Assembly: GCF_030450055.1 (NCBI RefSeq)
Contig: NZ_CP118480.1
Span: 496,001 to 560,000, forward strand
DNA length: 64,000 nucleotides
Direction: 5' to 3'
DNA from: Gallaecimonas kandeliae
GTDB taxonomy: Bacteria; Pseudomonadota; Gammaproteobacteria; Enterobacterales; Gallaecimonadaceae
In this document: positions 1 through 64,000 of the stretch, in pieces
Layout: every line of letters begins with the position of its first letter
Numbering within the stretch: the stretch's first letter is position 1
The notes under the pieces: generated by a model
Database searches by the model: none
What the model was told of the DNA's origin: nothing
The model's input: only the letters and a program-made list of their open reading frames with translations
Program-made: the position numbers and the translations under genes

Positions 1-535
1 CCAGGGGGTAGAAGAGCTTGCGGCCGTCTTTGGCCCGCACGCCCACCAGGGACACTTCCCGCTGGAAGGGGATCATGGCCTCGGCGATGCAGTCGGCTTC
101 ACTGACGAAGCCCGGCTCCTTGACCCGCCACTGGCCCTTGCCGTCATAGCCGCCCTGGCGGGCCTTGACCACCAGGGAAGTGCCTATCTTGGCCAGCAGG
201 GCGTCTGCGCTGTCGCCCTTCTTCAGCTCCCCCCAGGGGGCTGTGGGGAGATCCAGCTCGTCGTAGAGCTTTTTCTGGGGCAGGCGATCGCTCACCAACT
301 GGTAGGTGGAGAGGTTCAGCAGCTCGCCGTGGAAGGGGGTCTGGGGCAGCAGCTCGCGCTCGGCGGTCACCCAGTCGAAGCCGTCGGGGCCCTTGTCACC
401 GCAGCTGTCCATCTCGGTGCCGAAGAAATAGCGGTGGGTGTCGGGGCAGTAGCGCCACAGCTCGACGCCGAGGCGGCTGGCCACCTCGCCCATCATGGCG
501 CCCAGCTGGCCGGCGCCGAGGACCAGGCCCCTCAT
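1..535 (-). CDS. purK: N5-carboxyaminoimidazole ribonucleotide synthase (partial, 3' end outside window)
   Basis: ATP-grasp enzyme of de novo purine synthesis that makes N5-CAIR from AIR, bicarbonate and ATP in the cytosol. Only the first 178 residues are in the window. The protein opens with [15 protein letters not shown], the usual PurK nucleotide-binding start, and continues with the conserved [15 protein letters not shown] segment of the ATP-grasp fold around residue 125. The ATG overlaps the purE stop (ATGA, 532-535), so the pair is translationally coupled and the product of PurK is handed to PurE. The rest of the gene runs off the left edge; nothing suggests it is broken. Confidence 0.93.
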
Positions 536-1020
536 GCGGGCAGCCTCGGATCCGGGTTGGCCAGCACGGTGTCGGTCTGGGCGGTGCGGAAGGCATCGAG
601 CTTCTCGGCCACGGCCTTGTCGTGCAGGGCCACTATCTGGGCGGCCAGCAGGCCAGCGTTGGCGGCGCCGGCGGCGCCTATGGCCAGGGTGCCGACGGCG
701 ATGCCCTTGGGCATCTGCACTATGGACAGCAGGCTGTCCATGCCGTTCAGGGCCTTGCTCTGCACGGGCACACCCAGTACCGGCAACGGGGTCATCGAGG
801 CTATCATGCCGGGCAGGTGGGCGGCGCCGCCGGCCCCGCCGATGATGACGTGAAAGCCCTTATCCTTGGCGGACTTGGCGAAATCCACCAGCTTCTCCGG
901 GGTTCGGTGGGCTGACACCACTTCCACGTGGTGGGTGACGCCCAGGCTGTCGAGGACTTCGGATGCTCCCTTCATGGTTTCCCAGTCGGAACGGGACCCC
1001 ATCACGATAGCGACTTTCAT
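532..1020 (-). CDS. purE: N5-carboxyaminoimidazole ribonucleotide mutase
   Basis: Class I PurE, 162 residues, the family's normal length. It converts N5-CAIR to CAIR in purine biosynthesis as a cytosolic octamer. The N-terminus [13 protein letters not shown] carries the phosphate-binding SxSD-type motif, followed by [10 protein letters not shown] and the [12 protein letters not shown] loop typical of the active site. It is the first gene of the purE-purK operon, with a perfect TATAAT on the same strand upstream and a PurR-like operator between that and the start codon, so repression by purine availability is likely. Confidence 0.97.
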
Positions 1021-1045
1021 AGCAACTCCGGCAGTTTGATGTCGA

Positions 1046-1073
1046 TGGAAAACGGTTGCGGGGCGGCATTATA
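1046..1073 (-). promoter_or_regulatory. purEK promoter -10 box with PurR-like operator
   Basis: Read on the minus strand, TATAAT (1073-1068) is a perfect -10 box; the -35 region is poor. Just downstream, 1061-1046 reads CCGCAACCGTTTTCCA, which agrees with the PurR consensus ACGCAAACGTTTNCNT at 12 or more of 16 positions and covers the expected transcription start. That placement fits repression of purEK by PurR. The regulator itself is not in the window. Confidence 0.6.
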
Positions 1074-1187
1074 CCTGCTGTTGATGCAATTCGCCTCCCC
1101 CTGATGCAGAGCGCGGCGTAGGTGCTCTGGCAGAGCGCCGAACGGCTGGCCGTGGTAAAGTCATGCCGAATTAATGTTTCGTTAAAA

Positions 1188-2117
1188 ATGGAATTTTACT
1201 CTTCGCCGATGCAGTACTTATCCCAATTTTCGGGGCGTTCCGCCCTGGCCAGGCTGATCTACCCTGGCACCACATTCTACGCATTCAAGAAACGGCTCCT
1301 TTTTTGTGGCCGTAGCTTGGTGTTTGGCCGCGCCTATCGTCAGACCCTGGCGCTTTCGAACTCGCCGCACTTCCAGCCCGTGTTGCAGTTCCACCCCAAG
1401 ACGGTGGAGAAGGCGTTCCGCCCCTACCTGATGCGGGGCCTGAGCCCGGGAAGGCGCTTTGCCCGGTTGGCGAGCCATTACCGGCTGCTGGCCCAGCACT
1501 GGGACAGCGCCCAGCTGACCGCCTTCCTCAAGGACGGTGTCACCCTGGCCAGCATCGAGGGGCCGGACGGAAGGCCTCTTGAGGTGCGCCTGCAATACCT
1601 CAGCAGCTTCCAGCGGGAGGGTGAGCTGACGTTGACCCTGGTGGTGGAGGGAGAGGTCTTTTATTCCTCTACCTTTATCCTGGGAGAAGACGAGCAGGGC
1701 CGGACTGGCCTGCTGGTGGGCGGCCTGCAGGGGCCGGTGCGGGGCAGCGCTCTGGACGAGGCCTATATCCGTGACGTCACCCGCCACTGCCACGGGGTGA
1801 GGCCCAAGGCGCTGATGGTGCAGCTGCTGAGCATCCTGGCCCAGGCCTGGGGCTGCGACTTCATCCATGCGGTGTCCAACGAAGGCCATGTCTTTGCCAG
1901 CCGGCGCTACCGCCGCAAGCAGAAGCTGAAGACCGACTACGACAGCCTCTGGGCGGAATACGGCGGCGAAGCCCTGGAAGCCAGGCTGTGGCAATTGCCG
2001 CTGGTGGTGCCCCGCAAGCCCCTGGAAGAAGTGGCAAGCAAGAAACGCAGCCAGTACCGCAAGCGCTACGAGTGGCTGGACGCCCTGCAAGAAGACTGCC
2101 GCCAAAGCCTGGGCTGA
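1188..2117 (+). CDS. VirK/YbjX family protein (DUF535)
   Basis: About 309 residues with the DUF535 signature: basic N-terminal half, then a conserved C-terminal core containing GEDEQGRTGLLVGGLQG, RPKALMVQLLSILAQ, AVSNEGHVF and DYDSLWAEYGG. Family members (E. coli YbjX, Shigella VirK) are linked to envelope stress and antimicrobial-peptide resistance, but no biochemical activity is established. There is no signal peptide, so it is probably cytosolic. The frame is open from a GTG at 1122, but the added 22 residues look unlike protein and no Shine-Dalgarno precedes either start; the ATG at 1188 is preferred, with 1209 as an alternative. It stands alone between purE (divergent) and the patatin gene. 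Confidence 0.82.
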   Translation: MEFYSSPMQYLSQFSGRSALARLIYPGTTFYAFKKRLLFCGRSLVFGRAYRQTLALSNSPHFQPVLQFHPKTVEKAFRPYLMRGLSPGRRFARLASHYRLLAQHWDSAQLTAFLKDGVTLASIEGPDGRPLEVRLQYLSSFQREGELTLTLVVEGEVFYSSTFILGEDEQGRTGLLVGGLQGPVRGSALDEAYIRDVTRHCHGVRPKALMVQLLSILAQAWGCDFIHAVSNEGHVFASRRYRRKQKLKTDYDSLWAEYGGEALEARLWQLPLVVPRKPLEEVASKKRSQYRKRYEWLDALQEDCRQSLG

Positions 2118-2179
2118 GGGCTTGGTTTTCCCGGTGGTGCTCACTACCCTGACGGAGTGCCGTTGAAGGGAATAACGCC

Positions 2180-4396
2180 ATGTACCGTCTGTTGCTGCTC
2201 TGCCTACTGCCCCTGCTGTGTTTGGCCCAGGCCCCTGCCAGCGGGGAGACCAGGCCGAAAATCGCCCTGGTGCTGGCCGGTGGCGGTGCCAGAGGTGCCG
2301 CCCACGTAGGGGTGCTCAAGGTACTGGAGGAGCACCGTATCCCGGTCGACCTGGTGACGGGTACTTCCATGGGCGCCTTTGTCGGGGGCCTCTATGCGTC
2401 GGGCAAGGATGCCGACCAGATAGCGGCCCTGATGCAACACCTGGACTGGAACAGCGGTTACCGCGAAAGGCCGGAGCGCGGCGCCCAGAGCCTGCGCAAG
2501 AAGGAACAGCGGGACCGCTTCCAACTGGGGGTCAACCTGGGGCTCAGCGACCAGGGGCAGATCAAGCTGCCCAAGGGCCTCTTGCAGGGCCAGGCCATGA
2601 TCTCCCTGATCCGCCAGAGCCTGGGGGATCTGCCCGACCTTGGCAGTTTCGACGATCTCCCCATTCCCTTCCGCTGCGTCGCCACCAACATCGAGACCCA
2701 CCAGGCCGTGGTCATGGACAAGGGCAACCTGGCCCAGGCCCTGCAGGCCTCCATGGCTGTGCCCGGCATAGTGCGGCCTGTGGAGCGGGACGGCCTGCTG
2801 CTGGTGGACGGCGGCGTGGTCAACAACATGCCGGTGGACCTGGCCAAGGCCCTCGGGGCCGACATCGTCATCGCCGTGGACGTCAATTCCCCATTCAGAG
2901 ACCGCAAGGAGCTGGATTCGGCCCTGGCCATCATGGATCAGCTGTCCCGTTTCCTGGTCAGGGACAACATGGACCGCCAGACAGCCCTGCTGGGCGCCAA
3001 GGACATCCTCATCAAGCCCGAACTGGCGTCGGTATCCATGCTGGATTTTGCCCAGGTGGGCAGCGCCATGGCGGCCGGGGAAGCCGCGGCCAGGGCATTG
3101 CTGCCGAGGCTCAGGGCCCTGGCTCTGCCGCCGGCCCAGTACGCCAGCTGGCGCCAACAGCACCGCCTGGCGCCGCAGCGGTTGCGCATCGATGCCGTGG
3201 ATATCGACAGTGACGGCGATCTGGACCCGCGCTGGGTCAGGGAGCAACTGGGGGTCAAGGCCGGCGACCGCTTCGACCAGCACAAGATAGACAAGGGCGT
3301 CCAGCGCCTCTACGCCACAGAGCTGTTCGAGCGGGTGGATTACGAGCTGCAAGAGCAGGGCGGCCAAGAGGTGCTCAAGGTTCGGGCCAGGCAGCGCTCC
3401 TGGGGGCCGGGCTACCTCAACTTCCGGGTCGCTGTGGAAGACAACTTCACAGACACCTCCAATTACCAGCTGGGGGCCTCCTACAGTCGCACCCAACTCT
3501 CTTCCTATGGCGCCGAGTGGCACAACGAGTTGGAGCTGGGCCTGGTGAAGCGGGCCATGACAGAGCTCTACTGGCCCTTTGACGCCGACCAGGACTTTTT
3601 CAGCCTGGCCAACATCGAGTACCGCAAGCAGCCGGTGCGGGACATCAGCAAGGCGCTGTCCACCATTGTCGAACTGGACAGGAGCGGCATCACCTACAAG
3701 CTGGCCCTGGGCACCAACTTCAGCCGCTGGTCGGTGCTGCAACTGGGCTGGCGCTACGTGGACGGTGGCCTACACGACGACAATGGCCTCTTCCTGCCGC
3801 CGCTGTTGGGCAGCCGTAACCTCAATTACCGCCAGAGTGGGCCTTTCCTGCTGTGGGAACACGACACTCTGGACAGCCGCGATTTTCCCCGCCAGGGTCA
3901 GCGCTGGGCCCTGGAGCTGCGCCGCAGCCGGGACCAGCTGCTTGGCAGTAGCAGTACCAACAGCTATTACCTTGGCAAGTGGCGACTGGCCCTGTCCGGC
4001 GGCGACCATGCCCTGGCCTTGACCCTCAAGGCCGGCTCCTACCTCAACGACCAGGCCCAGCCCCTGGACAGCTTCGAGCTGGGGGGCTTTCGCAATCTCT
4101 CCGGCTTTGGCCGCCTGACCCTGTCCGGCAAGCACATGCGTTTTGCGTCCCTGGACTACAGCTACCGGTTGTTCGAAAACGACTTCGGCTTCTTCAAGAG
4201 CCCCGTCTACCTGGGCATGACCCTGGAAGCGGGCAATGTCTGGGATCGCCGGGCGGACGTCAGCTTTGGGGATCTCATCAAGGCAGGCAGCCTCTATGCC
4301 GGGGTGGACAGCCCAATAGGGCCGCTGTTCTTGTCCTTCGGGCGCAACTCCGAGAACGAGTCCAGCTTCTACTTCTCGCTGGGGGCTGACTTTTGA
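2180..4396 (+). CDS. Patatin-like phospholipase with POTRA and Omp85 barrel (PlpD-like, type Vd)
   Basis: 738 residues. A signal peptide (1-22) is followed by a patatin domain (about 26-300) with the oxyanion glycine loop GGGARG at 34-39, nucleophile Ser63 in GTSMG and the dyad Asp210 in DGG. A single POTRA-like module (about 330-400) and a 16-strand-type surface-antigen barrel ending in aromatic Phe follow. This is the architecture of Pseudomonas PlpD: the barrel sits in the outer membrane and the lipase is exported or stays periplasmic, acting on phospholipids. Length matches PlpD (about 730). AAGGGA precedes the ATG. No partner gene is adjacent; the downstream c-di-GMP sensor is 118 bp away without a terminator, so co-transcription is possible. 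Confidence 0.9.
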   Translation: MYRLLLLCLLPLLCLAQAPASGETRPKIALVLAGGGARGAAHVGVLKVLEEHRIPVDLVTGTSMGAFVGGLYASGKDADQIAALMQHLDWNSGYRERPERGAQSLRKKEQRDRFQLGVNLGLSDQGQIKLPKGLLQGQAMISLIRQSLGDLPDLGSFDDLPIPFRCVATNIETHQAVVMDKGNLAQALQASMAVPGIVRPVERDGLLLVDGGVVNNMPVDLAKALGADIVIAVDVNSPFRDRKELDSALAIMDQLSRFLVRDNMDRQTALLGAKDILIKPELASVSMLDFAQVGSAMAAGEAAARALLPRLRALALPPAQYASWRQQHRLAPQRLRIDAVDIDSDGDLDPRWVREQLGVKAGDRFDQHKIDKGVQRLYATELFERVDYELQEQGGQEVLKVRARQRSWGPGYLNFRVAVEDNFTDTSNYQLGASYSRTQLSSYGAEWHNELELGLVKRAMTELYWPFDADQDFFSLANIEYRKQPVRDISKALSTIVELDRSGITYKLALGTNFSRWSVLQLGWRYVDGGLHDDNGLFLPPLLGSRNLNYRQSGPFLLWEHDTLDSRDFPRQGQRWALELRRSRDQLLGSSSTNSYYLGKWRLALSGGDHALALTLKAGSYLNDQAQPLDSFELGGFRNLSGFGRLTLSGKHMRFASLDYSYRLFENDFGFFKSPVYLGMTLEAGNVWDRRADVSFGDLIKAGSLYAGVDSPIGPLFLSFGRNSENESSFYFSLGADF

Positions 4397-4514
4397 ATGT
4401 CGCCTTTACTCTTTTGTGACCTTCTCGATGCCTTTGGCTTACTTGTGGCCTAATGTTTGGTTACAAAGAATGGTAAACTTTTCCTATGCTTCTGCCCCCA
4501 TAGGGCCCCCAAAG

Positions 4515-7500
4515 ATGTGGCGATGGCTATTCGGTTTGGCGCTGGTGTTCAGTACCGCTGTCCAGGCTATAAGCAACGATGTGGTATTACGCCAGTGGAC
4601 TGCTCAGCAAGGCTTGCCGAACGGGTGGATCAGTACGCTGATGGAAGACGCCCAGGGCAACGTCTGGGCGGCCTCCGATGATGGCCTCTATCGCCTGACC
4701 CAGTCCAAGGCGCTGGTGGTGCCTTTCCCCGATGGGGTGGACCAAAACGTGTCCACCCTTGTCCCTGACGGTGACGCCTTCTATATAGGTACCTCCAATG
4801 CCCTGCTGAGATGGTCCAGGGACCAGGGGGTGCAGTTGCTGACCAGCAGCAAGACGCAACCCTTGCTGATACCGGGCGGTGTGAGGGACGGGCGCTTGCT
4901 GCAAGGCAAGCTCTGGCTGCTGCTGGGGTCACACTCTCTGGCCTATTGGCAGGGTGGCCAGCTCCACAAGGACAATCGCATCAACAGCAAGGAAGGCTGG
5001 AAGGTGCTGGCCGCCGGTGAGCGGTTGCTTTACCTGCTCTCGGAAGGCCAACTGCTGGTATTCGACCCGGCCAGCGGCAGCCAGGTGACTATCCCCTGGC
5101 GCAAAGCCCAGTACGGCGCGTCCAAGGCCCTCTATGTCGACAGCCAGCAGCAGCTCTGGATCACCAGCGAGAAAGGGCTCTTCCGGCTGGCCCACCAGGG
5201 CCTGGGATGGGGGATAGAATCGCAGCTCCTTGGGCATTACTTCCGCGAGATGGCCGAAGATGACAAGGGGGGCTTCTATATCACGGGTCGCTACGGCATC
5301 CAGTATTACCGGCCTGCCGACAATTCCCTGATCGACTACACCGACACCATTCAAAGCAAGACCCAGATAGAAGGCCTGATCCCCATCATGGTGGACCGCA
5401 ACGGCCTGGTCTGGGGCGGCGCCTTGGGTGAAGGGGTGCTGGCCTTGGTGCCCAAGGCCACCCCTCCCCTTGTGGCCTATAGCCGCCACTCCAATCCCGC
5501 CCTGTCCTCCGACACTGTCTGGGGCATCCTCAAGCAGGACAATGGGCTGCTCTGGCTGACCACAGACGCCGGTTTGGAAAAGGTGGATGGCGACAAACAC
5601 CAGCTGTTCAGGCCCGCCGATTTCAACCTCAACGACGGCTTTTACGCGGTCCAGCCTTTCCAGGGTAAGTTGGCAACCTGTGGCTGGAGCGGTCTCTATC
5701 TCTTCGATCCCAATACCGAAACCTTTTCCCATCCCCTGACCGGCACCCCCTGGGTCGGGCGTGCCTGCATGGGAATGTGGAAGGACGGTGAGGCGCTGAT
5801 GGTCGGCGGCACCGACGGCATGGTGCGGCTGGAGGGGGACAAGATCCAAGGCTGGCTCAAAGACAACAAAGACAGGGCCCTGGGCTCGGTCAAGGTCTTT
5901 GCCCGCCAGGGCCAACGGCTCTGGGCAGCCGGCGGGGCAGGGCTCTTGCGTTTCCAGGACGATGCCTGGGTCAGCCAGCCCCAGCTGCCTGGCATCAAGA
6001 TCAACGCCATCCACGCCCTGGATGACCAGCACCTGCTGGTGGGCTTCGACAAGGAAGGGCTCTGGCAGCTGGATCTGTCCGGACCTAAGCCCCGTTGGGA
6101 AAACCTGAGCCAGCGCTGGGGCCTACCTTCCCAATCGGTGTTCTTCATCCGCAGCCAGGGCAACAAGCTCTACGTCGGCATGCAAAGCACCTTGATCCGG
6201 GTGGTACTGGGGGACAAGCCCCAGGTCGACGCCTACTTCGACGAAGACGGCCTGCCGGACGACGAGCTCAACGAGGGCGCCGCCCAGATGATGCCGGACG
6301 GCACCCTTTGGGTAGGTACCGCCAAAGGGGTGGCCGCCTTTGGCTGGGGCCAGCTGCACCACAGGGTGGTATCGGAAGGTGGCGGAGTCGTTTACGTCCA
6401 GGCGAGGCTGGCGGACGGCAGCAGCCTGCTTTACTGGGACCCGGACAAGCTGCCGCAACTGCCGGCCGACGTCGGGGTGATCAGCATCCAACCCGGTTCA
6501 CAAAACTATGCCTCAGAGCGGCTGCCACGCTTTCGTTACCAGCTGAGCGGCGACAGTGAAGCCGTGCCTTTGTTGTCTGAGGCGCCCATAGTGCTGGGCA
6601 ACCTGGGCCATGGCCGGCACCAGATCAAGCTCTGGTACAGCCAGGGCGGCCGTTGGCGGGATCAGCCCCAGCAACTGGTGATCGACATCGCCACGCCCTG
6701 GTACCGCAGTTATCTCTTCTTCAGCGCCCTGGGCCTGGCGTTGCTGCTGCTGACCCTGTTCGTGGCCCAGCTGCGCCGCAGCCAACAGCAGCGGTTGCGC
6801 CTGGCCTACAAGAGGGCCAGCGAGTCGGAACAACAACTGCGCTTGGCTATTTTCGGCGCCAACGCGAACAGTTGGGACTGGCATGCCGATACCGACCGTT
6901 TCACCATCAGCCGCCCTGAAAGCGAGCTGGCCAGGGAAGACGGCACAGTCGACGTCAACCTCGCCGAGGTGCCGTTGCACCCGGACGACAGGGAGCGGGT
7001 CTACAAGGTCTGGATGGAGCACCTGGAAGGGCGTGCTGCCCGCTACGACGTGGAATACAGGATCATGATTGGTAGCCAGGCCCGCTGGATGCACGTCATA
7101 GGCCGGGCCGTAGAAAGGGACGAGACGGGCCGAGCCCTGCGGATCTCCGGCATTTACCAGGACATCACAGAGCGCAAGCAGCTGGAAGGGGAGGTCACCC
7201 TCTATGCCCGCGCCTTCGAGAACACCGCCGAAGGGGTACTGATCCTCAACGCCCAGAAAGCGATCCTGTCCGGCAACCCGGCCGTGGAGCGGATCTCCGG
7301 TTTCGAGCGGGAGGAGCTGCAGGACAAGCCCCTGGCCTTCCTGCTGCCCGAGGAATTCCTCGACGTCGATGTCTGGCAGCAGGTGGAGCAGAACGGTGCC
7401 TGGACGGGGGAGACCAGCCTGCGCCGTAAGGACGGCAGCAACTGCGCCCTCTGGCTCAACATCTCCGTGATGGACGATCCCGCTTCCGCCAGCCGCCACC

Positions 7501-8864
7501 TGGTGGCCGTGTTCTCGGATATGACGGAGCGCAAAGCCGCCGAGTTCGAGCTGCGCCGCCTGGCCAATTATGACGTCCTGACCGGCCTGCCCAACCGCGG
7601 CATGTTCATGCAGCGCCTCAGCCAGGCCCTGGCGACGGCCAAGAGCCAGGAGCAGCGCCTGGCCCTGCTGTTCATGGATCTCGACCGCTTCAAGACGGTC
7701 AACGACACTTACGGCCACAGGGTAGGGGATGGCCTGCTCATCGAAGCGGCAAACCGCCTCCAGCAGGTGGTGGGTGAGCGCGACACCCTGGCCCGCCTGG
7801 GTGGCGACGAGTTCGTGGTGATAGTCCACGAGGTGGACAAGCCAGAGCAGCTGATCCCCCTCTGTGAAGCCTTGCTGGCGGCCCTGGCCAGGCCCTTCAA
7901 CATCTACGGCCGGGAATTCTTCCTGTCCACCAGTATCGGCATCAGCCTCTTCCCCGACGACGGCAAGCAGCCAGAAGCCCTGCTGCGCAACGCCGACATG
8001 GCCATGTACCACGCCAAGGACGAAGGCCGGAACAACATGCAGTTCTACTGCCATGAGCGCAACCAGGAGGCTATGCGCCTGATCCAGCTCGAATCTGACC
8101 TGCGCCAGGCCCTGGAGCGCGACGAGTTCTTCGTGGTCTACCAGCCCCAGGTGGACGTGCTGGAAGGGGAGATAGTGGTGGCGGTGGAGGCCCTGGTGCG
8201 CTGGCGCCACCCCACAGAGGGCCTGATCAGCCCCGACATCTTCATCAAGGTGGCGGAGAACACCGGCCTGGTGGCGGCGGTGGACGATCTGGTGCTGCGC
8301 CGTGCGGCCCAGGATATCAAGGCCATCAACACCGGCCGCACCAAGCCAATGACCCTGAGCGTGAACATCTCCGCGGCTCACTTCCGCCAGCACGACTTCG
8401 TGGCCCAGGTCAGGGAGGTGCTGACCGGCACCGGGCTCAGGCCGTCCCTGCTGTGCCTGGAGATCACCGAATCCACCCTGATGCGGGAAGTGGGCACGGC
8501 CCGCGAGCACCTGGCGGCCCTGCGCGAGCTGGGGGTGGCGGTAGCGGTGGACGATTTCGGCACCGGCTATTCGTCCCTGGCCTACCTCAAGCAGTTCGCC
8601 GTCAACGAGCTCAAGGTGGACAAGTCCTTCGTCCACGACCTCACCGGCAGCGAGGCCGATGCCGCCATAGTGCGTTCCGTGGTGGACTTGGCCCGCAACC
8701 TTGGCCTCAAGGTGGTGGCCGAAGGGGTGGAAACCGAGGAGCAGCTCGACCTCTGTCTGGCCCTCGGCTGCTACAGAGTGCAGGGCTTCTACTACGCCAA
8801 ACCCATGGAACTGGCCCCCTTCCAGGCCTGGCTGCTCGACTGGCAACAGCGGCAGGCCGGCTGA
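4515..8864 (+). CDS. Beta-propeller sensor (Reg_prop/Y_Y_Y) with PAS, GGDEF and EAL domains
   Basis: About 1450 residues. A signal peptide starts at the ATG at 4515 (MWRWLFGLALVFS). Two-component-regulator propeller repeats follow, such as GLPNGWISTLMEDAQGNVWA and SDTVWGILKQDNGLLWLTT, to about residue 660. Then come a Y_Y_Y domain, one membrane helix (about 735-757), two PAS/PAC units ending in DITERK and DMTERK, GGDEF (1096-1100) and EAL (1225-1227). The GGDEF motif is intact but the inhibitory RxxD is absent (GERD). EAL catalytic residues look complete (NISAAHF, EITEST, DDFGTGYSS, LKVDKSF, AEGVET). It probably reads a periplasmic or carbohydrate-type ligand and makes or degrades c-di-GMP. 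Upstream in-frame starts at 4416 and 4470 would hide the signal peptide. Confidence 0.9.
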   Translation: MWRWLFGLALVFSTAVQAISNDVVLRQWTAQQGLPNGWISTLMEDAQGNVWAASDDGLYRLTQSKALVVPFPDGVDQNVSTLVPDGDAFYIGTSNALLRWSRDQGVQLLTSSKTQPLLIPGGVRDGRLLQGKLWLLLGSHSLAYWQGGQLHKDNRINSKEGWKVLAAGERLLYLLSEGQLLVFDPASGSQVTIPWRKAQYGASKALYVDSQQQLWITSEKGLFRLAHQGLGWGIESQLLGHYFREMAEDDKGGFYITGRYGIQYYRPADNSLIDYTDTIQSKTQIEGLIPIMVDRNGLVWGGALGEGVLALVPKATPPLVAYSRHSNPALSSDTVWGILKQDNGLLWLTTDAGLEKVDGDKHQLFRPADFNLNDGFYAVQPFQGKLATCGWSGLYLFDPNTETFSHPLTGTPWVGRACMGMWKDGEALMVGGTDGMVRLEGDKIQGWLKDNKDRALGSVKVFARQGQRLWAAGGAGLLRFQDDAWVSQPQLPGIKINAIHALDDQHLLVGFDKEGLWQLDLSGPKPRWENLSQRWGLPSQSVFFIRSQGNKLYVGMQSTLIRVVLGDKPQVDAYFDEDGLPDDELNEGAAQMMPDGTLWVGTAKGVAAFGWGQLHHRVVSEGGGVVYVQARLADGSSLLYWDPDKLPQLPADVGVISIQPGSQNYASERLPRFRYQLSGDSEAVPLLSEAPIVLGNLGHGRHQIKLWYSQGGRWRDQPQQLVIDIATPWYRSYLFFSALGLALLLLTLFVAQLRRSQQQRLRLAYKRASESEQQLRLAIFGANANSWDWHADTDRFTISRPESELAREDGTVDVNLAEVPLHPDDRERVYKVWMEHLEGRAARYDVEYRIMIGSQARWMHVIGRAVERDETGRALRISGIYQDITERKQLEGEVTLYARAFENTAEGVLILNAQKAILSGNPAVERISGFEREELQDKPLAFLLPEEFLDVDVWQQVEQNGAWTGETSLRRKDGSNCALWLNISVMDDPASASRHLVAVFSDMTERKAAEFELRRLANYDVLTGLPNRGMFMQRLSQALATAKSQEQRLALLFMDLDRFKTVNDTYGHRVGDGLLIEAANRLQQVVGERDTLARLGGDEFVVIVHEVDKPEQLIPLCEALLAALARPFNIYGREFFLSTSIGISLFPDDGKQPEALLRNADMAMYHAKDEGRNNMQFYCHERNQEAMRLIQLESDLRQALERDEFFVVYQPQVDVLEGEIVVAVEALVRWRHPTEGLISPDIFIKVAENTGLVAAVDDLVLRRAAQDIKAINTGRTKPMTLSVNISAAHFRQHDFVAQVREVLTGTGLRPSLLCLEITESTLMREVGTAREHLAALRELGVAVAVDDFGTGYSSLAYLKQFAVNELKVDKSFVHDLTGSEADAAIVRSVVDLARNLGLKVVAEGVETEEQLDLCLALGCYRVQGFYYAKPMELAPFQAWLLDWQQRQAG

Positions 8865-8977
8865 AATAAAGGCGCAATATCCTGAAACATTTGCTAAAGA
8901 AGAGATGCTTTGCGGGTCTGCCCTGCCTTTGTAACATGGCCCGTTGACATTGGATAAGTTCACCAAGGAAAAACGAC

Positions 8978-11047
8978 ATGACAAAACTGAGTCACCTGGC
9001 TTTGGCCGTGGCGCTCGGCCTTGGCCTCGGTGCCTGTGCCCAGCAGACTGAAACTGCACAGGCCCCGCAAGCAGCGGCTCCCGCCCAGAAGCAACTGGTT
9101 TCAGGTATCGACCTGGCCAACTTCGACAAGAGCGTTTCCCCCAAGAATGACTTCTACCACTACGTGGATGGGACCTGGCTGAAGAACACCCCCATCCCAG
9201 CCGACAAGTCCAACTACGGCTCCTTCTCCAAGCTTTATGACGACAGCCAGCAGGCGATGAAGACCATCATCGAGGAAGCGGCTGCCAAGCAGGGCGCCGC
9301 TGACGGTTCCAACGACCAGAAGATCGGTGACTTCTACAAGTCCTACATGAACACCGACCTGGTGGAAAAGCTGGGCCTGTCCCCCATCGAGCCTGAACTG
9401 AACGCCATCCGCGATCTGGACAGCCTGGCCGGCGTCTCCGCCCTGATGGGCAAACTGGCCCTGGAAGGCGTGCGCGAGCCCTTCGGTTTCTACGTCGGTG
9501 CCGACGCCAAGGACTCCCTGAAGAACGCCGCCTATGTAGACCAAAGCGGCCTGGGCCTGCCCAACCGTGACTACTACCTGGACAAGTCCGACAAGTACCA
9601 GAAGATCCGCGACGCCTATGTCAGCTACATCAGCGACCAGCTGAAGAACGCCGGCTTCGACAACACCGAGAAGCGCGCCAAGTCCATCCTGGCCCTGGAA
9701 ACCCAGCTGGCCAAGGCCCAGTGGGACAAGGTCAAGAACCGTGACCCCAACGCCACCTACAACAAGGTCTCTGCCGCCGAACTGGGCAAGACCCTCAAGA
9801 CCTTCTACTTCGACCAGTACGCCCAGGCTTCCGGCCTGGACAAGGCCCACGAGGTGATCGTCGGCCAGCCGTCCTACTTCGAAGACTTCGGCAAGCTGTT
9901 CGGCAAGGTGCCGGTCGAAACCTGGAAGTCCTACCTGGCCTTCCACCTGGTGGACAACTACGGTGACGTGCTGCCCAAGGCCATCGCCGACCGCCACTTC
10001 GACTTCCACGGCAAGCTGCTGTCCGGTACCGAAGAGCAATCCCCCCGCTGGAAGCAGGCCGTAGACGCCACCGACGGCGTGCTGGGCATGATGGTGGGCA
10101 AGGAATACGTGGCCCGTTACTTCAAGCCCGAAGCCAAAGCCCGCATGGAGAAGCTGGTACAGAACCTGCTGAAAGCCTACGGCGAGTCCATTGACGAGCT
10201 GGAGTGGATGAGCCCCGCGACCAAGGAAGCCGCCAAGGCCAAGCTGGCCAAGTTCACCCCCAAGGTCGGCTATCCCGACAAGTGGAAGTCCTACGACGGC
10301 CTGACCATCAAGGCTGACGATCTGGTGGGCAACTTCCGCCGTTATGCCGCCTTCGAATACCAGGACATGCTCAACAAGCTGGACAAGCCTGTGGATCGCA
10401 GCGAGTGGGGCATGACGCCGCAGACCATCAACGCCTACTACAACCCGCTGGCCAACGAGATCGTCTTCCCGGCCGCCATACTGCAGCCGCCTTTCTTCAA
10501 CATGGATGCTGACGACGCCGTCAACTACGGTGGTATCGGTGCCGTTATCGGCCACGAGATCGGCCACGGCTTCGACGACTCTGGCGCCAACTTCGACGGC
10601 GACGGCAACCTGCGCAACTGGTGGACCAAGGAAGACCTGAAGAAATTCAAGGAGCGCACCGGCCAGCTGGCGGCCCAGTACTCCAGCTACGCCCCCTTCA
10701 GCGATGCCCACGTCAACGGCAACTTCACCCTGGGTGAAAACATCGGTGACCTCGGCGGCCTGACCATGGCCTACAAGGCCTACCAGATGAGCCTGAACGG
10801 CAAAGAAGCCCCTGTCATCGACGGTTTCACCGGCGACCAGCGCTTCTTCATCGGCTGGGCCCAGGTCTGGCGCCGCAACTACCGCGAAGCCAACCTGCGC
10901 ATGCGTCTGAACACAGACCCGCACAGCCCCAGCCAATACCGCGCCAACGGCACCGTCGGCAACGTCCCGGCCTTCTACAAGGCCTTCGACATCCAGCCAG
11001 GCGACAAGATGTATATCGCGCCCGACAAACGCGTGAAGATCTGGTAA
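8978..11047 (+). CDS. M13 family zinc metallopeptidase (neprilysin/PepO-like), lipoprotein
   Basis: 689 residues with a lipoprotein signal whose lipobox is LGAC at about residue 20. It is anchored in the envelope and is expected to cut short peptides in the periplasm. The M13 N-terminal domain spans roughly 45-440 (begins with NFDKSVSPKNDFYHYV). The catalytic domain has NAYYNP, the zinc motif HEIGH at 526-530 and the third ligand in GENIGDLGG. It ends in KIW, the family's C-terminal tryptophan. AAGGAAAAACGAC precedes the ATG. A strong terminator follows, so it is a single-gene unit although another lipoprotein peptidase follows directly. Confidence 0.95.
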   Translation: MTKLSHLALAVALGLGLGACAQQTETAQAPQAAAPAQKQLVSGIDLANFDKSVSPKNDFYHYVDGTWLKNTPIPADKSNYGSFSKLYDDSQQAMKTIIEEAAAKQGAADGSNDQKIGDFYKSYMNTDLVEKLGLSPIEPELNAIRDLDSLAGVSALMGKLALEGVREPFGFYVGADAKDSLKNAAYVDQSGLGLPNRDYYLDKSDKYQKIRDAYVSYISDQLKNAGFDNTEKRAKSILALETQLAKAQWDKVKNRDPNATYNKVSAAELGKTLKTFYFDQYAQASGLDKAHEVIVGQPSYFEDFGKLFGKVPVETWKSYLAFHLVDNYGDVLPKAIADRHFDFHGKLLSGTEEQSPRWKQAVDATDGVLGMMVGKEYVARYFKPEAKARMEKLVQNLLKAYGESIDELEWMSPATKEAAKAKLAKFTPKVGYPDKWKSYDGLTIKADDLVGNFRRYAAFEYQDMLNKLDKPVDRSEWGMTPQTINAYYNPLANEIVFPAAILQPPFFNMDADDAVNYGGIGAVIGHEIGHGFDDSGANFDGDGNLRNWWTKEDLKKFKERTGQLAAQYSSYAPFSDAHVNGNFTLGENIGDLGGLTMAYKAYQMSLNGKEAPVIDGFTGDQRFFIGWAQVWRRNYREANLRMRLNTDPHSPSQYRANGTVGNVPAFYKAFDIQPGDKMYIAPDKRVKIW

Positions 11048-11085
11048 GCCAAAAGATGGTAAAAAGGGCCTTCAGCTGAAGGCAG

Positions 11086-11113
11086 ACAGCCTCCCTCGGG
11101 AGGCTGTTTTATT
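11086..11113 (+). terminator. Rho-independent terminator after the M13 peptidase
   Basis: Stem ACAGCCTCCC / GGGAGGCTGT with a 2-nt apex region followed by TTTTATTT. It lies only 20 bp before the next coding start, so the S9 peptidase promoter must lie inside or upstream of it. Confidence 0.85.
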
Positions 11114-11132
11114 TGTCCCCCGGGAGAGAACA

Positions 11133-13568
11133 ATGAGAAAAGCCCTTATTCCCCTGGCGCTGTCCGTGGTGCTGGCCGCTTGCGCCACCACAGGGCAGAG
11201 CGCCCAGACCCCGGCGCCCGCCGCCAAGCCTGACTACCAGGTACCGGCCGCCCCCCAGGTTGATGCCAGCGGCCACCCGACCCTGGCCCAGATCATGGCC
11301 GATCCCCAGTGGATAGCCCGCAGCCCCCAGCAGCCTTTCGTCGGTGCTGACGGCAAGATCTATTTCTGGCAGCAGCGCGAGAACAGCAGCCTCTACGACC
11401 TGATGACCCTGAACGGCGGCCAGCTCCAGAAGGTGGCCGACAAGGACCGTTACCAGCACGTGGCTGGCGGTGTCTGGAGCGGCGACCGCTACGCCTACAG
11501 CTTCGAAGGCAACCTCTACCTGGAGCGCAGCGGCCAGGTACGCCAGCTGACCGGTTCCAGCGACAGCGACAGCAATCCCCAGTTCCTCAATGACGGCCGC
11601 ATCGCCTTCCAACGGGGCCAGGCCCTCTACAGCGTCGAGCCCGATACCGGCCTGGTGCGCCTGTTGGCCCAGGTGGAGATGAAGAAGGCTCCCGAGAAGT
11701 ACTATGAGCCCAAGGGCTACCTGGCCACCGAGCAGCGCAAGCTGATCAAGTGGGTGGCCAAGAAGCAGGACCAGAAGAAGGCCCAGGTGCTGGAAGAAGA
11801 GCAGCTCCAAGCCGCTACCCCCGACGCCAACCCCCAGCCCTTCTACCTGGGTGAAGGCCGCCGCCTGGTGGAGCTGAGCCTGTCCAAGGACGGCGAACAC
11901 CTGGTGGTGGTGACCGAGGCCGACCAGAAAGAACGCGAAGACAAGGACGTGATGCCCAACTACCTGGGCAACGGCGGTGAGATCGAAGTTCGCGAAGTGC
12001 GCCAGCGGGTAGCCGACTGGAAGCCCAACCCCCAGGCCTTTACTCTTATCGACCTCAAGAGCCGCAAGCAGACCGAGCTGAAGCTGGCCGACCTGCCCGG
12101 TATCAACACCGATCCCCTGGCCAAGGTGCGGGAAGAGAACCGCAAGGCCGGCTACAAGGTCGACGACTTCAAGGGCCCCCGCGCCGTACACCTGATTGAA
12201 GACTGGAGCTGGAACCAGTCCGCCATCCAGTGGAGTGACAGCGGCAAGCTGGCACTGATGCTCGAGGCCGAAGACAACAAGGACCGCTGGCTGGTCACCG
12301 CCGATCTTACCAGCGGCAAGCTGAGCACCCAGAACCGCCTGCACGACGACGCTTGGGTCAACTACCAGTTCAACGACTTCGGCTGGCTGAAGAACGACAG
12401 CCTCTGGTACCAATCCGAGGAGAGCGGCTACAGCCACCTCTACCTCAAGACCCTGAACGGCAAGGCCCGCCAGCTCACCCATGGCGCCTGGGAAGTGAAC
12501 GCCCCCGTGCTGTCCAAGGACCAGAAGAGCTTCTACTTCAAGGCCAACGTCAAGCACCCCGGCATCTACGAGATCTACAAGCTGGATATCGACAGCGGCA
12601 AGCAGACGGCCCTGACTGACCTTAACGGCATGACCGACTTCGTGCTGAGCCCGGACGAGAAGACCCTGGTGCTGACCCACTCCAAGGTGCTGAACCCGCC
12701 CGAGCTTTACAGCCTGAGCACGGCCGGCGGCGAGCCCAAGCAGCTGACCCACACCGTCTCCGATGCCTTCGCCAAGGCGCCCTGGACGGCCCCCAAGATA
12801 GTGGCGGTGCCCTCCACCCACGGCGATCAGCCCATCTACGCCAAGATCTACCTGCCCAAGGGCTTCGATCCGGCCAAGCACTACCCGGCCGTGGTGTTCA
12901 ACCACGGTGCCGGCTACCTGCACGAAGTGCACATGGGCTGGAGCGACTACTTCCGCGAATTCATGTTCAACAGCCTGCTGACCACCAAGGGTTACGTGGT
13001 GATGGACATGGACTACCGGGCCTCAGAGGGCTACGGCCGCGACTGGCGTACCGCCATCTATCGCCAGATGGGCACCCCCGAGGTGCAGGATCTGCAGGAC
13101 GGCGTCAACTACATCGCCAGCCACTACGGCGTGGACAAGAGCAGGGTAGGGACCTACGGCGGTTCCTACGGCGGCTTCCTGACCTTCATGAGCCTCTACA
13201 CGGCCCCTGATCTGTTCAAGGCCGGCGCCGCCCTGCGCCCCGTGGCGGACTGGGCCAACTACAACGCCCCCTACACCTCCAACATCCTCAACCTGCCCGG
13301 TAACGATCCCATCGCCTACCACCGCAGCTCGCCCATCTACCATGCCCAGAACCTCAAGAGCCAGCTCTTGATCATGTCCGGCATCCTGGACGACAACGTC
13401 TTCTTCCAGGATTCGGTGCGCATGGTGCAGCACCTCATCGAGCTGCATAAGACCAACAACTTCAGCATGGCGCCCTACCCGGTGGAGCACCACGGTTTCC
13501 GTGAGCCCTCCAGCTGGCTGGACGAATACCAGCGCATCCTGAATCTGATGGAAGCCAACCTCAAGTAA
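11133..13568 (+). CDS. S9 family prolyl oligopeptidase / dipeptidyl-peptidase IV-like lipoprotein
   Basis: 811 residues. The signal ends in a lipobox (LAAC, Cys around 17), then an Ala/Pro-rich linker and a beta-propeller (DPP IV N-terminal type) to about residue 560. The alpha/beta hydrolase domain carries nucleophile Ser678 in GGSYGG, Asp in GILDDN (753/754) and His787 in EHHGF. It likely removes dipeptides from peptides in the periplasm, alongside the M13 enzyme upstream. The RBS GGGAGAG lies 6 bp before the ATG. A long insertion rich in Lys, Glu and Gln (about 185-235) looks like a charged coil within the propeller. Confidence 0.93.
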   Translation: MRKALIPLALSVVLAACATTGQSAQTPAPAAKPDYQVPAAPQVDASGHPTLAQIMADPQWIARSPQQPFVGADGKIYFWQQRENSSLYDLMTLNGGQLQKVADKDRYQHVAGGVWSGDRYAYSFEGNLYLERSGQVRQLTGSSDSDSNPQFLNDGRIAFQRGQALYSVEPDTGLVRLLAQVEMKKAPEKYYEPKGYLATEQRKLIKWVAKKQDQKKAQVLEEEQLQAATPDANPQPFYLGEGRRLVELSLSKDGEHLVVVTEADQKEREDKDVMPNYLGNGGEIEVREVRQRVADWKPNPQAFTLIDLKSRKQTELKLADLPGINTDPLAKVREENRKAGYKVDDFKGPRAVHLIEDWSWNQSAIQWSDSGKLALMLEAEDNKDRWLVTADLTSGKLSTQNRLHDDAWVNYQFNDFGWLKNDSLWYQSEESGYSHLYLKTLNGKARQLTHGAWEVNAPVLSKDQKSFYFKANVKHPGIYEIYKLDIDSGKQTALTDLNGMTDFVLSPDEKTLVLTHSKVLNPPELYSLSTAGGEPKQLTHTVSDAFAKAPWTAPKIVAVPSTHGDQPIYAKIYLPKGFDPAKHYPAVVFNHGAGYLHEVHMGWSDYFREFMFNSLLTTKGYVVMDMDYRASEGYGRDWRTAIYRQMGTPEVQDLQDGVNYIASHYGVDKSRVGTYGGSYGGFLTFMSLYTAPDLFKAGAALRPVADWANYNAPYTSNILNLPGNDPIAYHRSSPIYHAQNLKSQLLIMSGILDDNVFFQDSVRMVQHLIELHKTNNFSMAPYPVEHHGFREPSSWLDEYQRILNLMEANLK

Positions 13569-13594
13569 GGGGCCCCGGCCTGCAACTTGATGAC

Positions 13595-13621
13595 AAAAGC
13601 CGCCCTTGGGCGGCTTTTTTA
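13595..13621 (+). terminator. Rho-independent terminator after the S9 peptidase
   Basis: Stem AAAAGCCGCCC / GGGCGGCTTTT with apex TT and a run of six T. It is the main end of the transcript before acnB. Confidence 0.9.
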
Positions 13622-13635
13622 TGCAGAGGTAGAAA

Positions 13636-13664
13636 TTCAAATCTGGTCACAAAATCGCTATAAT
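13636..13664 (+). promoter_or_regulatory. Probable sigma-70 promoter of acnB
   Basis: TTCAAA (13636-13641) and a perfect TATAAT (13659-13664) are separated by 17 bp, placed just after the S9 terminator and 70 bp before the acnB start. No operator was recognised beside it. Confidence 0.6.
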
Positions 13665-13740
13665 CGGCGCACCTCATCGGGGCTGCCCCGAATGATAAAC
13701 CGGCAGGCCCCCAACGCCTGTTACACAAGAGGATAGAGTC

Positions 13741-16338
13741 GTGCTAGAAGCCTATCGCAAGCATGTTGAAGAACGCGCCGCCCAAGGCGTGGTGCCCAAG
13801 CCCCTTTCCGCCGAGCAAGTTTCCCAACTGGTTGATTTGCTGAAGAATCCTCCCGCAGGCGAAGAAGCCTTCCTGCTGGACCTGCTGGAAAACCGCATTC
13901 CCCCGGGTGTAGACGAAGCCGCCTACGTCAAAGCCGGTTTCCTGGCCGCCGTGGCCAAGGGCGAAGCCCAATCCCCCATCGTTTCCAAGGAAAAGGCCGT
14001 TGAGCTGCTGGGCACCATGCAAGGCGGCTACAACATAGCTCCCCTGGTCGAACTGCTGGACGACAGCGCCCTGGCCGCCATCGCCGGCAAGGCCCTGTCC
14101 CACACCCTGCTGATGTTCGACGCCTTCCACGACGTGGTCGAGAAGATGAAGGCCGGCAATGCCGTCGCCAAACAGGTCGTTGAATCCTGGGCCGAGGCCG
14201 AGTGGTTCAAGGCGCGCAACGGCGTCGCCGACAAGATCACCGTCACCGTCTTCAAGGTGCCTGGCGAAACCAACACCGACGATCTGTCCCCGGCCCAGGA
14301 CGCCTGGTCCCGCCCGGACATCCCGCTGCACGCCCTGGCCATGCTGAAGATGGCCCGTCCCGGCATCGACCCGGACAAAGACGGCGAAATCGGCCCCATC
14401 ACCACCATCGACAAGCTCAAGGAGCAGGGCTTCCCCCTGGCCTACGTGGGCGACGTCGTGGGCACCGGCTCCAGCCGTAAGTCCGCCACCAACTCCGTGC
14501 TCTGGTTCATGGGCGACGACATCCCCTTTGTCCCCAACAAGCGCGCCGGCGGCGTCTGCCTGGGCGGCAAAATCGCCCCCATCTTCTTCAACACCATGGA
14601 AGATGCCGGCGCCCTTCCCATCGAAGTGGACGTGTCCAAGCTGAACATGGGCGATGTCATCGACATCTTCCCCTATGAAGGCAAGATCAAGCGCCACGGC
14701 ACCGACGAAGTGCTGGCCGAGTTCGGCCTCAAGACCGACGTGCTGCTGGACGAAGTCCGCGCCGGCGGCCGTATCCCGCTGATCATCGGCCGCGGCCTGA
14801 CCGACAAGGCCCGTGAGGCCCTGGGCCTGGGTCACTCCGCCGAGTTCCGCCGCCCCGCCGCCGTTGCCGATTCTTCCAAGGGTTACACGTTGGCCCAGAA
14901 GATGGTCGGCAAGGCCTGTGGCGTCAAAGGTGTGCGTCCCGGTCAGTACTGCGAGCCCAAGATGACCACCGTCGGCTCCCAGGACACCACTGGCCCCATG
15001 ACCCGTGACGAACTGAAAGACCTGGCCTGCCTGGGCTTTTCCGCCGATCTGACCATGCAGTCCTTCTGCCACACCGCCGCTTATCCCAAGCCGGTTGACG
15101 TCGAGACCCACCACACCCTGCCCGACTTCATCATGAACCGTGGTGGCGTGTCCCTGCGCCCCGGCGACGGTGTTATCCACTCCTGGCTGAACCGCATGCT
15201 GCTGCCCGACACTGTCGGCACCGGCGGTGACTCCCACACCCGCTTCCCCATCGGCATCTCCTTCCCGGCCGGCTCCGGCCTGGTGGCCTTCGCCGCCGCT
15301 ACCGGCGTCATGCCCCTGGACATGCCCGAGTCCGTACTGGTTCGCTTCAAGGGCGAAATGCAGCCCGGCATCACCTTGCGTGATCTGGTCCATGCCATCC
15401 CCTATGTCGCCATCCAGAAGGGCCTGCTGACCGTCGAGAAGCAGGGCAAGAAGAACGTCTTCTCCGGCCGCGTCCTGGAGATCGAAGGCCTGCCGACCCT
15501 GAAGGTAGAGCAAGCGTTCGAACTGGCCGATGCCACCGCCGAGCGTTCCGCTGCCGGCTGTACCATCAAGCTGGATAAAGAGCCGATCATCGAGTACCTG
15601 CAGTCCAACATCGTGATGCTGAAGTGGATGATCAGCGAAGGCTACGGCGACCGCCGCACCATCGAGCGCCGCATCAGCGCCATGGAAGACTGGATCGCGA
15701 GCCCCGACCTGATGGAAGCCGACAAGGACGCCGAGTACGCCGAGATCATCGAGATCGATCTGAACGAGATCAAAGAGCCGATCCTCTGCGCCCCGAACGA
15801 CCCCGACGATGCCCGCCTGCTGTCCACCGTGACCGGCGACGCCATCGACGAAGTCTTCATCGGTTCCTGCATGACCAACATCGGCCACTTCCGTGCCGCC
15901 GGTAAGCTGCTCGAGAAGTTCAACGGCCAGCTCAAGACCCGCCTCTGGGTGGCGCCACCCACCAAGATGGACCGCGACCAGCTGACCGAAGAAGGCTACT
16001 ACAGCATCTTCGGCCGCTCCGGTGCCCGCATCGAGATCCCCGGCTGCTCCCTGTGCATGGGTAACCAGGCGCGTGTAGGCGACAACACCACAGTGGTGTC
16101 CACCTCCACCCGTAACTTCCCCAACCGTCTGGGTAAGGGCGCCAACGTCTACCTGGCTTCCGCCGAGCTGGCTGCCGTGGCCGCCATCCTGGGTAAACTG
16201 CCGACCCCGGCCGAGTACCTGGAATACGCCCGCGAGCTGGACGCCACCGCCGCCGACACCTACCGCTACCTGAACTTCGACCAGCTGCCTCAGTACACCA
16301 AGAAGGCAGAAGAGGTCATAGTTCAGACCGCCGTCTAA
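13741..16338 (+). CDS. acnB: Aconitate hydratase B (bifunctional 2-methylisocitrate dehydratase)
   Basis: 865 residues, identical to the usual AcnB length. It isomerises citrate to isocitrate in the TCA cycle and also serves the methylcitrate pathway. The N-terminal HEAT-like domain (1-160) is followed by the swivel domain with [15 protein letters not shown], then the [4Fe-4S] domains. Cluster cysteines are in GSCMTN (about 710) and GCSLCMGNQ (about 769 and 772). The start is GTG ([13 protein letters not shown]), preceded by AGAGGAT. The following gene is yacL, the same neighbour as in Enterobacteria and Vibrios. Confidence 0.98.
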
Positions 16339-16354
16339 GGTCAGGAATGAGTGC

Positions 16355-16383
16355 TAAAAACCCCGCTTCGGCGGGGTTTTTTT
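16355..16383 (+). terminator. Rho-independent terminator after acnB
   Basis: TAAAAACCCCGC / GCGGGGTTTTTTTA around a TTCG tetraloop-type apex; a very strong hairpin with seven T. It separates acnB from yacL. Confidence 0.92.
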
Positions 16384-16471
16384 ACGCCCGTACTCTGGCT
16401 GTGACGGCAGGCTGCCCTCTCGTCAAAGGGGCTTTTTATTGTCTACAATGGCGCCCCCTTCAGGAGGTGCC

Positions 16472-16822
16472 ATGGAATACCAGTTCAGACTCGACCCCTT
16501 CACAGGCCGTCATCAGATCCGTATGGAATACGGCTTCGAGGCCCTTGGCCGCTTTATCGAGGATGAGCTGGGCCGGGACGGCACCAAACTGAAGGCCCTC
16601 ATCAGCCAGCTGCAAGGGGGCTCTTGCCACTTTGAAGGCCGCGAATGGGGCCTGCATAGCGAAGAGGGCGAGCTGCTGGTGCAACACCACAGCCTGGGTC
16701 TGGATGCGGGTGAATGGGACCCGGATCTGGACCTCGACGACAGCAGCCTGGAAGCCCGCTGCGGCCTGGAGGATGGCCTCAAGTTGTTGGCCGCCTGGCT
16801 GGACTTCGTTGCACCAGCTTAG
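16472..16822 (+). CDS. yacL: YacL family protein (UPF0231)
   Basis: 116-residue small acidic protein of unknown function. It matches E. coli YacL in size, in its start (MEYQFR versus MDYEF) and in its acidic C-terminal half with LEARCGLEDGLKLLAAW. Its position directly after acnB is conserved across gammaproteobacteria and supports the call. AGGAGGT at 16462-16468 fixes the ATG at 16472; the open frame upstream (from 16439) crosses that ribosome-binding site. Its stop codon lies inside the first NtrC-type site of the glnK control region. Confidence 0.85.
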   Translation: MEYQFRLDPFTGRHQIRMEYGFEALGRFIEDELGRDGTKLKALISQLQGGSCHFEGREWGLHSEEGELLVQHHSLGLDAGEWDPDLDLDDSSLEARCGLEDGLKLLAAWLDFVAPA

Positions 16823-16847
16823 TGCAGCGCCGCGCCGCTCTGGTGCA
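16810..16847 (+). promoter_or_regulatory. Two NtrC-type enhancer sites upstream of glnK-amtB
   Basis: Site 1 (16810-16826) is TGCACCAGCTTAGTGCA, one mismatch from TGCACCA-N3-TGGTGCA. Site 2 (16831-16847) has a perfect TGGTGCA half and a GC-CC left half. Their centres are 21 bp apart, two helical turns, so NtrC dimers would bind on the same face. They sit about 90-125 bp upstream of the predicted start, normal for sigma-54 enhancers. Site 1 overlaps the yacL stop codon. Confidence 0.8.
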
Positions 16848-16875
16848 GTTTACCCGCCTGAATATTTACTCTAAA

Positions 16876-16888
16876 TATCAACATATTG
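16876..16888 (+). promoter_or_regulatory. IHF consensus site between enhancer and promoter
   Basis: TATCAACATATTG matches WATCAANNNNTTR at every position and lies in an AT-rich patch between the NtrC sites and the sigma-54 promoter. This is where a DNA bend would bring NtrC to the polymerase. Confidence 0.65.
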
Positions 16889-16889
16889 A

Positions 16890-17297
<408 letters not shown>

Positions 17298-17328
17298 GCG
17301 ATGCCAAGCAACTTTTGAGGAGAGGATA

Positions 17329-18585
17329 ATGGATCAACCATCAGTACAAATTGCCTATGCCCTCGACACCTTCTACCTGCTGGTGTCGGGTGCTTTCGTC
17401 ATGTGGATGGCGGCCGGTTTCGCCATGCTGGAAGCGGGCCTGGTGCGGGCCAAGAACACCACAGAGATACTGACCAAGAACATGGTGCTCTACGCCGTGG
17501 CCTGCGTCATGTACATGCTCTGTGGCTACAACATCATGTACCCGGCCGAAGCCGTGAACAGCATCTGGCCCGGTATCCACTTCCTGCTGGGTAGTGGCGA
17601 CCACAGCGTGGAAAGCGTGCTGGCCGGTGGCGACGGTGCCCCCGTCTATTCCGCCATGGCCGACTTCTTCTTCCAGGTGGTGTTCGTGGCCACCGCCATG
17701 TCGGTGGTGTCCGGCGCCGTGGCCGAACGCATGAAGCTCTGGGTCTTCCTGGGCTTTGCCGTGGTGCTGACCGCCTTCATCTACCCCATAGAGGGTTACT
17801 GGAAATGGGGCCACGGCTTCTTGGACAAGCTGGGCTTCCTGGACTTTGCCGGCTCCGGCATAGTGCACCTCACCGGTGCCTCCGCCGCCCTGGCCGGGGT
17901 GCTGCTGCTGGGCCCCCGCAAAGGCAAGTACGGCAAGAACGGCGAGATCAACGCTTTCCCCGGCTCCAATCTGCCCCTGGCCACCCTCGGCATGTTCATC
18001 CTCTGGCTGGGCTGGTTCGGCTTCAACGGCGGCTCAGAACTGAAGATCTCCAACATCGGTGAGGCCAACAACGTGGCCAAGGTCTTCGTCAACACCAACA
18101 TGGCTGCGGCCGGTGGCCTGATCGCCGCCCTCATCACCGCCAAGTGGCTGTTCGGCAAGGCCGACCTGACCATGGCCGTGAACGGCGCCCTGGCCGGCCT
18201 GGTGGCCATCACCGCCGAGCCCCTGGCCCCCAGCCCGCTCTGGGCCACCCTGGTCGGCGTCATCGGCGGCGTGCTGGTGGTGTTCTCTGTGGTGGGCCTC
18301 GACAAGCTGCGCATAGACGATCCTGTCGGTGCCATCTCTGTCCACGGCGTCGCCGGCATCTGGGGCCTGATGGCCGTGCCTTTTGCCAACGGCGGCAGCA
18401 GCTTCGGCGTCCAGGCCATAGGGGTGGCCAGCATTTTCGGCTGGGTCTTCGGTACTTCCTTTGTCGTCTGGTTCTTGCTCAAGAAAGTGGTTGGGCTGCG
18501 GGTATCCGAAGAGGAAGAGTACGAAGGGGTGGACATGGCCGAGTGCGGCATGGAAGCCTACCCGGAATTCAAGGTCAGCAAATAA
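17329..18585 (+). CDS. amtB: Ammonium transporter AmtB
   Basis: 418 residues with eleven predicted membrane helices, inner membrane. It conducts ammonium/ammonia and is blocked by GlnK when nitrogen is plentiful. Family marks are AGFAMLEAGLVRAKN in the first helix, the Amt signature region DFAGSGIVHLTGASAAL (pore His) and DDPVGAISVHGVAGIWG (second pore His). GAGGAGAGG precedes the ATG at 17329, so this start is chosen over an in-frame ATG at 17278 that overlaps glnK. It lacks the cleaved signal peptide of enteric AmtB and starts directly at the first helix, as in many marine relatives. Confidence 0.96.
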   Translation: MDQPSVQIAYALDTFYLLVSGAFVMWMAAGFAMLEAGLVRAKNTTEILTKNMVLYAVACVMYMLCGYNIMYPAEAVNSIWPGIHFLLGSGDHSVESVLAGGDGAPVYSAMADFFFQVVFVATAMSVVSGAVAERMKLWVFLGFAVVLTAFIYPIEGYWKWGHGFLDKLGFLDFAGSGIVHLTGASAALAGVLLLGPRKGKYGKNGEINAFPGSNLPLATLGMFILWLGWFGFNGGSELKISNIGEANNVAKVFVNTNMAAAGGLIAALITAKWLFGKADLTMAVNGALAGLVAITAEPLAPSPLWATLVGVIGGVLVVFSVVGLDKLRIDDPVGAISVHGVAGIWGLMAVPFANGGSSFGVQAIGVASIFGWVFGTSFVVWFLLKKVVGLRVSEEEEYEGVDMAECGMEAYPEFKVSK

Positions 18586-18590
18586 GAGAA

Positions 18591-18614
18591 AGGGCGCCTA
18601 AGCGCCCTCTATTT
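18591..18614 (+). terminator. Terminator between amtB and argR (probably bidirectional)
   Basis: AGGGCGC-CTA-AGCGCCCT stem followed by CTATTTG. It lies between two convergent genes and the A-run on the left gives argR a T-poor exit, so it works best for amtB. Confidence 0.7.
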
Positions 18615-18627
18615 GTCAGCCTGGTTT

Positions 18628-19086
18628 TCAGCGGAAGAGATCGTTGATCATCTTCAATGTGTCGCGGATGTGGCTGAGGCGGGTGGGGATCACCAGTATG
18701 GTATCGTCCCCCGCTATGGTGCCCATGATGCCGTCGGCCTTGGTAAAGGAGTCCAGCAGCCGGGCGATCAGCTGGGCCGAGCCGGGGCTGGTCTTGATGA
18801 CGATCATCGACTCGTTGTGGTCCACGTCCACCACCAGGTGCTTGAGCTGGCTGCTGGCGGTGGGTACCCCCAGTTCCGCAGGCAGGCAGTAGACCATCTC
18901 TTGGCGGGCGTTGCGGGTACGGACGGCACCGAACTTGGTGAGCATCCGCGAGACCTTGGACTGGCTTATGTTTTCAAATCCCTGGCCCTGCAGGGCGGTC
19001 ACAATCTCGCTCTGGGAACCGCAACGTTCTTCCTTGAGGAGCTGCTTGAAGGATTTTATCAGGGCTTCTTGATTGCTTTGGGTCAT
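18628..19086 (-). CDS. argR: Arginine repressor
   Basis: 152 residues, family length 150-156. The N-terminal winged helix contains [22 protein letters not shown], and the C-terminal oligomerisation and arginine-binding domain has [11 protein letters not shown], the conserved GTIAGDDT motif. As a hexamer with L-arginine it represses arginine genes. In many gammaproteobacteria it is divergent from mdh; here one extra gene (a solute-binding protein) has come between them. The RBS is weak. It may be autoregulated, but I could not find a convincing ARG box upstream. Confidence 0.96.
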
Positions 19087-19231
19087 TGTTTTTGTGTCCT
19101 ACAGGCAGGGTACCTGCATATTCATGCACAACCTGCATGGTAGCATGGGCGCCGGGCTTTGGCAGCTTGCATCCCGGGGCTTTCGCTGTCAGTCTTGGTG
19201 GCAATAATTCAGCTTGGAGTGGTAGTTAAAG

Positions 19232-19993
19232 GTGATACGCGAGGCGGTTTGGCTTGGCCTGTTGTACTGCTGTACCTGGAGCGCGGCCGAGGCGAAGGAC
19301 ATGCCTGAACAAGGGAAGCCACTCGTGTTCGGCACCGAAGCCACCTATCCCCCCTTCGAATACCGCGACGACGCCGGCCAGCTGGTGGGGGTCGACGTGG
19401 ATATCGCCCATGCCATCTGTGAAGAGTTGCAGCGGCCCTGCATCATCATCGAGCACCCCTTCGACAGCCTGCTGGACGAGTTGGAAGGTGGGGACCTGGA
19501 CGCCGTCATAGCGGCCTTGGACATTTCTTCACACTATGACAACGACATCCGTTTCTCCGACCCTTACTACCGCAACGCCGCCGTCTACGTGACCCTCAAG
19601 AGCTCCACGGACCGTGTCGCCCACTCCGGCTACATAGGGGTGCAGAACGGCTCCAGCCACCAGCAGTACCTCATCGACCAACGCCAGTGGCAGCTCACCA
19701 GCTACGACGAGCTGAACGGCGCCCTTAACGAACTGCGCCAGGGCCGGATCAGCGCCATCTTCGTGGACTCGGCCGTGGCCAACGCCTGGCTGTCCGACCC
19801 CAACAACAGCGACCTGCGCCTGATGGGCAGCCCGGTGCGCGACCTTCGCTACTTCGGCCGCGGCATGGGCATAGCCTTGGCCAAGGGGCGCAGCCAGGAC
19901 GCCCTGTTGGAGAGCATCAACAAGGCCCTCGAAGGACTGCGCCAGCGCAACCAGCTTGACCACATCCTCGCCCACTACCTGAAAGTCCACTGA
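19232..19993 (+). CDS. Orphan amino-acid-type periplasmic binding protein (SBP_bac_3)
   Basis: 253 residues. A short signal peptide (1-20) precedes a type II periplasmic binding fold of family 3: GTEATYPPFEYRDDAGQLVGVDVDIA at 33-58 is the classic opening, and DAVIAALDISSHYDNDIRFSDPY the substrate-lobe motif. Relatives bind arginine, lysine, histidine or glutamine. No permease or ATPase gene is nearby, so it either serves a transporter elsewhere or acts as a sensor-like binding protein. The start is GTG. Its position between argR and mdh suggests a link to arginine, but the ligand cannot be read from sequence. Confidence 0.88.
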   Translation: MIREAVWLGLLYCCTWSAAEAKDMPEQGKPLVFGTEATYPPFEYRDDAGQLVGVDVDIAHAICEELQRPCIIIEHPFDSLLDELEGGDLDAVIAALDISSHYDNDIRFSDPYYRNAAVYVTLKSSTDRVAHSGYIGVQNGSSHQQYLIDQRQWQLTSYDELNGALNELRQGRISAIFVDSAVANAWLSDPNNSDLRLMGSPVRDLRYFGRGMGIALAKGRSQDALLESINKALEGLRQRNQLDHILAHYLKVH

Positions 19994-20114
19994 TCTTGAC
20001 GCCCACCGGGCCAGCTCCCAGCGCCGCTTAGCCTGGCGCCAATTGTTTTTTGACCGCTCTTGGGCTAAGGTGCAGCGCACACCTGAACAGGTCAGACAAT
20101 AGGGAGAAAATGCG

Positions 20115-21056
20115 ATGAAAGTTGCCGTTCTTGGCGCCGCCGGTGGTATCGGTCAGGCTCTGTCTCTGCTGCTTAAAACCCAGCTGCCCGCCGGTTCCGA
20201 ACTGGCCCTCTATGACGTTGCCCCGGTTGTTCCCGGTGTTGCCGTTGATCTGAGCCACATCCCCACCGCCGTCAAGGTAGCTGGTTTCGGTCAAGACAAG
20301 CTGGCCGAAGCCCTGACCGGTGCCGACGTTGTGTTGATCCCCGCCGGCGTGCCCCGCAAGCCCGGCATGGACCGTTCCGACCTCTTCAACGTCAACGCCG
20401 GCATAGTGCGCGCCCTGGTGGAAGCCATCGCCGACAACTGCCCCAAGGCGCTGATCGGTATCATCACCAACCCCGTCAACACCACTGTGGCCATCGCCGC
20501 AGAAGTGCTGAAGGCCAAAGGCGTTTACGACAAGGCCCGCCTGTTCGGCGTGACCACCCTGGACGTGATCCGCGCCGAGACCTTCATCGGTGAAGCCATG
20601 GGCAAAAACCCCGCCGACGTACAGATCAACGTCATCGGCGGCCACTCCGGCGTGACCATTCTGCCGCTGCTGTCCCAGGTCGAAGGCCTGAAGCTGTCTG
20701 ACGACGAAATCGCCGCCATGACCAAGCGTATCCAGAACGCCGGCACCGAAGTGGTTGAAGCCAAGGCCGGTGGCGGCTCCGCCACCCTGTCCATGGGCCA
20801 GGCTGCCGCCCGTTTCGGCCTGTCCCTGATCCGTGGCCTGAACGGCGAAGCCAACGTCATCGAGTGCGCCTACGTTGACGGCGGCTCCGAGCACGCCCGC
20901 TTCTTCGCCCAACCTATCCGCCTGGGCAAGAACGGCGTCGAAGAAGTGCTGGGCTACGGCGAGATCTCTGCCTTCGAGCAGGCCGCCCTGGACGGCATGC
21001 TGCCCACCCTGAAGGGCGACATCGCCCTGGGTGAGGAGTTCGTGAACGGCAAATAA
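20115..21056 (+). CDS. mdh: Malate dehydrogenase
   Basis: 313 residues, NAD-dependent enzyme converting malate to oxaloacetate in the TCA cycle. The N-terminus [21 protein letters not shown] is the Rossmann dinucleotide loop. Substrate arginines lie in [12 protein letters not shown] (around 81-87) and LDVIRAETF, and the catalytic His is in VIGGHSG (about 177). AGGGAGAAAATGCG precedes the ATG. A plausible promoter, TTGTTT-N17-TAAGGT, lies just upstream. Monocistronic, with a strong terminator. Confidence 0.98.
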
Positions 21057-21071
21057 GGCCGGCACGAAACG

Positions 21072-21101
21072 AAAAAGGGAGCCTTAAGGCTCCCTTTTTT
21101 A
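21072..21101 (+). terminator. Terminator after mdh (bidirectional)
   Basis: AAAAAGGGAGCC-TTAA-GGCTCCCTTTTTT is near-perfectly symmetric, so it can end both mdh and the convergent VOC gene whose stop is 2 bp away. Confidence 0.92.
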
Positions 21102-21102
21102 T

Positions 21103-21471
21103 TCACGCTTCCAAGTGGTAGGCGCGGATGCGGTTGCCGTCGGGGTCGGCCGCCACCAGGGTGTAGCCAAAATCCATAGCCTCCGGTGTCTGCAGTATCT
21201 CCAGGCCCAGGTTGGTCCAGTCCTGGTAGAGATTGTCCACCTCGTGACGAGAGTCCAGGGGGATGCCGAGTTCGCCGCTGCCCTGGGGCGCCGTGACGAC
21301 CGGAGCCACCTGGTCCTGGCGCCAGAGGCCGAGCTTGAGCCCTGACTCCCAGACGAAGAGGGCAAAGGTCTCCGACTGTTCTACGGGTTGCCTGCCCAGC
21401 AGTTGCTGGTAGAAGCGGGATGAGCCTATGGGATCGGCGACGTAGAGCATGACGATACCGGGGTTGAGCAT
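21103..21471 (-). CDS. VOC family protein (glyoxalase/bleomycin-resistance fold)
   Basis: 122 residues. It starts MLNPGIVMLYVAD, the first beta strand of a vicinal-oxygen-chelate module, and ends with GYTLVAADPDGNRIRAYHLE, the typical DPDGN turn. AAGGAGA lies 4 bp before the ATG at 21471, ruling out the longer reading upstream. Function is unknown: VOC proteins include metal-dependent lyases, dioxygenases and antibiotic-binding proteins. It lies 75 bp downstream of a WYL-domain regulator on the same strand, with a perfect palindrome between, so the regulator probably controls it. Confidence 0.8.
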   Translation of the reverse strand: MLNPGIVMLYVADPIGSSRFYQQLLGRQPVEQSETFALFVWESGLKLGLWRQDQVAPVVTAPQGSGELGIPLDSRHEVDNLYQDWTNLGLEILQTPEAMDFGYTLVAADPDGNRIRAYHLEA

Positions 21472-21533
21472 GGGGTTCTCCTTGGTTTGCCTTTGGCCAG
21501 GCTTGGCCACGACAAGGAGATTAGGGCAGGGCA

Positions 21534-21550
21534 CTGACAGTTTCTGTCAG
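21534..21550. promoter_or_regulatory. Perfect palindrome CTGACAG-TTT-CTGTCAG, candidate operator
   Basis: A 7-3-7 inverted repeat lying at the end of the WYL regulator gene and 63 bp upstream of the VOC start codon. It covers the regulator's stop codon. No T-run follows, so it is not a terminator; an operator for the VOC gene is the simplest reading. Confidence 0.55.
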
Positions 21551-22239
21551 TAGCCTTGTGGGGGCTGTCCATGGACCTGGCGCCACTGGTGCATCAGCTG
21601 GCGGCGGCCGGGGTAGGGCTCTGCCAGGAGTTCTATGGCCAGCAACCGGTCGGTGCGGAAATGGCGGAAGGCCTGGCGGCTCTCGCACCAGGCGGCGACT
21701 ATCCTGACCTGCTCGAAAAAGCCGATGGCGATGGGCCAGATCAGCCGTTGGCTCTCCTGGCCCTGCTGGTCCTGGTAGCGGATCCGCAGTTTGCGCTCCC
21801 GGCGTATGGCTTCGCGGATCTGGGCCACGTCCACCTGGCAGGGCAGAGGAGCCCTTGGGGCCGCCACCAGCAAGGGGGCGCCGGCCAGGTAGTCCTGGAG
21901 CTTCTGGGGCAACACCGCCTCTATCTTGGCGGTGAGGTGGCGGGCGGCTTCGGCCAGGTCGTTGTCGCCATGGCGGGCTACCCAGCGGGTGCCCAGCATC
22001 AGGGCCTCTATCTCCTCTTCGGCCAGCATCAGGGGCGGCAACTGGTAGCCTGGCTTGAGCACATAGCCAAGGCCGGCTTCACCCCGGATGTCGGCGCCCT
22101 GGGCCTGGAGGCTGGCGATATCGCGGTAGAGGGTGCGCAGGCTGATGCCAAGGGTGGTGGCCAGGGCCTGGCCGCTGACGGGGAAACGGTGCAGGCGCAG
22201 CTGCTGCATCAGCTGCAGGAGGCGTTCGGCTCTGGACAT
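21547..22239 (-). CDS. YafY-type transcriptional regulator (HTH_11 plus WYL domain)
   Basis: 230 residues. An N-terminal winged helix-turn-helix (RLLQLMQQLRLHRFPVSG... LRTLYRDIASLQAQGADI, residues 6-52) is followed by a WYL ligand-sensing domain (about 135-215), with the variant LRIRYQDQQGQESQRLIWP in place of the usual W-Y-L strand. WYL regulators respond to small ligands or nucleic acids. It is upstream of and co-oriented with the VOC gene, a pairing often seen for YafY proteins, and is probably its local regulator. Confidence 0.85.
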   Translation of the reverse strand: MSRAERLLQLMQQLRLHRFPVSGQALATTLGISLRTLYRDIASLQAQGADIRGEAGLGYVLKPGYQLPPLMLAEEEIEALMLGTRWVARHGDNDLAEAARHLTAKIEAVLPQKLQDYLAGAPLLVAAPRAPLPCQVDVAQIREAIRRERKLRIRYQDQQGQESQRLIWPIAIGFFEQVRIVAAWCESRQAFRHFRTDRLLAIELLAEPYPGRRQLMHQWRQVHGQPPQGY

Positions 22240-22252
22240 CGGCTCCTCCTGA

Positions 22253-22277
22253 GAAAAGGCCCGGTTTGACCGGGCCT
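22253..22277 (-). terminator. Terminator of ispB
   Basis: Read on the minus strand: GGCCCGGTCAAACCGGGCC followed by TTTTCTC. It ends ispB 12 bp after its stop codon and 14 bp before the WYL regulator start. Confidence 0.85.
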
Positions 22278-22288
22278 TGTATCCTTTC

Positions 22289-23257
22289 TTAGCTCTTGCG
22301 CTCGACCGCCACGTGGGCCAGGCCGATCAGGGCTTCCTTGTAGGGGCTGTCCGGCACTTCGGCCAGGGCCGCTATGGCCTTGTCGGCCTCTTCCAGGGCG
22401 CGCTGGTAGGTGTAGTCCAGGGAGCCCAGGCGATGCATGGTGGCCAGCACCGTCTCCAGCTTGTCGCGGCCGTCCCCTTGCTCTATGGCTTGGCGGATCA
22501 GGGCCGCTTCTTCCGGGTTGCCGTTATGCATGGCGTGCAGCAGCGGCAGGGTGGGCTTGCCTTCGGCGAGATCGTCCCCGAGGTTCTTGCCCAGTTCCTC
22601 GGCGTCCGCCTCGTAATCGAGGAGATCGTCGATGAGCTGGAAGGCGGTGCCCAGGTACATGCCGTAGTCGGTCATGGCCTTTTCCAGCTCTGGCCGGCCG
22701 GCGATGGTGGCGGACAGACCTGTGGCTGCCTCGAAGAGCTTGGCGGTCTTGCAGTAGATGACCTTGAAGTAGCGTTCTTCGGTGGTGTCGGGGTCGTTGC
22801 AGTTCATCAGCTGCATCACTTCCCCTTCGGCGATGACGTTGGTGGCGTCCGCCAGCACCCGCATCACCTTCATGGAGTCCAGATCCACCATCAACTGGAA
22901 GGCGCGGCTGTAGAGGAAGTCCCCCACCAGCACCGACGCCTGGTTGCCGAACAGGGCATTGGCGGTTTCACGGCCGCGGCGCAGGGTGGACTCGTCCACC
23001 ACGTCGTCGTGCAGCAGGGTGGAGGTGTGGATGAACTCCACCAGGGTGGCCAGGCGTACATGCTTGTCGCCCTCATAGCCCAGGGCGCGGGCTGCCAGCA
23101 CCGTCAGCATGGGGCGCAGCCGCTTGCCGCCGGCGCTGATGATATAGAAGCCGAGCTGGTTGATGAGGGCCACGTCGGAAGCGAGCTGCTGCTGGATGGT
23201 CTCGTTGACCGAGTCCATGTCAGTGGCGCAGAGTTGGCGTATTTGGGCGAGATCCAT
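22289..23257 (-). CDS. ispB: Octaprenyl diphosphate synthase
   Basis: 322 residues, trans-prenyltransferase that makes the C40 side chain of ubiquinone and menaquinone. Both aspartate motifs are present: DDVVD in HTSTLLHDDVVDEST (about 84-88) and DDLLD in FQLIDDLLDYEAD (about 211-215), plus GGKRLRP near residue 43. It aligns without gaps to E. coli IspB, including the LIGLAHVAVER end. The usual divergent arrangement with rplU-rpmA is kept. No Shine-Dalgarno is visible before the ATG; the start is set by homology. Confidence 0.96.
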   Translation of the reverse strand: MDLAQIRQLCATDMDSVNETIQQQLASDVALINQLGFYIISAGGKRLRPMLTVLAARALGYEGDKHVRLATLVEFIHTSTLLHDDVVDESTLRRGRETANALFGNQASVLVGDFLYSRAFQLMVDLDSMKVMRVLADATNVIAEGEVMQLMNCNDPDTTEERYFKVIYCKTAKLFEAATGLSATIAGRPELEKAMTDYGMYLGTAFQLIDDLLDYEADAEELGKNLGDDLAEGKPTLPLLHAMHNGNPEEAALIRQAIEQGDGRDKLETVLATMHRLGSLDYTYQRALEEADKAIAALAEVPDSPYKEALIGLAHVAVERKS

Positions 23258-23395
23258 ATAAAAAGATGGTGGCCGCCAGGCCCTTGTCTTGTGTGTCTGG
23301 TGCCGCCGATCTTACACTAAAAGCCCTGGCCCGGGACATAGTCACAATGGGTTCAGGCTTTTGCGCAATTTTTCTACTTTTTATGGATGATCGGG

Positions 23396-23424
23396 TTGCT
23401 GTGCCTGGTCCTTTTCATTAGAAT
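23396..23424 (+). promoter_or_regulatory. Probable sigma-70 promoter of rplU-rpmA
   Basis: TTGCTG (23396-23401) and TAGAAT (23419-23424) with 17-bp spacing, followed by a GC-rich stretch ACGCGCCC as in growth-rate-controlled promoters. The leader to the rplU start is about 60 nt. Confidence 0.65.
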
Positions 23425-23492
23425 ACGCGCCCTATTGTCAGGTTTATTGCGCACCCGCCTCAGGCCGGTGCGGAGAATAACGGAGAAAAACC

Positions 23493-23804
23493 ATGTACGC
23501 GGTTATCCTAAGTGGCGGTAAGCAACACCGTGTAGCTGAAGGCGAAGTCGTTCGTCTGGAGAAGCTGGATCTGGAAGCCGGTGCCGTTGTCGAGTTCGAC
23601 AAGGTGCTGATGGTCGCCACTGGCGACGACGTCAAAGTAGGTGCCCCCTACGTTGACGGCGGCAAAGTTGTTGCTGAGGTAGTTGCTCACGGCCGTGGCG
23701 ACAAGGTGAAGATCGTCAAGTTCCGTCGCCGTAAGCACCATCGTAAGCAGATGGGCCACCGTCAGTGGTTCACCGAAGTCAAAATCACTGGCATCAGCGC
23801 CTGA
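23493..23804 (+). CDS. rplU: 50S ribosomal protein L21
   Basis: 103 residues, the exact size of E. coli L21. It starts [14 protein letters not shown] and has the conserved [21 protein letters not shown] end that contacts 23S rRNA. First gene of rplU-rpmA with a GGAGAAAAACC ribosome-binding site. Confidence 0.99.
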
Positions 23805-23819
23805 TAAGGAGAAGTATCC

Positions 23820-24077
23820 ATGGCACACAAAAAGGCAGCCGGTTCTACTCGTAACGGCCGTGATTCCGAAAGCAAACGCCTGGGTGTAAAGCGCTACGGT
23901 GGTGAGTCTGTCCTGGCTGGCAACATCATCGTCCGTCAACGCGGCACCAAATTCCACGCTGGTGACAACGTGGGCATCGGTAAGGACCACACCCTGTTCG
24001 CCACTGCCGAAGGCAAGGTGAAGTTCGAGGTGAAAGGCCCGAAAAACCGCAAGTACGTCAGCATCATCACTGAGTAA
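23820..24077 (+). CDS. rpmA: 50S ribosomal protein L27
   Basis: 85 residues. The N-terminus [16 protein letters not shown] reaches the peptidyl-transferase centre in the ribosome. AAGGAGAAGTATCC precedes the ATG, 15 bp after rplU. There is no cleavable N-terminal extension of the Firmicute type. Confidence 0.99.
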
Positions 24078-24093
24078 GCTGAAGCCGTACTTG

Positions 24094-24121
24094 AAAGCCC
24101 CGCCCAGCGCGGGGTTTTTTA
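24094..24121 (+). terminator. Terminator after rpmA
   Basis: CCCCGC / GCGGGG stem with CCAGC loop and TTTTTTATT tail. It separates rpmA from obgE, which are often one operon in related bacteria. Confidence 0.88.
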
Positions 24122-24144
24122 TTGCAGAGCCGTCCTATGCTTAA

Positions 24145-25335
<1,191 letters not shown>

Positions 25336-25339
25336 CGCC

Positions 25340-25367
25340 AAAGCCGTGCCCTGGGGCACGGCTTTTT
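25340..25367 (+). terminator. Terminator after obgE
   Basis: AAAGCCGTGCCC-TG-GGGCACGGCTTTTTG, strong stem with five T. Confidence 0.88.
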
Positions 25368-25402
25368 GTTAAGCTCGCCTTTTTCCTGCCGGGAACCTCA
25401 AG

Positions 25403-25888
25403 ATGATACTGTCCCTGGTGGCCGCCATGGCCAACAACAGGGTGATAGGGCGCGACAACGACATGCCCTGGCACCTGCCCGCCGACCTCAAGCACTTCAA
25501 GGCCGTGACCCTGGGCAAGCCGGTGGTGATGGGGCGCAGGACCTTCGAAAGCATAGGGCGCCCCCTGCCGGGACGGCGTAACCTGGTGATCTCCCGTCAG
25601 TCAGATTTCAGGCCTGAAGGGGTCGAGGTCTTCGCCTGCCTGGATGAAGCCCTCGCCGCCGTCGCCGAGGTGGAGGAAGTGATGGTGATTGGCGGAGGGC
25701 AGATCTACCAACAGGCCCTGCCCCGGGCCAAACGCCTCTATCTGACCTTCATCGATGCCGACATCGAGGGCGATACCCGCTTCCCGGATTGGGAAGGTGA
25801 AAATACTTGGCGCAAAATTCAAGAAAGTGAGTTTTTGGCCGATCTACATAATGAGCACAATTTGACCTTTGTCACCTTTGAGCGTTGA
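25403..25888 (+). CDS. folA: Dihydrofolate reductase
   Basis: 161 residues, NADPH-dependent reduction of dihydrofolate for one-carbon metabolism. It opens MILSLVAAMANNRVIG, followed by MPWHLPADLKHFK with the catalytic acidic residue at Asp28 (PADL), VVMGRRTFESIGRPLPGR for the cofactor, and VIGGGQIYQQAL. Chromosomal type; nothing suggests a mobile trimethoprim-resistance allele. Confidence 0.97.
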   Translation: MILSLVAAMANNRVIGRDNDMPWHLPADLKHFKAVTLGKPVVMGRRTFESIGRPLPGRRNLVISRQSDFRPEGVEVFACLDEALAAVAEVEEVMVIGGGQIYQQALPRAKRLYLTFIDADIEGDTRFPDWEGENTWRKIQESEFLADLHNEHNLTFVTFER

Positions 25889-25985
25889 GATCCAGGCATT
25901 TCACCGGATCCCGATTGAGGGGCAATGCCTAAATTGTTAGCATTTAAGTGCTGTCCTTGCTTGCCTGTTAGGAGTGGTTGACGTA

Positions 25986-26369
25986 ATGAAAGTATTGAAA
26001 ATGGGTGCTGTAGCGCTGTTGTTGGCGTTTACCTATCATCCCACCCCCGCCAGCGCCAATGCTGAACAATTGGTTGCCAGTATTTGCGACTACGTCGCTG
26101 CCAACGACAAGAACCGTCTGCGTTCCAAGCTGTCCGACTCCGGTATCCGCTTGCGCAACATCTATGACGGTATCAAGTGCAATGGCATGAGCCTGCTGCG
26201 TTTCGCCCTGACCTCAGGTGCCGACGACACCGGCGAATTCATCGCCAAGCAGCTGTCCGGCTCTTCCCTGAACGCCCCCGAGGCTGATGGCAAGACCATC
26301 GTCGCCTGGGCCGATGCCAACGGCTTCGGTGGCAGCGCCACCATCGCCGCCGTGAAAGAGCGCCTCTAA
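25986..26369 (+). CDS. DUF3718 domain-containing secreted protein
   Basis: 127 residues with a signal peptide (1-24, ending PASA). The mature part matches the DUF3718 pattern: a cysteine in ASICDYVAANDKNRLRSKL, then LRNIYDGIKCNGMSLLRFALTSGAD with a second cysteine, which probably pair in the periplasm. The family occurs mainly in Shewanella, Pseudoalteromonas and relatives and has no known function. TTAGGAGTGG sets the ATG at 25986. It stands alone, between folA and a terminator. Confidence 0.8.
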   Translation: MKVLKMGAVALLLAFTYHPTPASANAEQLVASICDYVAANDKNRLRSKLSDSGIRLRNIYDGIKCNGMSLLRFALTSGADDTGEFIAKQLSGSSLNAPEADGKTIVAWADANGFGGSATIAAVKERL

Positions 26370-26386
26370 GAAGCTCTTGCCAAGGC

Positions 26387-26416
26387 AAAACCCTGCCCAG
26401 GAGGCAGGGTTTTTTA
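26387..26416 (+). terminator. Terminator after the DUF3718 gene (bidirectional)
   Basis: AAAACCCTGCC-CAGGA-GGCAGGGTTTTTTA. The convergent lipoprotein gene ends inside its right arm, so it can serve both genes. Confidence 0.88.
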
Positions 26417-26827
26417 TTGCTGTTTGTCGGCCAGCTGCCAGCCCTCTTTACCTTTCTCCAGCAATAGGTGCTGCTGGCGTTGGCGCCGCTCTCCCTTACG
26501 GAAGAGCCCGTATTCCATCTTCAGGGACATGGCGGCCAGGCTGGAGCCGAAACGGGCAAAGAGGTCCGGTGCCAGGCCTGCGCCGAGGTCGTGGGCCGCC
26601 TCGGGAAAGTCCTTGGTGAAGACGATGTCGTAGGCCAGGGCCACTTCCAGCCTGTCTTTATCCAGAAGCCTGGAGTCGAGCAGCCGAACCTTGTCTGTCC
26701 TGAGGAAGGCATCTTTGCCGACGGCGCCTTCGGCCAAGGCGGCGGCCCTTTCCAGCTCCGTTTGGCTTGGGCCTGAGGGGCTGCAGGCGGCCAGGAACAG
26801 CAGGGTGGCCAGCCAGAACTTCTTCAT
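26414..26827 (-). CDS. Small lipoprotein of unknown function
   Basis: 137 residues. A lipoprotein signal with lipobox LAAC (Cys15) is followed by a polar domain containing ALAYDIVFTKDFPEAAHDLGAGL and a basic Arg/Gln-rich stretch near residue 112. I recognise no domain. Lys/Gln residues end the protein. The mature N-terminus begins CSPSGPS, so it may be sorted to the outer membrane. It is downstream of and co-oriented with the MCP but separated from it by a terminator. Confidence 0.7.
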   Translation of the reverse strand: MKKFWLATLLFLAACSPSGPSQTELERAAALAEGAVGKDAFLRTDKVRLLDSRLLDKDRLEVALAYDIVFTKDFPEAAHDLGAGLAPDLFARFGSSLAAMSLKMEYGLFRKGERRQRQQHLLLEKGKEGWQLADKQQ

Positions 26828-26837
26828 GTTTTTTCCT

Positions 26838-26868
26838 CAAAAAAAAAGCGCGGCCCCTGGCCGCGCTT
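26838..26868 (-). terminator. Terminator of the chemotaxis receptor gene
   Basis: Minus strand: AAGCGCGGCC-AGG-GGCCGCGCTT followed by a run of T about nine long. One of the strongest terminators in the window. Confidence 0.9.
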
Positions 26869-26883
26869 GCTTTTTCCTTATCC

Positions 26884-28887
26884 TCAGATGCGGAAACGGC
26901 GGATGGAGTTGCGCAGATCTTCGGAAAGCCTGGCCACTTCTTCGCTGGAGACGGCAGTCTGCTCGGCACCCTGGGCGGTTTCCTCGGCGATGTTGACGAT
27001 GGAGGACAGCTTTTCGCTGATCTCCTGGGCCACTATGCCTTGCTCCTGGGCTGCCTGGGCGATGTGCTCGCTCTTGTCACGGGCCTCGTGTACGGCTTCG
27101 GTGATGTGGGTCAGGGCCACGTCGGACTCCATGGACTTGGACACGCAGCTCTCGGCCTGGAACTTGCCTTGCTCCATTGCGGCTACGGCCTGCTCGGCAC
27201 CCTGCTGCAGGGCTTCGATCATGGCCTGGATCTCCTGGGTGGACTGCTGGGTGCGGGACGCCAAGGTCCTGACCTCGTCGGCCACCACGGCGAAGCCGCG
27301 GCCCTGTTCGCCGGCCCTGGCCGCCTCTATGGCGGCGTTAAGGGCCAACAGGTTGGTCTGTTCGGCGATGCCGCGGATCACGTCCAGGATGGAGCCGATG
27401 TTGGCGCTGTCCTGGTGCAGCTTGTTGATGACCTGGGATGCGGCCTCGACTTCGGCGGCCAGCATCTGGATGGTGCTCTTGGTGTCGGCGGACAGCTGGC
27501 GGACCCGATCGGCTTCGCTCTCGGCGCGCAGCACAGAGGACAGGGTGTCTGCGGCGCTGTGGGTGACCTGATCGGCGCTGGCGGACATCTGGGTGGTGGC
27601 GGTAGCCACCTGATCCACCTGGCCCTTCTGCTGCTGGATGGCAACCTTGGTCTGGGCAGTGATGGCAGAGGTTTCCTCGGCGCTGGCGGCCAGCTGGGTG
27701 GAGCCCTGGGAGATGCCGTCGATGAGGTTACGCAGGGAGTCGATCAGGCTGTTGGTGTTGCGGGCCAGGGTGCCGAATTCGTCTGTGGCACTGTCCTCCA
27801 GGCGGCGACTGAGATCGCCCGAGGCCAATACTTTGAGCATCTCGTTGACCTTGTCCAGGGGTTTGGTGATGGAACGCACCACGTAGATGCTGATCAGCAC
27901 GGCGGCAACCAAGCAGGCCAGCATCACCAGGCCGGTGAAGGTGTTGGCGGTGGTGACGGCGCCGTCGATGTCGCTCTTGGTGTCGTCGGCGATCTGCTTG
28001 GAAGCCTTCTGCAGCTTGGCCAGGGAGCCGCGCAGGCCTTCCAGGTTGATCTGCTCTTCCATCAGGGCGCCGGCGGCCTTCTGGTTCTCGCCCAGTTTGG
28101 CCTTGAGCTGGTCGATGATACCGCTGCCGGAGCCGGTGATGGCCTGGCGCAGGGTGGCAACCTTGTCCTTCAGGGACTTGATGTACTTGTCGTCTTCACC
28201 CTTGGCCTTGGCGATGGTGGCCAGGTTGGCGTCGATATCCCCCAGGGCGAACTTGATCTCACCGGCGATGGTGTCGGCCTTGGTGTCGTCAGTCACCTTG
28301 GTGAATTCGATGATGCTGGTGGACAGGGAAAGGAACATGTTTTCCAGCTTGTTGGCAGTCGCGGTGGTGCCGCTGTCCAGGCCGGAATCGATGAGATCCA
28401 AAATGGTGCTGCTGGCATCGTCAGAAGTGTCGGCCACGTCGGACTGCTGCTTCTTTATCTGGTCGCGCAGCTTGAGGCTGGCCAGCTTGGCGGTGAAGAG
28501 GCGTTGCTGAGCCCCTTGCAGGGCACTGAAGCTGCCTTCCACGTCCTTGCTGGTGGCCACCAGGGATGTCTCGTCCTTGATCAGCTGCTTGAAGCTGGTC
28601 AGGGACTTCTGGAGACTGCCGGCGGTCGTCTCAGCTTTTTCCTGGAAGCCTTGGATCTCCTTGATCTCCTGGCTGTGGTAGGCCTTGAGGCCCAGCTCGC
28701 TGAGAACGGCGCTGCTCTGCTGCAGCTGGCCGACATCGATCACCGAGCCCACTGCCAGCGAGGTGGCCCGCTGGACGCTTTTCTGGACATTGGTAAAGCC
28801 AACGAAAGAACTGAAGCCGTTGACCAACAACAGCAGGGCGATAATCACAAAGCCAAAAACGATTCGCTTGGCGACAGTGAGATTCAT
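26884..28887 (-). CDS. Methyl-accepting chemotaxis protein
   Basis: 667 residues. TM1 (about 8-28), a large, mostly helical periplasmic sensor domain (about 30-315), TM2 (about 318-340), HAMP (341-393) and the MA signalling domain, whose hairpin tip [32 protein letters not shown] is intact (positions about 530-562). It signals through CheW/CheA to the flagellar motor. No C-terminal CheR-docking pentapeptide. The sensor domain has no recognised ligand signature. ATG at 28887 with GAGGGA upstream; a TTG 18 bp earlier lacks an RBS. Orphan receptor with no che genes nearby. Confidence 0.93.
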
Positions 28888-28950
28888 GAAGCTTCCCTCT
28901 GACAAATGCTTGACGGCGTGGACTTATGCAAAATGCTTGCCCAAAAACAT

Positions 28951-29000
28951 GGGTTGCCTAGTTTAATGGTGAAATCCCATCCGCGACAGTGACGCAACCC
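28951..29000. repeat. Intergenic inverted repeat GGGTTGC...GCAACCC
   Basis: A 7-bp perfect inverted repeat with a 36-nt interior lies between apaH and the MCP gene. It would fall in the 5' leader of the MCP transcript or the 3' end of the apaH operon. No T-run follows, so it does not look like a terminator. Confidence 0.35.
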
Positions 29001-29037
29001 AGGTTACAGGGATCTATCGACAAAAAATTGAAATGCT

Positions 29038-29844
29038 TTAGGAAAGAGCAGCCTGCTGCAACAGTTCGCCGGTTTCCAGGCACCAGAGCGTCAATTTGTT
29101 GCCCCAGACGCAGCCGGTGTCCAGTGCCTTGATGTCGGAACGGGACAACTGGCCGTTGAGGGCGGCCCAGTGGCCGAAGGCCAGCTGGAAAGGTAGCTGG
29201 GGGTGGAACTGGTACCAGGGCCTGAGGCCGGCCTTGAGGCCTTCCTGGGGGGAAGACTTGCACTTGAGTTCCAGGGCGCCGTCCGGATAGCAGAAGCGCA
29301 TCCGGGTCAGGGCGTTGATGATGTAGCGAAGGCGGTCCTGGCCCTGCAGCCCCGGGCTCCAACTGTTGGGCTCGTTGCCGTACATGGCTTCGAGCATCTG
29401 CTGCCAGTCTGGGCCTTGCAGGGCGGCTTCGACCTCGGTGCTGGCCGTCAGGCAATCTGCGATGCCCCAGTGGGGCGGCAGGCCGGCATGGGTGACGAGG
29501 ACGCCAGGGGCCTCCAGCCAGAGCGCCAGGGGCTGGCGGCGCAGGTAGTCGACGATGGCATTGCGCTCGGGGGCGGCCAGCACGGCCTCCAGCTGGTCCC
29601 CTTTCTTGGCCTTATGGAAGCCGCAGAGCACGGCCAACAGATGCAGGTCGTGGTTGCCCAGCACCATCTTGGCGCTGCCTTCCAGGGACATGAAGAGCCG
29701 TAGCACTTCCAATGACTTGGGACCCCGGGCCACCAGGTCGCCGACGCTGTAGAGGCAGTCGCGGCCCGGCTGGAAACCGACCCTGTCCAGCAGGGCCTGC
29801 AGCTCGTCAAAGCAGCCCTGGATGTCCCCCACCACGTAGCGCAC
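29038..29844 (-). CDS. apaH: Symmetrical bis(5'-nucleosyl)-tetraphosphatase
   Basis: 268 residues, hydrolyses Ap4A to two ADP and removes Np4 caps from RNA. Metallophosphatase motifs are all present: GDIQG (7-11), GDLVARGPKS (about 32), GNHDLHLL (about 61-68) and THAGLPP. The start is GTG and shares one base with the apaG stop (TAGTG), so translation is coupled. Last gene of the lptD-to-apaH operon. Confidence 0.96.
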   Translation of the reverse strand: MRYVVGDIQGCFDELQALLDRVGFQPGRDCLYSVGDLVARGPKSLEVLRLFMSLEGSAKMVLGNHDLHLLAVLCGFHKAKKGDQLEAVLAAPERNAIVDYLRRQPLALWLEAPGVLVTHAGLPPHWGIADCLTASTEVEAALQGPDWQQMLEAMYGNEPNSWSPGLQGQDRLRYIINALTRMRFCYPDGALELKCKSSPQEGLKAGLRPWYQFHPQLPFQLAFGHWAALNGQLSRSDIKALDTGCVWGNKLTLWCLETGELLQQAALS

Positions 29845-30212
29845 TAGTTCAGTACCTTGGGCACCGCCAGGCGGAAGACGGGAATAGGGGTCTTGGACTT
29901 GGCCCCGCTTTCTTCTTCCATCTCGTAGTGGCCTTCCATGGTACCCACCGGGGTTTCCAGCACGGCGCCTGAGGTGTAGCTGTACTGGCCGCCGGGCTGG
30001 ATGGTGGGCTGTTGGCCCACCACGCCGGCGCCGGCCACCTCTGTGGTCTTGCCGTTGCCGTCCGTGATCAGCCAGTAGCGGTTGAGCAGCTTCGCCGCCT
30101 TGGTGTCCAGGTTGCGGATGGTGATGGTGTAGGCGAAGACGTACTTGTCTTCTTCCGGCAGGGATCTGTCTTCCAGGTAACGGCTGTCCACATGGATCTG
30201 AAAGCGCAGCAT
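29844..30212 (-). CDS. apaG: ApaG family protein
   Basis: 122 residues with a fibronectin-III-like fold. It starts [17 protein letters not shown] and has the family motif [25 protein letters not shown] followed by [20 protein letters not shown]. Often called CorD and linked to Co2+/Mg2+ tolerance, but its molecular role is unclear; the tight coupling with apaH and rsmA is conserved. It begins 2 bp after rsmA ends. Confidence 0.95.
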
Positions 30213-30214
30213 GG

Positions 30215-31015
30215 TTACTCCTCGGTCAGCTGCTCGGTCAGGGCGTCGGCCAGCTTGACGTACTGGGGCAGGCTGAGGTTTTCCGGCCTGGCATTGGGAT
30301 CGACACCCAGGGCTTCCAGCTGCTCGGCTGTGAAATGGGCCTTGAAGGTGTTGCGTACCGTCTTGCGGCGCTGGTTGAAGGCCTCGGTGAGGATCTGGCT
30401 GAGGCGCTTCTCGTCCTTCACCGGATAGGGCTTGACCTTGTGGGGCACCAGCCGCACCACAGCCGAGTCCACCTTGGGGGCCGGCTTGAAGGCATGGGGC
30501 GGGACTTCCAGCACCGGGATCACCTGGCAGAAATACTGGGTCATCACCGACAGGCGGCCGTATTGCTTGCTGTTGGGGCCGGCAGCCATGCGTTCCACCA
30601 CTTCCTTTTGCAGCATGAAGTGCATCTGGTCGATGCAGTCGGACCAGCGGAAGAGGTGGAACAGCAGCGGGGTGGAGATGTTGTAGGGCAGGTTGCCGAA
30701 CACCTTGAAGGTCTTGCCCGGCTGATGGAGGCTGCCGAAATCGAACTTGAGGGCGTCCCCTTCGTGGACGACGATGTCGCCCCGCTGGCGCAGGCGCGCC
30801 GCCAGGTCGCGGTCCAGCTCCACTACCTGCAGCTGGCCGGCCGCTTCCAGCACCGGCTCGGTGAGGGCGCCGAGGCCGGGGCCTATCTCCACCAGCACGT
30901 CGTCGGGCTGGGGGTTGATGGCGCGGACTATGTTGCCGATCACTTCGGCGTCATTGAGGAAGTTCTGGCCGAAGCGCTTGCGGGCGCGGTGGCCCAGATG
31001 AACATTGTCAGTCAT
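30215..31015 (-). CDS. rsmA: 16S rRNA (adenine1518-N6/adenine1519-N6)-dimethyltransferase
   Basis: 266 residues, SAM-dependent enzyme that dimethylates two adenines near the 3' end of 16S rRNA. Motifs: [11 protein letters not shown] (N-terminus), [16 protein letters not shown] for SAM, and the catalytic NLPYNIST. Loss of this gene (ksgA) gives kasugamycin resistance. Fourth gene of the operon, 4 bp from pdxA. Confidence 0.97.
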
Positions 31016-31019
31016 GAAT

Positions 31020-31997
31020 TCAACGATTAGCTAGGGCTATGGCTTCGGACAGGGCCAGTCTCATGCTGCCTGCGTCTGCCTTACCGGTACCGGCCAGATC
31101 CAGGGCGGTACCATGATCCACCGAGGTCCTGATGAAGGGCAGGCCCAGGGTGATGTTGACGGACTTGCCGAAGCCCTTGTACTTGAGCACCGGCAACCCC
31201 TGATCATGATACATCGCCAGCACCGCATCAGCGTCATCCAGATACTTGGGTTGGAAGAGGGTGTCGGCGGGCAGGGGGCCTATCAGCTGGATGCCCTCTT
31301 CCCTCAGCATCTCCAGGGTCGGGGCTATGACGTCGATCTCCTCCCGGCCCAGGTGGCCGCCTTCCCCGGCATGGGGGTTGAGGCCGCAGACGTAGATGCG
31401 GGGCTTTTCCAGGCCGAACTTGCCCACCAGATCCTCGTGCAGCACCCGGATCACCTTGCTCAGGCGCTCCGGGGTGATGGCCTTGGCCACGTAGGCCAGG
31501 GGAATATGGGTGGTGACCAGGGCCACCCGCAGCCCTTCGGTGGCCAGCATCATCACCACGTCGCTGGCATTGGCCTGCTGGGCGAAGAATTCGGTGTGGC
31601 CGGAGAAGGCGATGCCGGCGCGGTTGATGATGCCCTTGTGCACGGGACCCGTCACCACGGCGGCGAAACGGCCGTCCATGTTGCCCTCGCCGGCGAAGGC
31701 CAGGGTCTCCAGCACATAGTGGGCGTTGGCTTCGCTGAGCTGGCCTGGTACCACGTCCTCGCGGACTTGGAAGGGGGCCAGGGTCAGGCTGCCTTTTTCC
31801 TGGGGCCGAGCCGGCGTCCAGGGCTCAAAGGGGCGCAGCTCTAAAGGCAGGCCCAGGCTTTTAGCCCGGGCCTTGAGGAGGTCGCCATCGGCGCAGACCA
31901 CCACTTCCACCGGCCAGTCCTGCTGGGCCAGCATGACCGCCAGGTCAGGGCCTATGCCGGCCGGCTCACCTGGGGTCAGGGCAACGCGATGGATCAT
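31020..31997 (-). CDS. pdxA: 4-hydroxythreonine-4-phosphate dehydrogenase
   Basis: 325 residues, NAD-dependent step in pyridoxal-5'-phosphate synthesis. It begins [19 protein letters not shown], with metal-binding His residues in [23 protein letters not shown] and [12 protein letters not shown]. The ATG overlaps the surA stop (ATGA, 31994-31997), so it is coupled to surA. Confidence 0.97.
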
Positions 31998-33292
31998 TTA
32001 TCGTCTTCCAGCACATCGATGTAGGCCTGGTTGCGCATCTCGCGCTGCCAAGCGACCGCTTCTTCGTTGAACTTGCGGTTGAAGAGGATGCGGTAGGCCC
32101 TGTCTTCCTTGGCCTTGGCGGTGGCGTCAGTGGTGCGCTCGCCCAGCAGCTGCACTATGTGCCAGCCGAAGCTGGTCCGGAAAGGCTGGGAGATCTGGCC
32201 GTCCTTGAGGCGGGACAGGGCGTCCTTGAAGGCCGGATCGTAGATGCTGGGGTCGGCCCAGCCCAGGTCGCCGCCCTGGCTGGCTGAACCGGGATCTTCG
32301 GAGTTGGCGGTGGCCAGGTCTTCAAACTTCTTCTTGCCGTCCAGGATCTCCTGGCGCCACTGGCTCAGCTCTTCCTTGGCCTTGTCCTCGCTGAGGATGA
32401 TGGAAGGCTTGATCAGGATGTGGCGGGCATGGACCTCTTTGAGCTCCACCGTCTTCTGGCCGCGGATGTCGTCGACCTTGACGATGTGGAAGCCGGCGCC
32501 GGAGCGCAGGGGCCCGATGATCTGGCCCTTGGTGGCGCCCTTGAGGGCGTCGGCGAAGAGGGTGGGCACTTCGTTGGCGTTGATCCAGCCCAGATCACCC
32601 CCTTCCAGGGCGTGGGCGCCGGAGGAGGCGATGATGGCCAGCTGGGCGAAGTCCTCGCCCTTGTTGAGGCGGGCCAGCACCTTGTCGGCCCTGTCCTTGG
32701 CGTCGGCCAACTGCTTGCTGTCGGCGTTCTGGGGCACTTCGATGAGGATGTGGCGCAGGTGCAGCTCGACGTTCTGGTTACCCTGGGCGTTGAGCTGCTT
32801 GACCATGGCGTCCACTTCCTGGGGGCTGACCTGGATGCGGCGGCCCACGGCGATGCGGCGCACTTCGCCGACCGTCAGTTCGGTGCGCACATGCTCGCGG
32901 TAGCTTTCGAAGTTGCCGCCTTCTTTCTCGATCTGGCGCTTGAGCTCTTCCACCGACATCTTCTGGTCGCCGGCGATATTGGCGATGGTCTGGTCCAACT
33001 GGGCGTCGGAGATCTGCATGCCGATGCGCTTGGCGGTCTGCATCTCCAGTTCCTGGTTGATCAGCCGGTCCAGCACCTGCTTGCGCAGCACCCGGTCGGA
33101 GGGCAGCTCCTGATGGGCCTGGAGGGCGCTGCTCTTGATGTCGCGCATCATGTCGTCGACGTCGGACTGGAGTATCACCCCTTGGTCCACGATCACGGCT
33201 ACCTTGTCCAGCAGCTCGGGTTTGGCCTGGGCCTGGCCCATCATCAAGAGGCCGCCAGCCATGGCGGCAAGGAGTTTCACGTGCATTCTCAT
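31994..33292 (-). CDS. surA: Periplasmic chaperone and peptidyl-prolyl isomerase SurA
   Basis: 432 residues with a signal peptide (1-23). The N-terminal chaperone domain is followed by two parvulin domains (about 170-275 and 285-380) each with the ILI/HIL strands (LRHILIEV and ARHILIKP) and GGDLGW loops. It escorts outer-membrane barrels, including LptD, to the BAM complex; the lptD gene lies directly upstream with a 5-bp gap. Confidence 0.97.
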
Positions 33293-33297
33293 CGTTT

Positions 33298-35568
33298 TTA
33301 GTAACTCAGGTTATAGGGCTCACGATAGCTGAAAAGCCCTTTGCTTAATAGTTTGTCGCCGCTGCTGCCGCCCCCGCCCAGGCCCTTGAAGATAAACTCC
33401 AGGCTGATGCTGTTATCGAAGGTGGACTGGCCCGTGAATTCGGGGCCGTCCGACAGTATGGGGTTGAGCCGGCGCCTGACCGTCATCCTGACGGCAAAGC
33501 AACAGGCCTCGTACTCGAAACCGGCGTAGGTTTCCTCGGTCCTGTGCAGCCGCAGATCCTCATAGTGCGAGGCAAAGACCTGCCACTGCTCATCCAGCTT
33601 CCAGGAGCCGCTGATGCCGGCCTGGTCGATGTTCTCGTTATCGGTGATGTCGCGCACGTAACGGTGGGTGAACTGCAACAGCTTATCGTCACTGACCCTG
33701 TAATCCACCGTTAAGTTCCCACGGCGGGTCTGGCCGCTGTCGGTATCGAACAGCATTGAGCCGGAAATCCCCCAGCTGCGGTCGATGCGCAGGTCCAGTT
33801 CACCGGCCAGGGCCGAGGTGGAGCGGCTGACCTGGCCAGTGGTGTTGTCCAGGCCGACTTCCGAGTCCTGCAGGTAGAGGACTTCGCCGAGGGAGGCCCG
33901 CAGCCGTTCCTCGTTGTGCTGGTCGAAGAGGCGGCTGGTGACACCCAGGGTGACCTGGTTGGCGTCCGTGATCCTGTCCAGCCCCGAGTAGCGGCGGTTG
34001 CGGAACAGGGCGTGGTAGTCCTCACGGAGCAGGCTGGTGTCGTAGAGGCCGATCTTGCTCTGATCTTCCTTGGGAATGAAGAGGTACTGGAACTGGGGCT
34101 CCAGGGTCTGGCGGTAGTTGCGCCCGTCCAGTTTCATGTCCCGCTCGAAGTTGAGCTGGCCGTAGATCCGCAGCTGGGGCAGTGTCCGGGAGACGCTGTC
34201 GGCCAACTGGCCGCTGTTGTCGTGCTGCTGGTAGAAGGTCTGGTAGAGCTTGAGTTCCGTGGTCAGGCTGCCGGAGGGGCTTTCCAGGGGGAAGGCCAGG
34301 GTCGGCTCTATGTGCAGGCGCTCGGCCGTGGGCTTGGTCGGGTCCTGGTTGTCGAAGGCGGTCAGTTCGGAATAGAAATTGAAATCCAGCCCTTCCCAGA
34401 AATCCTTGTCCTCCCTGGACAAGGTCAGGCGCGGCATGGCCTGGTAGGGGTCGGGGTAGGCGCCCAGCACCTCGAAGTTCTTGACCTCGGCGGTGAAGTT
34501 CCAGTCGTCAGACAGGTAGGCGATGGCGCCGCTGCGCACTATCTGGGTATCGGTGGAGGAACCCCGGTTGGAGTTGAGATCCACGAAATAGGCGTCGTCG
34601 CTGACGGTGGTGTAGTTGGCGTTGTAGCGCCAGTGGTCGCTGAAGCGGCCGTTGTGCTGCCAGTTGAAGAGGTAGCGCTTGCTGTTGTCGCCGTTGAACT
34701 TCTTGTCGTTGGGCAGGTATTCGAGGTTGAGCTCGCCCCTGTCTTCGCCATAGAGGTAGCGGAACTCGGTATTGAGCTGGGTACCGCGCTCCGACATGTA
34801 ACGGGGTGTGAGGGTCAGATCCAGGTTGGGGGCTATGTTCCAGTAGATGGGTTGGGCATATTCCAGGCCGCGCTTGTCGCTGGTCCCCAGGGTCGGGTAG
34901 AGCAGGCCGCTCTTACGCTCGTTGTTGATCGGGAAGCTCAGGTAGGGGAAATAGAAAACGGGTACCCCGAAGAGCCTGAACTTGGCGCCCTTGGCACTGC
35001 CCCAGCCCTCGTTGGGGTCGGCCTCTATCTTGTCTGCGTCCAGCTGCCAGGCGGGGTTGTCCGCCGGGCAGGTGGTGAAGCTGCCGCCTTCGAGGGTGAA
35101 ACCCTTCTCCTTGGACAACGACATGCGCTTGGCCTTGCCATGGGCGTTGGTGCCGAGGATCTGGTACTGGACGGTGTCCAGCTTGGCGCTGTCGTCGTCG
35201 GAGTGGGCTTCCAGGGTGTGGCTGGACAGGCGCAGCTGACCGTCCTGGAAGCTGACTTGGCCCTTGGCCCTGAGTTGGCCCTTGCTACGATCTACTTCCG
35301 CCTGATCGGCGGTGACGAGGCGATCGCCCTGGCGCAGCTTTACGTCCCCTTCCAGGGTGGCGTGCTGCTGGCCGTCGAGGGTGGCCTTCTTGGCGGAAGC
35401 CTCGATGGCCTCCTGGCTCAGGGGTTTGCCACTGGCCTGTTCTTGGGCCTTGGGCGGGGGAGGGGGGCAGCTACTGCCTGTTCCTTCTGCGGCCAGGGCC
35501 TGACTGACGCTGGCGGCTACGGCTGATATCAGCAACCAATGGCGGACTTTGGTCACGCTCCTTCCCAT
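33298..35568 (-). CDS. lptD: LPS-assembly protein LptD
   Basis: 756 residues. A signal peptide (1-26) precedes an OstA/LptA-like N-domain (about 55-190) and a 26-strand barrel. The four cysteines of the two disulfides are at 34, 167 and 689-690 (the CC pair), matching the E. coli pattern. With LptE it puts lipopolysaccharide into the outer leaflet. A proline run (PPPPP) follows the first cysteine, and a Gly-rich segment (GGGGSSG) lies in the last 30 residues, beyond the usual last strand. First gene of the operon, divergent from amgK. Confidence 0.97.
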   Translation of the reverse strand: MGRSVTKVRHWLLISAVAASVSQALAAEGTGSSCPPPPPKAQEQASGKPLSQEAIEASAKKATLDGQQHATLEGDVKLRQGDRLVTADQAEVDRSKGQLRAKGQVSFQDGQLRLSSHTLEAHSDDDSAKLDTVQYQILGTNAHGKAKRMSLSKEKGFTLEGGSFTTCPADNPAWQLDADKIEADPNEGWGSAKGAKFRLFGVPVFYFPYLSFPINNERKSGLLYPTLGTSDKRGLEYAQPIYWNIAPNLDLTLTPRYMSERGTQLNTEFRYLYGEDRGELNLEYLPNDKKFNGDNSKRYLFNWQHNGRFSDHWRYNANYTTVSDDAYFVDLNSNRGSSTDTQIVRSGAIAYLSDDWNFTAEVKNFEVLGAYPDPYQAMPRLTLSREDKDFWEGLDFNFYSELTAFDNQDPTKPTAERLHIEPTLAFPLESPSGSLTTELKLYQTFYQQHDNSGQLADSVSRTLPQLRIYGQLNFERDMKLDGRNYRQTLEPQFQYLFIPKEDQSKIGLYDTSLLREDYHALFRNRRYSGLDRITDANQVTLGVTSRLFDQHNEERLRASLGEVLYLQDSEVGLDNTTGQVSRSTSALAGELDLRIDRSWGISGSMLFDTDSGQTRRGNLTVDYRVSDDKLLQFTHRYVRDITDNENIDQAGISGSWKLDEQWQVFASHYEDLRLHRTEETYAGFEYEACCFAVRMTVRRRLNPILSDGPEFTGQSTFDNSISLEFIFKGLGGGGSSGDKLLSKGLFSYREPYNLSY

Positions 35569-35668
35569 GTCGCTCTCGCTCTGTTGGCCCTCTCGGCCGG
35601 TTTATCCGGAGAGGCGAATCATAATGCAATTTTCCCGCCCGGGCTATTGAGCTATATTGGCCGCCACT

Positions 35669-36601
35669 ATGCGACAAGCCCCTATCCCAACCCTGCAAGA
35701 CTGGGCCTGCGGCCAGCTCGGCCTGAAGGGCTGCCCCTTCACGCCCCTGGCTGGCGATGCCGGCAGCCGCCGTTACTGGCGCCTCGGTGGCGGCGACGAC
35801 AGCGCCATACTGGTGAGCTACCCCCAGGGGGAGCAGGCCGCCATGGCCGCCTTCACCCGGATAGCCAAGGCCCTGGCCGAGGCCGGCGTGCTGGTACCAG
35901 AGCCCCTGGCCGCTACCGACAACGCCATGCTGCTGCCCGACCTCGGCGACAGGCTTCTCAGCGGCCTGGCGCCCAGCGAACGCGGCCCCTGGTACCGGAA
36001 GGCGGTGGCGCTGCTTGCCAAGGTGCAGGGCCTGACGCTGGAGCTGCCCCAGGCCGGCATGGCCTTTGTCCAGCGCAAGCGGGATTTGTTCCAGGATTGG
36101 TACCTGGGCCGCCATCTCGGCGTCGAACTGGCCCCGGGCCGCCTGGACGGGGTCTTCGCCCTGCTCTTCGACAACTTCTTTGCCCAACCCTTGGTGCCGG
36201 CCCACCGTGACTACCACGGTCGCAACTTGCACTTGGTGGGGCAGGAACTGGCGGTGATCGACTTCCAGGACATGCAGTTGCTGCCTCTGGCCTACGACGC
36301 CGTCTCCCTGATCCGCGACAGCTACGTGGCCCTGAGCCTGGAAGAGGAAGAAGCCCTCATCGCCCAGGCCTTTGCCCAGCAGGCCAAAACCGGCGACCAG
36401 GCCCAGTTTCGCCGTTGGCTGGATCTCACCGGGGTGCTGCGCCAGCTCAAGGTGCTGGGGATCTTCTGCCGCCTCCACTACCAGGACGGTAAATCCGGCT
36501 ACCTCCAGGATCTGGTCCCCACCCGCGACAAACTGCTGCGGGTGGCAAGGGGTTATCCCGAACTGGCGCCTCTGGTGGCATTGTTGGATGCCAACTCATG
36601 A
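35669..36601 (+). CDS. amgK: N-acetylmuramate/N-acetylglucosamine kinase AmgK
   Basis: 310 residues, aminoglycoside-phosphotransferase fold. It has the kinase motif HRDYHGRN (catalytic Asp, about 182-189) and DFQDMQ for metal binding. AmgK phosphorylates MurNAc at C1 in the MurU recycling route, which bypasses de novo UDP-MurNAc synthesis and gives fosfomycin tolerance. Its stop overlaps the murU start (ATGA). No Shine-Dalgarno precedes the ATG; a TATATT at 35653-35658 would put the transcript start only a few bases upstream, so the message may be nearly leaderless. Confidence 0.9.
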   Translation: MRQAPIPTLQDWACGQLGLKGCPFTPLAGDAGSRRYWRLGGGDDSAILVSYPQGEQAAMAAFTRIAKALAEAGVLVPEPLAATDNAMLLPDLGDRLLSGLAPSERGPWYRKAVALLAKVQGLTLELPQAGMAFVQRKRDLFQDWYLGRHLGVELAPGRLDGVFALLFDNFFAQPLVPAHRDYHGRNLHLVGQELAVIDFQDMQLLPLAYDAVSLIRDSYVALSLEEEEALIAQAFAQQAKTGDQAQFRRWLDLTGVLRQLKVLGIFCRLHYQDGKSGYLQDLVPTRDKLLRVARGYPELAPLVALLDANS

Positions 36602-37254
36602 AGGCCATGATCCTGGCCGCCGGCCGCGGCGAGCGGATGCGGCCCCTCACCGACCGTTGCCCCAAGCCGCTGCTGAGCGCCGGCGGTAAGCCCCTGATAG
36701 TCCACCATATCGAGAGGCTGCGCGCCGCCGGCATCCAGGAGCTGGTGATCAACACCGCCTGGCTGGGGGAGCAGTTCCCCGCTGCCTTGGGGGACGGCCG
36801 CGCCTTCGGGGTCAACATCCAGTATTCCCACGAGGGCACGGCTTTGGAAACGGCCGGCGGTATCCGCCGCGCCTTGCCGCTCCTCGGCGAGGGGGACTTC
36901 CTGCTGGTCAATGGCGACGTCTACTGCGACTGTGATTTTGAGGCCGTGGCGGCGGCCAAGGCCCCCAGCCTGCTGCTGGTGGACAACCCGCCCCAGCATC
37001 CTGGCGGCGACTTCGGCCTGGTGGGCGGACTGGTGGCCAACGAACCCCGCCAGTACACCTATGCCGGCATCGCCAAGCTGGACAGCCGGCTCTTCGTGGC
37101 GCTGCCAGAGGGCCATGGCGCCCTGGGGCCCCTGCTGCGCCGCTGGGCCGATGAAGGGCGCCTCGGCGGCCTCTACCACGGTGGCTACTGGCAGGACGTG
37201 GGGACGCCAGAGCGGCTCGAGGCCCTCGATGCTTTTCTCAAGGAGCGGCGCTGA
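36598..37254 (+). CDS. murU: N-acetylmuramate alpha-1-phosphate uridylyltransferase MurU
   Basis: 218 residues, nucleotidyltransferase with MKAMILAAGRGERMRPLTD (the GxGxRxxPLT loop) and LLVNGDVYCD (metal-binding Asp), GGYWQDVGTPERL at the end. It converts MurNAc-1-P and UTP to UDP-MurNAc, the second step after AmgK. The overlap at 36598-36601 couples the two, and djlA follows without a gap. Confidence 0.93.
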   Translation: MKAMILAAGRGERMRPLTDRCPKPLLSAGGKPLIVHHIERLRAAGIQELVINTAWLGEQFPAALGDGRAFGVNIQYSHEGTALETAGGIRRALPLLGEGDFLLVNGDVYCDCDFEAVAAAKAPSLLLVDNPPQHPGGDFGLVGGLVANEPRQYTYAGIAKLDSRLFVALPEGHGALGPLLRRWADEGRLGGLYHGGYWQDVGTPERLEALDAFLKERR

Positions 37255-38054
37255 TGTGGGGCCGCATCATCGGATTGCTGCTGGGGCTGGCCTTTGCCTG
37301 GCTGCCGGGCGCCATCCTGGGTTTTGTGGTGGGCTGGTGGTTCGACAGGGCCCTGGCCCGGGATTTTCGCGGCGCCGGTTTCGGTAAGCTCTGGCACCGC
37401 CTGGACGAGGCCGGGCGGGAACAGCTCTTCTTCCACACCAGCTTCGCGGTGATGGGCCATCTGGCCAAGGCCAAGGGCCGGGTGCGGGAGGAGGACATCG
37501 CCGCCGCCAGCGCCCTGATGGACAGGCTGCATCTATCCGGCGCCAAGCGCCGCGCCGCCCAGGAGGCTTTCCGCGAAGGCAAGGCCGCCGGCTACCCCCT
37601 GGAAGCGGCGGTGCAGGCCATGGGTGAGGCCCTGGCCGGCCAGCATGACCTCCTGCAGCTGTTCATGGAGATCCAGGTGGCCCTGGCCCTGGCCGACGGC
37701 AAGCTGCAGGTCGCCGAGCGCAAGGTGCTGGAGAGGGTCCGCAAGAGCCTGGGACTGCCGGAACGGATGTTGGACGGCCTCATTCGCATGGCCAAGGCCG
37801 GACAGGCCTTCACCCAAGCGCCTGAGCAGTCCCGCTATGGCCGCCTGGGCCAGGCTTACGAACTGCTGGGCCTGAGCCCCGAAGCGGACATGGCAGCGGT
37901 GCGCCGAGCCTACAAGAAGGCCATGGCTGAACATCACCCGGACAAGCTGATGGCCAAGGGCCTGCCGCCGGAGATGCAGGAGCTGGCCAAGGAGCGGACC
38001 CAGGCCATCCAGGCCGCCTATCGGCAGATCAAGGCCCACAGGGAAGGGACCTAA
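37254..38054 (+). CDS. djlA: Co-chaperone DjlA (membrane-anchored DnaJ-like)
   Basis: 266 residues. A single N-terminal membrane helix (about 5-24) is followed by a TerB-like helical domain (about 50-180) and a C-terminal J domain (about 202-264) with the essential HPD in EHHPDKL. It stimulates DnaK at the inner membrane and is linked to capsule and envelope stress. Its ATG overlaps the murU stop by one base (TGATG). In E. coli djlA lies beside lptD; here amgK-murU sit between. Confidence 0.95.
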   Translation: MWGRIIGLLLGLAFAWLPGAILGFVVGWWFDRALARDFRGAGFGKLWHRLDEAGREQLFFHTSFAVMGHLAKAKGRVREEDIAAASALMDRLHLSGAKRRAAQEAFREGKAAGYPLEAAVQAMGEALAGQHDLLQLFMEIQVALALADGKLQVAERKVLERVRKSLGLPERMLDGLIRMAKAGQAFTQAPEQSRYGRLGQAYELLGLSPEADMAAVRRAYKKAMAEHHPDKLMAKGLPPEMQELAKERTQAIQAAYRQIKAHREGT

Positions 38055-38056
38055 AG

Positions 38057-38085
38057 AAAACGCCGGGCAATGCCCGGCGCTTTTC
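38057..38085 (+). terminator. Terminator after djlA (bidirectional)
   Basis: GAAAACGCCGGGC-AAT-GCCCGGCGCTTTTC. It also covers the last bases of the convergent secreted-protein gene. Confidence 0.88.
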
Positions 38086-38644
38086 ATGGTGCTAGAGGCG
38101 CCTTGAGACTCTTCAGCCAGCCCTGGATCAGCTCCGCCTGCTCCTGCTCCTCTCCCTTGGTGTCGCCGCGCAGGGCCAGGGCCTGGAAGCGGCTCTGGGG
38201 CTGGCCTGCTATGCGCTGGCGGCGTAGCCGCAGGTCGTCGGACAGAGGCAGCCTGGGGGCGTTGACCAGATCCAGGGTCGGCTTGCCGAGGGTCTCAGGT
38301 TTGAAGTCGGCATTGATGAAGATGCAGGCCTCGAAGGCCCCTTGCTGGCAGGGCTCGAAGAGGCGGCCGTCGTTGCTGACCAGCACCTTGCCGGCCGTGC
38401 CGTCCTGGGGCAGCTCCGGGCGGCTTTCCACGCCCAGGCCCAGCTCCGACAGCGCCTTGCCCAGGGCCGGGTGCAGGCTGCCCACCAGCAGCAGCTGCGC
38501 CGTAGCGCCGCCCGCCGGCTGGTAGTTGGGGGCAGGAGCGCCGGCCGGGATGCCTGCAGGGGCATCCTGGGTCCTACCCCCAGCCGGTTCGGCCGGGGTT
38601 CCTGCCTGGGAAGCCAACAGCAATGCCGCCAGGGCAAGCTTCAT
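38084..38644 (-). CDS. Secreted protein of unknown function
   Basis: 186 residues. A short signal peptide (MKLALAALLLASQA) leads to a proline/alanine/glycine-rich linker (about 15-48), then a compact domain with LLLVGSLHPALGKALSELGLG and two cysteines in FEPCQQGAFEACIFINADFK, which may form a disulfide. No domain is recognised. It ends 16 bp before rapA would begin on the same strand in reverse order, i.e. it is downstream of rapA and probably co-transcribed. Confidence 0.65.
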   Translation of the reverse strand: MKLALAALLLASQAGTPAEPAGGRTQDAPAGIPAGAPAPNYQPAGGATAQLLLVGSLHPALGKALSELGLGVESRPELPQDGTAGKVLVSNDGRLFEPCQQGAFEACIFINADFKPETLGKPTLDLVNAPRLPLSDDLRLRRQRIAGQPQSRFQALALRGDTKGEEQEQAELIQGWLKSLKAPLAP

Positions 38645-38659
38645 GCCCGTACTCCCTCT

Positions 38660-41530
38660 TTACTCGTTGACCACCACTATGAGGCGCACCATGTCGAGGC
38701 GCAAGCTGGCCTCGCCGACGTGTTTGAGCAGGGCCTGGCACCTAGCCTCCAGGGCTTCCAGCTCGTCGTCGCGGATGCTGGGGTTGACGGCCTTGAGGGC
38801 CTTGAGGCGGGCCAGCTCGCCGCCCAGCTCCTGCTCTATGCGCGCGCGTGCCTCGCTCACCAGATCGGCCACCTGGGGCTCCACCTGGGCCTGGGCCTGT
38901 TGGATCAGGCCATGGATCAGGCCCTGGGAGGCCACCGCCAGCTTGGAGGCGGTGTGGCGCTTGATGGGGGTGAGCTGGCGGTTGAAGTTGTCGAAGGCCA
39001 CCTTGGGCGCCAGATCCTTGCCGGTCTTGTCCAGCAGCAGGCGGATCGGTGTCAGGGGCAGGTAGCGGTCCAGCTGCAGCTGCTTGGGCGCCTGGTGCTC
39101 GGTGACGAACACCAGCTCCACGAAGGTGGTGCCGGCCGGCAGCGCCTTGTTCTTCAAAAGCGCCACAGAGGCGTTGCCCATGTCGCCGGTCAGCACGGCG
39201 TCCATGGCGGAGATCACCAAAGGATGGTCCCAGGTCAGGAACTGCACATGGTCACGGGACAGGGCGTATTCCCGGTCGAAGGTGGTCTGAATACCGTCTT
39301 CTTCGAGGCCGGGCAGGGCGGTGAGCATGCGCTCGCCGGGGCGCAGCAGCTGGGTGTAGTCGTCCAGATCTTCCTGGTCGACGCCGAACACGTCCAGCAC
39401 CTGGGTCAGGAAGATGGGCAGCTTGGGATCATAGTCGAGGGTGGCTATCTGCCCGGCCAGCTTCTCGCCCTGGCCGTTGCCCTGGGAGGCCAGCTCCAGC
39501 AGGCGGTCGCGGCCCTGCTCCAGCTGCGCCATCAGCTCGGTGTAGCGGGCCTTGGCGGCGTCGATGAGACCGGCCATGGCGTCGGCCTCCTCGGCCAGCA
39601 AGGCGGCCTTGAGTTCGGCTTCCTGGGCTTCGAAGAGGGGGGCGCCGACCGGGCAGGTGGCCTCGAAGGCGTTCAGGCCCTGGTGGTACCAATCCTGGAG
39701 GCGCTGCTGGGCGGTACCTGCCAGGTGGGGGCAGTAGATCCGTACCACCCGCTCCTGGCCGATGCGGTCCAGGCGGCCGATGCGCTGCTCGAGGAGATCG
39801 GGGTTCAGGGGCAGGTCGAACAGCACCAGTTGATGGGCAAACTGGAAGTTGCGGCCTTCGGAGCCTATTTCGGAGCAAAGCAGGATCTGCGAGCCTTCCT
39901 CGTCGGCGAAGAAGGCGGCGGCGCGGTCACGCTCTATGATGGACAGGTCCTCATGGAAGACGGCGGCCTGGATGCCGTGCTTCTCGCGCAGGTGGTCACA
40001 GATGGCCTGCACCTGGCGCTTCTTGTGGGCGATCAGCACCACCTTGTCGCCGCCGTTGCCCTGGAGGTGCTCCACCAGCCACTGCACCCGAGGGTCGTGC
40101 TGGCACCAGCTGTTGCCATCGTCCCCTTCGAAGGCCTGGTAGATGAGCTCGGGGTTGAGCAGCTCTTCGAGTTTTTCCGCTTCGCTCTTGCGGCCGGCCA
40201 TCATCTTGCCGACCCGCACAGCCGTGGCGTAGGCGGTGGGCATGGCCAGGGGCAGGCTGACCAGCTGGCGGCCCGGGAAGCCCTGGACGGCGGCGCGGGT
40301 GTTGCGCAGCAGCACCCGGCTGGTGCCGTGGCGGTCGATGAGGGCGCCCACCAGCTTGCGGCGATCGCTGTCGCTGCCACCGGCCAGGGCGGCCAGCTCG
40401 TCGCCCAGTTCGGCCACCAGGGCGAGGTCGGCATCAGCCAGGGTTTCGCCGTCCAGCAGCTTCTGGGCCAGGGCGGCCAGGGGCTGGTACTGGGCTTCTT
40501 CGGCGCAGAAGGCCTCGTAGTCGTGGAAGCGTTCGCCGTCCAAGAGGCGCAGCCGGGCGAAGTGGCTCTGGTGGCCGAGCTGGTCCGGGGTGGCGGTCAG
40601 CAGCAGCACAGAGGGAATGGCTTCGGCCAGGGCTTCCACCACCTGGTATTCGCGGCTGGCCTTGCCGTCTTCCCAGGCCAGGTGATGGGCTTCGTCCACC
40701 ACCAGCATGTCCCAGTCCGCCTCCAGCAGCTGGTCGAAACGGGCCTTGCGCTTGGCGATCAGATCCAGGCTCACCATCACCAGCTGGGCGGTGTCGAAGG
40801 GGTTGTCGGCGTCGTGCTCGGCCTCTTCCAGGCGGCTCTCGTCGAAGAGGGCGAAGTTGAGGTTGAAGCGGCGGCGCATCTCCACCAGCCACTGGTGCAT
40901 CAGGTTCTCGGGCAGCAGCAGCAGTACCCGCTCGGCGTGGCCGGCGCGCAGCTGCTGGTGCACTATCATGCCCGCTTCCACCGTCTTGCCGAGGCCCACT
41001 TCGTCGGCCAGCAGCACCCTGGGGGCTTGGCGGTTGCCTACTTCGTTGGCGATGTAGAGCTGGTGGGGGATGAGGTCCATGCGGGCGCCCAGCAGGCCGC
41101 GCAGCGGGCTCTGGGACAACTGGTGCATCTGCTCCAACGTCTGGTAGCGCAAGGTGAACCAGTCGGTACGGTCCAGCTGGCCGGCGAAGAGGCGGTCCTG
41201 GGGCTTGTTGAGGTTGATGACGCCGTCGATGAAGGTCTCGCGCAGGCTGGCGGGCTCGCCGTTGTCCTGGCGGGGGCCGTGGTAGGTCAGCAGGCCGCCG
41301 TTCTCTTCCACCTGTTCGACGATGAGGCCCCAGCCGTCGTGGCTCTGTACCTTGTCGCCCTCGCGGAAGCTGACCCTGGTGATGGGGGCGTCCACCCGGC
41401 TGTAGAGGCGGGTTTCCCCGCTGGCCGGGAAGAGGACGGTGAGGGTACGGTTGTCGAGGGCGACGACGGTACCCAGACCCAGGTCGGATTCAGCATCGGC
41501 GATAAAGCGTTGGCCAAGGGCAAGAGACAT
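38660..41530 (-). CDS. rapA: RNA polymerase-associated ATPase RapA (HepA)
   Basis: 956 residues (E. coli 968). N-terminal tudor-like domains (1-110) start with MSLALGQRFIADAESDLGLG. The SNF2-type helicase core has Walker A in LLADEVGLGKTVEAGM, DEAH in VVDEAHHLAWE and the C-terminal helicase motifs SEIGSEGRNFQFAHQL and DRIGQ. It releases stalled polymerase after termination. ATG at 41530 is set by homology; the open frame reaches further up without conserved residues. Confidence 0.96.
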   Translation of the reverse strand: MSLALGQRFIADAESDLGLGTVVALDNRTLTVLFPASGETRLYSRVDAPITRVSFREGDKVQSHDGWGLIVEQVEENGGLLTYHGPRQDNGEPASLRETFIDGVINLNKPQDRLFAGQLDRTDWFTLRYQTLEQMHQLSQSPLRGLLGARMDLIPHQLYIANEVGNRQAPRVLLADEVGLGKTVEAGMIVHQQLRAGHAERVLLLLPENLMHQWLVEMRRRFNLNFALFDESRLEEAEHDADNPFDTAQLVMVSLDLIAKRKARFDQLLEADWDMLVVDEAHHLAWEDGKASREYQVVEALAEAIPSVLLLTATPDQLGHQSHFARLRLLDGERFHDYEAFCAEEAQYQPLAALAQKLLDGETLADADLALVAELGDELAALAGGSDSDRRKLVGALIDRHGTSRVLLRNTRAAVQGFPGRQLVSLPLAMPTAYATAVRVGKMMAGRKSEAEKLEELLNPELIYQAFEGDDGNSWCQHDPRVQWLVEHLQGNGGDKVVLIAHKKRQVQAICDHLREKHGIQAAVFHEDLSIIERDRAAAFFADEEGSQILLCSEIGSEGRNFQFAHQLVLFDLPLNPDLLEQRIGRLDRIGQERVVRIYCPHLAGTAQQRLQDWYHQGLNAFEATCPVGAPLFEAQEAELKAALLAEEADAMAGLIDAAKARYTELMAQLEQGRDRLLELASQGNGQGEKLAGQIATLDYDPKLPIFLTQVLDVFGVDQEDLDDYTQLLRPGERMLTALPGLEEDGIQTTFDREYALSRDHVQFLTWDHPLVISAMDAVLTGDMGNASVALLKNKALPAGTTFVELVFVTEHQAPKQLQLDRYLPLTPIRLLLDKTGKDLAPKVAFDNFNRQLTPIKRHTASKLAVASQGLIHGLIQQAQAQVEPQVADLVSEARARIEQELGGELARLKALKAVNPSIRDDELEALEARCQALLKHVGEASLRLDMVRLIVVVNE

Positions 41531-41696
41531 CAAACAAAGCTCCGAAGGCGGGGAAAGGCGGCGTATGTTACCCAAGAGCATGGAGGGAGGCAAAAGCGAG
41601 AAGACTTGATCCTGGTCTCCCTTTTGTCACGGAACTATGGTTAAAGTGACATTGAGGTGAAAACACCTTCATTGGCCGTCAGTTAGGGAGAGCGCT

Positions 41697-43079
41697 ATGG
41701 CTCCAGACGAAAAGAAAGTCTATATCCTCGACACCAACATCCTGCTGCACGAACCCCTCGCCATCTACTCCTTCGACGAACACGACGTTCTGATCCCCAT
41801 GACAGTGCTGGAAGAGCTGGACAACATAAAGGACAGGCGCACCGACATTTCCCGTGACGCCAGGGCTGCCATCCGCGCCTTGGACGATGTCTTCAAGAAC
41901 ACCAGCCCGGAGGAGATCACTGCCGGCGTGCCCCTGCCCAGCCACGACCTGGAAGGCAACCGCGGCCACATCTCCATCTTCGCCGACCACGAGGTCAAGG
42001 GCGAGCTGGCCCATGTGCCGGGCTCGGAGGCGGACAACAAGATCATCAACGCCGCCCTGCACCTGCAGAAGGAGAAGGCACCCACCAAGGTGGTGCTGGT
42101 CACCAAAGACATCAACATGCGGCTCAAGGCCAAGGGTGCCGGGCTGCGCCATGTGGAGGACTACCGCACCGACCAGCTGGTGGACGACATCCGCTACCTG
42201 GCCAAGGGCTACCAGGAGATCGACGGCAAGCTCTGGGACAAGGTCAGCAAGGTGGAAACGGCGACCCAGGGCCGCGACACCATCCACAGCATCGCCGCCG
42301 GTGTGCTGGAAAACCTCTACACCAACGAATACCTGCTGGACGCCAGCGACGACTTCGCCGCCCGGGTGCTGGAGCACAACGACAAAGGGGTCAAGCTGCT
42401 GGACTTGGGCCGTGACAGGCTGCTGGCCCAGCACGCCTGGGGCATAAGCCCGAAGAACATCTACCAGGGCCTGGCCCTGCATGCCTTGATGGATCCCAGC
42501 CTGGATCTGGTGATGCTGACCGGCCCGGCGGGCTCCGGCAAGACGCTGCTGGCCATGGCCGCCGCCCTGGAGCTGGTGATCGAAAGGGGCCTCTACGACA
42601 AGGTGATAGTGACCCGCAACACCCCTGAGATAGCGGAGAGCATCGGTTTTTTGCCCGGCACCGAGGAGGAGAAGATGCTGCCCTGGCTGGCCGCCATCAC
42701 CGACACCCTGGAGGTGCTGCACGGCTCAGACGCCCACCCGTCCGGCAGCCTGCAATACATCATGGACAAGGCCAATATCCAGTTCAAATCGGTCAACTTC
42801 ATGCGGGGGCGCTCCATCCAGAACGCCATAGTGCTGATAGACGAGAGCCAGAACCTCACCGCCAGCCAGCTCAAGACCATACTCACCCGCTGCGGCGAGG
42901 GCACCAAGATGATCTGTTCGGGCAACCTGGCGCAGATCGACTCCAACTACCTCAGCCCGGTGACCTCGGGCCTGACCTACATCGTCGAGAAGTTCAAGGA
43001 CTTCCCGGGCAGCGCCAATGTCTATCTGGACGGTGTGGTGCGGAGCCGGCTGGCGTCCTTCGCGGAGGAGAACCTCTAG
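41697..43079 (+). CDS. PIN-PhoH family ATPase (PhoH2, YlaK-like)
   Basis: 460 residues. N-terminal PIN ribonuclease domain (about 8-140) with acidic residues in ILDTN, EELDN and TKDINMRL, then a PhoH ATPase domain with Walker A GPAGSGKT (276-283) and Walker B LIDESQ (about 381-386). Mycobacterial PhoH2 is an RNA helicase and RNase linked to toxin-antitoxin systems; here no antitoxin gene is adjacent. It carries a good RBS (AGGGAGAG) and stands alone. Confidence 0.92.
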   Translation: MAPDEKKVYILDTNILLHEPLAIYSFDEHDVLIPMTVLEELDNIKDRRTDISRDARAAIRALDDVFKNTSPEEITAGVPLPSHDLEGNRGHISIFADHEVKGELAHVPGSEADNKIINAALHLQKEKAPTKVVLVTKDINMRLKAKGAGLRHVEDYRTDQLVDDIRYLAKGYQEIDGKLWDKVSKVETATQGRDTIHSIAAGVLENLYTNEYLLDASDDFAARVLEHNDKGVKLLDLGRDRLLAQHAWGISPKNIYQGLALHALMDPSLDLVMLTGPAGSGKTLLAMAAALELVIERGLYDKVIVTRNTPEIAESIGFLPGTEEEKMLPWLAAITDTLEVLHGSDAHPSGSLQYIMDKANIQFKSVNFMRGRSIQNAIVLIDESQNLTASQLKTILTRCGEGTKMICSGNLAQIDSNYLSPVTSGLTYIVEKFKDFPGSANVYLDGVVRSRLASFAEENL

Positions 43080-43087
43080 GGGAAAGC

Positions 43088-43306
43088 TTAGAGATCGTCT
43101 TCGGATTGCAGGCGGGCCTTCAGGGCCCGCCTTTTCTTGCGCTGCTGGCAGAGTTCTATGACTTTGCGCTTCTCGGCGTCGGACAGCTGGTTCCAGTTGA
43201 AGCGCTCGTCCCGGGAACGCATGCAGCCCAGGCAATAACCGCGGCTGTCTGCCTGGCAGACCCCGATGCAGGGGGAGGGGATCTCGAAGAATTCCAGCTG
43301 TTCCAT
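43088..43306 (-). CDS. DUF1289 domain-containing protein
   Basis: 72 residues. It starts MEQLEFFEIPSPCIGVCQ and carries four cysteines in C-x3-C-x7-C-x2-C, probably binding a metal or iron-sulfur cluster. The tail is very basic (QQRKKRRALKARLQ), suggesting nucleic-acid contact. Family function is unknown, although some members lie near tRNA or RNA-modification genes. The ATG lacks a clear RBS. It converges on the PhoH gene with an 8-bp gap. Confidence 0.8.
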   Translation of the reverse strand: MEQLEFFEIPSPCIGVCQADSRGYCLGCMRSRDERFNWNQLSDAEKRKVIELCQQRKKRRALKARLQSEDDL

Positions 43307-43388
43307 GGAGGCAGCATAGCAGTTGTCAGGGGGGGCTCGCATCTATACTGAAAGCCTCCACAGGGAAGAGAGTGGGAGCACCAATCTC

Positions 43389-44402
43389 ATGGCTAATGCC
43401 CATTTGGTGGTCGATGAACTGGTCGACCTGACGGCGTTGCGCGACCAGGAGCTGTTGGATTTCAGCCTGCTGAAAACGGTGGGCAAGTTCCTGACGCCGA
43501 GCGGCATGCAACTGCTGACCCTGGACACCAAGGCCAGGCCGCTGCTGCAGATCGCCTACCGCCACGACAAATACCTGCTCAACCGTGACCAGATCAGCCT
43601 CGCCGAGGAGGTCACCACGGCCATAGAGCGCATCGGCATGGCCAGGGACGGGGAGTTCACCCATCCCTGTGCCGAAGGATTCCTGGTGGCTTATGCCCTC
43701 CACGCCAGCCGCAGCAGCCGCAGCTACCTGGTGGTGGAGGTGTCCGAACCGGTATCCAAGCTCAATGCCCACCTGGTGTCCGGCCTGCTGCAGATCTACC
43801 GCAACTTCTGCAACCTGCTGGAGGAATCGCAGCGGGATCCCCTGACTGGCCTTGCCAACCGCAAGAGCTTCGATGACAGGCTGCAAAGGGCCTTCAGCCA
43901 GCAACCGTTGCCCGACGAGGTCCCAGAGGAAAGGCGGGCCCAGCCAGGCCGGGAGCTGTGGCTGGCCATGATCGACATCGACAACTTCAAGGCGGTCAAC
44001 GACAGGTTCGGTCATCTCTATGGCGACGAGGTGCTGCTGCTGATGGCGCAGTTGATGACGGGGCTGTTCCGGGAGGGGGATCTGGTCTTTCGCTTCGGCG
44101 GGGAGGAGTTTGTCGTCATATTGCGCTGCGAGGGCCAGGCGGCCTGCAGGGTCTGCCTGGAGCGGTTTCGCCGGGCCGTCGAGGAGCGCACTTTCCCGCA
44201 GATAGGGGTGGTGACGGTCAGCATAGGCGTTGCCCGCCTGGCGCGGGACGTCTTTCCCGTCACCCTGCTGGATTACGCCGACCAGGCGCTTTACCACAGC
44301 AAGAAGTCGGGCAAGAACAGGGTGACCTTCTTCGACGATCTGCTGGCGGCCGGGCTGGCCAGCGTAAAAGAGGTGGTCGACGGCGGCGTGACCCTGTTTT
44401 AG
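43389..44402 (+). CDS. Diguanylate cyclase (GGDEF)
   Basis: 337 residues. An N-terminal GAF-like sensory region (about 1-145) precedes a GGDEF domain with intact GGEEF (237-241) and inhibitory site RxxD (REGD, 228-231). It should make c-di-GMP with product feedback. There is no membrane helix, so it is cytosolic. A candidate promoter, TTGTCA-N15-TATACT, lies at 43323-43349, which supports the start at 43389 (GGGAG upstream) rather than in-frame starts within it. Neighbours give no hint of the signal. Confidence 0.88.
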   Translation: MANAHLVVDELVDLTALRDQELLDFSLLKTVGKFLTPSGMQLLTLDTKARPLLQIAYRHDKYLLNRDQISLAEEVTTAIERIGMARDGEFTHPCAEGFLVAYALHASRSSRSYLVVEVSEPVSKLNAHLVSGLLQIYRNFCNLLEESQRDPLTGLANRKSFDDRLQRAFSQQPLPDEVPEERRAQPGRELWLAMIDIDNFKAVNDRFGHLYGDEVLLLMAQLMTGLFREGDLVFRFGGEEFVVILRCEGQAACRVCLERFRRAVEERTFPQIGVVTVSIGVARLARDVFPVTLLDYADQALYHSKKSGKNRVTFFDDLLAAGLASVKEVVDGGVTLF

Positions 44403-44407
44403 GCATG

Positions 44408-44440
44408 AAAAAAGGCCGGCTAAAAAGCCGACCTTTTCTC
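44408..44440 (-). terminator. Terminator of the first tRNA-Leu copy (and of the cyclase gene)
   Basis: GGTCGGCT-TTTT-AGCCGGCC followed on the minus strand by TTTTTTCATG. One mismatch in the stem. On the plus strand it has TTTTCTC, so it can also end the cyclase transcript. Confidence 0.8.
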
Positions 44441-44445
44441 TAAGG

Positions 44446-44531
44446 TGGTGCAGATGGGGAGACTTGAACTCCCACGACCAGAGGTCACTAACACCTGAAG
44501 CTAGCGCGTCTACCAATTCCGCCACATCTGC
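44446..44531 (-). tRNA. tRNA-Leu (anticodon CAG), copy 1
   Basis: Minus-strand 86-nt tRNA with encoded CCA. The acceptor GCAGATG pairs with CATCTGC, the D arm has GGCGGAATTGGTAGACGCG, the anticodon loop is CTTCAGG (CAG), a long variable arm (GTGACCTCTGGTCGT) marks class II, and the T arm is GTTCAAGTC. Identical to copies 2 and 3. I see no good promoter directly upstream; it may depend on read-through from copy 2. Confidence 0.97.
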
Positions 44532-44565
44532 AAATTGTCGGACCCTTTTAAGCCGCGTCCCGGGC

Positions 44566-44590
44566 TAAAAAAACCTCGGCTTACCGAGGT
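44566..44590 (-). terminator. Terminator of tRNA-Leu copy 2
   Basis: ACCTCGGTAAGCCGAGGT followed on the minus strand by seven T. It lies between copy 2 and copy 1. Confidence 0.85.
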
Positions 44591-44601
44591 CTTAAAATTT
44601 G

Positions 44602-44687
44602 TGGTGCAGATGGGGAGACTTGAACTCCCACGACCAGAGGTCACTAACACCTGAAGCTAGCGCGTCTACCAATTCCGCCACATCTGC
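44602..44687 (-). tRNA. tRNA-Leu (anticodon CAG), copy 2
   Basis: Identical 86-nt tRNA-Leu(CAG) with CCA encoded. A strong promoter (44727-44754) with GC-rich discriminator lies upstream, giving a leader of about 33 nt. Confidence 0.97.
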
Positions 44688-44726
44688 ACAAATTGTCATG
44701 GGAAGCATCGCTTTCCACGGGGAGGC

Positions 44727-44754
44727 ATTCTACTTATACCGGCTGCCTCGTCAA
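44727..44754 (-). promoter_or_regulatory. Promoter of tRNA-Leu copy 2
   Basis: Minus strand TTGACG-N16-TAGAAT followed by GCCTCCCC, a GC-rich discriminator typical of stringently controlled stable-RNA promoters. Confidence 0.72.
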
Positions 44755-44816
44755 CGGTTTTTTTAGCGGCCTGCGACTGTTTGCGCGAAAGCTGAGCAGC
44801 GGCCACATCCAGGCAA

Positions 44817-44841
44817 CAAAAAACCCGGCCTGAGCCGGGTT
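44817..44841 (-). terminator. Terminator of tRNA-Leu copy 3
   Basis: ACCCGGCTCAGGCCGGGT followed on the minus strand by TTTTTTG. It lies between copy 3 and the promoter of copy 2. Confidence 0.85.
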
Positions 44842-44850
44842 TCTCGAATT

Positions 44851-44936
44851 TGGTGCAGATGGGGAGACTTGAACTCCCACGACCAGAGGTCACTAACACC
44901 TGAAGCTAGCGCGTCTACCAATTCCGCCACATCTGC
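44851..44936 (-). tRNA. tRNA-Leu (anticodon CAG), copy 3
   Basis: Third identical copy, CCA encoded. Its promoter begins 13 bp upstream, so the primary transcript has a leader of only a few bases. Confidence 0.97.
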
Positions 44937-44948
44937 GTGTGGAGCTGC

Positions 44949-44976
44949 ATTGTATGGATGCGCGGCCAAAGGTCAA
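44949..44976 (-). promoter_or_regulatory. Promoter of tRNA-Leu copy 3
   Basis: Minus strand TTGACC-N16-TACAAT, both near consensus. It lies in the gap between rsmC and the tRNA and covers the first bases after the rsmC stop region. Confidence 0.72.
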
Positions 44977-44982
44977 GGCTTT

Positions 44983-46005
44983 TTATCGGCCCGAGCCCCG
45001 GCAGTAGAGGATCTTGAACTGGCTGCTGGTGGCCAGGGTGTCCACCTTGTTGTTGAAGCCGGCGGCCAGCAGCGGCTCGTACTTGAGGAAGCGGTTGGCC
45101 ACCAGCACCAGATCGCCCCCCTGCACCAGCCGTTTGGGGGCCTCGGCGATAAGCTGCTCTGTGGCGCTGTAGTCGGTACCCACCCCTGTGTGGAAGGGCG
45201 GGTTGCTGATGATCTGGTGGAAGCGGCCGGTCAGGGCGGAAAGGCCGTCCGAGGGGGTCACCTTGGCGTTGGTGATGCCGTTGGCCTCGAGGGTCAGTTC
45301 CGAGGCCTTGATGGCCAGTGCCGAGACATCCAGCATCTCCACCTGGGCCTGGGGCGCCTTCTTGGCCAGATAGGTACCTATGACGCCGGCACCGCAGCCG
45401 AAATCGAGGATACGGCCTGTCTTGACCCTGGGCAGGCTCTCCAGCAGCAAGCGGGTGCCGGTGTCCAGTTCGCCGTGACTGAAGACACCGGGCAGGCTGA
45501 CCACCTTGAGGCTTTCACCCGCCACCTCCAGCTCGAACTGCTGCTGCCAGTCGGCGAGGTCGAAGGCAGGGGCCTTCTCGGTGAGGGTCACCTCAAAAAG
45601 GCTGCAATGACGGGCGCTGTCGATCTTCATGGGCGCGCCATAGGGTTCCAGCAACTTGGCGGCGGACTTGATGCCGGCCTTGTTCTCGCCGGCCAGCAGC
45701 AGCCTGCCGCCCACCGGCAGCAGGGCGGCCAGGGCGGCCAACAGCATCCGGGCTTCGTCCTTGCTTTTCGGCATCACCAGCACCGCCTGCTCCACCTCGA
45801 CCCCCTGGGGGGCCGGCCCGAACTGGGCGCGCTCGCCCAGGACCTTGGCCGCCAACTGCCAGGCCACGAAATCGGTGTTGTGGGTCAGGAGTTCAGCCTC
45901 CCATTCCCTGGCCAGTTGATCCCGGGGGGACTGGCTGATGAGGAGGGGGGCGTCGTCGAAATGGGGCTGATTGCGGAGCAGGAGCTGGCTGACGTTGTGA
46001 AGCAT
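44983..46005 (-). CDS. rsmC: 16S rRNA (guanine1207-N2)-methyltransferase
   Basis: 340 residues (E. coli 343). It has two tandem methyltransferase-like domains: an inactive N-terminal half and a catalytic C-terminal half with SAM loop ILDFGCGAGVIGTYLA and NPPFHTG. It methylates G1207 in the 30S subunit. ATG at 46005 (MLHNVSQLLL) follows the family start; an earlier in-frame ATG lies in the divergent promoter region. Confidence 0.94.
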   Translation of the reverse strand: MLHNVSQLLLRNQPHFDDAPLLISQSPRDQLAREWEAELLTHNTDFVAWQLAAKVLGERAQFGPAPQGVEVEQAVLVMPKSKDEARMLLAALAALLPVGGRLLLAGENKAGIKSAAKLLEPYGAPMKIDSARHCSLFEVTLTEKAPAFDLADWQQQFELEVAGESLKVVSLPGVFSHGELDTGTRLLLESLPRVKTGRILDFGCGAGVIGTYLAKKAPQAQVEMLDVSALAIKASELTLEANGITNAKVTPSDGLSALTGRFHQIISNPPFHTGVGTDYSATEQLIAEAPKRLVQGGDLVLVANRFLKYEPLLAAGFNNKVDTLATSSQFKILYCRGSGR

Positions 46006-46032
46006 GGAATGGGTCCTTGGCGTGAAGCGGCC

Positions 46033-46052
46033 AGTATAGCACTGGCTATACT
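46033..46052. promoter_or_regulatory. Facing -10 hexamers forming a perfect palindrome between rsmC and the EAL gene
   Basis: AGTATAGC-ACTG-GCTATACT is an 8-4-8 perfect inverted repeat. Each arm contains TATACT pointing away from the other, toward the divergent genes. Neither -35 is clear. Confidence 0.45.
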
Positions 46053-46100
46053 CAAGTCTGAGCATCAATGCCGTCGACCTGCCAGGGAGGCCCTTTCTCG

Positions 46101-48482
46101 ATGTCCAGGCGCATAGCTCCAGCCCGCAACCAGGATCCCCCCTTCATCAGCCTGCAACTCAAGCTCAGCCTGATCTTGCTGGTGCTGCTGGCGGGTTTCG
46201 CCCTGGCCCAGTACTGGTGGACGCTGCAGCAACAACAGTCCCTGCTGGACGAACGCCAGGCCAGGGCTAACCAAGGCGTCACCCGGCTCTTCAACGGCTA
46301 CCTCCAGGCACAGCGGCAACAGGCCGAACAGTTGGTTTACGCCCTGCTGGGCGATGAGTCCCTGGGCGCGGACGCCATCCGGGCCCGGCTGGCAGAGCGC
46401 TGGCCCCGCCTCCAGCAACAGGGGCAGTGGCAGCGCCTGACCTTGCGCCGGGGCAACCAGATCCTGATGAACCTCGGTACTCCCCGGCCTGTGGCCACAA
46501 CCCTTGACGAGGACGGCGGCCTCTATTGCCTGGTGCGTTGCGTACAGCAGCTGACCTTGCCGTTGCAGGACGGGCTGCAACTGGAGCTGGTGCTGCCGCT
46601 GCAGGCCGTACTGGCGCAGATCCACAGCCAATTGGACCTGGACCTGCTGCTGCTGAGGCCGGGGGCAGGCGCCCGAGTCTGGGGCCTGGGGGTGGCCGAG
46701 TCGGCGGCCAGCCCCGCCCTGATGACCCACCTCCAGCAATTGACAGGCAGTCATCCCTTCAGCGAACAGCAGATCCGGGGCGCCAACCGGCGCTGGCTGA
46801 CCTGGTGGCTGCCCCTGGAGCAGTTGCCCGCCGCCGGCCTGCTGGTGGGTGTCGATCTCAGTCTGGAAGCGGCCGACGCCCTGGTCTGGCAGGGCCAGGT
46901 GCTGTGGTGGCTGCTGGGTGGCCTCTTCGCCATCGGCATCAGCCTCTGGGGCTGGCACCTGCGGCGGCGCCTGGCCGGCCAGGTGGCCCTGTTGCCTTGC
47001 CTGGCTCAGCAGCCCCAGGCCCTGCCGGCCAGGAAGCCGGGGCGCAGCCGGGACGAACTGGACGAACTGGCCGATGCCAACCAGGAACTGGCCGGGCAGC
47101 TGGCGGCGATGGACGCCAAGATGCAGAACCAGTTGGAGATGCTGGAGTACCGGCTGCGCTACGATCCCCTGACCGGCCTTGCCAACCGCAACCACCTGGA
47201 AGAAAAGCTGACCTTGCTGCTCAGCCACAACGACGGGGAAGAGCTGGCGGTGATCTTCGCCGATATCCAGCAGTTCAAGGCGATCAACGACAGCCTGGGC
47301 TACGAGCAGGGAGATCTGCTGCTGCAGGAGGTGGCCAAGCGGCTGCGGGAGGCGGCCGGCAGCTGCCAGGGGCTGGGGCGCTTCAGTGCCGACAAGTTCG
47401 TGGTGTTGCTGCGTTTTCGGGAAAGGGAGCAGCTCAAGCTGATGCTGCAGCAGCTGCACTGGCACCTCCAGTCCCCCATAGTGTTGCCCGGCATCAGCTG
47501 CCAGGTGGCGGCGGTGATGGGGGTGGCGGTCATCAAGGACGAACCCCTCAACCCCTCTGAACTGCTGCGCCGGGCCGAGTTGGCCCTGCACCATGCCAAG
47601 GCGGCAGGCCGCAGCCAGGGCTATTACAACAGCGACATGCAGGACAGGCTCAAGGCCAGGTTGGAGCTGGAGCGGGACCTGATTGATGCCCTCAAGCTGC
47701 AACAGTTCGAGCTGCACCTCCAGCCCAAGTACCGGCTGGATGACGGCACCCTGGCCGGCTTCGAGGGCTTGATCCGCTGGCACCATCCTAAGAAGGGACT
47801 GGTGAGTCCCCAGGCCTTCATTCCCCAACTGGAAAGCACCGACAGGATCATCGATCTCGGCTACTGGGTCATCGAAGAGGCCCTGGCCATGTTGGCAAGG
47901 CTCGAAGCCTCGGGGCTGCGGGACTGCCACCTGGCGGTGAACCTGGCCTGCCGCCAGTTCCTCGACGCCTCCCTGCCCACCTTCGTGGCTTCGGCGCTGC
48001 GCCGCCACCAGCTGGACGCCAGCCGCCTGGAGCTGGAAGTCACCGAATCGAGCCTGGTGGACCACTTCGACAATGCCGTCGCCTCCCTGGAGGCCGTCAA
48101 GGCCCTGGGTGTGACTGTGGCCATAGACGACTTCGGGACCGGCTATTCGTCCTTGAGCTACCTGCGCAAGCTGCCCTTCGACGTGGTGAAGATCGATCGC
48201 AGCTTCGTCATAGGCCTGGGCCAGGACGAGATGACAGGCCAGATAGTGCAGAGCCTGGTCGAGCTGGTTCACAACCTGGGCGGCGAGGTGGTGGCCGAGG
48301 GCATAGAGACACAGCAGCAGCTGCGGGTCTTGACCGACCTGGGCTGCGACCTCGGCCAGGGCCTGCTGTTGGGGCCGCCCTTGTCCGAGGCCCAGCTGCT
48401 GCGCCGCCTGGGGCCCGAGTTGCACGAACTGCCCATCATCAGGCCAAAAAAAGCCCGGCTGGGCCGGGTAAGGGAGGATTGA
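46101..48482 (+). CDS. Membrane GGDEF/EAL protein with degenerate GGDEF
   Basis: 793 residues. TM1 (about 20-40), a periplasmic region, TM2 (about 268-290), a coiled segment with acidic heptads (about 305-350), GGDEF-like and EAL domains. The GGDEF site reads SADKF (429-433), so cyclase activity is unlikely. The EAL motif is EGL (from 555) but catalytic residues remain: NLACRQF, EVTESS, DDFGTGYSS, VKIDRSF and AEGIET. It is thus probably a phosphodiesterase, or a CsrD/MshH-like regulator. GGGAGG lies upstream of the ATG at 46101. Confidence 0.85.
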   Translation: MSRRIAPARNQDPPFISLQLKLSLILLVLLAGFALAQYWWTLQQQQSLLDERQARANQGVTRLFNGYLQAQRQQAEQLVYALLGDESLGADAIRARLAERWPRLQQQGQWQRLTLRRGNQILMNLGTPRPVATTLDEDGGLYCLVRCVQQLTLPLQDGLQLELVLPLQAVLAQIHSQLDLDLLLLRPGAGARVWGLGVAESAASPALMTHLQQLTGSHPFSEQQIRGANRRWLTWWLPLEQLPAAGLLVGVDLSLEAADALVWQGQVLWWLLGGLFAIGISLWGWHLRRRLAGQVALLPCLAQQPQALPARKPGRSRDELDELADANQELAGQLAAMDAKMQNQLEMLEYRLRYDPLTGLANRNHLEEKLTLLLSHNDGEELAVIFADIQQFKAINDSLGYEQGDLLLQEVAKRLREAAGSCQGLGRFSADKFVVLLRFREREQLKLMLQQLHWHLQSPIVLPGISCQVAAVMGVAVIKDEPLNPSELLRRAELALHHAKAAGRSQGYYNSDMQDRLKARLELERDLIDALKLQQFELHLQPKYRLDDGTLAGFEGLIRWHHPKKGLVSPQAFIPQLESTDRIIDLGYWVIEEALAMLARLEASGLRDCHLAVNLACRQFLDASLPTFVASALRRHQLDASRLELEVTESSLVDHFDNAVASLEAVKALGVTVAIDDFGTGYSSLSYLRKLPFDVVKIDRSFVIGLGQDEMTGQIVQSLVELVHNLGGEVVAEGIETQQQLRVLTDLGCDLGQGLLLGPPLSEAQLLRRLGPELHELPIIRPKKARLGRVRED
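48445..48468 (-). terminator. Probable terminator of the nag operon inside the EAL gene
   Basis: On the minus strand CCCGGC-CCA-GCCGGG is followed by TTTTTTTGG. It ends the nagK-nagP transcript but lies within the last 15 codons of the opposite-strand EAL gene, which encodes a basic tail there. Confidence 0.7.
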
Positions 48483-48483
48483 C

Positions 48484-48518
48484 GGCGGCAGGGCCTGACG
48501 GAGAATGGCCCTGCCGCC
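48484..48518. repeat. Perfect 12-bp hairpin after the EAL gene
   Basis: GGCGGCAGGGCC / GGCCCTGCCGCC separated by 11 nt, beginning one base after the stop codon. No T-run follows on either strand. Confidence 0.6.
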
Positions 48519-48555
48519 TGGTCTACCCCGGCTACGGAACGGGGCAGAGGCACCC

Positions 48556-48567
48556 GCCATGCATGGC
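48556..48567. repeat. Palindrome GCCATGCATGGC
   Basis: Perfect 12-bp palindrome in the 161-bp gap between the EAL gene and nagP. Confidence 0.5.
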
Positions 48568-48615
48568 GCCTCCAGGGAAAGGAGCCAGGGGTTGCGGGTG
48601 AATGGCGCTGCTGAG

Positions 48616-48635
48616 CGGGCCGGCGTCCCGGCCCG
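48616..48635. repeat. Hairpin CGGGCCGG-CGTC-CCGGCCCG
   Basis: Perfect 8-bp stem with a 4-nt loop, 8 bp past the nagP stop on the minus strand. No T-run, so not a classic terminator. Confidence 0.55.
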
Positions 48636-48643
48636 AGTTCAGA

Positions 48644-49966
48644 TCACCAGCGGCGTTTCTTGTGGCCCACCAGGGCGAAATGGAGGATGAAGGCATAACA
48701 GGGCAGCATCAGCAGGTAGGCCTGCTGGTTGCTGAAGAGATCCGACAGCAGGCCGTAGAGCAGCGGCACCAAGGCGCCGCCGGCGATCCCCATGATCAGC
48801 AGCGCCGAACCTCTCGCCGTGAATTTGCCGAGGCCGTCCAGGGCCAGGGGCCAGACGGCCGGCCAGACCAGGGCGTTGGCCAGGCCCAGCAGGGCCACGA
48901 AGGTGACCGTATTGGGCAGGGGCGGCAGGCCCAGCCAGCCCCAGAGCAGACTGGACAGCCAGTGATGGTCTGGGCTTGAGAACACCACCGACAGGCAGAG
49001 CACCACCCCCAGCAGTGCCGACAGGGTCAGGGCCTGGGCCTGCTTGATGACCCTCGGGATCAGCGCCAGTCCCAGCAGGTAGCCCAGCACCATGAAGGCC
49101 ATGGTGTAGGAGGTCAGGGAGGTGGCATTGGCCACTCCCAGCTTGGAACCGAAGAGCCCTATGGTGTCCCCCGCTATCACTTCCACCCCCACATAGAAGA
49201 AGAGGGTCAGGGCGCCCAGCACCAGCTGCGGGAAGTGCAGCACCGAGTGCTTATCGCCGTGGTCGTGCAGCTCGGCCTGCTCGTGCTCGATTTCCAGCTC
49301 CGGCAAGGGTGAGAAGTTCATGGCCACCGCCAGCACCAGCAACGCCAGGCCCATGCCGAGGTAGGGCAGGATAAGGCCGTGGGCCAGGGACGCCACCTGG
49401 GCCGCCCTGGCCGCCGGCTCCAGGGCCGCCACCGTCTTGGCGGTGATGCCCTGGAAATCTCCCAGCACCAGGGCGGTGAAGACGATGGGCGCCGCCACGC
49501 CGGCGCCCTTGTTGAGCAGCCCCATCACCGAGATGCGGGCGGCGGCACTTTCCTTGGGCCCTATGTGCACTATGTAGGGGTTGGAAGCGGTCTGCAGTAT
49601 GGTCAGGCCCGTGCCCACCACGAACTGGGAGACCAGGAAGATGGCGAAGGTCTGACTGAGGGCGGCCGGGATAAAGCCCAGGCAGCCCAGGGCGATCAGC
49701 CCCAGGCCCAGGCTCATGCCCTTCTTGTAGCCGGTGCGCTCCAGGAGCCAGGCCATGGGCAGGGCCGTGACCGTGTAGGCGATATAGAAGGAGAAGGCCA
49801 CGAACAGCGACTGGGTACTCGACAGATCGCAGACGATCTGCAGGAAGGGGATCAGGGCCCCGTTCAACCAGGTGATGAAGCCGAAGATGAAGAACAAGGT
49901 GCCGATGATGGCCATGGGCACCAGGCTGCTGCGGGTGTTGACTGGCGTACTCATAGTTGCGTCCAT
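48644..49966 (-). CDS. nagP: FucP-family sugar permease, probable N-acetylglucosamine transporter
   Basis: 440 residues, twelve predicted membrane helices, major facilitator fold of the FucP/GlcP group (GFITWLNGALIPFL and the TASNPYIVHIGP motif). Co-location with nagK, nagA and a SIS-type deaminase identifies it as NagP, the GlcNAc:H+ permease known from Shewanella and Xanthomonas, where import is not by a phosphotransferase system. A His-rich loop (EHEQAELHDHGDKHS) lies in the central cytoplasmic region. Last gene of the operon. Confidence 0.88.
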   Translation of the reverse strand: MDATMSTPVNTRSSLVPMAIIGTLFFIFGFITWLNGALIPFLQIVCDLSSTQSLFVAFSFYIAYTVTALPMAWLLERTGYKKGMSLGLGLIALGCLGFIPAALSQTFAIFLVSQFVVGTGLTILQTASNPYIVHIGPKESAAARISVMGLLNKGAGVAAPIVFTALVLGDFQGITAKTVAALEPAARAAQVASLAHGLILPYLGMGLALLVLAVAMNFSPLPELEIEHEQAELHDHGDKHSVLHFPQLVLGALTLFFYVGVEVIAGDTIGLFGSKLGVANATSLTSYTMAFMVLGYLLGLALIPRVIKQAQALTLSALLGVVLCLSVVFSSPDHHWLSSLLWGWLGLPPLPNTVTFVALLGLANALVWPAVWPLALDGLGKFTARGSALLIMGIAGGALVPLLYGLLSDLFSNQQAYLLMLPCYAFILHFALVGHKKRRW

Positions 49967-50016
49967 GGGTTTACCTTCAGTGGTTGTCTGCGCCTGACGG
50001 CGCTTGTCGGGACGGA

Positions 50017-51132
50017 TCAGGCCATTTGGCCGCCTATCCAGCTTTGTTTTACTTCCAGGTCGTTGCTGAGCAATACCATGTCGGCCTTCATGCCCGGTTG
50101 CAGCAGGCCGCCGCCGTCCAGGCCCAGATAGCGGGCCGGGGTCAGGCCGGCCATTTGCAACGCCTGCTCCAGGCTGGCGCCCATCTGGGCCATGGCGTTG
50201 CGCACCGCCGTGGCCATGTCCAGGGCCGAGCCGGCCAGGCGGCCGTCCTTGTCTGTCATGCGGTCGCCGTCCCGGTAGAGGACGTCCCCGAAATAGGGAT
50301 AGTGGCGCTCGCTGCTGCCGACGGCGGCCATGGCGTCCGTCACCAGCATCAGCCCCTCCACGCCCTTGGCCTTGAAGGCCAGGCGGGCGCAGGCCGGGTG
50401 CAGGTGGTAGCCGTCGAGGATGATGCCGCAGCGGGCGTCACCGGCCAGGGCAGCGCCCACCATGCCGGGGCTGCGCGAACCCAGCTGCGACATGGCGTTG
50501 AAGAGGTGGGTGAAGCCGTCGGCACCGGCGGCCAGGGCGGCCTGGACGGTATCGAAGTCGGCGTCGCTGTGGCCCAGGCATACCTTGACCCCGGCCTGCA
50601 CCAGCTGGCGGATGTCTTCGGGATGGACAGTCTCTGGCGCCACCGTCAGCAGCCTCACTCCCAGATCCTCCCGGCAGTAGAGGGCCATCTCGGCCTGGCC
50701 AAGGCGGCGGATATGCTCGCGCTTGTGGATGCCCTTGCGGGGCTCGGACAGGTGCGGCCCTTCGAAATGGATGCCCAGCACCCCGGGCAGTTTTTGGGCC
50801 AGGGCCTGGCTGACGGCGGCGGCGGCGGCTGCCATCTTGGCCAGATCGTCGGTGATCAGGGTCGGCAGCATGGCTGTGGTGCCGAAGCGGGCATGGGCGG
50901 CCACCATGGCCGCCAGGCAATGGAGATCTGGGCTTTCGTTGAAGAGCTGGCCGCCACCGCCGTTGACCTGGATATCGACAAAGCCCGGCACCAGCATGCC
51001 GTCCAGCTTCTCGGCGCCGCTTGAGTTGTCCAGGCCCAGGGCCACCACCTTGTCGCCACTCAGGCTGATGGTGCAGTCCTGGTGCCACTGGTGGCCGTCG
51101 AAGAGCCGGGAGACGCGGTAGCTGCGCAGCAT
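50017..51132 (-). CDS. nagA: N-acetylglucosamine-6-phosphate deacetylase
   Basis: 371 residues, amidohydrolase fold. It has the metal-site region IHFEGPHLSEPRKGIH, CLGHSDADF, HLFNAM (substrate) and the catalytic Asp in LVTDAMAAVG. It turns GlcNAc-6-P to GlcN-6-P and acetate. Its ATG shares a base with the nagB-II stop (TGATG). Confidence 0.95.
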   Translation of the reverse strand: MLRSYRVSRLFDGHQWHQDCTISLSGDKVVALGLDNSSGAEKLDGMLVPGFVDIQVNGGGGQLFNESPDLHCLAAMVAAHARFGTTAMLPTLITDDLAKMAAAAAAVSQALAQKLPGVLGIHFEGPHLSEPRKGIHKREHIRRLGQAEMALYCREDLGVRLLTVAPETVHPEDIRQLVQAGVKVCLGHSDADFDTVQAALAAGADGFTHLFNAMSQLGSRSPGMVGAALAGDARCGIILDGYHLHPACARLAFKAKGVEGLMLVTDAMAAVGSSERHYPYFGDVLYRDGDRMTDKDGRLAGSALDMATAVRNAMAQMGASLEQALQMAGLTPARYLGLDGGGLLQPGMKADMVLLSNDLEVKQSWIGGQMA

Positions 51133-52124
51133 CAGAGGGTCCTCGTCACCTTGTTGAGGCCGGCCGGCGCGTCCGGGTTCAGGCCCAGCTGCACCGCCAC
51201 CTCGGCGATGTCCAGGTAGAAGCGTTGCAGCAGGCAGAGCGGCGCCAGCCTGGGGTGCACGGCTTCTTCCACCTTGAGGTGCAGCACCTTGGCGCCGCGA
51301 CCTTCCACGTCCGCTATCTGGGCTTGGTGGTTGGCGGCCGACTCGTCGTCTACCTGCAGTTCGATGACGGTCAGGGGCCTGGAGGCCAGGGTCACGGGGC
51401 CGTGGAGGAACTCGGCGCTGGAGAAGGCCTCGGCCTGGATGCCGCAGACCTCCTTGAGCTTGAGGGCCAGCTCCCGGGAGATGGCGTAGCCGAGGCCACG
51501 CCCCAGCACTATGCCGTGGCGCAGCGCCTTGAGGTCGTCCAGGCGCAGCTGGGGCTGGCCCTTGCAGACCTTGTCCAGCACCTGGGGCAGGGCGGTGAGG
51601 GCCTGTTCCAGCTCCTTGTTGCGGGTCCAGGCTGCCACCAATTGGGCGATGGCCGAGAGGGTGCAGAGGTAGCTCTTGGTGGCGGCCACCGCCGTCTCGG
51701 GGCCGGCCTTCAGTGGCAACACGGCGTCGGCCAGTTCGGCCAGGGGCGAGCGTTCGTCGTTGACCAGGGCCAGCACCATGGCGCCGGCGGCCTTGGCCGC
51801 TTCGGCCTGGGCCAGGATATCGGGGCTGCGGCCGCTCTGGGAGATCACCAGCACCAGGGCGTCCTTGAGCTGCAGCTGGCGGCCATAGACGCTGGTCACG
51901 CTGGGGGCCGCTGCGCAGACAGGTACCCCGGTTTCTATTTCAATCAAGTACTTGGCGAAGACGCCGGCATGGTCGGAAGAGCCGCGCCCCACCATCATCA
52001 CCAGCCTGGGCTTGAGCTTGCGGATCCGCTCTCCCAGCATGGCCGCCAATGTGGCGTTGTGGCTCAGTTGTTCGGCGATGCGCTGGGCGCTTTCACGGGC
52101 CTCGGTAGCCATCAGGGTGGTCAT
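51132..52124 (-). CDS. nagB-II: Glucosamine-6-phosphate deaminase, SIS type (NagB-II)
   Basis: 330 residues with two SIS domains, related to the isomerase half of GlmS but without the glutaminase domain. Motifs: MVGRGSSDHAGVFAKYLIE, VISQSGRSPDILAQAEAAK and LGRGLGYAISRELALKLKE. In marine gammaproteobacteria this form replaces the classical NagB and makes fructose-6-P. It overlaps nagK (ATGA, 52121-52124) and nagA, so the three are coupled. Confidence 0.92.
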   Translation of the reverse strand: MTTLMATEARESAQRIAEQLSHNATLAAMLGERIRKLKPRLVMMVGRGSSDHAGVFAKYLIEIETGVPVCAAAPSVTSVYGRQLQLKDALVLVISQSGRSPDILAQAEAAKAAGAMVLALVNDERSPLAELADAVLPLKAGPETAVAATKSYLCTLSAIAQLVAAWTRNKELEQALTALPQVLDKVCKGQPQLRLDDLKALRHGIVLGRGLGYAISRELALKLKEVCGIQAEAFSSAEFLHGPVTLASRPLTVIELQVDDESAANHQAQIADVEGRGAKVLHLKVEEAVHPRLAPLCLLQRFYLDIAEVAVQLGLNPDAPAGLNKVTRTL

Positions 52125-53014
52125 ACGGCTTTTCCTCCTGCCGAGCGTTGTTGGGCAAAGAAAATGGCGCCCATTTCGGGCTCTTGCAGCGCCGGGGACA
52201 ACAGCGCCGCGGTTTGGGAAGACAGATGCGGCTGCCAGAGCGGCGCCAGGCCACCGATCATCGACAGCCGGAGCCGGCCGGCCGGGCTCAGCTTCTGGGC
52301 CAGGGCGTCCAGGTAGGCGGCGCCCTCATTGATGAGGCCGCCGGCCAGGGCGTCGCCGGCCTTGGCCTCGGCAAAGACCAGGCCCGCCAGGCGGGCGAAG
52401 ACGGCGGACGGTTGGCCGGAGAACTGGTCCATCAGGGCAGTGGCGTCCTGGGTGCCGGTGCTTTCCAGCACCCTCTCGACCAGGGAGGTATCCGGGCCCA
52501 GCCCATCCAGGGCCAGCAAGGTGGCCTGCACGGCGGCCAGCCCCAGCCAGGCGCCGCTTGCCTTGTCACCTAGGGGGAAGCCGTGCCCGCCCAGAAACTG
52601 TTGCTCATCGCCGTCCTGGGCGAAGCCGCTGGAGCCGGTGCCGGTGATGATGACGGCGCCTTCCTCGCCCTGGTGGGCGCCGAGGCAGGCGATGTGCAGA
52701 TCCGTGGTCAGGAAGAAGGCGGCGAAGGGGTGGGCCCAGGCCAACATGGCGCTGTGGGTGCGGGGGGCGTTGATGCCGGCAAGGCCTGCCCCCACTATCA
52801 GGTGCCCCAGCAGGTTCTGGGACAGGCCGGCCGACGCCAGGGCGCTGCTGGCGCTGGCCAGTACCGCCTCCTGGGCCCTTTCCAGGCCCTGCACCGGGTT
52901 GGCCGGGCCCGCCAGGCCTTCTCCCAGTATGCCGCCGGCCGGGCTGTAAAGCAGGGCCCGGCACTTGCTGCCGCCGCCGTCAATGCCCAGGTAAAGCTTC
53001 TCGTCACTCATCAT
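52121..53014 (-). CDS. nagK: N-acetylglucosamine kinase (BadF/BadG ATPase family)
   Basis: 297 residues of the ASKHA fold: GIDGGGSKCRALLY (phosphate 1), VIITGTGSSGFA (adenosine/phosphate 2) and a C-terminal adenosine loop SMIGGLAPLW. It phosphorylates the GlcNAc brought in by NagP, replacing the phosphotransferase route of E. coli. First gene of the nagK-nagB-nagA-nagP operon; operator sites lie 77 and 124 bp upstream. Two consecutive ATG codons (53014 and 53011) are possible starts. Confidence 0.93.
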   Translation of the reverse strand: MMSDEKLYLGIDGGGSKCRALLYSPAGGILGEGLAGPANPVQGLERAQEAVLASASSALASAGLSQNLLGHLIVGAGLAGINAPRTHSAMLAWAHPFAAFFLTTDLHIACLGAHQGEEGAVIITGTGSSGFAQDGDEQQFLGGHGFPLGDKASGAWLGLAAVQATLLALDGLGPDTSLVERVLESTGTQDATALMDQFSGQPSAVFARLAGLVFAEAKAGDALAGGLINEGAAYLDALAQKLSPAGRLRLSMIGGLAPLWQPHLSSQTAALLSPALQEPEMGAIFFAQQRSAGGKAV

Positions 53015-53090
53015 TCCATCCGTACCTTGTCTTGCCGCCAGCCCCTTTCGGAACAGAAATCAACCAGCTTGGGATTGAGCCTAACAGAGA

Positions 53091-53108
53091 AATGACAGCG
53101 TTGTCATT
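53091..53108. promoter_or_regulatory. NagR-like operator upstream of nagK
   Basis: AATGACAGCGTTGTCATT, a 7-4-7 palindrome (AATGACA/TGTCATT) with the central CG of LacI-family operators. On the minus strand it contains ATGACA, which can serve as the -35 of the nagK promoter, so binding would repress. The same core occurs at 55808-55821. Confidence 0.75.
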
Positions 53109-53137
53109 TTATTCTCGGCGCCAATTTAAAATTCTCG

Positions 53138-53151
53138 TTACAACGTTGCCA
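53138..53151. promoter_or_regulatory. Second, weaker NagR-like operator upstream of nagK
   Basis: TTACAACGTTGCCA agrees with the palindrome TGACAACGTTGTCA at 12 of 14 positions. Its centre is 45 bp upstream of the stronger site, about four helical turns, allowing a repression loop. Confidence 0.45.
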
Positions 53152-53181
53152 AAAATGTGATGAAGCTCGGCCGGCCAGCAG

Positions 53182-55755
53182 TCAGTGGCCGCTGGCCACC
53201 GCCAGGGGACGGCTGCCGCGGGGCCAGCCCGGCAGGCGGCTGCGCACTTCCACCTTGCCTTTGACGGCGACTCCCGCCCGGTAGGGCAGCCAGGGGCCGC
53301 CGTCCTGGCGGTATTGGATGGTCAGCCCTGGCCAGGGCAGGTTGGCGTGCAGCTGGCCACCTTCGATGACGGCGCCTGGGGGAGGCAGGCGGAACATCAC
53401 CTGGCTTCGGGCCAGCTCCGGCAGCGCCTTGTGGACCAGGGCGGCGGCAAAGCCCTGCCAATCGGCCAGCTGCTGCTGGCGGCGGGCGGCGTCGAAGTGG
53501 CCGCTGTGCTGGTCGTAGTGGCGGCCAGGCACATAGGGCAGTTCCCAGGGGGCTTTGTGCCAGGCCCGTTCGGCGAAGGCGAACAGGCGGGGGAAGAGCA
53601 TGTACTGGGCGCGGCTGTCGCTGCGCACCGTTTCGCTCCACAGCTGGGCCTGGAAGCCGGTGATCTGCTGGCCGTCCTTGAGGGGGCTGGCGTCGTCCGC
53701 CTGGTAAGGGTGGCCCATGCGGTCAGTCCAGAGTTCGGCCAGGGCCGGCAGGTTGTCGGGCATGAACTGGAACACCTGGAAGCTGTCGGTGGCGCGGGAG
53801 CCCCAGTAGTAGCCGGGCTCCTTGGGATCGGCCTGGTAGGGGAAGTCGAAGTAGAGCACGTCCGGCAGGGACAGCACCGTATCCCAGCCGCGGTTGGCGA
53901 AATCCTGGGCCTTGTTGTGGCCGCCCCAGTAGAGGGTGTCCCAGATGTTGGCCTGGATCCGGGGTGCCAGGGCCTGGCGTTTGACATGGCTGAGGCCGTC
54001 GCTCCAGGCCGCCGCCGTGATGCCCATGTCGTTGACCATGTGGGTGATCCGCTGCACGAAGTAGCCGGTCAGCTGCTCGGCGTCGGCCAGGCCTTCCTGC
54101 TTCATCAGCGCCTGGCAGCGGGGGGAGTTCTTCCAGGCCCCGGCCGTCTCGTCGGCGCCGATGTGGTAGCGGCGCAGCGGCACTCCCACGGCCTGGTGCA
54201 TGGCCTGGACTTCGGACAACACCTTCTGGATGAAGTTGTAGGTGCTGTCCAGGCAGGGGTTGAGGGTGTTGTCGTCGTAGTACTGCACCGAGCTGTAGAC
54301 CGTCTTGTCGTCGAAGTCGCTGAGCAGGTAGCGGTTGGCTTGTTCTGGTTTCTCGGCGCGCATCAGCTGGCGGTAGCGGGCCAGCATGGCCTTGATGGCG
54401 GCGCGGGAGTGGCCTGGCATGTCCAGGGAGGGGATCACCTCGATATGGCGGGCCTGGGCGTAGAGCAGGATCTGCTGGTAGTCGGCCACGCTCAGGTAGC
54501 CGTTGACCGGGGTGTTGCGGCTTGGGCCGCTGCCCAGCATGGGCAGCAGGCATTGCTGCTCCTTGGGGTCGAAGCAGCGGTAGGCGCCGAGGTCGGTCAG
54601 CTCCGGCAGGCCCGGGATCTGCAACCGCCAGCCTTCGTCGTCGGCCAGGTGCAGGTGCAGCTTGTTGAGCTTGAGGCTGGCCATGCTGTCCAGCAGCCCC
54701 AGGATCATGGCCTTGCTGTGGAAGTTGCGGGCGATGTCCAGGTGGACGCCGCGAAAGCCGTAGCGGGGGGCGTCCTCGAAATGGCCCTGGGGCACTGTCC
54801 TGGTGGCGGGGTCCAGCAACGAGGCAAGGCTTTCCAGGCCGTAGAAGTAACCGGCGCCGCTGCCGGCCGAAACCTTGACGCCCCCATCGTCGATGTCGAG
54901 CCGGTAGGCCTCTGCGTGCAGGGTGGCGGACGGGGCCAGTTGCACCGGCATCCCGGCCGGGTCGTCCTTCACCCCCAGCTTGGCCAGCCGCGCCAGGGCC
55001 GCTTCCACCGCCGGCGTCGCCACCAGGCGGATGCCGCCGGCCAGGCTCAGGCGCTGGCCATTGGGCTGGCTGGAGGCCATGGCCGGGATGATGCGCTCAC
55101 CGGCCTTGGCCGGAGCTGCCGCCAGGGTTTGGTTCTGGTGGTAAAGCCAGGCCGCCGTGGCCTGGGGGATCTGATCTTCCGGGTTGCGGCGCTGCTGGGC
55201 CGGCATTGTGAAAGGGGCTGCATGGGGCAGATAGTGCAGGCCGCTGTCGGGGTCGATGCGCTCCTCGGTGGAGGTCACTGTCCGCGGCGCCAAGCCGGGA
55301 GCCGCCAGGAAATAGTTGGGCATCACGTCGGATTCGGACACCGACCAGAAGGCGGCCTTGAACGGGATGCGATAGCGCTGGTGGGCCTTGAAGCCCTTGA
55401 AGGCGGCCGTCGGCACCAGGCGGTGCAGGTCGCCGTTGAGGTGCTGGATGTCGAAGAGCGCGCTGCCGTCTGACTCGATGGGCACAGTGCTGGAGAAGTA
55501 AAGCCGCCAGCCGCTGGCCGGCAGATCCACCGGCAGCTCAAGGCTCAGGCTGGCGTCGAAGCAGTGGCCGTTGCCCTCCTTGGGATCGCAGCCCCGGGCC
55601 TGGAGGTTGTCCTCGACCCGGTATTGCACTTGGAGTTGGCGGGCCAGGCTATCCAGTTCCTGCTGGACCAGGGGCTGGGCCAGGGCCGGTGCGCAAAGCG
55701 CCAGGGCGGCGAACCACAGGCGGCAGAGCCGGGGCAGGTGCTGACCAATCCTCAT
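53182..55755 (-). CDS. Secreted beta-N-acetylhexosaminidase (GH20, chitobiase type)
   Basis: 857 residues. Signal peptide (1-26, no lipobox), carbohydrate-binding CHB_HEX domain (about 30-200), GH20b domain (about 230-320), catalytic barrel (about 325-760) with the acid pair Asp535-Glu536 in HIGADETAGAW, then a C-terminal immunoglobulin-like domain. Close in plan to Serratia chitobiase, it releases GlcNAc from chitobiose and chito-oligosaccharides in the periplasm or outside. An operator of the NagR type lies 50 bp upstream, matching the nag operon. Confidence 0.94.
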   Translation of the reverse strand: MRIGQHLPRLCRLWFAALALCAPALAQPLVQQELDSLARQLQVQYRVEDNLQARGCDPKEGNGHCFDASLSLELPVDLPASGWRLYFSSTVPIESDGSALFDIQHLNGDLHRLVPTAAFKGFKAHQRYRIPFKAAFWSVSESDVMPNYFLAAPGLAPRTVTSTEERIDPDSGLHYLPHAAPFTMPAQQRRNPEDQIPQATAAWLYHQNQTLAAAPAKAGERIIPAMASSQPNGQRLSLAGGIRLVATPAVEAALARLAKLGVKDDPAGMPVQLAPSATLHAEAYRLDIDDGGVKVSAGSGAGYFYGLESLASLLDPATRTVPQGHFEDAPRYGFRGVHLDIARNFHSKAMILGLLDSMASLKLNKLHLHLADDEGWRLQIPGLPELTDLGAYRCFDPKEQQCLLPMLGSGPSRNTPVNGYLSVADYQQILLYAQARHIEVIPSLDMPGHSRAAIKAMLARYRQLMRAEKPEQANRYLLSDFDDKTVYSSVQYYDDNTLNPCLDSTYNFIQKVLSEVQAMHQAVGVPLRRYHIGADETAGAWKNSPRCQALMKQEGLADAEQLTGYFVQRITHMVNDMGITAAAWSDGLSHVKRQALAPRIQANIWDTLYWGGHNKAQDFANRGWDTVLSLPDVLYFDFPYQADPKEPGYYWGSRATDSFQVFQFMPDNLPALAELWTDRMGHPYQADDASPLKDGQQITGFQAQLWSETVRSDSRAQYMLFPRLFAFAERAWHKAPWELPYVPGRHYDQHSGHFDAARRQQQLADWQGFAAALVHKALPELARSQVMFRLPPPGAVIEGGQLHANLPWPGLTIQYRQDGGPWLPYRAGVAVKGKVEVRSRLPGWPRGSRPLAVASGH

Positions 55756-55805
55756 GCGATACCTCTATCCTCAAGGGCCCTCTTGGGCGCGCTTCTATCA
55801 GTAGC

Positions 55806-55823
55806 AGTGACAGCGTTGTCATT
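55806..55823. promoter_or_regulatory. NagR-like operator between hexosaminidase and sulfotransferase genes
   Basis: AGTGACAGCGTTGTCATT shares its core TGACAGCGTTGTCA exactly with the site in front of nagK. On the minus strand ATGACA lies 17 bp from GATAGA, a possible promoter of the hexosaminidase. The divergent TPR-sulfotransferase starts 80 bp away on the other side, so both could be controlled. Confidence 0.75.
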
Positions 55824-55902
55824 TCATGCTAACAAAGCTTTTACCTGATGAAAATCTTTTGTAGGGTCAGGAAGTTCCCTGCAGCCCCGTCAAGGAGCCC
55901 CC

Positions 55903-57429
55903 TTGGTCATCACCTTTTCCCTGCCTCCTGATCCCCAGCCGCTGAGCCTGGGCCTGCACCAGGCCCTGCGGCTGCTGAGCGGCCTGATGCAGGGCGGCAA
56001 GCCCCTGCAGGCCCAGGCCTTGGCCCAGGCCCTGGCCGAGCAGGCCCCCGACGAGCCCAGCGTCCAGGTGTCGCTGCTTAGGCAGCTGCTGCTGGGCAGC
56101 GATTTTGCCGGCCTGGAGCGCCAGGCCAGGAGGGCGCTGGCCCTCTTCCCGCACTTGATGCCCGCCTGCCTCGGCCTCTGCCTGGCCCTGCGTTACCGCC
56201 ACGCCCATCTCGAGGCCTGCGAGCTGCTGGAGAATTGGCTTGAGGACGGCGGCTTTGGCGAGGCCGAAAAGCTGGCCCTGCGCCACCAACTGGGAGTGCT
56301 GCAAAAGGAGCTTGGCCTGCTGGCCGAGGCCAAGGCCAACTTCGACCTCTGCCTGGCGGCGCGGCCCGAGATGACCGAGGCCTACTGGAGCAAGGCCGAC
56401 CTCGGCGTGCCGGAGGAGAGGGAGCTGGCGGCCATGGCCGAGCTGTACCAGAGCCGCCCCTGGCCGCCCCAGGCCGAGGCCCAGCTCTGCTACGCCCTCG
56501 GCCAAGGCTGGGAGCGCCTCGGGCAGGCGGAGCCGGCCTTTTCCTGGTACCAGAAGGGGGCCAGGGCCAGGCGCCAGGTGCAGCCCTATGACGGCGAGGC
56601 GGCCAGGGCTGAGCTGGCAAAGATCCAGGCGGCCTTTCCTTTGGGGCAGGCTTTGTCCCAGGCCGAGGCGGGGCAGGGGCCTATGCCCATCTTCATCTGC
56701 GGCCTGCCGCGCAGCGGTACTTCGTTGCTGGAACAGTTGCTTTCGGCCCTGCCGGAGGTGAGCGCCCTGGGGGAAACGGTGGAAATGGCCCAGGCCAGCC
56801 AGCAGCTGTTGTTGGCCAAAGGCCTGGCGCAGCCCTTTCCCGACTGGGTGGCGGCATTGGACAAGGCCGACTGGCAGGCCCTGGGGGACGCTTATCTGCA
56901 GCGCATAGGGCCGCGCTGCGAGGGGGGCTGGGCCACCGACAAGATGCCGATGAATTTCAAGGCCATAGGCCTTATCAAGCAGGCCCTGCCCCAGGCCAGG
57001 ATCTTGCACTGCAGGCGCGCCCCCATGGACAACCTCTGGGGCTGCTACAAGCAGCTGTTCGCCGACGGCGCCGCCTTCAGCTACGGCCTTGAGGATCTGG
57101 CCGACTATTACCTGGCCTATGAACAGCTGATGGCCCACTGGCACCGGCTGCTGCCGGGGCAAATTCTGGACGTGCAGTACGAGACCCTGGTGCGTGAACC
57201 CCACCAGACCCTGGTCGGCATCTTGCGCTTCGTCGGCCTCGGGCCCAGCGAGGAGCGCATCGGCCAGTGCCTCGACTTCCACCACGGCGGCGGCGCCGTG
57301 CCGACCTTGAGCGCCAGCCAGCTGCGCCAGGGGCTGTCGGCAGGGGGCATAGGCCGCTGGCGGCGTTTTGCCCCCCAGCTCGCGCCCTTGCGGGCCCGCC
57401 TGGAAGCGGGCGGTATTGCGGTCGATTAA
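55903..57429 (+). CDS. TPR-repeat sulfotransferase family protein
   Basis: 508 residues. TPR-like helical pairs fill the first half (about 15-225; a clear unit is YALGQGWERLGQAEPAFSWYQKGA). The C-terminal sulfotransferase domain has the PAPS-binding loop GLPRSGTSLLEQLL (about 265-278) and the 3'-phosphate region RRAPMDNLWGCYKQLF. No signal peptide. The start is TTG with AAGGAG 5 bp before. Acceptor unknown. Such proteins are often beside TonB receptors in Alteromonadales and Caulobacter. Its TAA stop overlaps that of the convergent halogenase gene. Confidence 0.85.
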   Translation: MVITFSLPPDPQPLSLGLHQALRLLSGLMQGGKPLQAQALAQALAEQAPDEPSVQVSLLRQLLLGSDFAGLERQARRALALFPHLMPACLGLCLALRYRHAHLEACELLENWLEDGGFGEAEKLALRHQLGVLQKELGLLAEAKANFDLCLAARPEMTEAYWSKADLGVPEERELAAMAELYQSRPWPPQAEAQLCYALGQGWERLGQAEPAFSWYQKGARARRQVQPYDGEAARAELAKIQAAFPLGQALSQAEAGQGPMPIFICGLPRSGTSLLEQLLSALPEVSALGETVEMAQASQQLLLAKGLAQPFPDWVAALDKADWQALGDAYLQRIGPRCEGGWATDKMPMNFKAIGLIKQALPQARILHCRRAPMDNLWGCYKQLFADGAAFSYGLEDLADYYLAYEQLMAHWHRLLPGQILDVQYETLVREPHQTLVGILRFVGLGPSEERIGQCLDFHHGGGAVPTLSASQLRQGLSAGGIGRWRRFAPQLAPLRARLEAGGIAVD

Positions 57430-58934
57430 CCCAGGTTGCCCAGCAGCTCCAGGTAATGGCGATGGTCCAGGGCCTGGTGGCGGGCCTGTTCGTATTGCCG
57501 GGCCAGGCGCCGGAACAGGGCCTGGGCCTGCTGCTCATCGAGGTTCAACCCCAGCTCGGGATAGTGCTGCATGCCGTAGAGCACGTAGCGGTAGTTCTCG
57601 TCGGTGAAGGTGGTGCTGTAGCCGCCGGCGAGATCCAGGTATTCGCAGACCTTGTGCTTCCAGGCGTCCAGCTGAGTGGCCAGGGCCGGGCAGTGGCGCA
57701 CCGACTCCCTGGCCCGGCGCCAGAAGGGGGTGTCGTCCCTGTCGGTCAGGCAGTAGTGCAGCACGATGAACTGTTTGAGATCCTCGTAGATCCCCAGCAT
57801 CAGGCGGTTGTAGGAGTCCCGCACCGGCTGGTCCAGCGTCTTGGCCGAGAGGTGGGTGGCCAGCAGCCGGGCGCCCATGTTGATGACGTGCAGCCCCGTT
57901 GACTCCAGGGGCTCGATAAAACCCCCGGCCAGGCCCATGGCGATGCAGTTGCCCACCCAGAACCGCTGGCGGCAGCCGACTTTCATGTCCAGGTGCACGG
58001 CCTTGAGCACCTCGGCCTGGGGGCCCAGGTAGTCGCGCAGTGCCTGCTCCGCTTCTTCCCGGGTCAGGGCGTTGCCGTCGTAGACGTAGCCGGTGCCCTG
58101 GCGGTTGACCAGATCGATTTCCCAGACCCAGCCGTGGTCCAGGGCCGTGGCCTGGGTGTAGGGCTTGGGTTTGACGTCCCCTTCATAGGCTTTCTGGATG
58201 GCGACGGCGCGGTTCACCGGTAGCGCCTCGGCGAAGGAGCGCCAGTTGCCGGGGCTGAGCTTTTCCATCAGCAGGCCGCGAAAGCCGGTGCAGTCGATGA
58301 AGATGTCCCCGCCGACGCGGCCCTTGTCGGTCTGCACCGCCACTATGTTGCCGTCCACCACGTCGACGTCAGAGACGGTGGCCTCGATATGCTCGACCCC
58401 GGCCTCCACCGCCTTGCGGCGCAGGAAGCGGGCCATCAGGGTGGCGTCCAGGTGGTAGCCGTAGGGCACCAGGCCCTGGTAGGGGGCGGAATTCTTACCC
58501 TTGGCGCAGCGGCCTTCGGCCACCAGGTGGCTGCTGGTGCAGACCGCCTCGTCGTAACGGCCAGGGGGCCTGTCCTGCATCGCCAGCCAGGTGGAGGAAA
58601 TGTCGATGTTGGCGCCGGAGAGGTTGGCCTCGAAGGGGTGGAAGTACTGGTGCATCTGGCCGGCCACCGGCTTCATCCAGTTGCGGAACAGGATGCCGGA
58701 TTTGAGGGTGCCGTTGGCTTCTTTGAGCAGTTCGTTCTCGTCCAGGCCCATGGCGGCGAAGAAATAGCGGATGCTGTGCACCGTCGACTCGCCGACGCCG
58801 ATGATGCCGATGTCGGGGCTCTCCACCACCCGTATTTGGCGGCTGCCCGGCTGCTGGTTGAAGTAGCGGTTGAGGTAGATGGCGGTCATCCAACCGGCGG
58901 CGCCGCCGCCGACTAGGGTGATGCTGGGGGCCAT
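57426..58934 (-). CDS. Flavin-dependent tryptophan halogenase homologue 1
   Basis: 502 residues of the Trp_halogenase family. FAD loop GGGAAGW (9-15), GVGES, catalytic-type Lys78 (GTLKSG), the W-x-W-x-I motif at 269-273 (WVWEI, then Asp where Pro is usual), and the acid/Ser pair Glu344-Ser345 in EPLEST. By comparison with PrnA (Lys79, Glu346, Ser347) the halogenation residues are kept. It would use FADH2, O2 and halide, with an unknown substrate. Last gene of the sapC-halogenase operon; it ends within 4 bp of the sulfotransferase end (TTAA shared). Confidence 0.88.
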   Translation of the reverse strand: MAPSITLVGGGAAGWMTAIYLNRYFNQQPGSRQIRVVESPDIGIIGVGESTVHSIRYFFAAMGLDENELLKEANGTLKSGILFRNWMKPVAGQMHQYFHPFEANLSGANIDISSTWLAMQDRPPGRYDEAVCTSSHLVAEGRCAKGKNSAPYQGLVPYGYHLDATLMARFLRRKAVEAGVEHIEATVSDVDVVDGNIVAVQTDKGRVGGDIFIDCTGFRGLLMEKLSPGNWRSFAEALPVNRAVAIQKAYEGDVKPKPYTQATALDHGWVWEIDLVNRQGTGYVYDGNALTREEAEQALRDYLGPQAEVLKAVHLDMKVGCRQRFWVGNCIAMGLAGGFIEPLESTGLHVINMGARLLATHLSAKTLDQPVRDSYNRLMLGIYEDLKQFIVLHYCLTDRDDTPFWRRARESVRHCPALATQLDAWKHKVCEYLDLAGGYSTTFTDENYRYVLYGMQHYPELGLNLDEQQAQALFRRLARQYEQARHQALDHRHYLELLGNLG

Positions 58935-58949
58935 GGGGCTGTCCTTCTA

Positions 58950-60497
58950 TCAGATCTTTTGCAGGCCATGTTGGCGGATACGGTCCAGTAGCTGGCGGTG
59001 GGGCAGCAGCTGGCTGCCGGCCTGCTGCAACCGTGCCGAGAGCCTTGCCTGGGTGTGGCGGGCGCCGGCTGGGTCCGCCAGCAAGTCGGGGCGGCCGGCC
59101 AGATCGGTGGGGTAGTGCATGCCGTACAGCACGTAGAGGTAGTTCTCCAGGCCGAAGACGGCGGAAATGTCGGTGAAGTCGTAGTGGCTGGGCAACTGGT
59201 GGCGCCAGTAGGCCAGGTTGTCCGCCAGGCTGTCGGGGATGGTGGCGGCGCTGCGGTTGTCCAGCCAGAAGGCGCTGTCGTCACGCTTCGACAGGCAGTA
59301 GTGCAGCTTGACGAAGTCGATGACCCTTTCCCAGGCGTAGCCGACCCTTTGGTTGAAGCGGCGGGCCGCGGCCGGGATCTGGGCCTGGCTGGCGGGGAAC
59401 TGGTCGGCCAGCATCCGGGCCGTGATGTCGAACATCAGCAGGCCCGTGGCTTCCAGGGGCTCCACGAAGCCCTGGGACAGCCCTATGGCGACGCAGTTTT
59501 TCTCCCAGAATCTCTCCCGGTAACCCACCTGCATGGGGATGCGCCTCAGGACCAGGTCGTCGCCCCCTGGGCCCATATATTGGCGCAGCACCGCCTCGGC
59601 CTGCTCATGGCTGCTGTGGGCCGAGGAGTAGACGTAGCCCAGGCCGCGCCGGCCGGTCAGGCCTATGTCCCAGATCCAGCCCGCTTCCTTGGCGGTGGCC
59701 AGGGTGGCGCAGGGGATGGGCTGGGCCGGATCCTGGTAGGGCAGTTGTACCGCCAGGGCCTGGTCGCAGAGCAGGAACTGGCGCTGGTCCTTCAAGGGCA
59801 CCTTCAGCCCCTGGCCCAGCAGCAGGGCGCCGAAGCCGCTGGCGTCCACGAAGAGATCCGCCTCCAGGGCGCCGGCGCTGTCGGTATGGAGGCAGCGGAT
59901 GCTGCCGTCGGGGTGGTAGCCGATGTCCAGCACCTTGGCGCGGATGTACTCCACCCCCAGTTTGCCGGTGCCGTGGCGGGCCAGCAGGGCACCGAACTTG
60001 GCGGCGTCCAGGTGGTAGGCGTATTGGCAGACCCCCTGGTATTCGGCCTGGGTGGCCAGCTTGGGCCCCAGGCCCGCTTCGATAAGCCGGCCCTGGATGG
60101 CGACGGCGTCGGCATAGCTGCCTTGGGGATCGGCCAGCCAGAAGGGGGTGGGATCGCCGCCGAGGATCTCCGGGTAGTCGAAGAGGTGGTGGTAGCTGTT
60201 GCTGCCGTGGCGGGCCGGGTCCTGCTCCCAGTCGATGAACTGGATGCTCTGCTTGAAGGTGGCGTCGCACTGGCGGATCAGCTCGGTTTCGCTGATCCCC
60301 AGGTAGGCCAGGCTGTTGCGGATGGCCGGTACAGTGCCTTCCCCCACCCCTATGGTGGGGATGTCGGGGGCTTCCACCAGGCAAACCCTGACGCCCTGCG
60401 GCAGCCGGCTTTGCAGCCGCTTGGCCAGGTGGTTGGCGGCCAGCCAGCCGGCGGTGCCGCCTCCCACCACCAGTACCTTGCGCAGTCCCTGGCCCAT
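58950..60497 (-). CDS. Flavin-dependent tryptophan halogenase homologue 2
   Basis: 515 residues from the ATG at 60497, 5 bp after the sapC stop. FAD loop VGGGTAGW (11-18), GVGEG, Lys82 (TFKQS), W-x-W-x-I at 274-278 (WIWDI, then Gly) and Glu349 followed by Ala350 in EPLEAT instead of Ser. Diverged from homologue 1 over most of the length, so they are not recent duplicates. The missing Ser near the presumed site suggests altered or lost halogenation. Between sapC and homologue 1 in one operon. An open frame upstream of 60497 overlaps sapC and is not coding. Confidence 0.86.
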   Translation of the reverse strand: MGQGLRKVLVVGGGTAGWLAANHLAKRLQSRLPQGVRVCLVEAPDIPTIGVGEGTVPAIRNSLAYLGISETELIRQCDATFKQSIQFIDWEQDPARHGSNSYHHLFDYPEILGGDPTPFWLADPQGSYADAVAIQGRLIEAGLGPKLATQAEYQGVCQYAYHLDAAKFGALLARHGTGKLGVEYIRAKVLDIGYHPDGSIRCLHTDSAGALEADLFVDASGFGALLLGQGLKVPLKDQRQFLLCDQALAVQLPYQDPAQPIPCATLATAKEAGWIWDIGLTGRRGLGYVYSSAHSSHEQAEAVLRQYMGPGGDDLVLRRIPMQVGYRERFWEKNCVAIGLSQGFVEPLEATGLLMFDITARMLADQFPASQAQIPAAARRFNQRVGYAWERVIDFVKLHYCLSKRDDSAFWLDNRSAATIPDSLADNLAYWRHQLPSHYDFTDISAVFGLENYLYVLYGMHYPTDLAGRPDLLADPAGARHTQARLSARLQQAGSQLLPHRQLLDRIRQHGLQKI

Positions 60498-60502
60498 GTC
60501 GA

Positions 60503-61231
60503 TCAGCCCTGCTGCAGCGCCTGGTATTTGCGACTCAGGCGGTGGATCTGATTCATGGAGCAGAGATGGGCGTAGATGGGCGCCAGCAGGCCGCGGGAGC
60601 GGAACCACTCGAAGTCTTCGGCGCTAAGGGCGTTGAGGCGGGCCTCGTCGACGACGTAGATGCCGTTCACCATCACGTTCTCACCGCTTTCTAAGCGGAG
60701 CGTCAGTTCGCGGCCGATCAGCAGATCCTTGTCGGCCAGGGCCTTGATGAAGAGCTCCGTCATGTCGCTGTCGTTGACGTACTGCATCAGGGCCTGGACG
60801 CGGTCCTGCAGGTAGGGGCTCTGTTCGCCGTTTTCGTCGAACAGGGCTTCACCCTGGTGGGCGCTGACCAGTTCGCTGTTCTCGTCGATGCAGATGAGGG
60901 CGTTTTCCCTTTCTTCGTCCTGGAAGCTGACGGCGAAGGGCGGGTTGCGCAGGGCCAGGGGCACGAAGGGGGAGTCGAAATCCTCGCCCTGGCAGTAGAG
61001 GTTCTCACCGGCGCGCAGCCCCATCATGGCCACGGCGTTGAGCTGGCCGCTCTGACCGTGCTTGACGAAGATCACCGGGAATTCGCAGGCGGCGCCGACA
61101 AACTCACGCAGCACCAGGGGCACCAGGTGGTCGCCGGCGAAGCTCTGGAAGCGGGGCTGGCTGTCGACCTTGAGGTAGCCGTGGCTGTTGCTGTTGAGGG
61201 GAACGAAATTGACTTGGGGACTGTTAGACAT
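60503..61231 (-). CDS. SapC family protein
   Basis: 242 residues, SapC family (PF07277-type) with FVPLNSNSHGYLKV at the start and ENALICIDENSE in the middle. Despite the name, taken from a Campylobacter S-layer gene, the role in these bacteria is unknown; homologues are constantly found with TonB receptors, halogenases and cupins in sugar loci. No signal peptide, so cytosolic. First gene of the sapC-halogenase operon, 99 bp downstream of the TonB receptor with a terminator between. Confidence 0.86.
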   Translation of the reverse strand: MSNSPQVNFVPLNSNSHGYLKVDSQPRFQSFAGDHLVPLVLREFVGAACEFPVIFVKHGQSGQLNAVAMMGLRAGENLYCQGEDFDSPFVPLALRNPPFAVSFQDEERENALICIDENSELVSAHQGEALFDENGEQSPYLQDRVQALMQYVNDSDMTELFIKALADKDLLIGRELTLRLESGENVMVNGIYVVDEARLNALSAEDFEWFRSRGLLAPIYAHLCSMNQIHRLSRKYQALQQG

Positions 61232-61242
61232 TTGTTACTCCG

Positions 61243-61262
61243 GCTTGGGTGTTTGCCCAAGC
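61243..61262. repeat. Small hairpin in the sapC leader
   Basis: GCTTGGG-TGTTTG-CCCAAGC, 7-bp perfect stem, 12 bp upstream of the sapC start codon on the minus strand. Confidence 0.4.
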
Positions 61263-61290
61263 ATGCCTTAACTGGACCGGCCTTGGATAT

Positions 61291-61314
61291 GAAAAAGGGG
61301 CCCGGGCCCCTTTT
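61291..61314 (-). terminator. Terminator of the TonB receptor gene
   Basis: AAAAGGGGCCCGGGCCCCTTTTT is a perfect palindrome with flanking A and T runs; active on both strands in principle. Partial read-through could link sapC to the receptor. Confidence 0.8.
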
Positions 61315-61330
61315 CCAATTTGGCGCAGGA

Positions 61331-63955
61331 TCAGAACTTGGCGCTGACGCCGAAGGTGATCATGCGGGCCATCTCGTACTCGTACAGCGGGAAGCCTTTG
61401 GCGAAGCCGCTGTAGTAGCTGGGGGTGCCGTTGTTGTTGCCGAATTCCTTGGATTTGGATTCGGTGAGGTTGGTGCCGTCCAGCTTGAGGTCGATGTTGT
61501 CGGTCAGGTGGTAGACCATGCTGAGATCCAGGCTGCCGTAGGAATCGTGCAGGCGATTACCGTAGGAACCGGCCTCACGCACCATGTACTTGTCGCGCCA
61601 GTTGTAGGCCAGGCGGACCTGGAAGGCGTCGTTCTCGTAATAGCCGGTGATGTTGTAGGCGTTGGGCGAGCTGTCGGTCAGCACACCGTTACCGTCGGTC
61701 GGGAAGGTATCCGGATCCGTGGAGGTGTCGGTGTAGGTGTAGTTGAGCTGGGTACCGAAGCCGTTGCCGAAGTCCTGCTGGTATTGCAGCTCGATACCTT
61801 CGATGGCCGCATCCTTGCCGTTGGATTTCTCCTGGACAGTCCAGCCGTAGGGCTGTTCGGCCGCCGGCAGGTCGTAGGGGATATCGGCGGCTGAGGCCTG
61901 GTATTCGCTGTAGGTCACGAAGTTCTTCACGTCCTTCTTGAACAGCGCCACAGAGGCCATGGAGCTGTCGTCGAAGTACCACTCCAGGCTGACGTCGAAC
62001 TGGTCGGAAATGAAGGGCTTGAGGCCGACGTTACCCACTACCCAGTACTGGTTGTTGGGCTTCTCGTCGTTGGCGCCGAGGGCGCTGGGGTTGACGTACA
62101 TGTCCACGTACTGGGGACGGGCCATCACCCGGGCGGCGGCGAAACGCATCAGGAGGTCGTCGCGCAGGTCCAGCACCAGGTTGAAGCTGGGCAGCCATTC
62201 GGCATAGCTGGCCTTGCTGTTGGTGCGCGCGTCGTTGAGGTAGTAGATGGAGGTGGCGTCGGTGTGCACGTAGCGCAGGCCGAAGTTACCGCGGAAGTTG
62301 TCGCCGTGGTACTTGGCCATCACATAGGCCGCGGTGTTGTTCTCCTCTATCTCGCTGTGGGAACCCAGTACCTCCTGCTCGCCGATGATGCTGGCCTTGG
62401 CCCAGTCTTTGAGCTTGCCGGCATCGAACTTGATGATCTGGTAGTTGCCCGAGCCCACATCGATGAGGCCGTCGTTGAGGTCGGCGGTGGAGATGGTGGG
62501 GTTGAAGTTCGGGTCCTGGAGCTGGGTGTACTGCAAGCTGCTACTGGTGTGGTGGCTGTACTTGGCACCGGTCTTGACGGCATAGATGGGGCCGAGATCG
62601 ACGTCGAAGTCGATATCACCCTGGTAGTAGGTCTCGTCGTCGGTCTTGGGGGTGCGGTTGAAGTTGGCACCCTGCTGCATGGTCAAGGAGCCGGGATCGT
62701 AGGTGGAGTAGGTCTGGTTGTTGGGACCTATGCCGTCGAAGCTCCAGCTCTGGTGGCCATGGGTGAAGTCGTAGGTGCCGTTGTTGATGGCGGTGCCGCC
62801 GGTACCGTCGTCCACGGCCATCTCGAAGTCGGTGCCGCCGGAGGAAGTGGTGCGGCCGGCCTGCAGCTTCAGCTTGTAGCTGTCGCCGGTGAAGTTCATC
62901 ACCAGGTCCAGCACGTCGGAATTCATGGTGGCCTCCCGGGGGCGGGCCTGCCAGAAGGCGACGTTGAGGGGGCCTTTGACGGGGGTGATGTTGTCACCCG
63001 AGCCCAGGAATTGCTCGGTGGTGCCGGAACCCCAGGTGGTGTCGGCCTGGGTCAGCCAGAGGGCGTAGTTGGTGTTGTCGGCCTTCATCTCCATCTTGAT
63101 GTAGTTCAAGACGAAGTCGAGGTTCTCGGTGGGGTCGTACTGGACAGTGGCGTTGATGGCGGAGCGGTCGCGGTCCTGGATGAAACCGACAGGGCCGGCG
63201 CCCCACTGCCAGAAGGCCTCGTTGCCCTGGCGCTGCAGGTGGCGGGTCTGCTGCACGCCGCTGACCAGGATACCCAGGTTCTCGTCCTTGTTCTTCCAGC
63301 TGACCAGGCCCGAGTACTGGGGATCCGTCTTGCCGGAGTCGCTGGTGTAGAGGCCTTCGACAGAGCCGAACAGGGTCAGGGGATCCAGATCCAGGGGCTT
63401 GCGGGTATTGATGATGACGGTACCGCCGACGCCGCCTTCGGCGAGATCGGCCTGGGAGCTCTTGTACACTTCCAGGTTGCCCACCAGTTCGGAGGGCAGC
63501 AGCTCGTAGTTGAAGCTGCGCTTGGCCGGCTCCAGCACGAACCAGCCGGTGGAGGCGACGTTCTGGCCGTTGAGGGTGGTCAGGGTGAAGTCGGGGCCGG
63601 CGCCGCGGATGGACACCGAGGAGCCTTCGCCGAACTGGCGCTGTATGGTGACGCCGGGCACCCGCTGCAGGGACTCGGCCACGTTCCGGTCGGGGAACTT
63701 GCCGATGTCTTCGGCGGTGATGGAGTCGACGACGGCATCGGAGAAGCGCTTGTCGTTGAGGTTGGCGGCCGAACTGGCACGGATCCCTCTGACCTCGATA
63801 CGCTCGACGTCGTCATTCTTGTTCTTGGCGGTGGCCGTGGCGGCTGTGTCCTGCTGGGCCGAGGCGTCGTCGGCGGCCCAGGCAGGCAGGCTGAGCGCAC
63901 CCAAGAAGGCCAACTTCACAGCGAGAGCGCACGAGCTCAGTTTGCGAATTTCCAT
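61331..63955 (-). CDS. TonB-dependent receptor (probable chito-oligosaccharide/GlcNAc uptake)
   Basis: 874 residues. Signal peptide (1-27), a low-complexity spacer, TonB box VERIEVRGI (about 50-58), plug domain (about 70-190, with VAESLQRVPGVTIQR and SSVSIRGAGP) and a 22-strand barrel ending in Phe (ITFGVSAKF). The layout and size belong to the Xanthomonas/Caulobacter-type receptors for oligosaccharides. Its neighbours point to a chitin-derived substrate, but that is inference. Its promoter and any operator lie mostly beyond the right edge of the window. Confidence 0.92.
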   Translation of the reverse strand: MEIRKLSSCALAVKLAFLGALSLPAWAADDASAQQDTAATATAKNKNDDVERIEVRGIRASSAANLNDKRFSDAVVDSITAEDIGKFPDRNVAESLQRVPGVTIQRQFGEGSSVSIRGAGPDFTLTTLNGQNVASTGWFVLEPAKRSFNYELLPSELVGNLEVYKSSQADLAEGGVGGTVIINTRKPLDLDPLTLFGSVEGLYTSDSGKTDPQYSGLVSWKNKDENLGILVSGVQQTRHLQRQGNEAFWQWGAGPVGFIQDRDRSAINATVQYDPTENLDFVLNYIKMEMKADNTNYALWLTQADTTWGSGTTEQFLGSGDNITPVKGPLNVAFWQARPREATMNSDVLDLVMNFTGDSYKLKLQAGRTTSSGGTDFEMAVDDGTGGTAINNGTYDFTHGHQSWSFDGIGPNNQTYSTYDPGSLTMQQGANFNRTPKTDDETYYQGDIDFDVDLGPIYAVKTGAKYSHHTSSSLQYTQLQDPNFNPTISTADLNDGLIDVGSGNYQIIKFDAGKLKDWAKASIIGEQEVLGSHSEIEENNTAAYVMAKYHGDNFRGNFGLRYVHTDATSIYYLNDARTNSKASYAEWLPSFNLVLDLRDDLLMRFAAARVMARPQYVDMYVNPSALGANDEKPNNQYWVVGNVGLKPFISDQFDVSLEWYFDDSSMASVALFKKDVKNFVTYSEYQASAADIPYDLPAAEQPYGWTVQEKSNGKDAAIEGIELQYQQDFGNGFGTQLNYTYTDTSTDPDTFPTDGNGVLTDSSPNAYNITGYYENDAFQVRLAYNWRDKYMVREAGSYGNRLHDSYGSLDLSMVYHLTDNIDLKLDGTNLTESKSKEFGNNNGTPSYYSGFAKGFPLYEYEMARMITFGVSAKF

Positions 63956-64000
63956 GGAAGTTCCATCCTGATGTCTTGGTTTTCTGCATTGGCTCCTTAC

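Follow-up and report, generated by a model that had tools for sequence, protein, structure and literature searches.

Two halogenase homologues in a chitin-linked TonB receptor operon of Gallaecimonas kandeliae, and co-variation of one with a receptor tryptophan

Why should two flavin-dependent halogenase homologues be encoded together with a TonB-dependent receptor, beside genes for chitin use? The question is raised by a 64,000-nucleotide stretch of the Gallaecimonas kandeliae genome (contig NZ_CP118480.1, positions 496,001 to 560,000), here called the window and numbered from its first base. Flavin-dependent halogenases encoded outside biosynthetic clusters, BrvH and those of Xanthomonas among them, lack an established native substrate; peptide substrates have been proposed in print for BrvH and Xcc4156.

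The receptor operon and the chitin genes

The operon consists of four minus-strand genes separated by 99, 5 and 15 bp, as an earlier sequence-only reading had described. The first encodes a TonB-dependent receptor of the TIGR01782 type (61331..63955, 874 aa; 618 bits, cut-off 310) with TonB plug and barrel domains; all 50 matches listed in a Foldseek structure search are TonB-dependent transporters. It is followed by a SapC family protein (60503..61231, 242 aa; PF07277, 222.5 bits, cut-off 28.9) and by the halogenase homologues HalA (58950..60497, coordinates that rest on the Met start chosen here) and HalB (57426..58934), with PF04820 (Trp_halogenase) scores of 411.6 and 409.8 bits (cut-off 21). 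As the domain scores are high and the gene order recurs in other genomes, chance assembly of the four genes is implausible, and the proposal that they form a single unit holds.

Convergent with HalB on the plus strand is sulT (55903..57429), which encodes a C-terminal sulfotransferase domain (PF13469). Beyond it, again on the minus strand, lie hex, a GH20 beta-N-acetylhexosaminidase by domain annotation (53182..55755), N-acetylglucosamine kinase NagK (52121..53014; NF046058, 371.3 bits, cut-off 370), glucosamine-6-phosphate deaminase NagB-II (51132..52124; NF046059, 542.5 bits, cut-off 430), N-acetylglucosamine-6-phosphate deacetylase NagA (50017..51132; TIGR00221, 269.5 bits, cut-off 225.65) and a NagP-like MFS transporter (48644..49966; NF046060, 553.4 bits, under the cut-off of 625).

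A 14-base palindromic operator, TGACAGCGTTGTCA, has exactly four exact copies in the 3.84-Mb genome. They precede nagK (53093..53106), hex and sulT (55808..55821, between the two genes and adjoining the start of sulT), the receptor operon, and a GH18 chitinase gene. The NagR regulon of Shewanella and its relatives serves chitin and GlcNAc use and includes a TonB receptor. Its hallmarks are found here, with a LacI-type regulator gene by the receptor, just beyond the window end, a common operator before nag, hex and receptor genes, and the set nagK-nagB-II-nagA-nagP; the locus is unlike that regulon in the addition of SapC, HalA and HalB to the receptor operon and in a link between HalB and a receptor loop. 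Among nag loci of the order with the receptor and its upstream DNA both in view, 12 of 14 have the operator before the receptor; in another set of 18 loci it was not seen there in seven, of which three are alphaproteobacterial. By computation, the link of the receptor operon to the chitin genes is real, and the operator sites suggest that the two halogenase-family enzymes are induced along with the genes for chitin uptake.

The sequence-only reading had asked whether the cassette accompanies nag genes outside this lineage, and it does. A search with a HalA alignment kept 80 named loci, of which 37 (two of them alphaproteobacterial) carry at least two of nagK, nagB, nagA and hex; the pairing of cassette and nag genes is seen across many Gammaproteobacteria and in a few Alphaproteobacteria. 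The HalA alignment served in place of a 28-sequence SapC alignment, which was too diverse as a search profile; a single SapC used as a probe of genome contigs did not find relatives. A specific tie of the cassette to chitin was not borne out, with receptor-SapC-HalA cassettes also present at other loci. In the order, SapC was not seen at 11 of 22 loci with nagB-II. Genes of the Cupin_8 and DUF6445 families, which may encode oxygenases, are part of related cassettes. The cassette is optional, two same-genus genomes having a nag locus without it. LacI, NagB, NagA and NagP of G. kandeliae are 70-85% identical to those of these two genomes, and the receptor only 36%. A plain insertion of the cassette into the same-genus nag locus was rejected, since the receptor and hex are replaced too.

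Clades of the two halogenase homologues

In the tree, HalA falls in clade T2 (support 0.999) and HalB in clade T3 (0.994), the remaining 25 sequences being T1. The catalytic Lys and Glu (K79 and E346 of PrnA) are kept in 144/144 of the T2 and T3 sequences (120/120 and 24/24). The residue after the Glu, noted earlier as Ser in HalB and Ala in HalA, differs clade-wide (Ser in 24/24 HalB-type, Ala in 120/120 HalA-type sequences). The full WxWxIP motif is not retained: WxWxI is kept and P replaced, with WxWxID in HalB and 24/24 of its type, and WxWxIG in HalA, whose type has G or A in 109/120 and P in 9/120. HalA and HalB are accordingly placed in the PF04820 family by domain and catalytic pair, and not by the complete motif.

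The two share with BrvH and Xcc4156 (PDB 6frl and 6y1w) the PF04820 domain, the catalytic Lys and Glu, and an unknown native substrate. The closer kinship suggested by the sequence-only reading fails, however, as neither HalA (248 and 217 bits to 6frl and 6y1w) nor HalB (234 and 222 bits) groups with these enzymes. BrvH and Xcc4156 are absent from the tree and were placed in T1 by scores (T1 member L138 has 633 bits to Xcc4156 and 462 to BrvH). Unlike HalA and HalB, they match a type with mostly WxWxIP that lies outside nag loci (0/25 within them) and at most two genes from a cupin gene in 20/25 cases. BrvH also has a second halogenase gene nearby, 42.7% identical. HalA is like PDB entries 2pyx, 9ltb and 9lu2, listed as tryptophan halogenases (427, 372 and 531 bits), and HalB is distant from that type (318 bits to 9lu2, 311 to a tryptophan 5-halogenase). 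A literature search found no paper naming 9LU2, 9LUQ or 9LTB, and thus no function can be transferred to HalA. On tree and scores, HalA is classed as a 2pyx/9lu2-type enzyme of the general receptor-SapC cassette, and HalB as a separate clade.

HalB is all but confined to nag-type loci and was never found without HalA: of 50 HalB loci (repeats of a genome included), 50/50 have HalA and 49/50 SapC. HalA itself retrieved 22 of these 50, which therefore do not prove the pairing; the other 28, retrieved via the receptor, SapC or nagB, have both enzymes in 28/28. The earlier idea that the second enzyme has another role looks right, while small sugars as halogenase substrates gain no support in the present analysis.

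HalB and receptor residues Q303 and W308

A new observation is that HalB tracks one receptor tryptophan, W308. Counted by aligned column, W308 and Q303 are present in 39/39 distinct receptors with HalB, versus 1/6 without. In G. kandeliae they lie in the loop motif TQADTTW (codons 302-308; 63032..63052, minus strand), the candidate HalB target. Of 233 columns invariant across the 39 receptors, all six receptors without HalB keep 210 unchanged, so that loss does not mark generally diverged receptors; only Q303 and W308 differ in at least four of the six, and six other invariant Trps are kept in 6/6. None of the six HalB-less loci has a T3 enzyme elsewhere in its genome among the matches that could be typed, all of which are T1 or T2. 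A text-anchor search for the loop had no anchor in 62/141 receptors and missed the motif-bearing, HalB-linked L215 and L296.

Further Pseudoalteromonas receptors are concordant in 7/7 cases (three with HalB and TQADTTW, four without HalB and with TRGADD), of which two genomes are already in the main set and several are near copies, HalB absence being judged from 3 kb downstream. Pseudoalteromonas luteoviolacea NCIMB 1942 and Bowmanella dokdonensis are examples of HalB carriers, and P. luteoviolacea NCIMB 1944 has neither HalB nor W308. The sole HalB in another receptor clade, at L252, is the most diverged (43% identical, the next 55%), and the same loop there reads SQGADAARW, which fits the motif only at looser spacing. 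Anywhere in the receptor, [TS]Q followed by four or five residues and W is found in 39/40 with HalB and 8/101 without.

On the tree there are four HalB losses, three with loss of W308; L152 retains W308 without HalB. A branch-length estimate gives 0.0069 for one prespecified column and about 0.055 when corrected for the eight invariant Trps, and is not significant over all 233 columns. The link was found post hoc, with few independent losses. A strict search (E 1e-200) for own-type receptors found only the genome itself among 369 of its class and 0/385 in the class of G337, so these wider samples yield no further independent losses. In the receptor model, loop 301-331 lies between strands, and the TQxxxxW loop with W308 is predicted to face outside. 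As HalB is found almost only where the receptor carries W308, co-variation suggests the receptor itself as its natural target.

Co-variation alone can mislead, as nag-group receptors show: many columns split with HalA (e.g. W705, 57/62 vs 0/7) because the receptor clades split likewise. Receptor columns compared with T1 are similarly confounded, by the diversity of the other receptors. For HalA against receptor Trps, with T1-linked receptors, there was no all-or-none Trp (best W255, 12/14 vs 3/11), and no receptor tyrosine followed SulT convincingly (best Y845, 6/18 vs 0/26). Other columns also split with SulT, e.g. Q250 (14/18 vs 1/26). The confident predicted fold of SapC had no PDB match under E 0.27.

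What HalB may modify

We give a little under an even chance to the reading that HalB halogenates W308 on the precursor of a NagR-type-controlled chito-oligosaccharide receptor. The four genes would then encode this receptor, for a presumed chito-oligosaccharide substrate, and its own modification machinery. The receptor precursor would be synthesised in the cytoplasm and stay unfolded there; HalB would recognise its TQxxxxW segment and halogenate W308, drawing FADH2 from a general flavin reductase and consuming O2 and either bromide or chloride. Export and folding would place the modified Trp on the third outer loop, where it may tune sugar stacking or protect the loop against attack by phage, bacteriocins or proteases. 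HalA and SapC may serve a wider receptor family; as a bare proposal, SapC could help to present the precursor and HalA act at another site. MibH (PDB 5uao) carries out a reaction like the one proposed, on Trp inside a peptide, but is distant in sequence (180 bits to HalB, 150 to HalA), and its target is a lanthipeptide and not a membrane receptor.

Both enzymes might instead halogenate a small aromatic, such as an indole-like signal or defence compound, during chitin feeding, the receptor merely sharing the regulon. BrvH and other flavin-dependent halogenases do take free indole, and some phenol or naphthols, in vitro, and common regulation in an operon need not mean a common substrate. Yet BrvH turns over indole poorly, and those who described it question whether indole is its native substrate. 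In this window the ten genes annotated between nagP and the receptor, both included, comprise none for the biosynthesis of aromatics, and the tracking with one receptor loop is left unexplained; we consider this reading unlikely. Somewhat less probable still is that HalB hydroxylates or otherwise oxidises the receptor Trp. QhpG is a flavoenzyme that hydroxylates Trp within a protein, and is the best NCBIfam model (NF049967) for both HalA and HalB, but at 44 and 41.2 bits, far under the cut-off of 240, membership was rejected. The change of WxWxIP in every HalB-type enzyme and the possible oxygenase genes of related cassettes would fit oxidation; retention throughout that type of the Lys and Glu required for halogenation, and the halogenase names of nearly all PDB relatives listed, argue against it.

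That HalB and the loop are functionally unconnected, having been inherited together through linkage on a mobile receptor cassette, and match by chance, seems improbable. The identities to same-genus genomes are those of a cassette moving as a block, and independent losses are few, but the stability of most invariant receptor columns after HalB loss speaks against chance. Least probable, and in our judgement very much so, is that the W308 loop binds a ligand made by HalB or found in the same niche, the receptor itself not being a substrate. The loop is predicted to be extracellular, where ligands bind, and co-variation cannot separate a substrate from product binding; a hitherto unknown halogenated glycan or metabolite would nevertheless be required, and the operator ties the receptor to chitin genes.

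Halogenation of W308 by HalB can be extended to a broader and more doubtful proposal, that HalB is a dedicated outer-membrane-protein halogenase acting on a single outer-loop Trp, and that the related cassettes, with HalA and SapC or with cupin genes, form a widespread system that modifies TonB-dependent receptors and is present in many marine bacteria and alphaproteobacteria. No earlier description of such a system was found here. The co-variation names a checkable target for one halogenase of this kind: one Trp in a seven-residue motif of a receptor from the same operon. If true, this would be a new protein modification at the bacterial surface, would give a reason why halogenases travel with sugar receptors, and would make peptide-specific halogenases available as tools.

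The receptor operon and its operator

In the window, a TonB-dependent receptor (TIGR01782, 61331-63955), SapC (PF07277, 60503-61231) and two flavin-dependent halogenase homologues (PF04820), HalA (58950-60497) and HalB (57426-58934), all lie on the minus strand with gaps of 99, 5 and 15 bp. The domain calls are unambiguous, and the four-gene set described in the sequence-only reading is thus real. The sulfotransferase-domain gene SulT (55903-57429) is convergent with HalB and overlaps its end by 4 bp. Beyond it follow hex (GH20 beta-N-acetylhexosaminidase), nagK, nagB-II, nagA and a NagP-like transporter that scores under its own NCBIfam cut-off. A LacI-type regulator gene is located just beyond the window end. 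The genome is a single contig of 3.84 Mb.

The operator TGACARCGYTGTCA is found in exactly 4 copies in the whole genome, all exact matches: upstream of nagK (window 53093), between hex and SulT (window 55808), upstream of the receptor (23 bp beyond the window end) and upstream of a GH18/ChitinaseA_N chitinase (genome 3708362). The window carries two exact sites and shuffles of it none. With one mismatch, 7 places are found in the genome versus 5 for a reversed control pattern, so only exact sites are informative. Of the 14 nag loci of the order with receptor and upstream DNA both in view, 12 have an operator no more than 450 bp from the receptor start (7/7 with halogenase, 5/7 without). In 18 further, hand-picked loci it precedes the receptor in 11 and is absent from 7, the misses including alphaproteobacterial L203, L208 and L227. 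As exact copies stand at nag, hex, receptor and chitinase genes, the halogenase genes here belong, by computation, to a predicted chitin regulon, and the regulatory link of the receptor-SapC-halogenase operon to chitin genes is strong. Chitin regulon reconstructions list receptors of this kind.

No paper joining a halogenase with SapC, or with both TonB-dependent receptors and N-acetylglucosamine, was found in the open-licence literature, and papers that related searches did turn up were judged by their listed entries not to deal with a cassette of this kind; subscription journals and databases may hold earlier notice. By word search, SapC and TonB are both absent from PMC5945002 and PMC7336383, and TonB from PMC8269204. 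One passage of PMC11337851 raises, as speculation, a role for an unknown tryptophan halogenase in virus-host receptor interactions.

Distribution and origin of the cassette

SapC is found in 139/397 sampled genomes of the phylum, and in 1/4 other genomes of the genus. In 100 SapC places read as 20-kb neighbourhoods, chosen from the listed matches and not at random, SapC was called in 98, a halogenase lies within 3 genes of it in 34, and receptor plus halogenase within 4 genes in 33; 7 of the places, the window locus among them, have at least two nag genes. Non-nag cassettes frequently have the order receptor-Hal-SapC-cupin-Hal-DUF6445, with LacI genes near some. All 22 nagB-II places of the order, from 21/148 genomes, were read: 11 have SapC (10 with halogenase, the 11th cut by a contig end), and SapC was not seen at the other 11, some of which are short or truncated sequences.

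Searching with an alignment of nag-type HalA sequences gave at least 579 confirmed loci. In the best 80, a receptor is within 3 genes in 77 and SapC in 71, and at least two of nagK, nagB, nagA and hex are present in 37. Among these 37 are loci of Bowmanella, Shewanella, Ferrimonas, Rheinheimera, Thalassotalea, Colwellia, a Woeseiaceae MAG and two Alphaproteobacteria MAGs, one of them Hellea; a cupin was called in none of them. A Pseudokordiimonas locus has hex only. Co-occurrence of the set with nag genes outside the lineage, whose absence was named beforehand as grounds for refuting the proposed uptake-and-modification system, is therefore observed. The cassette is neither needed by nag loci nor confined to them.

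Variant arrangements were also seen. Nag locus L149 (8528-11657) has a single halogenase between two SapC genes, without HalB. In Caulobacter and sphingomonad-type genomes (loci L259, L263, L267, L269, L270, L272-L274, L276), receptor and HalA-type gene are divergent from cupin and SapC genes. Several receptor-SapC-cupin-halogenase cassettes have DUF6445 (PF20043) close to their end (L076, L143, L150, L153-L156); along with Cupin_8, it may be a further oxygenase in this system. Many SapC genes that lack a receptor cassette are within 3 genes of very long open frames of 2,600-3,200 aa (L078, L081-L085, L087, L089, L090, L099, L102, L107, L110), which is a different SapC context. A structure model of SapC built from 60 sequences has very high confidence (pLDDT 95.9, pTM 0.90) and no match in the PDB (best E 0.27).

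SulT recurs beside halogenases in 18/44 own-clade loci with a readable neighbour, and here has an operator in common with hex. Its family includes protein-tyrosine sulfotransferases, and SulT may be another receptor-modifying enzyme.

Two genomes of the same genus (L159 and L160) carry this nag locus, but with no SapC, halogenase or SulT gene in it. LacI, NagB, NagA and NagP are 70-85% identical to their proteins, and NagK is 67% identical to the one NagK called in the two, while the receptor and Hex are only 36% and 44-47% identical. Nag receptors in four genomes from other families share 58-62% identity with the receptor here, and those of Bowmanella and an Aliiglaciecola share 73-74%. With receptor and Hex diverged and the other nag proteins alike, the receptor-to-hex block would most simply have been exchanged as one unit. 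Two strains under the name Pseudoalteromonas luteoviolacea (L222 and L247) have different receptor cassettes at what seems, judged by open-frame lengths and operators, to be one locus: SulT and HalB are in one and neither is in the other.

Halogenase types

In a tree of 169 distinct halogenase homologues, HalA falls in clade T2 (n=120, support 0.999) and HalB in clade T3 (n=24, support 0.994). The remaining 25 (T1), whose scores match BrvH and Xcc4156, are a remainder and not a demonstrated clade. The catalytic Lys and Glu, with roles taken from the BrvH paper, are kept in 144/144 T2 and T3 sequences. The residue following the Glu is Ala in 120/120 T2 and Ser in 24/24 T3; no role for this position was found. 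The final P position of WxWxIP is D in 24/24 T3, and G or A in 109/120 T2. HalA is closest in the PDB to 9lu2 (531 bits), whereas HalB is about equidistant from 9lu2 (318 bits) and a tryptophan 5-halogenase (311 bits). No paper naming 9LU2, 9LUQ or 9LTB was found in the open-licence literature. The earlier likening to BrvH and Xcc4156, which match T1, is thus a comparison to cousins.

None of the 25 T1 was seen in a nag locus, and 20 have a cupin gene within 2 genes. Two or more nag genes accompany 19 of the 24 T3; of the other five, one is with hex, three follow an operator like the one described here, and one is on a contig of 6.6 kb. T2 accompanies T3 in 50/50 T3 loci seen and SapC in 49/50, repeats of a genome counted; 22 were fetched via HalA, which forces T2 presence, and 28 otherwise. 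A third halogenase of this genome (L173, C1:995000-1014900; 9484-10992) is T1 (622 bits to PF04820) and directly follows a TIGR01782 receptor (6596-9415). Three receptors in the genome are above the TIGR01782 cut-off, and a halogenase adjoins both of those whose surroundings were read.

HalB and a tryptophan of the receptor

In an alignment of 45 distinct receptors of the own clade, Q303 and W308 are present in 39/39 receptors with HalB nearby and in 1/6 without. They are the strongest two columns of the receptor, 5 residues apart in a motif of TQ, four residues and W. The HalB-linked receptors have 233 invariant columns; 210 of these stay the same in each of the six HalB-less receptors, and Q303 and W308 alone differ in at least four of the six. 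All six retain six other invariant Trps, and four of them W638. HalB searches of the whole genomes of the six gave best matches of 34-39% identity, versus 63% in a HalB-containing control, and outside the control T3 was not found among the matches with a locus, to which typing applies, all being T1 or T2. Screened likewise, HalA gave many receptor columns, but clade-bound ones, and T1-linked receptors gave no all-or-none Trp.

HalB was lost four times on the tree; W308 was lost in three of these cases and kept in L152. HalB-less lineages make up 0.19 of branch length, which gives a chance of 0.0069, for one prespecified column, that three W308 losses all fall there. Own-type receptors are present in 8/108 Pseudoalteromonas genomes, one of them previously in the set. 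The other seven are concordant (three HalB-positive with TQADTTW, four HalB-negative with TRGADD, absence being judged from 3 kb downstream), and add little independence, as two of the seven genomes had already entered the set in a different way and there are several near copies among them. L252, the one HalB case in another receptor clade, has SQGADAARW in the same loop, absent from the relatives compared alongside; this was noticed after the fact and fits the motif only with one extra residue of spacing. The co-loss of W308 and HalB is suggestive, short of proof.

In a receptor model from 38 sequences (mean pLDDT 82), whose 50 listed Foldseek matches are all TonB-dependent transporters, W308 falls between strands 279-300 and 332-356, in a stretch of 31 residues (301-331). 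Long connections follow odd-numbered strands by strand count, so by usual barrel topology this stretch would be the third outer loop. The HalB-W308 link makes an orphan enzyme amenable to direct experiment.
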